From contig JABMRD010000099.1 of NCBI GenBank assembly GCA_013202875.1, positions 1 to 46,088 of the forward strand: 46,088 nucleotides of DNA. Direction: 5' to 3'. Shown here piece after piece: positions 1 to 46,088 of the stretch. The first letter of the stretch is position 1, and each line of letters starts with the position of its first letter. A program made the position numbers and the translations under genes. The stretch is from Actinomycetota bacterium. GTDB lineage: Bacteria > Actinomycetota > Humimicrobiia > Humimicrobiales > Humimicrobiaceae. The notes under the pieces were generated by a model. The model made no database searches. It was not told the origin of the DNA and saw only the letters and a list, made by a program, of their open reading frames with translations.

Positions 1-141
1 AAGGCTATAGAACAAAAGGTTCTAGACCTTGTGATCTTTTATATAATGTAGGTGACTTTTTACCCGTTTCACCTTAAAATAATATTTAATATTTTATGCT
101 TGGAGGAAGTTAAACTGTAAACACCAAGCTTAGATAGTACA
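1..141 (+). mobile_element. 3' end of a second IS481-family element (transposase C-terminus plus right terminal repeat), truncated by window edge
   Basis: Nucleotides 3-77 translate as GYRTKGSRPCDLLYNVGDFLPVSP*, closely matching the C-terminus of the 40.6 kb transposase (GYRTKGSKPCDLLYKCGDYLSISP*). The following sequence ...GCTTGGAGGAA..CTGTAAACACCAAGCTTAGATAGTACA matches the right end of that IS. Confidence 0.85.
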
Positions 142-218
142 TATTACTAAAAGCTATTAATCTTTATAACTTAAAAGAAAGATTTTATACTTATAATTAG
201 AAGTAAATTAATTTAAAA

Positions 219-371
219 ATGGTTTATTTATTTATATTTTTTATTTATTTATTCTGGATAATTTCAATTTTAGGTTATGGCAGTTTATTAAATTATTTTT
301 TTAATTCTGCCAGAATCAGCGAAATTAATGATTTTAAGAATATAAAATTAGCTGTTTTTGATATTAAATGA
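219..371 (+). pseudogene. 50-aa membrane-protein fragment (N-terminal remnant?) overlapping the next start codon
   Basis: ATG at 219 reads MVYLFIFFIYLFWIISILGYGSLLNYFFNSARISEINDFKNIKLAVFDIK*; hydrophobic N-terminus; stop overlaps the next ATG as ATGA. Confidence 0.4.
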
Positions 372-1939
372 TTAAAGATAAAAAAGTAAACGCACGTATT
401 ACAAAAGGGAAAATCAATAATTTTTTAGAATCTAAATGGCTTATTTGGATAATAGTAATTATAGGGATAACAGCCAGGCTACACCAATACTTATTAAACC
501 ACACTTTATGGCTTGACGAAGCTTTTATTGCTATTAATGTTATTAAAAGCAATTTTAAAGAATTGCTTCTTCCTCTTAAGTATTACAGCCAGTCTGCACC
601 GGTATTATTTTTGGAATCAACAAAACTGATAACAAAAATCTATAATAACAGCGAATTTGCTTTCAGGTTGCTGCCATTACTTGCCGGCATTGGCTCTGTC
701 ATAGTTGCTTATTTTTTAGGCAAGAAGTTTTTAAATAAAAAAGCTTTAATTGTGTTTTTAACTCTGATAGCTTTTTCCCGTTACGGGATTTATTATTCTG
801 CTGAACTTAAACAATATTCAATAGAATTTCTTGCAACTATATTAATCCTGATTGTCGTTATCAACGCTTATAACTCAAATTATAATTTAAGGTCATCTTT
901 GATTGCACTAACAGCGGGAGCAATACTTATATTTTGCTCCTATTCATCAATATTCATTATTTTAGGAGTAAGTGCAGCGTTAATAATCGGAATATTTCTT
1001 AAAAAGAAAGAAATCAAAAACAAAAATATCTTATTTCTGGTTTTAACCATAATATGTTGGCTGATAGCTTTTTTAGTTAATTACTTATTTTTTATTAAAG
1101 GTTCTCCAACATCCGCTTATAATACTTATTGGGCAGGTCTTAGTGCTTTTCCGCCAAATCTACCTAAAAGTATAGCTGATTTTTTATGGTTTCCTAAGAC
1201 ATTTTTAAATCTTATTAAAGATCCTTTAGGGCTTGCGTTTCACATCAGCAATATAAATAAAATTCCATATTTTATAATAGTTATACAATATTTTGTTGTA
1301 ATAATCTTTTTTATTACGGGTACCATAAGCCTTATAAAATCAAAAAGCTGGTTTAAATTATCACTTATTTATTTTCCTGTATTTGTTTTATTTATTGCCT
1401 CTTTATCAGGATTTTATCCTTTATACGGTAGGCTTGAATTATTTATCGTGCCCCTTGGCTATTTATTAATTGTTGAAGGGGTGTATTTTTCAACTAAAAT
1501 GTCAAATAAGACCTGGAAGATATTAGGATTTATATTATTGGCAATTTTATTTGCTTTTCCTATTTTTTTTGAAGCTTATAATATTATAAATCCAAAAGTC
1601 AGACATGAAACAAAACCTGCAATTGAATACGTCATAAAAAATTCAAAATCTGGCGATAAAGTATTAATATATCCTTCTGAAGAGCCGGTCTTTTTATATT
1701 ATACTAATTATTATTTTTCTGAATCTGGCAATTTCATTAAACTGGAAAAAAATTATTCCAAAGAAAATGAACAGTATTACGAGGATATTTTTGCTTCTCT
1801 AAAAAATAACAGGATCTGGATAGTTTTCCCATTTGGCACAAGTGAAGAAAAGGATGTTTTAAAAGTTATCAGCGGTTTCCAAATTAAATCAGATGAGTTT
1901 AAAAGCACAGCAAGTATTTATCTCTTTAATCCAAATTAA
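368..1939 (+). CDS. GT39/PMT-like multi-pass membrane glycosyltransferase
   Basis: 523 aa, many TM segments, N-terminal LWLDEA motif typical of the PMT/ArnT-like GT-C fold. Confidence 0.75.
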   Translation: MIKDKKVNARITKGKINNFLESKWLIWIIVIIGITARLHQYLLNHTLWLDEAFIAINVIKSNFKELLLPLKYYSQSAPVLFLESTKLITKIYNNSEFAFRLLPLLAGIGSVIVAYFLGKKFLNKKALIVFLTLIAFSRYGIYYSAELKQYSIEFLATILILIVVINAYNSNYNLRSSLIALTAGAILIFCSYSSIFIILGVSAALIIGIFLKKKEIKNKNILFLVLTIICWLIAFLVNYLFFIKGSPTSAYNTYWAGLSAFPPNLPKSIADFLWFPKTFLNLIKDPLGLAFHISNINKIPYFIIVIQYFVVIIFFITGTISLIKSKSWFKLSLIYFPVFVLFIASLSGFYPLYGRLELFIVPLGYLLIVEGVYFSTKMSNKTWKILGFILLAILFAFPIFFEAYNIINPKVRHETKPAIEYVIKNSKSGDKVLIYPSEEPVFLYYTNYYFSESGNFIKLEKNYSKENEQYYEDIFASLKNNRIWIVFPFGTSEEKDVLKVISGFQIKSDEFKSTASIYLFNPN

Positions 1940-2085
1940 TTTTATCTCTTAAATGAATCAGTTGGGGTCTAGCCATCGCATTCTGAATTTAAAAAAATTA
2001 TAGTTTAATTTTTATTTATTGTTATTAAAATGATTATTATATAAAATTTATTAAAACGCTTTTAACATTCTTATATTTATTCTTA

Positions 2086-3651
2086 ATGGTAAATATTTGT
2101 TTAAAACTTAAAAATAACAAGCTTTTCTGGATTACAATAATAATCTTTATCTTTGCTTTTCTACTTTTTAGACCATATGCATTACAAAGTGGACGTCTAT
2201 TCTATGGAGGCGATGACGAAATGTATTTTGCTCATGCGACTTCTTTAATTTTTTTAGAGTTTCCTGAATATAACAAAGAATATTGGACAGGACCTGGACC
2301 TTATCCAATGGCGAGCATAGGTCCTGCATTAATGGCATTGCCATTTGTTTTTACTTTTTCTTTAATAGATAGAATTGCTGATAATGAAATTATCAGAGAA
2401 AGGAACAGTGAAAGCATTGGGAATAGCTGGGCATTATTTGGATTTGTTATTTCAACTATTTTTTATTTTTATTTAGGAATTCTATTATTATATTTAGGAT
2501 TAAGTTATTTTTTTAATAATAGGATATCTTTTTTAACTATATTATTTATGATTTTATTTCAATATTTTCCATTATATGCTTTTAGAAGACCTGTTTTTTC
2601 ACATATCTATGAATTCTTTTTACAAAGTGCTTTAATTTTTATATTTTTGAAATTATATAAAGAAAAATTTTCAATAATTAGTTTTAAAATAACTATACTT
2701 ATAGGCGTATTGATAGGATTAATTCCTTTAGTAAGATATGGCAATATCTTTATTGCAATTACATGGCAAATAATTTTTTATATTGCCTATAAAAAATTTA
2801 CTAATAAAAAATGGCTGAAGGGATTAATAATTGTTACCGCAATTGCAATTGCACTTATAGCCTTATTTAAAATATACCCTACAATTTATTATGGGTATGA
2901 AGCATATTCTGATAATATTAAAAATTATCTTTTAACTATAAAAAGCCCTTTATTTTATTTAAAAAGAATGTTTCATATATTTTTTTGGATGGATTGGGGA
3001 TTAATTTATACGGCACCTTTTTTAGTAATTAGCCTGTGTGCGGTTTTTTTTATAAGGAAAGAAATAGGTTTTTATATTAAATTAATGCTAATTCCTATTA
3101 TCTTTAATCTATATGGAACGATTATGTGGGGAACTCAAGGTGGATGGTATGGTTATAGATATATAGTGTTCTCCTTAATACCAATATTAATCTTTCCATT
3201 TGCATATTTTTTAAATAATATATTTACTCATAAAAAATATAAATTATATATAATATTGCTTTCATTGATAGCAATATTTCCTATATTGTCAATGCTGTTA
3301 TTTGAGGGTAATAATACTAATTTAACTTTGAAAATTATCAAACAGTATTTTGAAATTACTGATTGGGGTAATAATTTCTATCAAGTAGAAATTTATAAAA
3401 CTTTAATACAAAATCCTATAGGTTTTTTTATTTCTATTTTTAAAGGAGGACCGTTATATCTAATCTACTTAACAGCTCAAATTTTTCATTTAAATAAATT
3501 TTTACCTTTTATTGTTTTGGAAAAGTATCCTGTTTTTAATATCAGGATACTTATTAAGACAATTATTATTTATATTTTTCCGTTTGTTTTATATTTTTTA
3601 TATATTTTAATAACGCAATTAAAAAATAAGAAATTATCAAAAAAAATCTAA
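2086..3651 (+). CDS. Multi-pass membrane protein, GT-C-like
   Basis: 521 aa, many TM segments, acidic GGDDEMYF motif in the first luminal loop. Confidence 0.6.
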   Translation: MVNICLKLKNNKLFWITIIIFIFAFLLFRPYALQSGRLFYGGDDEMYFAHATSLIFLEFPEYNKEYWTGPGPYPMASIGPALMALPFVFTFSLIDRIADNEIIRERNSESIGNSWALFGFVISTIFYFYLGILLLYLGLSYFFNNRISFLTILFMILFQYFPLYAFRRPVFSHIYEFFLQSALIFIFLKLYKEKFSIISFKITILIGVLIGLIPLVRYGNIFIAITWQIIFYIAYKKFTNKKWLKGLIIVTAIAIALIALFKIYPTIYYGYEAYSDNIKNYLLTIKSPLFYLKRMFHIFFWMDWGLIYTAPFLVISLCAVFFIRKEIGFYIKLMLIPIIFNLYGTIMWGTQGGWYGYRYIVFSLIPILIFPFAYFLNNIFTHKKYKLYIILLSLIAIFPILSMLLFEGNNTNLTLKIIKQYFEITDWGNNFYQVEIYKTLIQNPIGFFISIFKGGPLYLIYLTAQIFHLNKFLPFIVLEKYPVFNIRILIKTIIIYIFPFVLYFLYILITQLKNKKLSKKI

Positions 3652-3768
3652 AAATTTATGATAATTTGCAATAATAAAATAAGGACTCATCAGTTGGTTT
3701 TAACTTAGGTGACTTTGTGTCCGGCTTTTGAAGTTGATACCAAATAAGTTCTTATGTAAGATATCATT

Positions 3769-5580
3769 ATGATTAAAAAAATATTTAAATTACTAACCAA
3801 ACAAGAGCGCAAACGTATCTATATGCTTTTTGGAGCCATGGTGATTTCTGGAATTATTGAAGTTGCAGGGGTTGCTTCAATTTTACCTTTTCTGTCTTTG
3901 ATTTCAAATCCAGGTCTTATTCAAAGTAATAGGTATCTTAAATGGCTTTACACATTATTAAATTTTCAAAGCAACAATAGGTTTCTTATTTTAGTAGGGG
4001 CTATAGTTTTAGTTATTTTAATTGTAAGTAATGCTTTGGCCTTATTAATGAGATGGGCACTATCGCGGTTTACCCTTATGAGAACCCATACTATCTCAAG
4101 GAGCCTTTTAATTAATTATTTATACCAGCCATACATATTTTTTCTAAACCATAATACCTCTACGCTTGGAAAAGATATTCTTTTTGAAGTAGGGGAGGTT
4201 GTAGGGGGAGTTATCCTCCCCCTACTTGATATTTTTTCACGGGGGATTGTGGCTCTTTTTATTTTTGCTATGCTTTTAGCAGTTAATCCGCTTCTGGCAC
4301 TTTCTCTAATAGTTGTCTTAGGTGGTGCTAATTTATTTATCTATATAACTGTGAAACAGAAACTCTATAATATAGGTAAGAAGATTTATGATGCTAATAC
4401 TGAGCGATATAAAGCATTAGATGAAGCCTTTGGCGATATAAAGCTGATTAAATTAAGGGGATGTGAGAATTATTTTGTAAACAGTTATTCAAAACCTTCG
4501 GTTGAGATTGCAAAAATTAGTGCAACAAACACAATAGTTACGCAAGCTCCACGCTATATAATGGAAATAATTGTATTCGGAGGGATTATTATTGTTGTAC
4601 TTTATTTATTAGCAACAAGGAAAGGATTTCAGGATTTTTTACCCCTAGTTGGGCTATATGCTTTTGCTATATTACGCTTAATGCCTTCCCTGCAGGCAAT
4701 TTTTGCTTCTGCTACACAGATACGTTTTAGCACTAAGTCAATTGATTCTCTTTATGAAACTATGCGTTCTTTTAATAATGAGCAGCATCTATCTTCTACT
4801 GATAATGAAAAAATAGAGCGGCTTTTATTAAAAAAAGAATTCAGACTTGAAAGCGTTACATTTAGTTATCCAAAAACACATGAGCCTGTTATAAAAGACT
4901 TAAATCTAAAAGCTGCTGTTAATTCTTCTGTCGCACTTGTGGGTGTTACGGGTGCCGGTAAGACTACTATTGCCAATATTATTTTAGGGCTGCTTAAACC
5001 GGATACGGGCAGGATACTTGTAGACGGGATAGAGATTACTGATGAGAATTTATCAAACTGGCAGCGCAATCTCGGATATATTCCTCAGGATATTTATCTT
5101 CAGGATGATACTGTAGCTCGAAATATAGCATTTGGCATACCTGATGATATTATAGATTTGGACGTCGTAGGACATGTTGCAAAAATTGCAAATATTCATA
5201 ATTTCATAGTTGAGCAGCTACCTGAAGGATATCAGACAATTGTTGGAGAGCGGGGAGTGAGGCTAAGCGGAGGTCAGAGGCAGCGAATAGGTATTGCCAG
5301 AGCGCTTTATAACAACCCGGGCGTACTTGTCCTTGATGAGGCTACCAGTGCCCTGGATGGAGCTACTGAGAGAGAAGTTTTTACAGCAATTCAAAATATT
5401 GCTAAAACCAAAACACTTATAATAATTGCCCACCGCCTTACAACTATTAAGGAATGTGATGTCATATATGTTCTAAAGAATGGAAGCATTACTGGAATAG
5501 GTAAATACGATGAGCTAATTGAGACAAATGAGAATTTTAGAAAGATTGCAGGTGTAAAATCACAGGAAGTAAAGAAGTAA
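3769..5580 (+). CDS. ABC transporter, fused permease-ATPase (MsbA/PglK-like glycan flippase)
   Basis: TM domain then ATPase with Walker A GVTGAGKTT, signature LSGGQRQR, Walker B VLVLDEATSALD. Confidence 0.92.
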   Translation: MIKKIFKLLTKQERKRIYMLFGAMVISGIIEVAGVASILPFLSLISNPGLIQSNRYLKWLYTLLNFQSNNRFLILVGAIVLVILIVSNALALLMRWALSRFTLMRTHTISRSLLINYLYQPYIFFLNHNTSTLGKDILFEVGEVVGGVILPLLDIFSRGIVALFIFAMLLAVNPLLALSLIVVLGGANLFIYITVKQKLYNIGKKIYDANTERYKALDEAFGDIKLIKLRGCENYFVNSYSKPSVEIAKISATNTIVTQAPRYIMEIIVFGGIIIVVLYLLATRKGFQDFLPLVGLYAFAILRLMPSLQAIFASATQIRFSTKSIDSLYETMRSFNNEQHLSSTDNEKIERLLLKKEFRLESVTFSYPKTHEPVIKDLNLKAAVNSSVALVGVTGAGKTTIANIILGLLKPDTGRILVDGIEITDENLSNWQRNLGYIPQDIYLQDDTVARNIAFGIPDDIIDLDVVGHVAKIANIHNFIVEQLPEGYQTIVGERGVRLSGGQRQRIGIARALYNNPGVLVLDEATSALDGATEREVFTAIQNIAKTKTLIIIAHRLTTIKECDVIYVLKNGSITGIGKYDELIETNENFRKIAGVKSQEVKK

Positions 5581-5654
5581 AAGTAGTATAATAATCACAT
5601 TTACAAATCATTAATATGAATTTTTATAAAGTATTTATATATTAAGAGGTTAAG

Positions 5655-7187
5655 ATGGATACAAAATCAGCCGGTAAAATACAAAATCTTAATGAGCTTG
5701 CAAAAATAATATCGAACTTAAAAATAACTAATAAAAAGATTGTGCACTGCCACGGTATTTTTGATCTTGTGCATTTAGGACATATACGACATTTCAATCT
5801 GGCTAAAAAAGAGGGAGATGTTCTTGTAGTTACTCTTACAAGGGATAAATATGTAAAAAGGGGCCCCGGTCGTCCGATATTTAACGAAAATCTAAGAGCT
5901 GAAATGCTGGCATCTATATCAATTATTGATTACGTGGCAATAATTGATTTCCCAACCGCTGTTGAAGCTATAAAAATCCTTAAACCTGATTTTTATGTTA
6001 AAGGCTCTGATTATAAAGACAAATCAAAAGATGTTACCGGAATGATTAATGACGAAGAAGAAGCTGTCAGTTCAATTGGGGGAAAACTGATTTTTACTGA
6101 TGATATAACTTTCAGCTCTTCGAACCTTATAAATAATTTCCTGGATGTCTATCCACCGGAGATCTCCAGCTATCTTAAATCAATAAGAGAAAAATATACC
6201 ATTGATGATATATCCGATAAAATAAATTCATTAAAAAAATTAAAAGTAATAGTAATAGGAGACTCAATAATTGACCAGTATCATTACTGTACTCCAATGG
6301 GGAAATCATCCAAGGAACATCTTGTTGCAAATTTATACGACTCTGAAGAAACTTTTGCAGGGGGCAGTCTTGCTACGGCAAACCATATCGCTAATATCTG
6401 CGAAAAAGTTGATTTGCTCACAGTTTTAGGCAGTAAAAATTCATACAAGGACTTTATTTCAGAAAAATTAAATTCTAATGTTGTCCCCATATATTTTGTC
6501 TGGCCCAATGGAGAAACTGTTGTAAAAAGAAGATTTGTCAGTAAAGATTTAAATACAAAATTATTTGAGATATGTTATTTAAAAAGGGAAGATATACCAG
6601 AAAGTGTAGAAGAAAAGATACTGGATAGGTTAGATAAAACCATAAAGAATTATGATTTGGTTGTTGTTAATGATTTTGGACATGGCTTACTGACTAAAAA
6701 CATAATTAAATTAATATGTGAAAAATCAAATTATCTTGCTTTAAATGTCCAGACAAATAGCGCTAATATAGGATTTAACATGGTTACAAAATATCCCAGG
6801 GCAAATTTTGTCTGTATAGATGATTTAGAACTTAGGCTTGCAACCCATGACAGGGTTAGTGATCTTAAAATGCTGGAAAAGAAAACATTTGAGCTTCTAA
6901 ATTGCGAGTACATAATTGCTACAAGAGGGTCGTCAGGTTCTTTAGGGTATTCAACAAAGGAAGGATTTCATGAAAGCCCTACTTTTTCATATAAAGTAGT
7001 TGATGCTATAGGAGCCGGAGATGCTTTTTTTTCTTACGTATCACCTTGCATTGCAGGTGGATTTGATTTAGATTTGACATCTTTTATAGGTAATGCTGTA
7101 GGAACTCTTGCGACACAGATTATTTGCAATAGGGAACCGGTAAGATATGCTGATTTAATGAAATTTATTACAAGGTTATTAAAATGA
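5655..7187 (+). CDS. Bifunctional HldE-like protein in reversed order: N-terminal nucleotidyltransferase, C-terminal PfkB kinase
   Basis: HGIFDLVHLGHIRH (HxGH) motif near the N-terminus; PfkB kinase with VIGDSIIDQY, GGSLATANHIA and DAIGAGDAFF in the C-terminal half. Confidence 0.88.
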   Translation: MDTKSAGKIQNLNELAKIISNLKITNKKIVHCHGIFDLVHLGHIRHFNLAKKEGDVLVVTLTRDKYVKRGPGRPIFNENLRAEMLASISIIDYVAIIDFPTAVEAIKILKPDFYVKGSDYKDKSKDVTGMINDEEEAVSSIGGKLIFTDDITFSSSNLINNFLDVYPPEISSYLKSIREKYTIDDISDKINSLKKLKVIVIGDSIIDQYHYCTPMGKSSKEHLVANLYDSEETFAGGSLATANHIANICEKVDLLTVLGSKNSYKDFISEKLNSNVVPIYFVWPNGETVVKRRFVSKDLNTKLFEICYLKREDIPESVEEKILDRLDKTIKNYDLVVVNDFGHGLLTKNIIKLICEKSNYLALNVQTNSANIGFNMVTKYPRANFVCIDDLELRLATHDRVSDLKMLEKKTFELLNCEYIIATRGSSGSLGYSTKEGFHESPTFSYKVVDAIGAGDAFFSYVSPCIAGGFDLDLTSFIGNAVGTLATQIICNREPVRYADLMKFITRLLK

Positions 7188-7765
7188 AAGAAATAGTAAA
7201 GAAATATTTTGAAGAAATAGTAAAAAATTTATCCGGCATTGCTGCTACTGATTCTGAAAATAAAAAAAGTGATTTCAATCAGGCAATCGCAGATGCAATT
7301 GCTTTGATTAATAAATGTTCAGATTCAGGCAAAAAAATTATGTTTATTGGGAATGGGGCAAGTGCTGCTATTTCAAGCCATATGGCAACTGATTTTTGGA
7401 AAAACGGTGGAATAAAAGCAATTGCTTTTAATGATAGTTCTCTTTTGACTTGCATTAGCAATGATTATGGCTATCAATATGTTTTTGAAAAACCAGTAGA
7501 AATGTTTGCCGAAAAAGGAGACATTTTGATTGCCATAAGCAGTTCCGGAAGGTCCGAAAACATTATAAAAGGGGCCAAAATGGCTCTTTTCAAAGGCTGT
7601 ATACTGATAACATTATCAGGATTTGAAAAGGAAAACCCGCTTCGTTTATTAGGCCATATTAATTTTTATGTTCCAAGTTCATTATATGGTCCGGTTGAAA
7701 TTATTCATCAGGCAATTTGTCATTCTATCATTGATGTTATTATCGAAACAAAAAAGTTAAATTAG
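7184..7765 (+). CDS. SIS-domain protein, divergent GmhA-like phosphosugar isomerase
   Basis: GNGASAAISSHMATDF and ISSSGRSENII motifs; overlaps the upstream gene by ATGA. Confidence 0.82.
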   Translation: MKEIVKKYFEEIVKNLSGIAATDSENKKSDFNQAIADAIALINKCSDSGKKIMFIGNGASAAISSHMATDFWKNGGIKAIAFNDSSLLTCISNDYGYQYVFEKPVEMFAEKGDILIAISSSGRSENIIKGAKMALFKGCILITLSGFEKENPLRLLGHINFYVPSSLYGPVEIIHQAICHSIIDVIIETKKLN

Positions 7766-7772
7766 GAGTTTT

Positions 7773-8765
7773 ATGTCGGAAAAATTCGCAGTAATTGGTA
7801 GCAATTCTTTTTCAGGATCAAATTTTATTGATTATCTTTTAAATAATGATATTGAAGTTACAGGAATAAGCAGGTCATCTGAGCCTGATCCAGTTTTTCT
7901 TCCGTACAAAAAAAATAACAATATTCCTTTATTTAAGTTTTATCAATTAGATTTAAATAAGGATTTAGAAAAAATTGTTAATTTAATAAATGAAATAAAA
8001 CCGGATTATATTGTAAATTTTGCTGCTCAGGGAATGGTTGCAGAAAGCTGGCAGCAACCTGAACACTGGTTTCAGACAAATACTCTTTCCAGTGTAATGC
8101 TTCATGATCAACTTAGAAAATGCAACTTCTTAAAGAAGTATGTTCATGTTTCTACCCCTGAAGTTTACGGCAGTTGCGAAGGTCTAGTTAAAGAAAATAT
8201 AATTTATAATCCAAGTACCCCATATGCAGTTTCACGCGCAGCTGCTGACATGAGTCTCATGAGTTTTTATAAAAACTATGGATTTCCGGTTGTTTTTACA
8301 AGGTCAGCAAATGTATTTGGACCTTGCCAACAGCTTTATAGGATAATTCCAAGAACCATTTTATTTTTTCTTTTAAAGAAAAAACTCCAGTTGCATGGCG
8401 GCGGTCATTCAGCGAGATCTTTTATCCACATTAAAGATGTTGCTGATGGGACTTTGAAAGCAGCAAGACTGGCAAATCCACCCGAAATATTTCATTTTGC
8501 AACATCAAAAAATATATCCATCAGATCTCTTGTTGAAATGATTGCCAAACAACTAAATATATCATTTGAAGATTATGTGGAAGTTGTTGATGAAAGACCG
8601 GGAAAAGATGCGGCATATTTATTAGATAATGCAAAGGCAAAAGAGATTTTAGGTTGGTGCGATAAGATAACTCTTGAGCAAGGCATAGAAGAAACTATAA
8701 GATGGATAAGGGATAACCTTGAAATACTGAAAAAACAAAACTTTGATTATATTCATAAAGTATAA
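7773..8765 (+). CDS. NAD-dependent epimerase/dehydratase, nucleotide-sugar 4,6-dehydratase-like, with YxxxR instead of YxxxK
   Basis: Rossmann start IGSNSFSGSNF, HVSTPEVYG, PSTPYAVSRAAADM, RSFIHIKDVADG. Confidence 0.85.
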   Translation: MSEKFAVIGSNSFSGSNFIDYLLNNDIEVTGISRSSEPDPVFLPYKKNNNIPLFKFYQLDLNKDLEKIVNLINEIKPDYIVNFAAQGMVAESWQQPEHWFQTNTLSSVMLHDQLRKCNFLKKYVHVSTPEVYGSCEGLVKENIIYNPSTPYAVSRAAADMSLMSFYKNYGFPVVFTRSANVFGPCQQLYRIIPRTILFFLLKKKLQLHGGGHSARSFIHIKDVADGTLKAARLANPPEIFHFATSKNISIRSLVEMIAKQLNISFEDYVEVVDERPGKDAAYLLDNAKAKEILGWCDKITLEQGIEETIRWIRDNLEILKKQNFDYIHKV

Positions 8766-8776
8766 GGAGAATTGAA

Positions 8777-9721
8777 ATGCATGTTTTACTGACCGGAGGT
8801 TGCGGATATATCGGAACACTTCTTACTGCCAGATTATTAGAAGAAGGACATAAAGTTACGGTAGTTGATATTATGTGGTTTGGTAATTACTTACCGAAAA
8901 ATAAAAATCTTACGGTAATAAAGCAAGACATAAGGAATATTTCTAATATTCCGATGGATGGCGTAGATACGGTAATTCATCTGGCAAATGTAGCAAATGA
9001 TCCTTGCGGAGAATTAAACTCGAAACTGGCTTGGGAGGTCAATGTTCTTGCAACTATGCAATTAGTAGAAAAAGCAATTCAAAATAAAGTTAAACTGTTT
9101 ATTTATGCAAGTTCAGGAAGCGTATATGGAGTAAAAGAAGAAGCAGATGTCACGGAAGATTTATCATTAGTTCCAATTTCAGATTACAATAAAACAAAAA
9201 TGATAAGTGAGCGGGTTCTTTTGAGTTATAAAGATTTAATAAATATTCTTTGTGTACGGCCTGCTACAGTCTGCGGGTATTCTCCAAGAATGAGGCTCGA
9301 TCTTTCGGTTAACATGTTAACATTTCAGGCTTTGAGCAGGAAAAAAATCACAGTTTTTGGTGGAAGTCAGACAAGGCCCAATATCCATATCAAAGATATG
9401 GTAGAGGTATATATGCATTTTTTAAAAAAGGGAGAAGAGCTGGAAGGTATATATAATGCAGGATTTGAAAATATATCAATAATGGATATTGCAGAAGAAG
9501 TTGCGAAAATTGTTCCTGCAGAAATAATTATTACTGAATCAAATGATCCGCGCTCATATAATTTAAGCTCTAATAAACTCCTTGCAACGGGGTTTAGCCC
9601 TAAATACTCTGTTCTGGATGGTATAAGAGATGTTATAGAAGCGTATGGAGACGGTAAAATTAAAGGTGAAGATAATTGTTACAATATAAAAACAATGGAA
9701 AAGCTTAAAAACTTGTGCTAA
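8777..9721 (+). CDS. NAD-dependent epimerase/dehydratase (extended SDR)
   Basis: TGGCGYIGTLL, YASSGSVYG, YNKTK active site, RPNIHIKDM. Confidence 0.87.
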   Translation: MHVLLTGGCGYIGTLLTARLLEEGHKVTVVDIMWFGNYLPKNKNLTVIKQDIRNISNIPMDGVDTVIHLANVANDPCGELNSKLAWEVNVLATMQLVEKAIQNKVKLFIYASSGSVYGVKEEADVTEDLSLVPISDYNKTKMISERVLLSYKDLINILCVRPATVCGYSPRMRLDLSVNMLTFQALSRKKITVFGGSQTRPNIHIKDMVEVYMHFLKKGEELEGIYNAGFENISIMDIAEEVAKIVPAEIIITESNDPRSYNLSSNKLLATGFSPKYSVLDGIRDVIEAYGDGKIKGEDNCYNIKTMEKLKNLC

Positions 9722-10395
9722 GGGAGAAAATTTTGATGGGGCAGGAAATAGATTTATTGGCAAATTATCCTAAAACAAAAAGAAATATTGAAGAAAGAGG
9801 CTCTTCAAAGACTGAAGAAGTACGGGCAGTAGCCAGGCAATTTGGAAAAGATTTTTTTGATGGAGATAGAAAATATGGCTATGGTGGCTATAATTATAAT
9901 CTGCGCTTTTGGCAGCCTGTTATACCTACGTTTCAAAAATATTTTGGTCTATCTTCAAAAAGTTCAGTCCTCGATGTAGGCTGCGGTAAGGGATTTATGA
10001 TGCATGATATGGCTTTATTGATTCCAGGCATTAAAGTTAAAGGAATAGACATTTCAGAATATGCCATAGAAAATGCAATTGAAGATATGAAACCTCATGT
10101 TCAGGTTGCTAATGCGAAAGAACTTCCTTTTAACGACAAATCGTTTGATGTGGTTATATCGATTAATACCGTTCACAATTTAGAAAAAGAAGATTGTGCG
10201 CAGGCGCTTCGGGAAATTGAAAGAGTTAGTAAAGAAAAAAGCTTTATTACTGTCGATGCCTATAGAAATGAAAAAGAAAAAGAGCTCATGTATGCCTGGA
10301 ATTTGACGGCAAAAACAATAATGCAGGTTGATGAATGGATAAAGTTTTTTAACGATATTGGTTATACGGGTGATTATTACTGGTTTATGCCGTAA
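9715..10395 (+). CDS. Class I SAM-dependent methyltransferase
   Basis: SVLDVGCGKGFMMHDMA motif I; GIDIS; FDVVISINTVHNL. Confidence 0.85.
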   Translation: MLREKILMGQEIDLLANYPKTKRNIEERGSSKTEEVRAVARQFGKDFFDGDRKYGYGGYNYNLRFWQPVIPTFQKYFGLSSKSSVLDVGCGKGFMMHDMALLIPGIKVKGIDISEYAIENAIEDMKPHVQVANAKELPFNDKSFDVVISINTVHNLEKEDCAQALREIERVSKEKSFITVDAYRNEKEKELMYAWNLTAKTIMQVDEWIKFFNDIGYTGDYYWFMP

Positions 10396-10416
10396 AGCTA
10401 TAAAAAAGGGTTTAAA

Positions 10417-11379
10417 GTGTCAGTTGAAATAGAACTATTAAAAAAGATGAAGAGAATTCGAATGGTTGAGGAAACAATAGCCAGGCGCTATTCTGAATGG
10501 AAAATGAGATGTCCCACACATTTATGCACAGGGCAGGAAGCTGTTGCTGCTGCAGTTGGGCAGGTATTAAAGAAAGATGATTTTGTTTTAAGTACACATA
10601 GAGCTCATGGGCATTATCTTTCAAAAGGTGGAAACCTAAGTGGGATGATAGCTGAAATTTATGGTAAAGAAACAGGCTGTTCACGCGGGAAAGGCGGGTC
10701 AATGCATTTAATTGATTTAGATGTCAATTTTATGGGAAGCACCGCTATTGTTGGAGGAACAATACCTTTAGGTGTCGGGTTGGGGCTTTCAATAAAACTA
10801 AAAAAGACTGATCAGATAAGCTGTGTTTTTTTCGGGGATGCTGCAGTTGAAGAGGGAGTTTTTTATGAATCAGTAAATTTCGCTGTTTTAAAGAAACTGC
10901 CAGTTCTTTTTATCTGTGAAAATAATTTTTATTCAGTTTATTCACCTCTTAAAGTAAGACAGCCTGAGGGAAGAGAAATATATAAATTAGCTCAGGCTAT
11001 AGGCTGTCAAAGTGAGCAGGGTGATGGAAATAATGTTTTAGAGATGTATAATAAAGTTAGTTCTGCAGTTAATTCTATGAGAAATGGCGGAGGTCCTTAC
11101 TTTTTTGAATTTAAGACGTATAGGTGGCGAGAGCATTGTGGACATAATTATGATAATGATTTGGGTTACAGAACACAGGAAGAGTATAATTTCTGGAAAG
11201 AAAGGGATCCTGTAAGTATTTTTGAAACTTTTCTGATTAAAGAGTCCGTAATTACAAAAAATGAAATAAATAAAATAGAAATTAATATTCAAAATGAATT
11301 AGATCTGGCTTTTAAATTTGCCGAAGATTCTGATTTTCCTAAAGATGATGAAGCATTTAAGGATATTTATGCAAAATGA
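10417..11379 (+). CDS. TPP-dependent dehydrogenase E1 component, alpha-subunit-like
   Basis: GKGGSMHL, GSTAIVGGTIPLGVGLGLS, FFGDAAVEEGVFYESVNFAVLKKLPVLFICENN; GTG start. Confidence 0.9.
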   Translation: MSVEIELLKKMKRIRMVEETIARRYSEWKMRCPTHLCTGQEAVAAAVGQVLKKDDFVLSTHRAHGHYLSKGGNLSGMIAEIYGKETGCSRGKGGSMHLIDLDVNFMGSTAIVGGTIPLGVGLGLSIKLKKTDQISCVFFGDAAVEEGVFYESVNFAVLKKLPVLFICENNFYSVYSPLKVRQPEGREIYKLAQAIGCQSEQGDGNNVLEMYNKVSSAVNSMRNGGGPYFFEFKTYRWREHCGHNYDNDLGYRTQEEYNFWKERDPVSIFETFLIKESVITKNEINKIEINIQNELDLAFKFAEDSDFPKDDEAFKDIYAK

Positions 11380-12439
11380 TAAAAAACGCAAATTGAATTA
11401 TGCCCAAGCAATAAACGAGGCCATGTTCTGCGCGATGGAACAGGACGAATCCGTAATTTGCTTCGGATTAGGTGTGGATGATCCAAAAAGGATATTTGGG
11501 ACAACATCAGGATTAAAAGAAAGATTTGGACCGGAACGTGTATTTGATATGCCTACGTCTGAAAATGCTATGACTGGAGTTGGTATAGGAGCCTCTTTTA
11601 ATGGTATAAGGCCGGTAATGACTCATCAGCGGTTAGATTTTTTTCTATTGGCTATGGACCAGCTTGTAAATAATGCAGCCAAATGGCACTATATGTTTGG
11701 AGGAAAAACTTCCGTCCCTATAGTTATCCGTTTGCTAATAGGACGTGGATGGGGGCAGGGTCCGACACATTCCCAGAGTTTGCAGTCCTGGTTTGCACAT
11801 ATACCAGGGCTAAAAGTAGTTATGCCTGCAACAGCCAGTGACGCTAAAGGGCTTTTGCTTTCCAGCATTTTTGACAATAATCCGGTTATATTTATTGAAC
11901 ACCGATGGCTTCATAATCTTGAAGGCGATGTTCCGGCAGTGGACTATAGGATACCTTTGGGAAAAGCGCAAAGACTAAGAATGGGTGAGGATATTTCAAT
12001 TATTTCCAATTCTTATATGACAATTGAAGCCTTACATGCAATAGAAGTACTATTAGAAAATGGGGTTAATTGCGACCTTATTGATTTAAGAACTGTAAGT
12101 CCGATAGATTGGGAAATGGTTTATTCTTCTGTTAAAAAGACAGGTAGAGTTCTTGTTCTGGATACCAGTGTTTCAACATGTTCAGTTGCCAGCGAGATAG
12201 TAGCACGTGTTAGTATGGAATGCTTTAATGATCTGAAGTGCGCGCCAGCTAGATTAGCATTAGATGATTGTCCGACTCCTACAAGTTCGGCGCTAACAAA
12301 GAAATTTTACATGGGAGCGGAGGATATAATTGTATCAGTCGGTAAAATGCTGGGTAAAAAGATAGACATTAGCAAGATATCTATGCAAAAAGCTTTTCCA
12401 CATGATGTTCCGGGTGATTGGTTTAAAGGACCTTTTTAA
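11369..12439 (+). CDS. TPP-dependent dehydrogenase E1 component, beta-subunit-like
   Basis: MQNDKKRKLNYAQAINEAM; GIGASFNGIRPVM; PTPTSSALTKKFY. ATG at 11369 preferred over the track start; overlaps E1 alpha. Confidence 0.88.
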   Translation: MQNDKKRKLNYAQAINEAMFCAMEQDESVICFGLGVDDPKRIFGTTSGLKERFGPERVFDMPTSENAMTGVGIGASFNGIRPVMTHQRLDFFLLAMDQLVNNAAKWHYMFGGKTSVPIVIRLLIGRGWGQGPTHSQSLQSWFAHIPGLKVVMPATASDAKGLLLSSIFDNNPVIFIEHRWLHNLEGDVPAVDYRIPLGKAQRLRMGEDISIISNSYMTIEALHAIEVLLENGVNCDLIDLRTVSPIDWEMVYSSVKKTGRVLVLDTSVSTCSVASEIVARVSMECFNDLKCAPARLALDDCPTPTSSALTKKFYMGAEDIIVSVGKMLGKKIDISKISMQKAFPHDVPGDWFKGPF

Positions 12440-12442
12440 AAA

Positions 12443-13264
12443 ATGAAAAAAGTAGTAGTTATCATTTCAATTACAAGCGATATAGGAATAGCATTGGCAA
12501 AAAAATACATCCAGATGGATTATAAGGTCATTGGAACTTATCGCTCATCTAAGTTATTGAGCGAACTGGAAAATCTTAATAACTTAAAATTATACCATTG
12601 CGATATTGGGAATAGGGATAATATAAAAAATTTTATTGAAAAATTTGCAGAAGCGGGTCTTAATTGGGATTTGTTTATTTCTTGTGCTGGAATGCAAGAT
12701 CCTATCGGCTCATTTTTTAGCTGTGATTTTGATGAATGGAGCGATTCCATTCATATAAATGCAATTGAGCAGCTCAGGATATTACATGCATTGTATAATT
12801 ATAAGAATCCAAAGTTAATTCCGGGTGTTGTATATTTTGCAGGGGGAGGAACAAATAATGCTGTTTATAACTATTCAGCTTATACTGCATCAAAAATATT
12901 GCTTATAAAAATGTGTGAACTTCTTGATTTTGAGAATAAGGACATGAATATATTTATTATAGGCCCGGGTTGGGTAAAAACGAAGATTCATTTACAAACG
13001 CTTGAAGCCGGAGACAGAGCTGGTGACAACTATCAGAAAACAAAGAAATTTATTGATGATGGAGAAGGAACTGGTATGGAGGACATATTCGAATGCATTG
13101 AGTGGCTTATAAAACAAGGTAAAAAAATATCAAGCGGAAGAAATTTTTCAGTTGTCGATGATAGTTGGAAAGGACCTGAATCAAAAAATTTGGTTAAAGA
13201 ACTTGGTGATGATTATAATATGTATAAATTAAGAAGATATAAAAACGAATGGAGAAAAAAATAA
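12443..13264 (+). CDS. Short-chain dehydrogenase/reductase
   Basis: ITSDIGIALAKKY nucleotide-binding region, CAGMQ, YSAYTASK catalytic motif. Confidence 0.87.
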   Translation: MKKVVVIISITSDIGIALAKKYIQMDYKVIGTYRSSKLLSELENLNNLKLYHCDIGNRDNIKNFIEKFAEAGLNWDLFISCAGMQDPIGSFFSCDFDEWSDSIHINAIEQLRILHALYNYKNPKLIPGVVYFAGGGTNNAVYNYSAYTASKILLIKMCELLDFENKDMNIFIIGPGWVKTKIHLQTLEAGDRAGDNYQKTKKFIDDGEGTGMEDIFECIEWLIKQGKKISSGRNFSVVDDSWKGPESKNLVKELGDDYNMYKLRRYKNEWRKK

Positions 13265-13947
13265 AAAGACAAAAATTGCAGGGTAAAGCATATTTTGAAG
13301 GAACAGAGTATCAGTTTATTGAGTCATTAAAATTAGGCCCATGGACTTCATACAGTATGATTCACGATCCAAAACATATGTGTTTTGTTTTATCAAGATA
13401 TAAATTTGTTTCAAAAATGATTTCCGGTAAAAAGAAGATACTTGAAATTGGATGCGGGGATGGATTTGGGTTTCCTATTATTGCACAAGTGGCGGATGAA
13501 GTGCATGGTGTAGATAGGGATGATCGGCTCTTGCAGGGAAACATGGAAAGGCTTAATTTTTTAAAAGATAAAGTTAAATTCTTTAATTTGGATTTAGTGC
13601 AAAAAGCTCCTGAAGAAAAATATGATGCCATATTTTCTATAGATGTTATTGAGCATCTTGAACCTAAAGACGAAAAAAAATTTCTTGAAAATTCCATTAA
13701 AGGACTTAAGGATGATGGAATATACATAATAGGTACTCCAAATATATCGGCAAATCAATATGCTACTGATAGAAGCAGAGTTCAGCATATCAATCTTAAG
13801 AGCCACGAGGATTTAAGAGCAATACTGAATAAATATTTTGTAAATGGATTTATTTTTTCAATGAATGATGAAGTTATTCACACAGGGTATTATCCCATGG
13901 CGCAATATTTATTTGCTATGGGGGTGGGTGTTTTAAATAAAAAATGA
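13249..13947 (+). CDS. Class I SAM-dependent methyltransferase
   Basis: KKILEIGCGDGFGFPIIA; GVDRDD; YDAIFSIDVIEHL. Confidence 0.87.
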   Translation: MEKKIKRQKLQGKAYFEGTEYQFIESLKLGPWTSYSMIHDPKHMCFVLSRYKFVSKMISGKKKILEIGCGDGFGFPIIAQVADEVHGVDRDDRLLQGNMERLNFLKDKVKFFNLDLVQKAPEEKYDAIFSIDVIEHLEPKDEKKFLENSIKGLKDDGIYIIGTPNISANQYATDRSRVQHINLKSHEDLRAILNKYFVNGFIFSMNDEVIHTGYYPMAQYLFAMGVGVLNKK

Positions 13948-14016
13948 GTTTAATGGGTATATAAACCATATTTTTAGTAAACTAAAAAACAGCAGCTTAT
14001 TAGGAAAAATAATGTT

Positions 14017-15825
14017 ATGAAATTATCAGATTATGTAATTAAATTTTTATCTGAACAAAAGATAGGACATATTTTTGTAATAAATGGCGGAGCAGCTGCT
14101 CATTTAATTGATTCAATTGCTAAAAATTTAAAAATTAAATACATATGTACCCAGCATGAACAATCTGCGGCTATGGCGGCTGATGCATATGCGCGGGTTT
14201 CCAATAATTTGGGTGCAGCTATTGCAACATCCGGGCCAGGTGCAACTAATCTAATTACAGGAATATGTTGTGCATATTATGATTCGATTCCTGTAATATA
14301 TATCACTGGACAGGTAGCTACATTCAGGCTGAAGAAAGATTTAAAAGTTAGGCAATTAGGTTTTCAGGAAACCGATATTGTCAGCATGTGCAATTCAATA
14401 ACAAAATATTCTGTTTTGATAACTGACCCAAGGGATATTAGATATGAATTGGAAAAAGCAGTTTATATTGCCAAAACCGGCAGACCTGGCCCGGTACTTA
14501 TAGATATTCCTGATAATATACAAAGAGAAATTATTGAACCTGAGAAGTTAAAAGCATTTTTGCCCATGCTGGTTAAAAAAAACACAAATGGACTGAAAAA
14601 GGATATTGATCGATGCTTAAGGTTAATAAGTAATGCTAAAAGGCCTGTTGTAATATTGGGTGCTGGAGTTAAATTATCCGGTGCTGAAAAATTAGCGGTA
14701 AAATTCATTGAAAAATTAAAATTTCCCGTTTCATTAACATGGGCAGCAATGGATATGTTTCCTAATGATTACTCTCTTCTGGTTGGTGGATTCGGGTTAA
14801 ATGGTCAGAGATATGGGAATTATACAGTTCAGAATTCAGATTTAATTATCTCGATTGGTTCAAGGCTTGATACTCATGCTACAGGCAGCCCATTATCAAG
14901 TTTTGCTCGAGAGGCAAAAAAAATAATAGTAGATATTGATGCATCTGAACTAGAAAAATTCAATAAGTATAAGATGCCGGTTAATATTCTTATAAGGGCC
15001 GATGCTAAGGAATTTCTTGAGCTTATAGTAAATAAAATAAAAGTAATCAATACTCAAAATATTTCAGACTGGATGAAAAGGATCGAGAACTGGAAAGCAA
15101 AATATCAAGTCTGTCCTCATGATTACTTTAGGCAAAAGCAAAAAGTAAACCCCTATGTTTTTTTAGATGTGCTTTCGAAAGAATCAGCTGATGGAGACAT
15201 AATTATTGCAGATACAGGAAATAATTTAGCTCAGGTATTTCAGGGATATAAAGTAAAAAATAAGCAGAAAGTATTCAGCGCTTTTAACAATGCTCCCATG
15301 GGCTATTCTTTACCTGCAAGTATTGGAGCATATTTTTCAAATAAGAAAAAAAATAATAATATAATTTGTATTACCGGAGACGGTGGAATTCAAATGAATA
15401 TCCAGGAACTTGCAACTATTGTTAAGCATAAAATCCCTATAAAGATATTTGTTTTTAATAATAAGGGATACGGTATGATTAAGCAAACTCAGGATGATTG
15501 GCTTAATTCAAGTTATGAAGCTTCCTGTGTTAATAAAGGTGTGGCTATTCCGGATTTTGTAAGTATTGCCAGGGCTTACGGATTAAAAGCACTCTCAATT
15601 AAACATAATTCAGAGCTTAAAAGTAATGTGAGATTTATACTGGATTCTAAAGAACCTGTTCTTTGTAATTTAGAATTAAAATCCGGGCAAAAGAATATAC
15701 CAATGCTAAAATATGGAAGACCCATTGAAGACCAAAACCCGCTTCTGGATAGGGAAGAATTTTTAAAGAATATGATTATAAAACCATTACCGCAGTCATT
15801 AAAGATAGACAATGATTGTAAGTAA
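14017..15825 (+). CDS. Acetolactate-synthase-like TPP-dependent enzyme
   Basis: QHEQSAAMAADAYARV (catalytic Glu), TSGPGATNLITG, C-terminal GDGGIQMNIQELATIVKHKIPIKIFVFNNKGYGMIKQTQ. Confidence 0.9.
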   Translation: MKLSDYVIKFLSEQKIGHIFVINGGAAAHLIDSIAKNLKIKYICTQHEQSAAMAADAYARVSNNLGAAIATSGPGATNLITGICCAYYDSIPVIYITGQVATFRLKKDLKVRQLGFQETDIVSMCNSITKYSVLITDPRDIRYELEKAVYIAKTGRPGPVLIDIPDNIQREIIEPEKLKAFLPMLVKKNTNGLKKDIDRCLRLISNAKRPVVILGAGVKLSGAEKLAVKFIEKLKFPVSLTWAAMDMFPNDYSLLVGGFGLNGQRYGNYTVQNSDLIISIGSRLDTHATGSPLSSFAREAKKIIVDIDASELEKFNKYKMPVNILIRADAKEFLELIVNKIKVINTQNISDWMKRIENWKAKYQVCPHDYFRQKQKVNPYVFLDVLSKESADGDIIIADTGNNLAQVFQGYKVKNKQKVFSAFNNAPMGYSLPASIGAYFSNKKKNNNIICITGDGGIQMNIQELATIVKHKIPIKIFVFNNKGYGMIKQTQDDWLNSSYEASCVNKGVAIPDFVSIARAYGLKALSIKHNSELKSNVRFILDSKEPVLCNLELKSGQKNIPMLKYGRPIEDQNPLLDREEFLKNMIIKPLPQSLKIDNDCK

Positions 15826-15846
15826 ATCATTAGAAAAGATAAAAAG

Positions 15847-16887
15847 GTGTCTATGAAAACAAAAGCAGCAGTACTGTACGAACAAAATCAACCGCTAGTA
15901 ATTGAAGAAATTACTATACCAGAACCCATGGAGGGACAGGTTTTAGTAAAAATAATTGCCTCTGGAATATGTCGAACTCAAATTAATGAAATTAAAGGAG
16001 AAAAAGGTCCTGATAAATTTTTGCCGCACACTATAGGGCATGAAGGAGCTGGTATTGTTCAGAGAGTTGGGAGAAAAGTTAAAAAGGTAAAAGCCGGTGA
16101 TCATGTTGTATTAACATGGATAAAAGGAATCGGCTTGGATATTTCATCTTCAAAATATGAAAATAATAAAGGGGTTGCAATAAACTCCGGTGCAATTTCA
16201 ACTTTTATGGAGTATGCTATTATATCTGAAAATCGACTGGTAGTTATACCTGATGAAATGCCTTTTAATGAAGCTGCTCTTCTTGGTTGTGCTATACCTA
16301 CAGGGGCAGGTATTATTAAAAATAGCATAAATCTAAATAAAGAAAAATCTATTTCTATATTTGGAATTGGCGGAATTGGTGCGAGTGCATTGCTTTATGC
16401 TTCTTCTATCGGGTGTTCAAAAATAATTGCAGTAGATGTTAATGAAAAAAAACTTAAATTTGCAATGGATATAGGTGCTACACAAACAATAAACTCAAAA
16501 ACAGAAAACGTAATTTCAAGAATAAAAGAAATTACAGATAATAATGGCACAGACTATGCAGTTGAATGTTCAGGTAAAAAAGAAGCCATGGAAGCAGCAT
16601 TCGCTTCAATAAATAATAAAGGAACTGCAGTTATAGCAGGTAACTTAAAATATGGTGAGAAAATATCAATAAATCCTTTTGACCTTATTTTAGGTAAGAA
16701 AATAATAGGGACCTGGGGTGGTGAGACAAAACCTGATACAGATATACCACTATATGCAAAAATGTTTTTATCGGGCAGGTTAAAATTGGGTAAACTAATA
16801 ACCCATAAATTTAATCTTGAAGAAATAAATGAGGCAATAAACCTTATCGAAAAAGGTGAGGTAGTAAGAGCTATAATTGAGCTATAA
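15847..16887 (+). CDS. Zinc-type alcohol/sorbitol dehydrogenase (MDR family)
   Basis: GHEGAGIVQRVGRKV; GIGGIGASALLYA; GTDYAVECSG; GTWGGE. Alternative ATG at 15853. Confidence 0.88.
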   Translation: MSMKTKAAVLYEQNQPLVIEEITIPEPMEGQVLVKIIASGICRTQINEIKGEKGPDKFLPHTIGHEGAGIVQRVGRKVKKVKAGDHVVLTWIKGIGLDISSSKYENNKGVAINSGAISTFMEYAIISENRLVVIPDEMPFNEAALLGCAIPTGAGIIKNSINLNKEKSISIFGIGGIGASALLYASSIGCSKIIAVDVNEKKLKFAMDIGATQTINSKTENVISRIKEITDNNGTDYAVECSGKKEAMEAAFASINNKGTAVIAGNLKYGEKISINPFDLILGKKIIGTWGGETKPDTDIPLYAKMFLSGRLKLGKLITHKFNLEEINEAINLIEKGEVVRAIIEL

Positions 16888-16905
16888 GGAGAACATTTAA
16901 AAAAA

Positions 16906-18093
16906 ATGAAAAGTATTTTTAGAAAAATTAGAAAACATAAGAGAGAAAAAAATATAGTTAAGCATGGCTTAAGATTTTTGTTATATTTACTAAGACCTTT
17001 TATCGTTAAGTGTAATTTAATATTTGTGTTTAATCTATTAATACTGCTTATCTCTTCAGCTAAATATGGTAAAAAACGTATACTTGGAATTTATGATTTT
17101 AAAACTCTTCCGTGGTCAGTCGGAGACCCGTTGCTATTTATTGAGAAATTGAGTATTTTAAAAATTATACACAAAGCGGGCATGATAGATATTTGTGTGA
17201 TATATGACAAGAAAAATCCTTCTGGTATTCGTAGAGAACCCAATATAAATGCAAATAATGCGCAGGATTATATGGTAGATTTTTTGCCATTGTTTAATAC
17301 ATGTCCATATTTAGGTTCTGTTTTCCAATTTAATTCTCGTAAAGAATTCAATATTTTTTTAAAAAATAACATTCATAGATATGATTTATATCCTTCTTTA
17401 AGACAGCATTTGGCTGAAAGCTATAATTTTGACGGAATTGTTTTCATGAAAAAATTTGAAGATTTCTTCAATAAGTACGGTTATATTCCTCACTTAAGAA
17501 TTGGAGAAAGAGACAGCTCTTGGGCTTACTGGTTTTATCAGAATTATTTGCCTAAGGATACAGTTCCGGTGGTTTTATCCCTTAGGAGACCACTAAGCAT
17601 GATATCTCGTGTGCGAAATGCTGACCCAAAAGTATGGTTAGCTTTTATAGATAAGTGTAAAGAGGTTTATAAGGATGTAGCCTTTGTAATTGTAGGACTA
17701 AGAGTAGAAGTATTCAAGGGTTTAAGAGAAAGATCCAATGTTGTTATAGCAAAAGATTATGGAACTTCCATAATACAAGATTTAGCTCTTATAAGATCAT
17801 CTTATTTCTACTTGGGTACAGTTTCCGGTCCTAGTACAATAGCACTGTTTAGCGGTCTCCCGTATTTGATGTTTCAATTGCCGAAAATTGAAAAATATGT
17901 TTTATCTGAAGGAAAGAATTTTTCTTTTGCCACAGAAAACCAAAAATTGTTTGGTACTAATGTCCCAGTAACGCCAGAGTTGCTTTATAGTGAGTTTAGC
18001 AAACTTTATGAGAGACTTGATAGAAATAAATGGAAAGAAGAAGCAATTAAAAACGCCAGCAGAAAGAAGGAGATGCCCTCTACCGATATTTAA
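16906..18093 (+). CDS. Putative surface-glycan glycosyltransferase, GT-B-like
   Basis: 395 aa; VVLSLRRP, KDYGTSIIQDLALIRSSYFYLGTVSGPSTIALFSGLPYLMFQ resembles the acceptor-scan region of GT-B enzymes. Confidence 0.5.
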   Translation: MKSIFRKIRKHKREKNIVKHGLRFLLYLLRPFIVKCNLIFVFNLLILLISSAKYGKKRILGIYDFKTLPWSVGDPLLFIEKLSILKIIHKAGMIDICVIYDKKNPSGIRREPNINANNAQDYMVDFLPLFNTCPYLGSVFQFNSRKEFNIFLKNNIHRYDLYPSLRQHLAESYNFDGIVFMKKFEDFFNKYGYIPHLRIGERDSSWAYWFYQNYLPKDTVPVVLSLRRPLSMISRVRNADPKVWLAFIDKCKEVYKDVAFVIVGLRVEVFKGLRERSNVVIAKDYGTSIIQDLALIRSSYFYLGTVSGPSTIALFSGLPYLMFQLPKIEKYVLSEGKNFSFATENQKLFGTNVPVTPELLYSEFSKLYERLDRNKWKEEAIKNASRKKEMPSTDI

Positions 18094-18193
18094 AATAATA
18101 AATATTTTGCCTTTTAAACAATTGATATTAGCTATGTTAATTTTCTCCAATCATTTTTATATATTTTAAAATAAAAAAGCCCTGTTTCAAAAA

Positions 18194-18245
18194 GTTTAGA
18201 CAAACAAGATTAAGCTTGTGTTAATCTAAAAGTAGCTTTTTTTTC
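18194..18245 (+). terminator. Possible rho-independent terminator after the first + strand block
   Basis: TTTAGA (18195-18200) pairs with TCTAAA (18225-18230), inner CAAG/CTTG, then a T8 run at 18237-18244. Confidence 0.4.
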
Positions 18246-18369
18246 AGTTGAATAATACTCCACTTAGATTAATATTTCTATTGAATAAAAAAAATAATTA
18301 TTTAAATTAAATAGAGAGTAATTCATAATAAAGGGATAATTAAATTTATAGATAAGCAAAAATTATAAT

Positions 18370-18933
18370 ATGAAAACAATGAATACTGCCAATAAATATC
18401 CTGCCGTATTTTTAGATAGAGACGGAGTTGTCAATAAAGAAGTAGGATATATTACAAGTATAGAACAGGTGGAAATATATGATTTTGCAATTGAGGCAAT
18501 TAATATGTTTCATAATGCAGGCTGGAAAGTTATTATTATCACAAATCAGTCTGCTGTTGCAAGGGGAATGCTAACAGAAGCTAAACTGTATGAAATTCAC
18601 AAATATTTTATGGATTGTTTAAATGTAGATGATATTTTTTATTGTCCGCATTATCCTCCTATAGATGAGGAAATATACCCGTACAATATTTACTGCAATT
18701 GCAGAAAGCCTGCTCCCGGGATGATAATAGAAGCTGCAAAAAAACATAATATTGATTTAAAAAAATCCTATCTGGTGGGAGAAAGGGGAAGCGATATATT
18801 AACGGGAAAAAATGCACAAGTTTCAACAGTTTTAGTAAAGACAGGTTACGGAAGCGATTGGCTAGATAACAAAATAAAGCCTGACTATGTTTTTGAAAAT
18901 TTAAAGGAATTTGCATTATTTCTTTTTACATAG
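18370..18933 (+). CDS. gmhB: HAD-family GmhB-like heptose bisphosphate phosphatase
   Basis: FLDRDGVVNKEVGYI; ITNQSAVARGM; CPHYPP...CNCRKPAPGMI (zinc loop); VGERGSDI. Confidence 0.85.
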   Translation: MKTMNTANKYPAVFLDRDGVVNKEVGYITSIEQVEIYDFAIEAINMFHNAGWKVIIITNQSAVARGMLTEAKLYEIHKYFMDCLNVDDIFYCPHYPPIDEEIYPYNIYCNCRKPAPGMIIEAAKKHNIDLKKSYLVGERGSDILTGKNAQVSTVLVKTGYGSDWLDNKIKPDYVFENLKEFALFLFT

Positions 18934-19017
18934 TATTAATTCTCTAAATTGAGCGCTAAAGTAACATTATTGATATATAAAAATTGGTCGAGCCGACCGC
19001 TTTATTTATTAATATCA

Positions 19018-20406
19018 TTAAGTCTGCCTAAATCCTCGAAAAGATATATTACGCTTGATATACAAATTATATAACTGCTCATCAATTAAAATTCTTTTTT
19101 TATCATGGTAGTTTTGTAAAAGTATTTTATTAGCTTCCATTAGCGCTTCATAAAATTCATCATCTGTCATATTAGTAAAATTTACTGATAATAAATCTGA
19201 ATTTACATGTTTGTTTTCATAAAAATCTTCAACATCTTTCAATAAACCTCTCTCTATTGCATAATAATATAGTGCTGAACCCGGGTATGGTGTTACAGGT
19301 CTTATTGTACGCATCTGAGCCGCATCATCATATTTTAGTAAAAAATCTACTCCCTTCATAAGTGTTTCCTTTGTTTCTCCAATGTTTCCAAAAATTATAT
19401 TAAATCCTGGGCTTATTTGACTAGCCAGAGTAGCTTCTATTCCTTTTTTTATCTGATCCGTTGTGAGGCATTTGTTCATTTTTTTTAAAACTCTGTCATC
19501 ATAAGCTTCAATACCATAATTTATAAAAACACATCCTGCTTTTTTCATTATTTTCAATACTTCCGGTTTAGCATAATTCAGTCTACCGCTACAATCCCAT
19601 TTGATATTTAATTTGGCTTTTATTATATCTTCACATAAACCAATAATTCTTTGTTCTGAGGACATCAATAGTTCATCTGAAAAATTAATATAAGAAATTG
19701 AATACCGATTAATTAAATATTTTATTTCTTCAATTATTGCCTCATTACTTCTTGCTCTAAATCCCTGATCCATCCTGTAGCAAAAATTACATTTAAATTT
19801 ACATCCTCGACCTGATAAAACAGGCATTACAAAATCTTTATTTGTGCTGTGAGTCCATCTTATAAGACGGTAATATTGAATTGGGAATAATTCATATGCA
19901 GGCCAAGGAATCGAATCTATATCCTTTATTAAATCTCTTCTCTCATTTATTACTACTTTATCCCCATCTTTATAAGCGATACCCTTAATAGAAGATAAAC
20001 TTTTTCTATTACCTAAAGCATTTAACAACTCTATAATTGTCTCCTCACCTTCCCCTATTACGACTACGTCTGCTTCTGTCTTATTAAGGAAATATTCAGG
20101 CTCAGGAGAAGGTCCGTGACCGCCAAGAATAAAAAATGGCCTATGCTTAGACTTATTTATCGCATCTGAAATTTTTAAAGCTTTTCTATACTGATAATAG
20201 CCTCCAATAAAACTTAACCCAACTATGTCAAAAATATTTGAATTAAGATATTGTGTCAAATGCTCATCTGGGTAATGGTTTAAATCCTGATTATATATTG
20301 TTACTTCAAAATTATTCTTTAGAAGAACAGAAGATATATATGCTAATCCCTGAGGAAATGTATGAATATAAGAATCATTATCGTATACTATTAGGAGAAT
20401 TCTCAT
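19018..20406 (-). CDS. B12-binding-domain radical SAM protein
   Basis: N-terminal B12-binding-like region (FDIVGLSFIGGYYQYRKA, FILGGHGPSPEPE); GRGCKFKCNFCYR CxxxCxxC cluster motif. Confidence 0.85.
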   Translation of the reverse strand: MRILLIVYDNDSYIHTFPQGLAYISSVLLKNNFEVTIYNQDLNHYPDEHLTQYLNSNIFDIVGLSFIGGYYQYRKALKISDAINKSKHRPFFILGGHGPSPEPEYFLNKTEADVVVIGEGEETIIELLNALGNRKSLSSIKGIAYKDGDKVVINERRDLIKDIDSIPWPAYELFPIQYYRLIRWTHSTNKDFVMPVLSGRGCKFKCNFCYRMDQGFRARSNEAIIEEIKYLINRYSISYINFSDELLMSSEQRIIGLCEDIIKAKLNIKWDCSGRLNYAKPEVLKIMKKAGCVFINYGIEAYDDRVLKKMNKCLTTDQIKKGIEATLASQISPGFNIIFGNIGETKETLMKGVDFLLKYDDAAQMRTIRPVTPYPGSALYYYAIERGLLKDVEDFYENKHVNSDLLSVNFTNMTDDEFYEALMEANKILLQNYHDKKRILIDEQLYNLYIKRNISFRGFRQT

Positions 20407-20434
20407 TTTTTAAAACTTTCTGCGTGCTTCTTAG

Positions 20435-21277
20435 TTAAATATTATTTTTGGTATCAGCCAAATCAAATCCGGTTGGTACGCCCCAATAATGACAAAAAGA
20501 ACAAAGGGGAACTTTATTTCTTTGACCTAAAATGTGATAATTTTTCCATTCCAATCTTTTTTTGTCATTCCAAATTTCTAAAAGAGCCCTGTCATTTATA
20601 TTGCCAATTACTCCTAACTTTTTAGGATCAAGTCTGACACATATTGAAACATCCCCGTTTTTATTAATTGCAAGATGATTTAAAAAATCAAGACATATAC
20701 CTATTTCCGGTATAGTAGGTTTTAATTTTTTATAATTAAAGCTGCCAAGAGGTGAATGCAGAACTCTTCTTATAATTAAAATGTTTAGTTCTTTATATTT
20801 TTTATCATCAACCTCTCCAATAAGCCTTAGAGATGTAAAAGGCTTTTTACTGCCTTTTATTTTAAGAAATTTCTCAATAATCCGATATTGTTCTTTAGAT
20901 TCCTCATCATTTTCAAATACTGAAATAGATAATGTATCTAACTTATCAATTATCTCATCAGCTTTCTGAACTAAAAGTTTACCATTAGTAACAATATTGG
21001 TTATGTTTTTTTTAAATAAATCTAAGGCTTTTCCAAAATAAGGATAAAGAAGAGGCTCACCATTATTATGAAGCTGAACTACAATACCGGGCGGAACCTG
21101 CTCAGATATTTTCTTTACTAACTCAAAATCCATATCTCCGTATTTTAATGCAAGTTCAGGATATTCTCTGTCAATTTTCCTTCTTCCGCACATCCAGCAA
21201 TTTTTATTGCACCTATTTGTTAGCTCGATGTTTATGTTAATTAAACCAAAAACGTTATTATCCATAGTTATAACCAT
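20435..21277 (-). CDS. Radical SAM protein with SPASM-type C-terminus
   Basis: NIELTNRCNKNCWMCGRRK; C-terminal Cys-rich GICLDFLNHLAINKNGDVSICVR...VPLCSFCHYWG. Confidence 0.83.
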   Translation of the reverse strand: MVITMDNNVFGLININIELTNRCNKNCWMCGRRKIDREYPELALKYGDMDFELVKKISEQVPPGIVVQLHNNGEPLLYPYFGKALDLFKKNITNIVTNGKLLVQKADEIIDKLDTLSISVFENDEESKEQYRIIEKFLKIKGSKKPFTSLRLIGEVDDKKYKELNILIIRRVLHSPLGSFNYKKLKPTIPEIGICLDFLNHLAINKNGDVSICVRLDPKKLGVIGNINDRALLEIWNDKKRLEWKNYHILGQRNKVPLCSFCHYWGVPTGFDLADTKNNI

Positions 21278-21939
21278 TATTCTTTATAGCCAACCCCAAC
21301 TATCATTAATTCTCTTGACCACCTTAAAAATTTATTTTTTGTTCTTACAGAAATAAAAGGTGAAATAAGAGAACAAAATATATTTATCCATTTATGTTTC
21401 CAAACAAAAGGAAGTTGTCTAAATTTTTCTGCGCCTACATCTTTAAATTGGTACATTTTATAAATATCTTTTAAAGCAAACACTGTAAATGGTGTTCTGT
21501 GTGTGTAATCATCAAAATAAATTTTATAATTTGCTTCCCAATCGGGAACTAGCGTAATCAATATTCCACCTTTTTTTAGGACTCTGTATGCTTCTGAAAA
21601 AAATTTTTCAGGGTGATACAAATGCTCGATAAATGATTTTGAATATATTACATCAAAATAATTATCAGAAAATGGAATTCCATCCTTTTCAATATCTGCA
21701 ATTTTTATATTACAATCTTTAATAATTATTTTTGATTCTTCAGATATGTCTATTCCAAATACTTCCAATCCAAGCTTTTTAAACTCTATTAAAAAATCTC
21801 CTCTTCCGCATCCAGGTTCAAGAAATGTCTGCCCTTTTTTTAAATGAAACCTATCAAAAAGGTATTTTACTAAATGTTGAGGATAATCAGTCTTTGGTCT
21901 TTCAGATTCGTTATATATAGTACGAATATAGTTGTTCAT
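21277..21939 (-). CDS. Class I SAM-dependent methyltransferase
   Basis: TFLEPGCGRGDFLIEF; GIDISEES; FDVIYSKSFIEHLYHPEKFFSEAYRVLKKGG. Confidence 0.86.
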   Translation of the reverse strand: MNNYIRTIYNESERPKTDYPQHLVKYLFDRFHLKKGQTFLEPGCGRGDFLIEFKKLGLEVFGIDISEESKIIIKDCNIKIADIEKDGIPFSDNYFDVIYSKSFIEHLYHPEKFFSEAYRVLKKGGILITLVPDWEANYKIYFDDYTHRTPFTVFALKDIYKMYQFKDVGAEKFRQLPFVWKHKWINIFCSLISPFISVRTKNKFLRWSRELMIVGVGYKE

Positions 21940-22058
21940 AATAATTTTTTTAATATCTTAAACCACTTTATTTTCAATAATATTCCTTACCCAAATCATT
22001 TCTTAACTTTTTAGTTAATATTTTTTTATTTTTTATTCTACAAATTTGGCAATTAATT

Positions 22059-22883
22059 TTATTTTCTTGCCAAGACGATATATTCACCTAAAACCTGTTT
22101 TTCATTATCTGACCATCTATTAAAAATATTTACATTTTTAAATTTATTTATTCTCAATAATTCCTTTATTATATTTTTGCTATAAGGTTTTAATATATTG
22201 CAAAAATATGATTTATTTTTATTCTTTCTTTCTATAAAAGTTTTTTCCCACACAATATTTTTTTGTTTATCAAGAGTAATATTATATAATCCATATTTAA
22301 AAGGGTCGCTTTTAGGAAATTGTTCCCATATTTTAAGTTCTTTATTTTCTGCTAAATTTATTAATTTAAGGATATTTATAAAATCCCATAATTCAATAAG
22401 AAAATACCCTCCTTTTTTTAACATTTTATATATTTTTTTTAGTAATAAGCTCTCAGCATTTCTTTTCAAAGGTGATATTAATTGTAATACAATATCAACA
22501 GCAATAATCAAATCTAATTCTTTGTGAACCAAATTAGAGGATAAGAAATCTTCATTATAATTAACTACTTTTTTTGAATTCACATAGTCTTTAAGCTTCT
22601 CGGCAAAATTAAACCTAGATTTACTAATTTCATAACCATATCCTCCATTAGTAATTAAATTTTCTTTTTCTAATCTATAAAGTAATTTACTATTTCCAGA
22701 CCCAATTTCTAATACTCTTCCATTCCATTGATTATTAATAATATATTTATTTATAAAATTTATGTGTTTAGTACAGCCACTAAGTTTTTTATTACAATAA
22801 TTTATAAAGCTATTTTCATTAAACCTATCTAAATTTTCTACATCGTCATAAGCTGTTAAATTAATATGCTTTATTTCAATCAT
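22059..22883 (-). CDS. SAM-dependent methyltransferase
   Basis: GRVLEIGSGNSKLLYRLE; LDLIIAVDIVLQL; LKKGGYFLIELWDF. Confidence 0.75.
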   Translation of the reverse strand: MIEIKHINLTAYDDVENLDRFNENSFINYCNKKLSGCTKHINFINKYIINNQWNGRVLEIGSGNSKLLYRLEKENLITNGGYGYEISKSRFNFAEKLKDYVNSKKVVNYNEDFLSSNLVHKELDLIIAVDIVLQLISPLKRNAESLLLKKIYKMLKKGGYFLIELWDFINILKLINLAENKELKIWEQFPKSDPFKYGLYNITLDKQKNIVWEKTFIERKNKNKSYFCNILKPYSKNIIKELLRINKFKNVNIFNRWSDNEKQVLGEYIVLARK

Positions 22884-23320
22884 TTTATTATTTCTTCAAC
22901 AATTTCAATTAATATACCGTCTGGATCATGAGCATATAATACTTTTACTTTTCCATCTGATGAAATTAATGGTTCACTGTTACAGAAAAGATTTCTTTTT
23001 AATAATTCTTCGTATACTTCATTAATATCCTTTACTTTAAAAGCAATATGTAAGCTGCTAAGTATATTTGGCTTTGATATAACATGAGAACTTAAGTCAC
23101 TCTGAACAATATATTCAATTAATTCCAGTATGTTGCTATTATTATCTGTTAATTTAGCCCACTCAACCTCTGCTCCATCTATTCCGGTAAGTTTTTCGAT
23201 ATATTTTCCTTTTTCAATCCTTCTGTTAACCAATTGAAAATTAAAAACTTGTTCATAAAATTTAATAGATTGTTCAAGATTTTTTACTACTAATCCAATA
23301 TGTCTAATTATGCCCTCCAT
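22880..23320 (-). CDS. VOC/glyoxalase-superfamily protein
   Basis: IRHIGLVVKNLEQSIKFYEQVFNFQ; SSLHIAFKVKDINEVYEEL; YAHDPDGILIEIVE. Confidence 0.85.
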   Translation of the reverse strand: MEGIIRHIGLVVKNLEQSIKFYEQVFNFQLVNRRIEKGKYIEKLTGIDGAEVEWAKLTDNNSNILELIEYIVQSDLSSHVISKPNILSSLHIAFKVKDINEVYEELLKRNLFCNSEPLISSDGKVKVLYAHDPDGILIEIVEEIIK

Positions 23321-23323
23321 TTA

Positions 23324-24709
23324 TTAATTACAACCTTCTATTGCTTCATATATTGACGATTCTAGTACCTCAAGTCCTTCAAGCATTGCTTCTTTATTAA
23401 TTACTAAGGGCGGTGCTAGTTTAATAGACTCTCTACCTGTATGTACTACGAGAAGCCCTTTTTGCATTGCATTTTCACAAATTCTATTGCATAAGCTGCT
23501 CAGCGGATTACCAAATTTGTCCATAAATATTAATGCTGCTACTAGACCTCTACCGGTTTCATATGCAATATAATCAGAGTATTTATTTTTTATTCTTTTT
23601 AATTCTTTATGGAAAATAACTCCCAATTCTTTCGAATTCTTAATTAAACCGTCATTTAATAATACCTCTAAATTTGCTTTACCTGCTGCGCAGACTAATG
23701 GGTTTGCAGAATGAGTAGAGCTCATTGAACCAATTTCAGGCAAATCCATTAACTCACTTCTTCCCAATACAATTGCTAAAGGAAAACCTGAACTTGCACC
23801 TTTTCCCAGTGCAAGCATATCAGGTTCAACATCATAATGCATATAGCCAAAAAGCTTTCCTGTTCTTCCAAAGCCAGCTTGCATTTCATCAAAAGTAACT
23901 AAAATATCAAATCTTTTAGCAAATTCAACAATTGACTTTACAAATTGTTCAGGATAAAAAATAGCACCCCACCCTTGAAATGTTTCTAAAATAAAACCGC
24001 AAATATCAGTTTCAGGATTTATCTTCTTCTCCAGTAAGAGTTTTTCCATATTTAAGTTGAAGTAATATGAAGGATTTTCAATAGCTTCTTTTCTCCACGG
24101 ATATGGAAAAGGTAAATGATAAATATTTGGGTCAAGATATCCTATCCATTCTTTTTGAACAGGATTATAACTCATCATCTGTGCTCCAAGAGTTCTTCCG
24201 TGCCAATTTCCTTCAAAAGCAATAATCCCGGGTTTCTTCTTACCCTTTTTATTTCCATACATTCTAATTAATTTTAAACAAGCTTCTATTGCTTCAGTCC
24301 CCGCTGATACTAAATAAGCTTTTTCAAATTGCTTAGGGGTATTTTCTATTAAATACATAAGATATTCTGCTCGTTCCTCTGATGCATAAGTGTATGTATT
24401 TAGAAGTGGCTTATTTATAAGATTTCTGATTGAATCAATAATCTTTTTATTTGAATGACCTGCATTTGCAACAAATATTGTGCTCGTAAAATCAATCCAA
24501 ACATTACCCCATTTATCGTAAACTTGAAATCCTACAGCTTTATCCCATACAACAGGCAATTGACCATGCATTGATACAGACTCATACTTATCAAGTTTTT
24601 GAAATATTTCAATACTTTTAGGAACAGGCAACTTTGTAACAATTTTTCTATATTTAGTATCAATTTTCGGAACATCTTTAGGCTCCATATTAAATTTAAA
24701 CCCGGACAT
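23324..24709 (-). CDS. Class-III PLP-dependent aminotransferase
   Basis: SAGTEAIEACLKLIR; TFDEMQAGFGRTGKLFGY; LALGKGASSGFPLAIVLG (PLP lysine). Confidence 0.9.
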   Translation of the reverse strand: MSGFKFNMEPKDVPKIDTKYRKIVTKLPVPKSIEIFQKLDKYESVSMHGQLPVVWDKAVGFQVYDKWGNVWIDFTSTIFVANAGHSNKKIIDSIRNLINKPLLNTYTYASEERAEYLMYLIENTPKQFEKAYLVSAGTEAIEACLKLIRMYGNKKGKKKPGIIAFEGNWHGRTLGAQMMSYNPVQKEWIGYLDPNIYHLPFPYPWRKEAIENPSYYFNLNMEKLLLEKKINPETDICGFILETFQGWGAIFYPEQFVKSIVEFAKRFDILVTFDEMQAGFGRTGKLFGYMHYDVEPDMLALGKGASSGFPLAIVLGRSELMDLPEIGSMSSTHSANPLVCAAGKANLEVLLNDGLIKNSKELGVIFHKELKRIKNKYSDYIAYETGRGLVAALIFMDKFGNPLSSLCNRICENAMQKGLLVVHTGRESIKLAPPLVINKEAMLEGLEVLESSIYEAIEGCN

Positions 24710-24714
24710 ATAGT

Positions 24715-25455
24715 TTAATCCTTAAAATTCTGTTTTAAATATTCTAATATCCTATAATTCTTTTTTTTTAGTTCATATTCTAAAATCTCAAACTCTTCAA
24801 ATGTATCAACTTCAATGCAAAAAGGAGAGATGTAACCTATCATTTTTTCGCCATGAATTAAACCTGTTTGCTGAATAAACGAAGTTTTAAGAACATCAAC
24901 ATATCCATCTGGAATATAAACATCAGGAAATTCCTGCCTTGGTGCATTTAGCTGCTCATTAGATAAATTACTCACCATGCCTTTAAAGTAACCATTAATA
25001 TCCAGTATGAACCATTTAAATGGAGATTCAGATACCTTATGTGCAGACCTTAAACAATCAGCAGTATTATTTATTAGAATCCTTTTTATTGCATCATCTA
25101 TAACATCTGCATCTCTTAATGGCGTAGTCGGTCTTAAATGAACCCAATATTCAGGCGAAATACCTTCATTTTTTATAAACCAATCAATAGCATGAATCAT
25201 AAAATCACTATCTTTTGAATTATCTTTAGCTATCGATGAAGGCCTTAAAAAAGGCACTTCTGCTCCATATTTTAAAGCTATTTCTGCAATTTCTTCTGAA
25301 TCAGTAGAAACTATAATTCTTTCAATTAAACTAGAGAGCTTAGCAGCAATAATAGAATATGCTATTAAAGGATAACCGCCTAAATATTTTATATTTTTTT
25401 TGGGGATTCCTTTTGATCCTCCTCTGGCAGGAATAATTGCATAAATACTTTTCAT
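24715..25455 (-). CDS. neuA: CMP-sialate-synthase-like cytidylyltransferase
   Basis: IIPARGGSKGIPKKNIKYLGGYPLIAYSI; VSTDSEEIAEIA; LRPTTPLRD. Confidence 0.88.
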   Translation of the reverse strand: MKSIYAIIPARGGSKGIPKKNIKYLGGYPLIAYSIIAAKLSSLIERIIVSTDSEEIAEIALKYGAEVPFLRPSSIAKDNSKDSDFMIHAIDWFIKNEGISPEYWVHLRPTTPLRDADVIDDAIKRILINNTADCLRSAHKVSESPFKWFILDINGYFKGMVSNLSNEQLNAPRQEFPDVYIPDGYVDVLKTSFIQQTGLIHGEKMIGYISPFCIEVDTFEEFEILEYELKKKNYRILEYLKQNFKD

Positions 25456-25492
25456 ATATTTTAAAAATTATTAATTTTCTTAAATTACAATA

Positions 25493-26341
25493 TCATTCAT
25501 TTGCTTCTATTTTTATATGTGCCCGCAATTTTTTTGCAATAGGAATTTCCTTTTCAATTATGCCTATTTTACCATCACCCATTGCTTTCTCAATTTTTCT
25601 AATAGCTCCTACAAGCTGTCTCAGCCCCATAGGCTCTACTGATGCAGGTTGGTCTGATCCATACATGGATCTATCTAAAGTGATATGTCTTTCCAAAGAT
25701 GTTATACCTAAAGCTGCAGCAGCATAAGATACAGCAAGACCTGTTTCATGGCCACTGTAACCTATATTACATTTATATCTATCTCTTAAGGTTATAATGC
25801 AATTTAAGTTTGCATCTTCATCTTCCATCGGATAAGTTGATACACAATGCATGAGTTCAAAAGGACAATTAGCTTTTTTAAAGATATCAACTGCTATATC
25901 AATATCTACTATATTAGACATACCGGTTGAAATAAATGTATGCTTGCCCTCTGAAGCTACCTCTTTCAAAAACGCAATATCTACAATCATAGCTGAAGCA
26001 ATTTTATTGTATTTTAAATTAAATTGTCTTAGAAATCTTTTACTTTCAATATCCCATGCTGATGCAAACCATTCTATGCCGATTTCTTTACAGTATCTAT
26101 CAATTTCTTTATATTGGTCTATATTGAATTCTAATCCTAGCTTTTGTTGGCGCTGCGTTGTTCCCCAGGGACTCTCACGAGGGGAGTCAAGGAGTTCTTT
26201 TGAATAAATAAGTTCAACTGTTCTTTTTTGAAATTTTACTGCGTCACATCCTGCGTCTTTTGCAACATTAATTAGGTTCTTTGCTATATCTATATCTCCA
26301 TTATGATTAATTCCAATTTCCGTTATGATATAAATTTTCAT
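25493..26341 (-). CDS. NeuB-family PEP-condensing synthase, short form without SAF domain
   Basis: ITEIGINHNGDIDIAKNLINVAKDAGCDAVKFQKR; IGYSGHETGLAVSYAAAALGITSLERHITLDR; ends at 282 aa. Confidence 0.88.
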   Translation of the reverse strand: MKIYIITEIGINHNGDIDIAKNLINVAKDAGCDAVKFQKRTVELIYSKELLDSPRESPWGTTQRQQKLGLEFNIDQYKEIDRYCKEIGIEWFASAWDIESKRFLRQFNLKYNKIASAMIVDIAFLKEVASEGKHTFISTGMSNIVDIDIAVDIFKKANCPFELMHCVSTYPMEDEDANLNCIITLRDRYKCNIGYSGHETGLAVSYAAAALGITSLERHITLDRSMYGSDQPASVEPMGLRQLVGAIRKIEKAMGDGKIGIIEKEIPIAKKLRAHIKIEANE

Positions 26342-26342
26342 T

Positions 26343-26933
26343 TTAATTTACCTCCTTGGCAAATAGTCTTTTTTCAACAAATTCACAAATAATATGAAAT
26401 ATTAAAATATGCATTTCCTGTATTCGAGGTGTAAGTTTTGAGGGGACACATAAACAATAATCTGAAATATCCTTTAATTTATTTATTTCATTATTACCGG
26501 TAAAACCTATAGTTATCATTTTTAATTCTTTAGCAGTTTCAATAGCTCTTATGATATTTTTCGAATTTCCGGTAGTTGAAATTGCAATTAATATGTCATC
26601 TTTCTTACCTTTTGCCTCGATTTGCCTGGAAAAAACTTTGTCAAAATCGTAATCATTAGAAATAGCTGTCAAACTGGATGTATTTACAGTCAGTGCTTCT
26701 GCATTTAAAGCTTTTCTTTCAATTAAAAATCTATTTACAAACTCGGCAGCTATATGTTGAGCATCGGCTGCACTACCTCCATTTCCGCATATAAGAACTT
26801 TTTTATCTTGTTTAAAACAATCATGAATTAAATTAATAACTTCTATAATTTGATCAATTAGGAAGCTATTATTTAAAATAACATCAATTAAATTCTTATG
26901 TTCAACTAATAATTTTTTTGTATCATTTTTCAT
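26343..26933 (-). CDS. gmhA: Sedoheptulose-7-phosphate isomerase-like SIS protein
   Basis: VLICGNGGSAADAQHIAAEFVNRF; DILIAISTTGNSKNII; VPSKLTPRIQEMHI. Confidence 0.88.
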   Translation of the reverse strand: MKNDTKKLLVEHKNLIDVILNNSFLIDQIIEVINLIHDCFKQDKKVLICGNGGSAADAQHIAAEFVNRFLIERKALNAEALTVNTSSLTAISNDYDFDKVFSRQIEAKGKKDDILIAISTTGNSKNIIRAIETAKELKMITIGFTGNNEINKLKDISDYCLCVPSKLTPRIQEMHILIFHIICEFVEKRLFAKEVN

Positions 26934-27572
26934 CTTATATTTTATTATTCTAATTTATTTCAGAGATAATTAACACCACACTTGATTTTGTTTAGGTTTT
27001 ACAGATTAGAGCCTCATTTTTCAATAACAGAATTATAACAAGATTCAATAAACCCGGATATCCAACTTGGTTATATTTTACTATTTTCCAATTGTTGTAA
27101 AAAGCTAATATTATACATTTCTTCAATTAATAATATATCTGATAATTTAATTCTTGCATTATATTTTCCCTTTTTTTAAAAATTAAATTTTCAAAATTTA
27201 TTTTTATTGGTATTATACTATTATTTAAAAATATTTGTATTGTATTAAATGATTTTTTTATGGGATAAATAATGCAGCATTAAAAAAACTTTTTATATCT
27301 TCTTATTGGAAGTAAAAGAAAAAATATTATAATAATTACATTTTTATAAATCATTATTAAAAATTATTAGATACTGCTGAATTTAAATATATTAAAAGAG
27401 TTTCTATGGGGTGTGCTTGTGGGTCTATAGTCACGATATTAATAAAGCAAAACAATATGAAAATATACTATAAATGATGCTAGTTTTTAAAACTTGAAGG
27501 TAAAATGAGGGAGCTTAACGGTCATTAAGGTCCTAGTATGTTCTCTAGGATATAATGTAACAATGAAAAGAA

Positions 27573-29420
27573 ATGGATAAAAGCACGCCAAAATACACTG
27601 CTGTTTTTGGGAACAATGAGGTCGAATATCTGGATCTTCTTTTTAGGGGTGCCCTGAGCCATAGGAAGATGTTTGTTTTTCGACCGCTTCTAAACAATAG
27701 GCTTGCAAGGATATTTGAGAATACGCTTATCCCAGCCTGGTACCTCAAGAAATATATTAAAAAGGGCAGTTTTATAACCGGTGACAAAAAAGGATTATGG
27801 TATAAGATAAACCAAGAAGCCATTGATATAACGAATTCTTTCTATAATGAAAATTTAGCTGGTAACTTGATAATTAAGTTCTATAATTGCAGGTTTAGAA
27901 CGGATAAGTTCGAAGCCTATCTTAAGAAAGAGATATTAACGCATATTTTTGCTGTAATGCGTCAGTTTTATGGGGCCTATTTTTCGGATATCGGTGAAAA
28001 TGTGTTTATTATGGTAAAATCGCCCCTTAATATATTTATAGCAAAGTATTTGCAAGAGAAAGGCTTGGTAGATGGCAATATTCTTATATTGAGACCTTTC
28101 TTTTCATGGATGCCTTTTTTCCTGTATTATGGATGGTTTATGAGTGAATTTCTGCACAGAGGTATTTCCCTAAGCACGGCGAGAAAAAAATATAAGGTTT
28201 CAATGGAGGCAGTATGGGGCTTTAGCCGTAGGACTTTGCGCAACGATATGATTACAGATGGGTCAAAGATAACAAAAAAAGATGTCCTATTCGTACAGCT
28301 TCACCACGATAATGGGGGGGAAAGAGACAAGTCTTATGAGGAAGCGGATAGAAGAGGATATGATACTTTGTCAGTCCCGGGACTTAAGATAAGGGTCGGA
28401 CGGTATTTCCCAGGCATTTTTTTATTATATTTTTTAGTTCCATTCATGTCTTTTGTAGCAATTTTGTTCTTGCGAAAGACATATCTTTTGCGTCATCTTC
28501 TAAAGTTTTATATGGAATGCTTCCCAATTGAACTTTTCATGCAACATTGTTGTGTAACAAAGAATATTTCTATGTCTGACCATGGTGAAATAGCCACGAC
28601 AATAGCTATGAACAGGTACGGTACAAAAAACGTTATATTCCACTGGAGCGACATGACTGCTTATCAGGATATACATCCGTTTATCGCGCATAACGAATAT
28701 ATGGTATGGGGTGAAAAGCATATTGATTTCCATTCCGGTAATTATTACGTAGACAGGCATATAAATATTGGATGTATTTACAAGGAAGAATTTAACAGGG
28801 CTTTGGCAAAAAAAGAAGAGATAGCTGCAGGCATAAAAGGGTTAAAGGTGGATTATCCGAAGGTACTATTTTGCGATACTTCATCTAGCAATGATTGTGA
28901 CGCAACTGAGAAATTCTATATACGATATCTACGTATGGCGAAGGCTTTCTGTCTAAGACATCCCGGGGTAAATGTTTTGTTCAAACCGAAGGGCGGTGCT
29001 GACACAACAGAAAAAAGCTTTGAGGAACATCTTGAGGAATATAAAAAAGAGATGATGGAAATATCAAATCAGGATAATTTCTTCTATCTTGATCCTTCCA
29101 AATGGTATTTTGAGAAATCTCTAGCGATATGCGATGCATGCGTTAGCATGGGCATGAACTCTCCTTCTACTGTAGCGCTTATTTGTGGGAAAAATGGTCT
29201 TTATTACGATGATACCGGAAACTTAGAGCATCCATTTGCAAAACACTACCAAAACATTATTGTTTTCAGTGACAAGGAACTTTTATTTAAACAAATCGAC
29301 AATATCTTAGAGGGGAAATTTAATTGTCAAGAAGTTATCCCAATCAGTGAAATAAGAGAATATGATGCTTATGATGATGACCATGCATTGGAAAGATTGC
29401 GGGATAATTTAATAGAATAG
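27573..29420 (+). CDS. Uncharacterised surface-carbohydrate biosynthesis protein; C-terminus faintly glycerophosphotransferase/GT-B-like
   Basis: 615-aa ORF; C-terminal VLFKPKGGADTTEKSFEEH...CDACVSMGMNSPSTVALICGKNGLYYDDTGNLEHPF. By eye more GC-rich than neighbours. Confidence 0.5.
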   Translation: MDKSTPKYTAVFGNNEVEYLDLLFRGALSHRKMFVFRPLLNNRLARIFENTLIPAWYLKKYIKKGSFITGDKKGLWYKINQEAIDITNSFYNENLAGNLIIKFYNCRFRTDKFEAYLKKEILTHIFAVMRQFYGAYFSDIGENVFIMVKSPLNIFIAKYLQEKGLVDGNILILRPFFSWMPFFLYYGWFMSEFLHRGISLSTARKKYKVSMEAVWGFSRRTLRNDMITDGSKITKKDVLFVQLHHDNGGERDKSYEEADRRGYDTLSVPGLKIRVGRYFPGIFLLYFLVPFMSFVAILFLRKTYLLRHLLKFYMECFPIELFMQHCCVTKNISMSDHGEIATTIAMNRYGTKNVIFHWSDMTAYQDIHPFIAHNEYMVWGEKHIDFHSGNYYVDRHINIGCIYKEEFNRALAKKEEIAAGIKGLKVDYPKVLFCDTSSSNDCDATEKFYIRYLRMAKAFCLRHPGVNVLFKPKGGADTTEKSFEEHLEEYKKEMMEISNQDNFFYLDPSKWYFEKSLAICDACVSMGMNSPSTVALICGKNGLYYDDTGNLEHPFAKHYQNIIVFSDKELLFKQIDNILEGKFNCQEVIPISEIREYDAYDDDHALERLRDNLIE

Positions 29421-29495
29421 AGTAGGAATGCTAAAAAAATAAAGATAAATTTTATAATATTATTAAAACTATTTGACTAAAATGAAAGGTAAGAG

Positions 29496-30488
29496 ATGAA
29501 CCTATCAGGGAAAACAATACTTATAACCGGAGGCACTGGTTCTTTTGGTAAAAAATTTACAGAGATTGTGCTAAAAAAATATAACCCTAAAAAACTTATT
29601 ATTTTCAGCAGGGATGAATACAAACAAAGCGAAATGGCAAAGATATTTTCCAAAGATAGATATCCGAGTATCAGATATTTTTTAGGTGACGTAAGGGATA
29701 AATACAGACTATTTCATGCTTTTGAAGAGGTTGATTACGTAATACATGCTGCAGCATTAAAACAAGTACCTGCTTTAGAATATAATCCTATGGAGGCTGT
29801 AAAAACTAATGTGCTTGGTGCAGATAATATAATTGATGCAGCAATAGATGCGGGAGTAAAAAAAGTAATTGCCCTTTCTACTGATAAAGCAGTAAATCCT
29901 GTAAATCTTTATGGTGCCACCAAGCTTGTTGCAGAAAAAATATTTATTGCGGCAAATGCCTACGCAGGAGGCAAAGTTAAGTTTTCTGTAGTAAGATATG
30001 GCAATGTGGTTGGCTCTAGAGGTAGTGTTGTACCATTATTTTTAAACCTTAAGAAAAAAGGTATAAAAGAGTACCCCATAACTGATGTTGAAATGACACG
30101 TTTCTGGATAACTCTTGAACAAGGGGTAGAATTTGTACTGAAAGCATTAGAGGAATCAGTCGGAGGGGAGATTTTTGTTCCTAAAATACCTTCGATGAAA
30201 GTTATTGATCTTGCAAAAGCATTAGAGCCTGATTGTAAAATAAAATTAATTGGTATTAGGCCTGGAGAAAAAATTAATGAGGTAATGATTTCTGAGGAAG
30301 AAGCGAGAAATACAAAAATTTTTAATGGGGCCTATACTATTTTGCCTTCATTTTTTGAGAGTAAGGATCTCTATGAAAAGTATAAAAAATGTTCTTCTGT
30401 CCCTGAGGGCTTTATTTATCGCAGCGATAAAAACGATATGTGGTTAACGCTGGATGAATTAAAAGATATGGTTAAAAATATAGAATAA
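29496..30488 (+). CDS. pseB: UDP-GlcNAc 4,6-dehydratase (inverting)
   Basis: TGGTGSFGKKFTEIVLKKYNPKKLIIFSRDEYKQSEM; AALKQVPALEYNPMEAVKTNVLGA; STDKAVNPVNLYGATKL. Confidence 0.95.
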   Translation: MNLSGKTILITGGTGSFGKKFTEIVLKKYNPKKLIIFSRDEYKQSEMAKIFSKDRYPSIRYFLGDVRDKYRLFHAFEEVDYVIHAAALKQVPALEYNPMEAVKTNVLGADNIIDAAIDAGVKKVIALSTDKAVNPVNLYGATKLVAEKIFIAANAYAGGKVKFSVVRYGNVVGSRGSVVPLFLNLKKKGIKEYPITDVEMTRFWITLEQGVEFVLKALEESVGGEIFVPKIPSMKVIDLAKALEPDCKIKLIGIRPGEKINEVMISEEEARNTKIFNGAYTILPSFFESKDLYEKYKKCSSVPEGFIYRSDKNDMWLTLDELKDMVKNIE

Positions 30489-30588
30489 TGGAAGGGCAAT
30501 AGAGATTAAGGTATAGTATTTAAATAAAAGAGTTTATTAGAAATAGCATGAATTAATAAATATATTAAAATTGTAATTTTATTAACTT

Positions 30589-31743
30589 ATGAAAATTATC
30601 CCTTATGGCCGACAGTGGGTTGACGCAAGCGATATCAGAGAAGTTATTAAGGTATTAAAATCTGATTGGCTTACCCAGGGTCCGAAAATAAAAGAATTTG
30701 AAGATGCTCTCTGTAAATACACAGGAGCTAAATATGCTGTAGCAGTATCTAGTGGAACAGCTGCTTTACACATTGCATGTCTTGCTGCAGGCATAAAGAG
30801 TGGAGATGAGGTCATAACATCTCCCATAACTTTTGTAGCTTCAGCAAACTCTATATTATATTGTGGTGGAACCCCTGTTTTTGCAGATATACAAAAGGAT
30901 ACAGTAAATATTGACCCTGAGGAAATAAGGAAAAAAATTAGCCCAAATACCAAAGCTATAATACCAGTTCATTTTGCTGGTCATCCTTGTGATTTAGAAG
31001 AAATATCACTAATTGCACAAAAACATAATTTATTAGTCATAGAAGATGCTGCCCATGCCTTAGGTGCGGAGTATAAAAATACAAAAATTGGCTCCTGTAA
31101 ATATTCAGATATGGCTATTTTTAGTTTCCACCCGGTTAAATCTATAACTACAGGCGAAGGTGGTACTATATTAACTAACAATGAAGAAATTTTTAAAAAA
31201 CTTTTGATTTTTAGAAATCATGGTATTGCAAAAGAAAAAGCAGAACTTATGAATAAGAATGAAGGCCCTTGGTTTTATGAAATGCAGGAGCTTGGATTTA
31301 ACTACCGTATCACTGATATCCAAGCTACCTTGGGGATTTCACAGTTGAAAAAAATAAATTCATTTATAAGTGATCGAAGAGAAATTGCAAAATTTTATAA
31401 TAAATCATTTAAGGGTAATAATTATTTTGATATACCTGTGGAAAGAGAATATGTCTTTTCAGCATACCATCTTTATCCAATAAGAGTTAAGGACAAGTTC
31501 AAAGTACAAAAAAAAGAGATATTTAATAAAATGAGAGATAGCGGGCTTGGAATACAAGTACATTATATACCAGTTTATTTACAACCATTTTATAAAAAAC
31601 TTGGGTATAAGATAAAAATATGCCCAAAAGCAGAAGATTTTTATGAAAAAGAAATCAGTATTCCAATGTACCCCTCTTTAAAAGACACCCAGATTAAATT
31701 TGTTGTAAAGGAAATATTAAAGATATTTAAAAATTATGAATAA
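30589..31743 (+). CDS. pseC: UDP-4-amino-4,6-dideoxy sugar transaminase (DegT/DnrJ/EryC1)
   Basis: IPYGRQWVDASDIREVIKVLKSDWLTQGP; VSSGTAALHIA; HPVKSITTGEGG. Confidence 0.94.
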   Translation: MKIIPYGRQWVDASDIREVIKVLKSDWLTQGPKIKEFEDALCKYTGAKYAVAVSSGTAALHIACLAAGIKSGDEVITSPITFVASANSILYCGGTPVFADIQKDTVNIDPEEIRKKISPNTKAIIPVHFAGHPCDLEEISLIAQKHNLLVIEDAAHALGAEYKNTKIGSCKYSDMAIFSFHPVKSITTGEGGTILTNNEEIFKKLLIFRNHGIAKEKAELMNKNEGPWFYEMQELGFNYRITDIQATLGISQLKKINSFISDRREIAKFYNKSFKGNNYFDIPVEREYVFSAYHLYPIRVKDKFKVQKKEIFNKMRDSGLGIQVHYIPVYLQPFYKKLGYKIKICPKAEDFYEKEISIPMYPSLKDTQIKFVVKEILKIFKNYE

Positions 31744-32596
31744 AATTGCTTTAGGCACAGCACAATTTGGCATTGATTATGGAATAAATAACAAAAGGGG
31801 TAAAATACCTAAAAAAGAGGTCTATGATATATTAAACAAAGCCAAAGAGTTTGAAATTGATACTATTGATACTGCTTATGATTATGGGGAAAGTGAGAAA
31901 GTTATTGGAAGTTTTTTAAAGATCACAAACTATAAATTCAAAATAATTTCTAAATTACCAGGTTGTAAAAATAATGAAGTAAAAAAAATATTCGAATCTT
32001 CTTTAAACAATCTTGGTTTATCCATGATTTATGGATATTTAATTCATAGTTTTGAAAGCTATAAAAAGGATAAGAGAATTTGGAAAGAAATTGAAAAATT
32101 AAAAAAAGATGGAAAAATAGAAAAAATTGGGTTTTCTTTGTACTATCCACAAGAACTAAAATACTTATTTGAAAAAAAAGTTGATATTGATATGATCCAA
32201 ATCCCTTATTCGATATTTGACCAGAGATTCAATACATTTTTAATAGAGTTAAAACAAAGGAATATTGAAGTATATACGCGTTCGGTTTTTTTACAGGGCT
32301 TGGTATTTAAAAAATTGGATGAATTGGACCAAAGATTTTTAAAAATAAAGTCGAAAATAAGTTTTTTATTTAATCTATCAAAAGAATTAAATTTACCAAT
32401 TTCAATAATATGTTTAGGGTTTGTGTTGCTAAACAATGATGTAGATAAAGTAATTATAGGAGTCGATAGGAAAAAAAATTTAATCGAAAACATACTGCAA
32501 CTAAACTATATTAGCAGCATAATTCCTTTTTATGGAAAATTAAAAGAACTTAAAGAAGATGATGAAAATATATTACTACCAATGAACTGGAAATGA
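31736..32596 (+). CDS. Aldo/keto reductase
   Basis: LGTAQFGIDYGINNKRGKIP; IDTIDTAYDYGESEKVIG; YSIFDQRF. Confidence 0.88.
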   Translation: MNKIALGTAQFGIDYGINNKRGKIPKKEVYDILNKAKEFEIDTIDTAYDYGESEKVIGSFLKITNYKFKIISKLPGCKNNEVKKIFESSLNNLGLSMIYGYLIHSFESYKKDKRIWKEIEKLKKDGKIEKIGFSLYYPQELKYLFEKKVDIDMIQIPYSIFDQRFNTFLIELKQRNIEVYTRSVFLQGLVFKKLDELDQRFLKIKSKISFLFNLSKELNLPISIICLGFVLLNNDVDKVIIGVDRKKNLIENILQLNYISSIIPFYGKLKELKEDDENILLPMNWK

Positions 32597-33348
32597 AAAT
32601 ATTAGGAATAATACAAGCGAGGATGTCTTCTACAAGATTACCAGGTAAAGTCCTTTTAGACTTGGAGGGAAAATGTGTGCTTGAACATGTTATTAATAGG
32701 GTTAATTCAGCTAAAATGATTGATGATGTCATTGTAGCGACCACTATAAAAAAAGAGGATCTGCAAATTTTAAAAATTTGTAATAGTATTGGAATTAAAG
32801 TTTTTTGTGGATCCGAAGAAAATGTTTTAGACCGCTATTATCAGGCAGCAAAATTATTTAATCCAGAGCATATTGTGAGAATAACTAGCGATTGTCCCAT
32901 GATTGACCCAAAAGTTATTGATAAAGTAATAAACTTACACCTAAAAGAGAAAGCGGACTATACTACCAATGTTATTACTGAAACATTCCCCGATGGTGAA
33001 GATGTTGAGATTTTTACATTTGAAACATTAAATAAAGCCTGGCGAAATGCAAAACTTTTATCAGAGCGAGAACATGTTACCCCATATATTAAAAAACATC
33101 CAAAAATCTTTAAAATAAGGAATTTGGAAAATGATAAAAATTTATCAAATAAAAGATGGACACTTGATAATCCTGAAGATTATGAGTTTATAAAGGTAAT
33201 TTATAAAAATCTTTATGTTAAAAACCATTTATTTGGAGTTGAAGAAATATTGGATTTTCTTAATAGAAATCCTGATGTAGAAAGAATTAATGAGCATATA
33301 AAAAGAAATGAGGGATATTTAAAATCACTAAAGAATGATAAGGTGTAA
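32593..33348 (+). CDS. pseF: SpsF/PseF-type cytidylyltransferase
   Basis: IIQARMSSTRLPGKVLLDLEGKCVLEHVINRV; CGSEENVLDRYYQAA; RITSDCPMIDP. Confidence 0.85.
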   Translation: MKILGIIQARMSSTRLPGKVLLDLEGKCVLEHVINRVNSAKMIDDVIVATTIKKEDLQILKICNSIGIKVFCGSEENVLDRYYQAAKLFNPEHIVRITSDCPMIDPKVIDKVINLHLKEKADYTTNVITETFPDGEDVEIFTFETLNKAWRNAKLLSEREHVTPYIKKHPKIFKIRNLENDKNLSNKRWTLDNPEDYEFIKVIYKNLYVKNHLFGVEEILDFLNRNPDVERINEHIKRNEGYLKSLKNDKV

Positions 33349-33355
33349 AAAATAT

Positions 33356-34672
33356 ATGGAGATGAATAAAGGGCAACGACTTTATAAACTGGCAAAAAAA
33401 TTAATTCCTGGTGGGACACAACTCTTATCAAAAAGGCCAGAGATGTTTCTACCAGAACTATGGCCAGCATATTATAAAAAAGCAAAAGGATGTGAAATCT
33501 GGGATTTAAATGATAAAAAATATACTGATATGAGTTATATGGGTATTGGTTCATGTATTTTGGGATATACTGATGAAGATGTAGATCAAGCTGTTATAAA
33601 AGTGATAAAAGAAGGAACTATGTCGACCCTGAATGCACCGGAAGAAGTTGAATTAGCGAAATTACTTATAAAATTACATCCATGGGCACAGATGGTAAGA
33701 TATGCAAGGACTGGTGGCGAGGCAATGGCGATTGCAGTAAGGATAGCAAGAGCTAAATCAAAAAAAGATTTAATACTGTTTTGTGGATATCACGGCTGGC
33801 ATGATTGGTATTTATCAGCGAATCTTGCTGATGATAAGGCACTTAATGGACATTTGTTACACGGGCTCAGTCCATTAGGTGTTCCAAGATCTTTAAAAGG
33901 CAGCTCCTTTCCTTTTCAGTATAATGATATTGAGAGTTTTTTAAAACTTATTCATAAATATAAAAATGAAATAGGAGTTATAGTTCTTGAATCAATAAGA
34001 AATGTTTATCCAATAAAAGAATTTTTTGAGACAATCAGCAATGAAGCAAAAAAAATAAATGCGGTAGTAATTGTTGATGAAGTTAGTGCTGGTTTTCGTC
34101 TAAATTTAGGTGGTGCACATTTGCTGTTTGGCTTGGAACCTGACATTGCAGTATTTGCTAAAGGTATGAGCAATGGTTACCCAATGGCGGCTATAATTGG
34201 GAAAAAAGAAGTTATGAAAGTTGCTCAGGATACCTTTATAAGTAGTACTTACTGGACTGAAAGAATAGGTCCTGCAGCAGCATTGACTACAATAAAAAAA
34301 TTAATAGAAAAAAACGTTCCAAAACATATAGGGGACATTGGTAGAAAGGTACAAGAAGGATGGAGGCTACTAGCAAATAAAAATAATATTAATATTGAGA
34401 TTTCTGGCATACCTCCCTTAGGACATTTTTCTTTTAAATACGATAATCCTCTGATTATAAAAACTTTGTTTACTCAACTAATGCTAGAAAAAAAATTTCT
34501 TGCTTCAACAGCTTTCTATGCATCGTATGCACATAAAGACCAACATGTGAAAAAATATTTAGAAGCAACAGATGAAACATTTAATTTTATTTCAAGAGCA
34601 ATTAAAGAAAAATGCCCCGAAAAATATTTAAAGGGTTCTATATGTCATTCAGGATTTCAAAGACTTACATAA
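33356..34672 (+). CDS. Glutamate-1-semialdehyde-type class-III aminotransferase
   Basis: ARTGGEAMAIAVRIARA; CGYHGWHDWYL; VDEVSAGFRLNLGG; FAKGMSNGYPMAAIIG. ATG at 33356 preferred. Confidence 0.88.
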   Translation: MEMNKGQRLYKLAKKLIPGGTQLLSKRPEMFLPELWPAYYKKAKGCEIWDLNDKKYTDMSYMGIGSCILGYTDEDVDQAVIKVIKEGTMSTLNAPEEVELAKLLIKLHPWAQMVRYARTGGEAMAIAVRIARAKSKKDLILFCGYHGWHDWYLSANLADDKALNGHLLHGLSPLGVPRSLKGSSFPFQYNDIESFLKLIHKYKNEIGVIVLESIRNVYPIKEFFETISNEAKKINAVVIVDEVSAGFRLNLGGAHLLFGLEPDIAVFAKGMSNGYPMAAIIGKKEVMKVAQDTFISSTYWTERIGPAAALTTIKKLIEKNVPKHIGDIGRKVQEGWRLLANKNNINIEISGIPPLGHFSFKYDNPLIIKTLFTQLMLEKKFLASTAFYASYAHKDQHVKKYLEATDETFNFISRAIKEKCPEKYLKGSICHSGFQRLT

Positions 34673-34712
34673 AATATGTTATTGATTGTATATTAGTAGG
34701 GATTATTAATAA

Positions 34713-35696
34713 ATGAATATTTTGATATTAACAGAAGGCGGGGAAAAAATAGGTTTTGGGCATATAACAAGATGTGTTGCTCTTTATGAAGCTTTTGAGG
34801 AAAAAGGCATTAACCCTGAATTATTAGTAAATAGAGACAGTGATATATTAAATTTATTAAGACATAAGAATTTTCAAAGATTTGACTGGATCAAAGATGA
34901 TAAGAGATTGTTTGAAATAATTAAAAATTCAAATTTTGTTGTCATTGATTCATATTTAGCAGAAAAATCCCTATATGATAAAATTTCTGAAATGACTGAT
35001 GGTAAAATGCTTATGATAGATGATTATAATCGAATAGATTATCCGAAAGGTATTGTAGTAAATCCCTCTATTTATGGGGATAAATTAGACTATTTAAGAA
35101 AAAGTGACGCCATTTATTTATTAGGGAAAGATTATATTATTTTGCGGAAGGAATTTTGGAATATACTTAAAAAGAAGATAAATAAGGAAATAAAAGATGT
35201 GTTAGTTACTTTTGGTGGAATGACGAATCATAATATCTTTAATGAAATAGATGAGTTTATTAAAAAGAAATCTTATTTTAATTTTAATGTAATTAATACA
35301 AAGAACAATAAATTATCTGCAATAGAAATGTTAGATTTCATGTTAAAAGCAGACGTTTGTATTTCAGGTGGGGGTCAGACCACTTATGAATTAGCTAGAG
35401 TTGGTGTTCCGACAATTGGGATTTGCCTAGCAGAAAACCAATTGGGAAATCTTATTGGTTTAGAAAAAGTTGGATTTTTAAAATTTGCTGGCTGGTTTAG
35501 TGATAATGATTTATTTCAAAAAATAAAAGAAAACTTTAATAAATTAGACTATAACACCAGGTTAAAAATGTCTAAAGCATCAAAGAAATATATTGATGGC
35601 CAAGGTGTAAAAAGGATACTAAAAAAGATTTTAGAAAAAATAGGAAACTATAAAAATGGAGTTATTAAAGATGAAAATACTTTTCTTAGGAGATGA
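34713..35696 (+). CDS. pseG: UDP-2,4-diacetamido-2,4,6-trideoxy-altropyranose hydrolase-like
   Basis: GFGHITRCVALYEAFEEKGI; IDDYNRIDYPKGIVVNPSIYG; SGGGQTTYELARVGVPTIGICLAENQ. Confidence 0.9.
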   Translation: MNILILTEGGEKIGFGHITRCVALYEAFEEKGINPELLVNRDSDILNLLRHKNFQRFDWIKDDKRLFEIIKNSNFVVIDSYLAEKSLYDKISEMTDGKMLMIDDYNRIDYPKGIVVNPSIYGDKLDYLRKSDAIYLLGKDYIILRKEFWNILKKKINKEIKDVLVTFGGMTNHNIFNEIDEFIKKKSYFNFNVINTKNNKLSAIEMLDFMLKADVCISGGGQTTYELARVGVPTIGICLAENQLGNLIGLEKVGFLKFAGWFSDNDLFQKIKENFNKLDYNTRLKMSKASKKYIDGQGVKRILKKILEKIGNYKNGVIKDENTFLRR

Positions 35697-36252
35697 TTTA
35701 TCTAAATCCTTATCTAATTGGTTAACATCAATTGGTGAGAAAGTAGTGCATATAGAGAGAAAAGGTGATATTAATCTTGTTAAAAAAATAAATCCAGATT
35801 TTATAATTAGTTATAATTATAGGCATATAATTTCAAGTGATATTATAAAATTTATGAACAATAAAATTATAAATCTTCATATATCTTATTTACCATATAA
35901 TAAAGGGGCACATCCTAATATTTGGAGTTTTCTTGAAGATACACCTAAAGGAGTAACAATTCATTATATAGATGAGGGAGTGGATACAGGAGATATAATA
36001 TTACAAAAAAAAGTATTTTTTGATGAAGATAAGGAGACATTAAAAAGTAGTTATGAAATTCTGCACAGCGAAATAAAAACATTGTTTAAAGAGAACTGGG
36101 AAAAAATAAAAAAAGATAAAATAATTTCAAAAAAACAGAGAGAAGAAGGAACCATACACTACAAAATGGATTTATTAATTTTAGAACCATTTATCAAGGA
36201 AAAAGGTTGGGATACTCCGATCAAAGAGCTTAAAGAAAAATATAACAGTTAG
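35671..36252 (+). CDS. Formyltransferase-family protein (methionyl-tRNA/sugar formyltransferase fold)
   Basis: KIINLHISYLPYNKGAHPNIWSF...GVTIHYIDEGVDTGDII contains the N-H-D catalytic arrangement. ATG at 35671 preferred. Confidence 0.85.
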   Translation: MKILFLGDDLSKSLSNWLTSIGEKVVHIERKGDINLVKKINPDFIISYNYRHIISSDIIKFMNNKIINLHISYLPYNKGAHPNIWSFLEDTPKGVTIHYIDEGVDTGDIILQKKVFFDEDKETLKSSYEILHSEIKTLFKENWEKIKKDKIISKKQREEGTIHYKMDLLILEPFIKEKGWDTPIKELKEKYNS

Positions 36253-36353
36253 AATTATAATACTAAAGAATTTAGATTAAAAAAAGAAGGTTAATTGAAA
36301 TATTTTATCTCTTAAAAAGGAAAATATAATTTTTATGGGGATAATAAATAAAA

Positions 36354-37394
36354 ATGGAAATAAAAATTAATAATAGAGTCATTGATGAAAACAGTCCGGT
36401 GTTTATAGTGGCAGAGCTTTCTGCCAATCATAACCAAAGTTTTGATATTGCAGTAAAAACCATAAAAGCAATGAAGGAAGCAGGAGCTGATGCTGTAAAA
36501 TTACAAACTTATACACCAGATACCATGACAATAGATTGCGATAACAAGTATTTTAAAATAAATCAAGGAACAATATGGGATGGAAAAACATTTTATGAAC
36601 TTTATAAAGAAGCATATACGCCATGGGAATGGCAACCTGAATTAAAAAAAATCGCTGAAAAATTAGGACTTATTTGTTTTTCAACGCCATTTGATAAAAC
36701 TGCTGTTGATTTTCTTGAAAAAATGGATGTTTCTTGTTATAAAATTGCTTCATTTGAGATAACTGATATTCCACTGATTGAATATGTTGCCTCAAAGGGT
36801 AAACCAGTAATTATTTCAACAGGAATTGCTATCTTGGGTGATATTAAGGAAGCAATAAATGCTTGTAAAAATATGGGTAATAATAACATCATATTATTGA
36901 AATGCACTTCTTCATATCCTGCTCCTTATGAAGAAATAAATTTAAAGACTATTCCAGATATGGCTAAAAGATTTAAATGTCTGGTTGGATTATCAGATCA
37001 TACTTTAGGCATATCTGTTCCAATTGCAGCAGTGACAATTGGTGCAAGGATTATTGAAAAGCATTTTATTTTAGATAGAAAACTTGGTGGACCTGATGCT
37101 GCATTTTCGTTGGAACCTGAAGAATTTAAACAAATGATAAAATCAGTAAGAGAAGTAGAAAAAGCACTTGGAAAAGTTTCTTATAAGCTAACTGAAAAAA
37201 TGAAAAAAAGTAGAGAATTTTCGAGATCTTTATTTGTAGTAAAAGATATAAAAAAAGGCGAAAATTTTACTGAAGATAATATTAAATCAATAAGACCAGG
37301 ATATGGTTTGCACCCAAAATATTTAAAAAATATCCTTGGTAAAAAGGCAAAAACTGATATCAAAAAAGGTACACCGTTAGTATGGAAAAGCTGA
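36354..37394 (+). CDS. pseI: Pseudaminic acid synthase with C-terminal SAF domain
   Basis: VIDENSPVFIVAELSANHNQSFDIAVKTIKAMKEAGADAVKLQTYTPDTMT; SDHTLGISVPIAAVTIGARIIEKHF; C-terminal SAF-like SRSLFVVKDIKKGE. Confidence 0.94.
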   Translation: MEIKINNRVIDENSPVFIVAELSANHNQSFDIAVKTIKAMKEAGADAVKLQTYTPDTMTIDCDNKYFKINQGTIWDGKTFYELYKEAYTPWEWQPELKKIAEKLGLICFSTPFDKTAVDFLEKMDVSCYKIASFEITDIPLIEYVASKGKPVIISTGIAILGDIKEAINACKNMGNNNIILLKCTSSYPAPYEEINLKTIPDMAKRFKCLVGLSDHTLGISVPIAAVTIGARIIEKHFILDRKLGGPDAAFSLEPEEFKQMIKSVREVEKALGKVSYKLTEKMKKSREFSRSLFVVKDIKKGENFTEDNIKSIRPGYGLHPKYLKNILGKKAKTDIKKGTPLVWKS

Positions 37395-39403
37395 GAATTG
37401 CATTAGGGGATTTGAGGCATGGCACGACAGGGAGACATTCTATATCGATACCTGTTGGTATAGGATACATTGCCTCATATACGTTCGCTAAAATTGGCAA
37501 AGAGAACGTAGCCATCAGGCTTTATGACGATCCTGATGTTCTCATGAAAGATCTAGATTTATTTAAGCCCGACGTCATTGGATTAACAAACTATTGTTGG
37601 AATAGCGAATTGTCGGGGGTTGTCTTTAAGCATGCAAAAAAGAGACTACCAAACATTATATGTATAGCTGGAGGCCCGGAATTCCCTCTGCAACCCGAGA
37701 AATGTAAGCAGTATCTCTCTATGAGGAAAGCAATCGATTTTTATGTTTATAGGGAAGGGGAAGTCACGTTTTCAGATATCATAAAAAAGATAATAACAAA
37801 GGACGAAAAAGATAGTATCAAAAATCATCCTATAGATGGCGTTATGTATATTAGCCCCCGCACAGGAGAACTTATTATTGGGCGCCCCTTGCCAAGGCTT
37901 GAGGATTTGGATAAGATCCCCTCTCCCTACACTACGGGCTTAATGGATCACTGGTTCAATGGTCATTACGCACCCTTGTTGGAAACTGCAAGAGGCTGCC
38001 CTTTCTCATGCGGTTATTGTTTTGAAGGCCAGGCATGGTGTAGTCCCATTGCAAGGTTTAGCGTAGACCGGATAAAGCAAGAATTGAGTTATATTGCTGA
38101 GAGAATGACAGAGTATCCAGGTATCTATTTGGGATTGTGTGATGATAATTTTGGAATGTACGAACGAGATGAAGAGATTGCCAGCCATCTCAGATATCTA
38201 CAAGACACGTACCATTGGCCGAATAATATTGACGTTGCGACTGGCAAGCAGCATTACGATAGGATCATGCGAATAGCTGCACAGTTGCATGATAAACTGC
38301 GGGTTACGTGTTCGATGCAATCACTAAACCCGGAAACATTGAAGATCATAAAACGTGTCAATATCCCAATAGATCAATACGCACAAATACAAGAAAAGAT
38401 TAAGAGAAAAGGCATGATGTCGACGGCAGAGCTTATAATTCCCATGCCGGAAGAAACAAGAGAATCATATTTCATGGGTATTAAGATATTATTCGAATCT
38501 GGTGTTGAGTGCGTGTCTACGTATACTACTATGCTTCTCAAATCAACCTACTTGGATTCTGAGGAATGCAGAGAAAAATACAATTACAGGACAAAATTCA
38601 GAATAATACCTAGACAGTTTGGAGAATACACCGGCGAGAAATGTTTTGAGGTGGAAGAGGTATGCGTTGCAACGAATGCAATGTCAATTGGGGATTATCT
38701 TGAATGCAGGGGGTTTGCCTTTGTTTCTCGGGTGATATCCAGTGAAGAATATGACATAATCAGGTGGCATATTAAGGAGAATAATATAAGTATATATGAT
38801 TTCTTATATGAACTGTGGATGCTTATCAAATCTGGTAAGACTGAATGCTCCCACATTTACGACAATTTCCTCGAAGAGACACAAAGAGAGTTGTGGGAGT
38901 CGAAAGAAGGCATATACAAGTTCTATTCACAAGCAGATAATTATGAAAAGCTGTTGAAGGGTGAATCGGGCGACAATTTGATGAGAAAGTATGAAACGCA
39001 AATGTTCTTAAGGGGGTGTGTGTCTTTAATTGATTTAGCATACTCTCTCCTTGAGGCGAAGTGCCCAAAAGAAATCTGGCCATCATTACAGGCCGCAAGA
39101 GACTGGTCGTTAGCGTGCAGGAACGTATCTTTGGTGTTCAACGATGCTTCATATGTTAGGAGGAGTTGGAATATTAGGTTCCGGTATGATGTATGTACCT
39201 GGTATAAGGACGATAGCTCAAAGCCGTTAATGGAGTATAAGAAAGATATTACGTATAGTTTCCATTATGATGCGGCCCATATTGAGAAGATTCTTCAACA
39301 AGCTGAGACTCTCTTTGGAAACGACAAGACATTTGTGATCGGGAAGACTTTAGTTAACTGGAGCATTCGAGAATTCTGGGCCCAATGTGACAGTCTTGGT
39401 TGA
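37382..39403 (+). CDS. B12-binding-type radical SAM protein with long uncharacterised C-terminus
   Basis: B12-binding-like N-terminus (PDVIGLTNYCWNSE, AGGPEFPLQPE); ETARGCPFSCGYCFEGQ cluster motif; overlaps the pseI stop. Confidence 0.85.
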   Translation: MEKLRIALGDLRHGTTGRHSISIPVGIGYIASYTFAKIGKENVAIRLYDDPDVLMKDLDLFKPDVIGLTNYCWNSELSGVVFKHAKKRLPNIICIAGGPEFPLQPEKCKQYLSMRKAIDFYVYREGEVTFSDIIKKIITKDEKDSIKNHPIDGVMYISPRTGELIIGRPLPRLEDLDKIPSPYTTGLMDHWFNGHYAPLLETARGCPFSCGYCFEGQAWCSPIARFSVDRIKQELSYIAERMTEYPGIYLGLCDDNFGMYERDEEIASHLRYLQDTYHWPNNIDVATGKQHYDRIMRIAAQLHDKLRVTCSMQSLNPETLKIIKRVNIPIDQYAQIQEKIKRKGMMSTAELIIPMPEETRESYFMGIKILFESGVECVSTYTTMLLKSTYLDSEECREKYNYRTKFRIIPRQFGEYTGEKCFEVEEVCVATNAMSIGDYLECRGFAFVSRVISSEEYDIIRWHIKENNISIYDFLYELWMLIKSGKTECSHIYDNFLEETQRELWESKEGIYKFYSQADNYEKLLKGESGDNLMRKYETQMFLRGCVSLIDLAYSLLEAKCPKEIWPSLQAARDWSLACRNVSLVFNDASYVRRSWNIRFRYDVCTWYKDDSSKPLMEYKKDITYSFHYDAAHIEKILQQAETLFGNDKTFVIGKTLVNWSIREFWAQCDSLG

Positions 39404-39788
39404 TGGCGGCCACCCCGGCGTTCTCGATATCCCGGGATAGTGGCAGTCGTTCTGGAATACAATCTCAGCAAGTGTGGCACCGATCGTCTATGTCTAAATG
39501 TGCAACGTATCGTACAGTGAAGGGAGACCGGTAGAAACAAGTGGGAGGAGGATTCTTGGTTCCTACGTCGTTAGAAACTCTCCAAGCGTGGTGTGGACCC
39601 CAGTGTTTACCCTGCGGAATGCAGGGCATGACCTGCGGCGACTTTAAGATATTCGCCGAGTATTGAAAGATAGCAGGCCCCATGTAGTAATTCACCTGAC
39701 CTCTTGTGTATGTGGCATTAGCGCCAACAGAGCCCGGCTGATTTCTTCTAAGAGAGTTTTGCACAATCACCTAAATTTTGCCATATTC

Positions 39789-39818
39789 CCTGGACTTCCC
39801 AAAAAGGGGAAGTCCAGG
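39789..39818. repeat. Perfect 12-bp inverted repeat with 6-nt loop
   Basis: CCTGGACTTCCC-AAAAAG-GGGAAGTCCAGG. Confidence 0.9.
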
Positions 39819-39979
39819 AGCATTGCTGCCGAGTCCCCCATAACTATTTCAGGATGTCCATCAGACTTAAAATGCAAACAAAGAACAATGAAAATAATTA
39901 TAAAAAATACCTGATATTCTTTGACATATAACTATTTCTATGACATATTCATTCCATCAAATTTATCTCTGGGGGAGAT

Positions 39980-40108
39980 ATGGGATTCAAACAAATGGAT
40001 CGTAACATGACCTTCACTAAAGTTTCACTATTGAAATCCATGGAACATAACCGTAGTTTGAAGAGACCGGAAAAGATCAACCAGGTCATCGACTGGTCAA
40101 AAGTGTAA
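39980..40108 (+). pseudogene. N-terminal fragment of an IS5/IS4-like transposase
   Basis: Reads MGFKQMDRNMTFTKVSLLKSMEHNRSLKRPEKINQVIDWSKV*; the KINQVIDW block resembles the N-terminus of IS5-type transposases. Confidence 0.5.
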
Positions 40109-40172
40109 TACTTTTGACTACCGTTATTACTATAAAATAATGAAATGACAGGATCTGGGGCTGAAGTTTAAG

Positions 40173-40370
40173 ATGAATATAATATTTCAACACGATCAAT
40201 ATAAAGAATGGAATAAATTCATATCATCAGAGAATCTAAATTTGTGGCCATACACACGGGAATTTCAATGTCAATGTGAATTAAATAAAATCAAAGATCT
40301 AAGCTTTGCTGTTATGGAAAATGAGAATATACTGGCAATTTGTCCATTATTTGTGACATCGGAAGGGTAA
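40173..40370 (+). pseudogene. Truncated N-terminus of a FemAB/GNAT-like protein
   Basis: 65-aa ORF MNIIFQHDQYKEWNKFISSENLNLWPYTREFQ...FAVMENENILAICPLF, ending just before the IS481 left end. Confidence 0.5.
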
Positions 40371-40442
40371 TATAAGCAATTTTTGGATGATATATTTATG
40401 CTTATATTTAGTTGTTCACCATGAACTAATTAATAGATAAAT

Positions 40443-41658
40443 TGAACTATCTAAGAGTTGTGTTTACAACTCGGTTGTTAAAGCTCTTTGAAAACTAAAT
40501 AAAAATATAGATAAAAGATAGTAGATAAAACACTACCTCCAAGTGTAAAATATTTGATTACCAACACAAAAAAATACACAAGGGAGGTAGCGATGACTAA
40601 AGATGAATTCATCCAAAGTCACAGACTAAGTTTACTATCAAGGGCCAAATCTATCAACAATATCTCTAGAGCATGCAGAGAATACGGGGTATCAAGGACC
40701 TATTACTACAAGTGGACTGAGAGGTTCATTACATATGGTATCCAGGGCCTTGCAGAGCAGCCTAGGCCAAAGCCGGTAATGCCCAATAGCACAAGATCTG
40801 ATATTGTAGATAAAATACTAGAGTTCATAAAGGCCTATCCCACTTATGGCCCTACAAGGATTGCCAACCAACTGGGAAATATTGTCTGCTCTGCTATAGT
40901 ATATAATATCTTAAAAAGGCGTGGCCTAAATAGGAGAATAGACAGGCTTCTTGCTCTGGAAAATATACCTTCTGAAGTAGATATAGGCTATCTCATGCAA
41001 AGAAGACTGGATGAGACAAAGCCCTTACCAAGGATAGAAAGCCACTACAGCGGCTATATGCTCTCTTTAGACACCTTCTATGTATGTACCTTAAAGGGTA
41101 TAGGAAGGATCTATCAGTTTACCGCTATTGATACATATTCTTCTTTTGGACTTGCTTATCTTTATACCGATAAAAGTGCAAAATCTTCAGTGGATTTTAT
41201 CTCAAGGACTCTGGGTATATTGGATAATATGGGAATTACTGTAGAAAGAATTCTATCAGACAATGGCAAGGAATATACCACCCATTGGGATAGCAGGTAC
41301 CATATATTTGAAGAGTATCTTAAGTTCAAGAACATTGAGCATCGCTATACCAAGGTAAGACATCCCTGGACCAATGGATTTGTGGAAAGGTTCCAGAGGA
41401 CCATCTTAGAGGAATTCTATCAGCCGGCTCTACTTAAGAAGACATATCACACCATAGAAGAGCTTCAATATGATCTGGACCAGTTTCTATATTTTTATAA
41501 TTTTCAAAGAACGCATCAGGGCTATAGAACCAAAGGTTCTAAACCTTGTGATCTTTTATATAAATGTGGTGACTATTTATCCATTTCACCATAAAATAAT
41601 ATTTAATATTTTAAGCTTGGAGGAAATGAAACTGTAAGCACCAAGCTTAGATAGTACA
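40443..41658 (+). mobile_element. IS481-family insertion sequence, apparently complete
   Basis: Transposase ORF bounded by imperfect terminal inverted repeats: left TTGAACTATCTAAGAGTTGTGTTTACAAC, right complement TTGTACTATCTAAGCTTGGTGCTTACAGT (22 of 29 identical by eye). No clear target duplication. Confidence 0.85.
40593..41594 (+). CDS. IS481-family DDE transposase
   Basis: N-terminal HTH (ISRACREYGVSRTYYYKWTERF), LSLDTFYV, LSDNGKEYTTHWD, HPWTNGFVERFQRTILEEF. ATG at 40593 with GGGAGG ribosome-binding site. Confidence 0.92.
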   Translation: MTKDEFIQSHRLSLLSRAKSINNISRACREYGVSRTYYYKWTERFITYGIQGLAEQPRPKPVMPNSTRSDIVDKILEFIKAYPTYGPTRIANQLGNIVCSAIVYNILKRRGLNRRIDRLLALENIPSEVDIGYLMQRRLDETKPLPRIESHYSGYMLSLDTFYVCTLKGIGRIYQFTAIDTYSSFGLAYLYTDKSAKSSVDFISRTLGILDNMGITVERILSDNGKEYTTHWDSRYHIFEEYLKFKNIEHRYTKVRHPWTNGFVERFQRTILEEFYQPALLKKTYHTIEELQYDLDQFLYFYNFQRTHQGYRTKGSKPCDLLYKCGDYLSISP

Positions 41659-41684
41659 ATTTATATATAAAAACACATCATTCT

Positions 41685-41710
41685 CATGCTATAATACTAT
41701 ATATAGCATG
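41685..41710. repeat. Perfect 9-bp inverted repeat with 8-nt loop
   Basis: CATGCTATA-ATACTATA-TATAGCATG between the IS and the convergent bicupin gene. Confidence 0.8.
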
Positions 41711-41778
41711 TAACTGTGCCAATCGGATAACCATGTTACTCTATTTTCAAGGTTCTCTCTCCAGTAACACTTCTATTT

Positions 41779-42762
41779 TTATTTAGTAAAAGACCTGCCT
41801 TGTGGAGCCACCCTAGATAGTTTTCGTTGTTTCTTATCTATATCCGGAGCATATCTCTCTAAGGGTTCGAAGATGCATGGCCTATAAGGTATCCCAGGGA
41901 GTTCGTTTGCAAACACTACATACTCAAGCGAATGTCCTTTATCAGCTCTTAATCCGTGCATACCATTTGGCGTAATGTATACTGTGTCTCCAATACTAAC
42001 TTCTTTTTCCTTGCCATCACAATCTAACAAAGTGCCTTTCCCTTTTGTGAAAAACCAGAATTCCTCGAAATCGTGCCAGTGAGGAAGAGCAGTTTTGCCT
42101 GATTCTAGGATTGCAACCCCAAAATATATTAAAGACTTTATAAAAGGATCCTCCCGCGAGTATAATATCTTAATTGTTGCATCCCCTTGTTCTTTAACTT
42201 GTCCCATAGCGTCTTTGTTTCTGACTATATGTAGTTCTTTACTGAGGGTCTCTTCACAGATACCTATAATCTCTTCGAAGTCCTCGCCCTCCGATATTAT
42301 CCCAGGAACTTGTAAATCTGGGGTTATTGTGATCTTATCAAATGGCTCCATCTGCCCATGTCTGTAAGGTATGTTCGGCAACTGCACAGCATAGACCAAA
42401 AAATCGAGAGCTTCACCTTTATCTGCCCTTACCTCGTGCATCCCATTAGGAACAAGATACATTCCGTCTCCTTGACCCACTTTAACCTCGGAGCCATCAG
42501 TATTAATGAGAGTACCGTGACCACTGATGAAATAGTAGTACTCTTCCATTTCGTGCCAGTGTACTGAGACCATATTCCCGGAACTGAGTCTACCATTGAC
42601 AAGAAACAGAGCACCTTTTACAAAAGGGTCACTAGCTAAAAAGATGTCTGTGGACTCCATATACTTATGGGCTTGATATTCTCTCACCTCATCGATATTT
42701 CTGATCACGCAAGGTTCTTTGTATATCCGCTGTGCTGTTACAGCAAGAATCTTATCTTTCAT
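41779..42762 (-). CDS. Bicupin protein (two homologous cupin domains)
   Basis: Tandem cupin motifs VHWHEMEEYYYFISGHGTL...PNGMHEVRADKG and PHWHDFEEFWFFTKGKGTL...PNGMHGLRADKG. Confidence 0.9.
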   Translation of the reverse strand: MKDKILAVTAQRIYKEPCVIRNIDEVREYQAHKYMESTDIFLASDPFVKGALFLVNGRLSSGNMVSVHWHEMEEYYYFISGHGTLINTDGSEVKVGQGDGMYLVPNGMHEVRADKGEALDFLVYAVQLPNIPYRHGQMEPFDKITITPDLQVPGIISEGEDFEEIIGICEETLSKELHIVRNKDAMGQVKEQGDATIKILYSREDPFIKSLIYFGVAILESGKTALPHWHDFEEFWFFTKGKGTLLDCDGKEKEVSIGDTVYITPNGMHGLRADKGHSLEYVVFANELPGIPYRPCIFEPLERYAPDIDKKQRKLSRVAPQGRSFTK

Positions 42763-42958
42763 ATTATCTTTCCTCCCATCGTTGTTTTTAAAATTTAGAA
42801 ATTATTTTAATTGTTCTTTGACAATTTAATATTTTTACCTTTTCTTTTTATAGAATGTCTTATCATAATGATATAATACTAAAATTATTTTTAAGCACCT
42901 TCTCTCTTCTCCTTTTTATATTTTCGTTTATATTAAAGAATTATTATTAATATGCTAT

Positions 42959-43384
42959 CTATTTCTTCAATTTCTTTGGTGGTTCAATTACACATTCCGG
43001 CAAATTTCTAAGATAGACTTCTGGTCCTGCATATTGATAAACCGCAAAAATAACCATTGGTTTCTTACCTGTATTTATAGTTCCGTGATATGCACCTGCA
43101 GGAATATGAATTAAATCACCTCTTTTAACTTTTTTCTTTTCTAACTTGTTATTTACCTCTATTGTCTGATCACCTTCACCTTCTATTACATATAATATTT
43201 CCTCGCATCCTTCATGATTATGTCGCTGATGTCCCTTCCCTAAATTTAGTGTAACTATACCTGCAGTCATATTATTAGTTTCAGTTACTCTGGGTTCAGA
43301 AAGCCATTGAAGCTTTCCCCAAGGAAAAACCTGTGTTTCAACATCATCAATTGACACAAATCTTCTACCTTTTATTTTCGCCAT
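42959..43384 (-). CDS. Single-domain cupin protein
   Basis: LGKGHQRHNHEGCEEILYVIEGEGDQTIEV...GDLIHIPAGAYHGTINTG. Confidence 0.88.
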   Translation of the reverse strand: MAKIKGRRFVSIDDVETQVFPWGKLQWLSEPRVTETNNMTAGIVTLNLGKGHQRHNHEGCEEILYVIEGEGDQTIEVNNKLEKKKVKRGDLIHIPAGAYHGTINTGKKPMVIFAVYQYAGPEVYLRNLPECVIEPPKKLKK

Positions 43385-43434
43385 TGCAATAAACTCCTTT
43401 CCAATATTTTTAATAATATACCAGCTATATAATG

Positions 43435-44544
43435 TTATTTATCAAAATCAGGAATAAAAACTCTTTCCCCATTCTTAAGCGCTGACTCATGGGCACAAAT
43501 ACCAGCCATTGTCCAGTTGGCTGCTACACTTGCATCAGCATAAGATTTCCTTTCCTCCAGTATGGCCTGTATAAATTCGTTTACTAAGTGGGAATGTGAA
43601 CCTCCATGTCCAGCGCCTTGTATAAATGATACATGCTTGTCGTCTATTATACTTTCTCTTAGGGCAAACTTAGCAATTTCTTTCGGAAGCCTATCATCAG
43701 TATCGGGAGCAACTATCCTTCTTGCATTTTCACCACCTTCAAAAAGCACAGGGTTCTCACCTTGTATCTGCTCCCATTCAAAGGAAAGCTTGTCTCCATA
43801 AACATCCAGACTTTCCCTGTACTGACGAACTGTTTCATAAAGTGAACGCGTAGCTTCAGCTATAATATTAGAGTCTCTAAGCTTATATGTAGCTGTCTCA
43901 ACTGCAAAAGGTGAGCCATATTTTTCTGCCAGCTTATCACTGATTGAACCGGAGCCATGACAGACAACTGACTCTGCTTCAGTACCTGCAAGTGCCAGTA
44001 GTGGGGATATTGCATGAGTACCATACCACATAGGAGGAAATCCAAGCCAGTATTCAGGCCAACCTTCCAGTCCCATATTCTGCATATGGGAACCTCGAAG
44101 GAATTGTATCCTACCCAACTTACCACTTTCAACCAGGTTCTTTAAATATAAAAATTCCCTTGTATAGACAGCTGTTTCCATCATCATGTAAACCTTACCC
44201 GAATTGTTTTTTTCTCTTACAATGGCTTTACATTCTTCAATTGATGTTGCCATGGGTACTGTACAGGCACAGTGTTTACCTGCCTTTAGCGATTCTATAG
44301 CCATCTCAGCATGATCCATTATGGGTGATACGACATGTATAGCATCTATCTCTTCTATATCAAGAAGATCCCTCCAGTTGGTAAAAAGTTTTTTGATACC
44401 AAATTTCTTCCCTACTTTGTTTAGCTCTTCCTCATTTCTTCTGCAAACTGCATAGACTTCAGTATTCAGATGTGCCTGATAGATAGGAATAAATTCCATC
44501 CCAAAACCCAATCCAATAATTGCCACTTTTATTTTTGAATTCAT
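43435..44544 (-). CDS. Gfo/Idh/MocA-family oxidoreductase
   Basis: KVAIIGLGFGMEFIPIYQAH; AIHVVSPIMDHAEMAIESLKAGKHCACTVPMATS. ATG at 44544 behind GAAAGGAAC. Confidence 0.9.
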   Translation of the reverse strand: MNSKIKVAIIGLGFGMEFIPIYQAHLNTEVYAVCRRNEEELNKVGKKFGIKKLFTNWRDLLDIEEIDAIHVVSPIMDHAEMAIESLKAGKHCACTVPMATSIEECKAIVREKNNSGKVYMMMETAVYTREFLYLKNLVESGKLGRIQFLRGSHMQNMGLEGWPEYWLGFPPMWYGTHAISPLLALAGTEAESVVCHGSGSISDKLAEKYGSPFAVETATYKLRDSNIIAEATRSLYETVRQYRESLDVYGDKLSFEWEQIQGENPVLFEGGENARRIVAPDTDDRLPKEIAKFALRESIIDDKHVSFIQGAGHGGSHSHLVNEFIQAILEERKSYADASVAANWTMAGICAHESALKNGERVFIPDFDK

Positions 44545-44827
44545 AATATTTGTTCCTTTCAAAATTTGATAAAATAAATTACTTAAATATTACAAAATAT
44601 CATCGGCGTTTATTTTAATTGATAAATTTATTCATCATCGTCAAATCATATTTCTAAACAATTTTCATGTGTTTTTTTAGCAATAGCTTCTTGTTATATT
44701 TTTCCTCCACCTTCAATAAGAATACTCAAAGTCACAGGTTCTACCACTGACTTTTCTTCAGCTGACGTTGCTTTTTGCTTACACCTTCTTTAACTCTTTT
44801 AATATTTTCATAATGAAATTAAAAAAA

Positions 44828-45469
44828 TTACTCAAAATATTTTGAGAGAACATAAGATACTGCTCCCAGCACTCCAACTTTATCACCAAGCTCAGAATAT
44901 TTAATTTCAGTTTCTCTTTTTATAGAAAATAAGGAAATTTTATTAATCTTTTTTCTTAAATTTTCAAGAAAATATTTTCCTGCTTTTGTAAAGATACCCT
45001 GGATGATAATAACCTGCGGATCATACATAAGAATAATATTAGATATCCCAATTCCAAACCAGCTAATCACGTCATCCATAAGATCCAATGCAAGCCTATC
45101 CCCTTTATTTGATGCATCGAATACATCATAAATATCTACGCTATCAGGACTATTATTATTGAAAATTATGGAATCAGGATATTCTTTATACTTCTCTTTA
45201 GCCATTCTTAATATTCTAATGGTTGATACCATTGCTTCAAAACAGCCCTTACCTCCACATGAACATATCTCTCTTCCTTCGGAATCTACTATCTTAGTCC
45301 AGTTACAACTTAGTTCACATAAGCCAATATCCAATGGATATTGGCTTATAATAGATTGAAGTTCTTTTTTGCGAAATAATTGAATATAAGGCACTACCCA
45401 TAAATCACGTGGAATTCTATCAGGTTCCTTAAATAATAATGCTGCTTTTACTCTTTCCCTGCTATTCAT
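44828..45469 (-). pseudogene. Chimeric ORF: uroporphyrinogen-decarboxylase-like N-terminus joined in frame to the C-terminal part of a ROK protein
   Basis: MNSRERVKAALLFKEPDRIPRDLWVVPYIQLFRKKEL (URO-D-like) followed by ICSCGGKGCFEA zinc motif and DPQVIIIQGIF...LGDKVGVLGAVSYVL (ROK C-terminus); the ROK N-terminal half is missing. Confidence 0.7.
45319..45349. repeat. Perfect 14-bp inverted repeat with 3-nt loop
   Basis: ATAAGCCAATATCC-AAT-GGATATTGGCTTAT, at the URO-D/ROK junction. Confidence 0.92.
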
Positions 45470-45499
45470 TTTACTTATTTATTTTTTATATTACATCAT

Positions 45500-45817
45500 C
45501 TACCATTCAATTACTGCACTCAGCATATCAAAAGAATCATCTATAAGCTGATCATATAAATCCGGGGCATTTTTAAAATTAACTCTACTTGTAATAAACG
45601 GTGAAATTTTTAGTAAACTTTTTTGATATAATTGTGTTATTCTTTCTAAATCCTTTTTTTCAAAATGTGAAGTATGGATGACTTGGGCTTGTTTACCTTG
45701 TGCCAGTAAATTATCATAACTCATATTATAACGTCCTGCTATAGATACTATTCTTCCAAAATTACGGATACGAATTGCTTCACTTAAAAAGTATCCCAAA
45801 CGGTATCGTTGCCTCAC
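45500..45817 (-). pseudogene. C-terminal fragment of a zinc-type alcohol dehydrogenase, 5' end lost at an IS boundary
   Basis: EAIRIRNFGRIVSIAGRYN...KISPFITSRVNFKNAPDLYDQLIDDS resembles an MDR C-terminus; upstream residues come from the adjacent IS-like sequence. Confidence 0.6.
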
Positions 45818-46088
45818 TTAAAAAAAGTATCTGAAAATTATTTAAAAAATTGGGATACTTTCCCTATATTTAAAATAGGATCTTCATCTTTAAATATAGG
45901 GGGTGGAAAGGATGCTGGCAATGAAGCATAGAAAAGCAGTAACAAGAGAGGTTCAAGATAGGTATGTAAAAGCTACTAAAAAAGTAAAAACTAAGATTTT
46001 AGATGAATTTTGTACCACCACTGGATACAACCGGGTCTATGCAGCAAGAATACTGCGGCTAAAGGTAGGAAAAGTTATAGGATATGCA
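45785..46088 (+). mobile_element. Left end of another insertion sequence, running off the window
   Basis: Interrupts the dehydrogenase fragment; contains the transposase start and repeated TCACTTAAAAA(AA)GTATC units. Left boundary approximate. Confidence 0.6.
45912..46088 (+). CDS. Partial integrase-core-type transposase N-terminus
   Basis: Open from ATG 45912 to window end: MLAMKHRKAVTREVQDRYVKATKKVKTKILDEFCTTTGYNRVYAARILRLKVGKVIGYA; preceded by GGAAAGG. Confidence 0.7.
   Translation, partial: MLAMKHRKAVTREVQDRYVKATKKVKTKILDEFCTTTGYNRVYAARILRLKVGKVIGYA

Follow-up and report, generated by a model that had tools for sequence, protein, structure and literature searches.

The KDN-9-P synthases of Bacteroides thetaiotaomicron and Prymnesium parvum act on Man-6-P (PMC6200933), and human NANS produces Neu5Ac-9-P as well as KDN-9-P (PMC9000132). 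KDN occurs in Streptomyces walls (PMC11481543). One reported Leptospira synthase has a phosphatase-like domain fused at its C-terminus (PMC3438082), thus the solved Leptospira chain, 6ncs, may be a fragment. Literature searches found nothing on a gmhA-neuB cassette, nor on deculosonic acids in such a setting. The cassette analyzed here looks undescribed and widely shared among bacteria, and its product looks like an unusual surface sugar akin to sialic acid.

The window, i.e. the whole stretch of 46,088 nt that was analyzed, displays a minus-strand run of five tightly spaced ORFs, all with ATG starts. The first encodes a GmhA-type SIS sugar-phosphate isomerase (positions 26343–26933, SIS_2/GmhA family). 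It is followed by a NeuB-family synthase that is similar to KDN-9-P synthases (25493–26341), a NeuA/PseF-like CMP-ulosonate transferase (CMPT; 24715–25455; CTP_transf_3, PF02348), a class-III PLP aminotransferase (23324–24709; Aminotran_3, PF00202, 279.5 bits) and a VOC protein of the glyoxalase/epimerase fold, a candidate epimerase (22880–23320; Glyoxalase, PF00903). The gaps between them are 1, 37, 5 and 3 nt. An earlier, sequence-only reading had named these five packed genes and their families, and the ORFs, coordinates and family matches agree with it. That reading closed the unit at 22880–26933, however the same-strand genes continue. A methyltransferase (22059–22883, Methyltransf_31) overlaps the VOC gene by 4 nt, and beyond it are a second methyltransferase, MT2 (21277–21939, Methyltransf_11), a radical SAM/SPASM protein (20435–21277; PF04055 and PF13186) and, as the final gene of the run, a B12-binding radical SAM protein (19018–20406; PF02310 and PF04055). 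The operon therefore probably extends past the VOC gene, down to position 19018. Upstream, on the opposite strand, is a Pse-type cluster (29496–37394) with a full-length PseI (535.8 bits, cut-off 340.25). The window thus encodes two synthases, its own PseI and the short NeuB.

The short NeuB has a chain length of 282 aa and displays the PF03102 barrel alone, with no SAF domain by Pfam. It scores 247.6 bits against the NeuB equivalog TIGR03569 (curated cut-off 399.65) and 186.4 bits against the PseI equivalog TIGR03586 (cut-off 340.25). An alignment-based AlphaFold model predicts a complete NeuB barrel (pLDDT 93.9), and the best-ranking PDB fold matches are 6ncs, NmNeuB and PseI. As the sequence-only reading had argued, the small intergenic gaps leave no room for a missing SAF domain beside neuB. 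Relatives of the short NeuB (59–79% identity, 52 loci in many phyla) all terminate at the identical domain boundary and thus form a SAF-less clade; loss or displacement of the domain at this locus is ruled out. The lack of SAF had been regarded as unusual. It is real, but it is not peculiar to this locus and is the rule across the widespread clade and its actinomycete and Bacteroidota relatives.

In a phylogenetic tree the short NeuB and the KDN-9-P-type synthases, which adjoin a KDN-9-P phosphatase, form one branch with a support of 100/98. This branch leaves out NmNeuB, PseI, SpsE, 6ncs and the window's own PseI. The references were NeuNAc, Pse and SpsE synthases, 6ncs, and KDN-type synthases that had been assigned from neighboring family models, not by assay. 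The sequence-only reading depended on the enzyme falling outside the characterized sialic and legionaminic clades; it is not inside the sialic or pseudaminic synthases tested, the tree containing no characterized LegI. The motif QKR...(S/T)P-x-G-x-T is common to the short NeuB, where it reads QKR/S-P-W-G-x-T, and the KDN-type synthases. This segment was not found in the four solved enzymes NmNeuB, PseI, SpsE and 6ncs. Membership in a Neu or Pse pathway is ruled out by the cut-offs, the tree and the separate PseI. The short NeuB groups with none of the NeuNAc, Pse and SpsE synthases that were tested and is a distinct SAF-less type.

A HAD phosphatase similar to KdsC and KDN-9-P phosphatase adjoins 11 of 11 NeuB loci of this type versus 0 of 7 canonical loci (p = 3e-5; sample of 20 unselected NeuB loci), although the loci share ancestry, so that p-values here exaggerate independence. 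Within the short clade a KdsC-like HAD is near 27 of 52 loci. It sits between SIS and NeuB, or is fused to SIS or to CMPT; in L019 and L020 the SIS-HAD fusion is immediately upstream of neuB. Nonomuraea has a CMPT-HAD-NeuB fusion, and in L036 VOC is fused to CMPT. These fusions link the parts into one pathway. Plasmid NeuBs bearing the motif adjoin a phosphatase of a different family. Many relatives have the KdsC/KDN-9-P-type HAD, but none was found in the whole host genome (best score 25.7 bits), nor was a HAD seen in any radical-SAM-type locus among the 52 surveyed. A GmhB-like HAD on the plus strand, opposite to the cassette (18370–18933; 151.2 bits, cut-off 178), is a candidate substitute. 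The grouping with KDN-9-P-type synthases and the KdsC-like HAD of relatives point to an aldose phosphate as the probable acceptor. A non-hexosamine acceptor had been proposed from the sequence alone; a free N-acetylhexosamine is indeed improbable, and the proposal is now sharpened.

The five-gene linkage, on which the sequence-only reading also relied, recurs elsewhere. L061 has SIS, NeuB, CMPT, class-III aminotransferase and VOC uninterrupted; in L019, L020, L047 and L054 all five are likewise present, along with an insertion or fusion of one or two pathway genes. Among close relatives from the host family, whose contigs are too short for whole cassettes, gmhA adjoins neuB in L122 and a HAD adjoins NeuB in L123. 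The SIS protein scores 205.5 bits against GmhA TIGR00441, just under the curated cut-off of 209.45. In 25 of the 52 relatives it adjoins the pathway or forms a fusion with it, and it is missing from about half of the loci. The CMPT scores 136.8 bits against the PseF model (cut-off 205.7); a NeuA-type CMPT is present at 41/52 loci. The closest solved proteins to the aminotransferase are an alanine/serine racemase and GABA/acetylornithine transaminases, and at other loci a class-IV enzyme takes its place. VOC and the class-III enzyme co-occur (p = 3.6e-11, 52 loci). L070 carries a 49% relative of the methyltransferase that overlaps VOC, and MT2 is found in 14/52 loci, each time with VOC. The radical SAM/SPASM gene (13/52) is never alongside a TIM-barrel isomerase or a local HAD; the B12-binding radical SAM gene is in 9/52.

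It is fairly likely that the cassette is, in its condensation, dephosphorylation and CMP-activation steps, a phosphorylated-acceptor ulosonate pathway. The GmhA-type SIS would convert a ketose phosphate to a manno-configured aldose phosphate, with sedoheptulose-7-P to D-glycero-D-manno-heptose-7-P as the best guess. The SAF-less NeuB would then condense this with PEP to an ulosonate phosphate. What is established for this step is the enzyme family, the fold and the conservation of catalytic residues, and a phosphorylated acceptor is well supported by comparison with related proteins. A phosphatase, the KdsC-like HAD in relatives, would strip the phosphate. The aminotransferase and VOC protein, together with the methyltransferases and radical SAM proteins, may modify the chain; the roles given to the aminotransferase, to VOC and to the radical SAM proteins are putative. 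Judging from its family and setting, the NeuA-like enzyme would activate the sugar with CMP for use in a surface glycan. The product is probably a CMP-activated 3-deoxy-2-ulosonic acid bearing an amino group, made by KDN-9-phosphate logic. That no KdsC-like HAD was found in the host genome is the weak point of this reading; the loci that lack SIS and the radical-SAM-type loci that lack the HAD also count against it. Heptose is the leading guess for the acceptor, a tentative one. Slightly more tentative is the full sequence of events in which GmhA makes the heptose-7-P and NeuB joins it with PEP, giving a C10 3-deoxy-dec-2-ulosonic acid that is aminated and CMP-activated.

The main rival, which is quite possible, is that the product is ordinary KDN or a modified KDN, with Man-6-P as the NeuB substrate and the SIS enzyme either supplying it from fructose-6-P or being incidental. 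The nearest functional group in the tree is of the KDN-9-P type, and the B. thetaiotaomicron and P. parvum KDN-9-P synthases take Man-6-P; besides the Streptomyces wall KDN, the host's phylum contains sister-type NeuBs that come with a CMPT-HAD fusion. However Man-6-P requires no dedicated isomerase, a SIS gene is near 0/18 sister-clade loci versus 25/52 here (flank sizes differ), and the SIS protein keeps the H/E/Q/H active-site residues of Burkholderia and Campylobacter GmhA. These residues also speak for an unlikelier explanation, that gmhA serves an NDP-heptose pathway as a mere neighbor of an independent NeuB, since this SIS is the only GmhA of the host genome with the full set. The window does have a heptose-type cluster (HldE-like at 5655, GmhA-like at 7184, GmhB-like at 18370). 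Yet SIS is 1 nt from neuB, SIS-HAD fusions lie directly upstream of neuB in relatives, and HldE-like genes are near only 2/52 loci and GmhB-like genes near 0/52, a count that excludes HddA-type kinases.

The NeuB product could also serve as a plain alpha-keto acid, with a class III/IV aminotransferase or a TPP enzyme acting at C2, so that a polyhydroxy amino acid or decarboxylated sugar arises and not a CMP-ulosonate. Two kinds of alpha-keto-acid enzyme recur next to short neuB: aminotransferases of class IV (branched-chain/D-amino-acid type) and TPP enzymes similar to acetolactate synthase. This reading is improbable, given how frequent CMPT is and that the NeuA family requires a C2 hemiketal; the TPP enzyme is never together with CMPT (p = 1.8e-4), thus the TPP variant may be a separate pathway. 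An animal-like Neu5Ac-9-P synthase acting on ManNAc-6-P follows the identical phosphorylated-acceptor logic, as in NANS, but is about as improbable, with neither a UDP-GlcNAc 2-epimerase nor a ManNAc kinase family recurrent among the loci and the SIS enzyme left unexplained.

The phosphorylated-acceptor reading points to a large uncharacterized NeuB branch that probably uses such acceptors without SAF and spans cultured cyanobacteria, Azospirillum and many uncultured phyla. With the searchable motif and the phosphatase linkage, annotators could avoid labeling short NeuBs as sialic acid synthases. A heptose acceptor would mean that bacteria produce ten-carbon relatives of sialic acids, one carbon longer than these.

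The short NeuB shares the PF03102 barrel and the conserved catalytic core with the NeuB, PseI and SpsE synthases, but is without SAF, outside their branch, below the curated NeuB and PseI cut-offs, and has the phosphate-type motif. Leptospira 6ncs, a 290-residue chain solved without SAF, is the best PDB match by sequence (33% identity) and fold; however it is without the QKR/GxT segment and outside the KDN-type branch. The Kdo pathway (KdsD-KdsA-KdsC-KdsB) follows the same logic, i.e. a SIS-fold isomerase, condensation of PEP with an aldose phosphate, a KdsC-type HAD and a CMP-transferase, although KdsA belongs to another family with a fold only distantly like that of the short NeuB, and the cassette SIS is GmhA-type and not KdsD-type. 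The KDN-9-phosphate pathway differs in having synthases with SAF (L090 and L091, 344–345 aa) and in having no dedicated SIS, aminotransferase or VOC, but it shares with the cassette type the synthase branch, the QKR/GxT motif, the KdsC-type HAD and the CMP-transferase.

The five-gene cassette at 22880–26933 is real and conserved, and has to date been classed under general family names only. All five open reading frames are on the minus strand as placed by the sequence-only reading, with intergenic gaps of 1, 37, 5 and 3 nt, and Pfam/NCBIfam searches bear out its family assignments, i.e. SIS/GmhA (26343–26933), NeuB without a SAF domain (25493–26341), a CTP_transf_3 cytidylyltransferase (CMP-transferase), a class-III aminotransferase and a VOC protein. 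The VOC gene overlaps a methyltransferase gene by 4 nt; next come genes for another methyltransferase and for two radical SAM proteins, first one with a SPASM domain and then a B12-binding one. The unit probably extends past VOC to position 19018, and these downstream genes matter because several are also kept in relatives.

The window is a portion of a surface-polysaccharide region in a 1.9-Mb draft genome. The host probably belongs to Actinomycetota, as a genome from its phylum matches Nonomuraea at 79% identity across 1.4 kb. On the other strand, a Pse-type cluster at 29496–37394 (+) encodes PseB, PseC, a PseG-like protein and PseI, the last full-length and scoring over its cut-off. The window thus has two distinct synthases, this PseI and the short NeuB. 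In this cluster a formyltransferase (35656–36252), a GSA-type class-III aminotransferase and an aldo-keto reductase replace the usual acetyltransferase; the product is possibly an N-formyl derivative. An IS481 family transposase is located downstream at 40554–41594 (+). A single run at 5655–16887 (+) displays an HldE-like fusion, an altered GmhA-like protein, and dehydratase/epimerase, PDH-E1 alpha/beta-like, SDR, acetolactate-synthase-like and alcohol dehydrogenase genes, and its product may be a branched or extended heptose.

Scanning a single genome from each species gave 55 loci, of which 52 encode a relative of the short NeuB (59–79% identity). These are found in Elusimicrobiota, Omnitrophota, Thermodesulfobacteriota, Pseudomonadota, Lentisphaerota, Cyanobacteriota, Bacillota and other phyla. 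All 52 terminate at about the same position, directly after a K-L-R type motif; thus SAF absence is a trait of the clade, and truncation is ruled out as its cause. The AlphaFold model of the short NeuB (33 sequences) is confident (pLDDT 93.9, pTM 0.89), with 6ncs (a Leptospira synthase), NmNeuB and PseI as best fold matches.

In a tree of 76 proteins, one branch (100/98) holds the short NeuBs, relatives from Azospirillum, Methylomagnum and Hymenobacter, SAF-less Bacteroidota enzymes and KDN-type synthases, the references for which (L090, L091, L092) were assigned by an adjoining HAD phosphatase above the curated KDN-9-P-phosphatase cut-off and not by assay. NmNeuB, CjPseI, SpsE, 6ncs and the window's PseI are outside, in an order that is unsure because of long branches, and the bootstrap is not fully settled. 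A QKR plus (S/T)-P-x-G-x-T segment is common to the branch, in looser form in the Bacteroidota rows, and is absent from four solved non-KDN enzymes. Human NANS, which uses ManNAc-6-P, has a similar segment, a lead only.

A KdsC-like HAD phosphatase is near 27 of the 52 short neuB genes. It may be a separate gene between SIS and NeuB (e.g. L054), or fused to SIS (L019, L020) or to the CMP-transferase (L033, L037, L038, L045, L046, L048, L061). In Nonomuraea gerenzanensis (L098, 6636–8828) a 730-residue reading frame joins CMP-transferase, KdsC-like HAD and NeuB. Twenty loci with a NeuB-family gene were sampled from the host's phylum regardless of the query; 11 score 293–313 bits with the short-clade profile and all 11 have an adjoining KdsC-like HAD, fused to the CMP-transferase in 10, whereas none of the seven canonical loci (67–166 bits) has one (Fisher p = 3e-5, with the intermediate loci L114 and L116 excluded). 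On Enterobacter and E. coli plasmids (L124, 2927–5837; L125, 2921–5831), an inositol-monophosphatase-family gene and a CMP-transferase gene accompany a SAF-less NeuB with the short-clade motif; the phosphatase-family gene is directly beside it. This NeuB carries a fused N-terminal domain that matches nothing in Pfam. That a second, unrelated phosphatase family takes the HAD's position adds weight to a phosphorylated product. No KdsC-like HAD was found anywhere in the host genome; a GmhB-like HAD at 18370–18933 (+) is a candidate for the role, and redundant phosphatases are reported for the dephosphorylation step (PMC6200933).

Linkage of the five genes is kept elsewhere: they are contiguous in L061, and in L019, L020, L047 and L054 all five are present, with inserted or fused genes. 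An SIS gene lies close to neuB at 25 of the 52 loci vs. 0 of 18 sister-clade loci, the flanks being wider for the former. Other neighbors are the CMP-transferase (41/52), class-III aminotransferase (21), VOC (22), class-IV aminotransferase (10), a TIM-barrel isomerase/epimerase (21) and radical SAM/SPASM (13). Class-III aminotransferase and VOC co-occur (p = 3.6e-11), while radical SAM/SPASM shares no locus with the TIM barrel (p = 6e-4) or with the KdsC-like HAD (p = 8e-6), although these p-values overstate independence because common descent and transfer link the loci. The mutual exclusion of radical SAM/SPASM and TIM-barrel proteins suggests alternative routes to a similar step. Most radical-SAM-type loci have no local SIS or HAD, and many of those genomes encode both elsewhere. 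A CMP-transferase–VOC fusion in L036 places VOC in the same pathway. In five loci (L044, L055, L057, L063, L067) the gene after short neuB encodes an acetolactate-synthase-like TPP enzyme; three of them have a KdsC-like HAD and none has NeuA nearby, a possible second use of the synthase. In L044 (7206–9977) an intein with a LAGLIDADG domain splits a DegT-family aminotransferase.

GmhA active-site residues are intact in the 26343 protein and changed in the copy at 7184–7765 (+), beside the HldE-like gene (E to D and Q to E by alignment). The GmhA product shares the manno configuration with ManNAc and Man-6-P, known acceptors of the NeuB family. HldE- and GmhB-like genes are rare near the 52 short neuB genes (HddA was outside the search). 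With the SIS linkage, these properties make heptose-7-P an attractive candidate acceptor. A ten-carbon product of the cassette is possible, though less likely than not. Man-6-P is also a possible acceptor: it is the substrate of characterised KDN-9-P synthases (PMC6200933), and KDN is present in Streptomyces walls (PMC11481543). In Serratia marcescens, production of sialic acid, mainly KDN, requires a neuB with an extra isomerase/epimerase domain (PMC9000132).

The aminotransferase, VOC protein, methyltransferases and radical SAM proteins have putative roles in the pathway. In one model of tailoring, the ulosonate would undergo oxidation-transamination, the step by which Kdo8N is made in Shewanella. 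The cassette is best read as a previously undescribed form of KDN-9-P/Kdo-type pathway.
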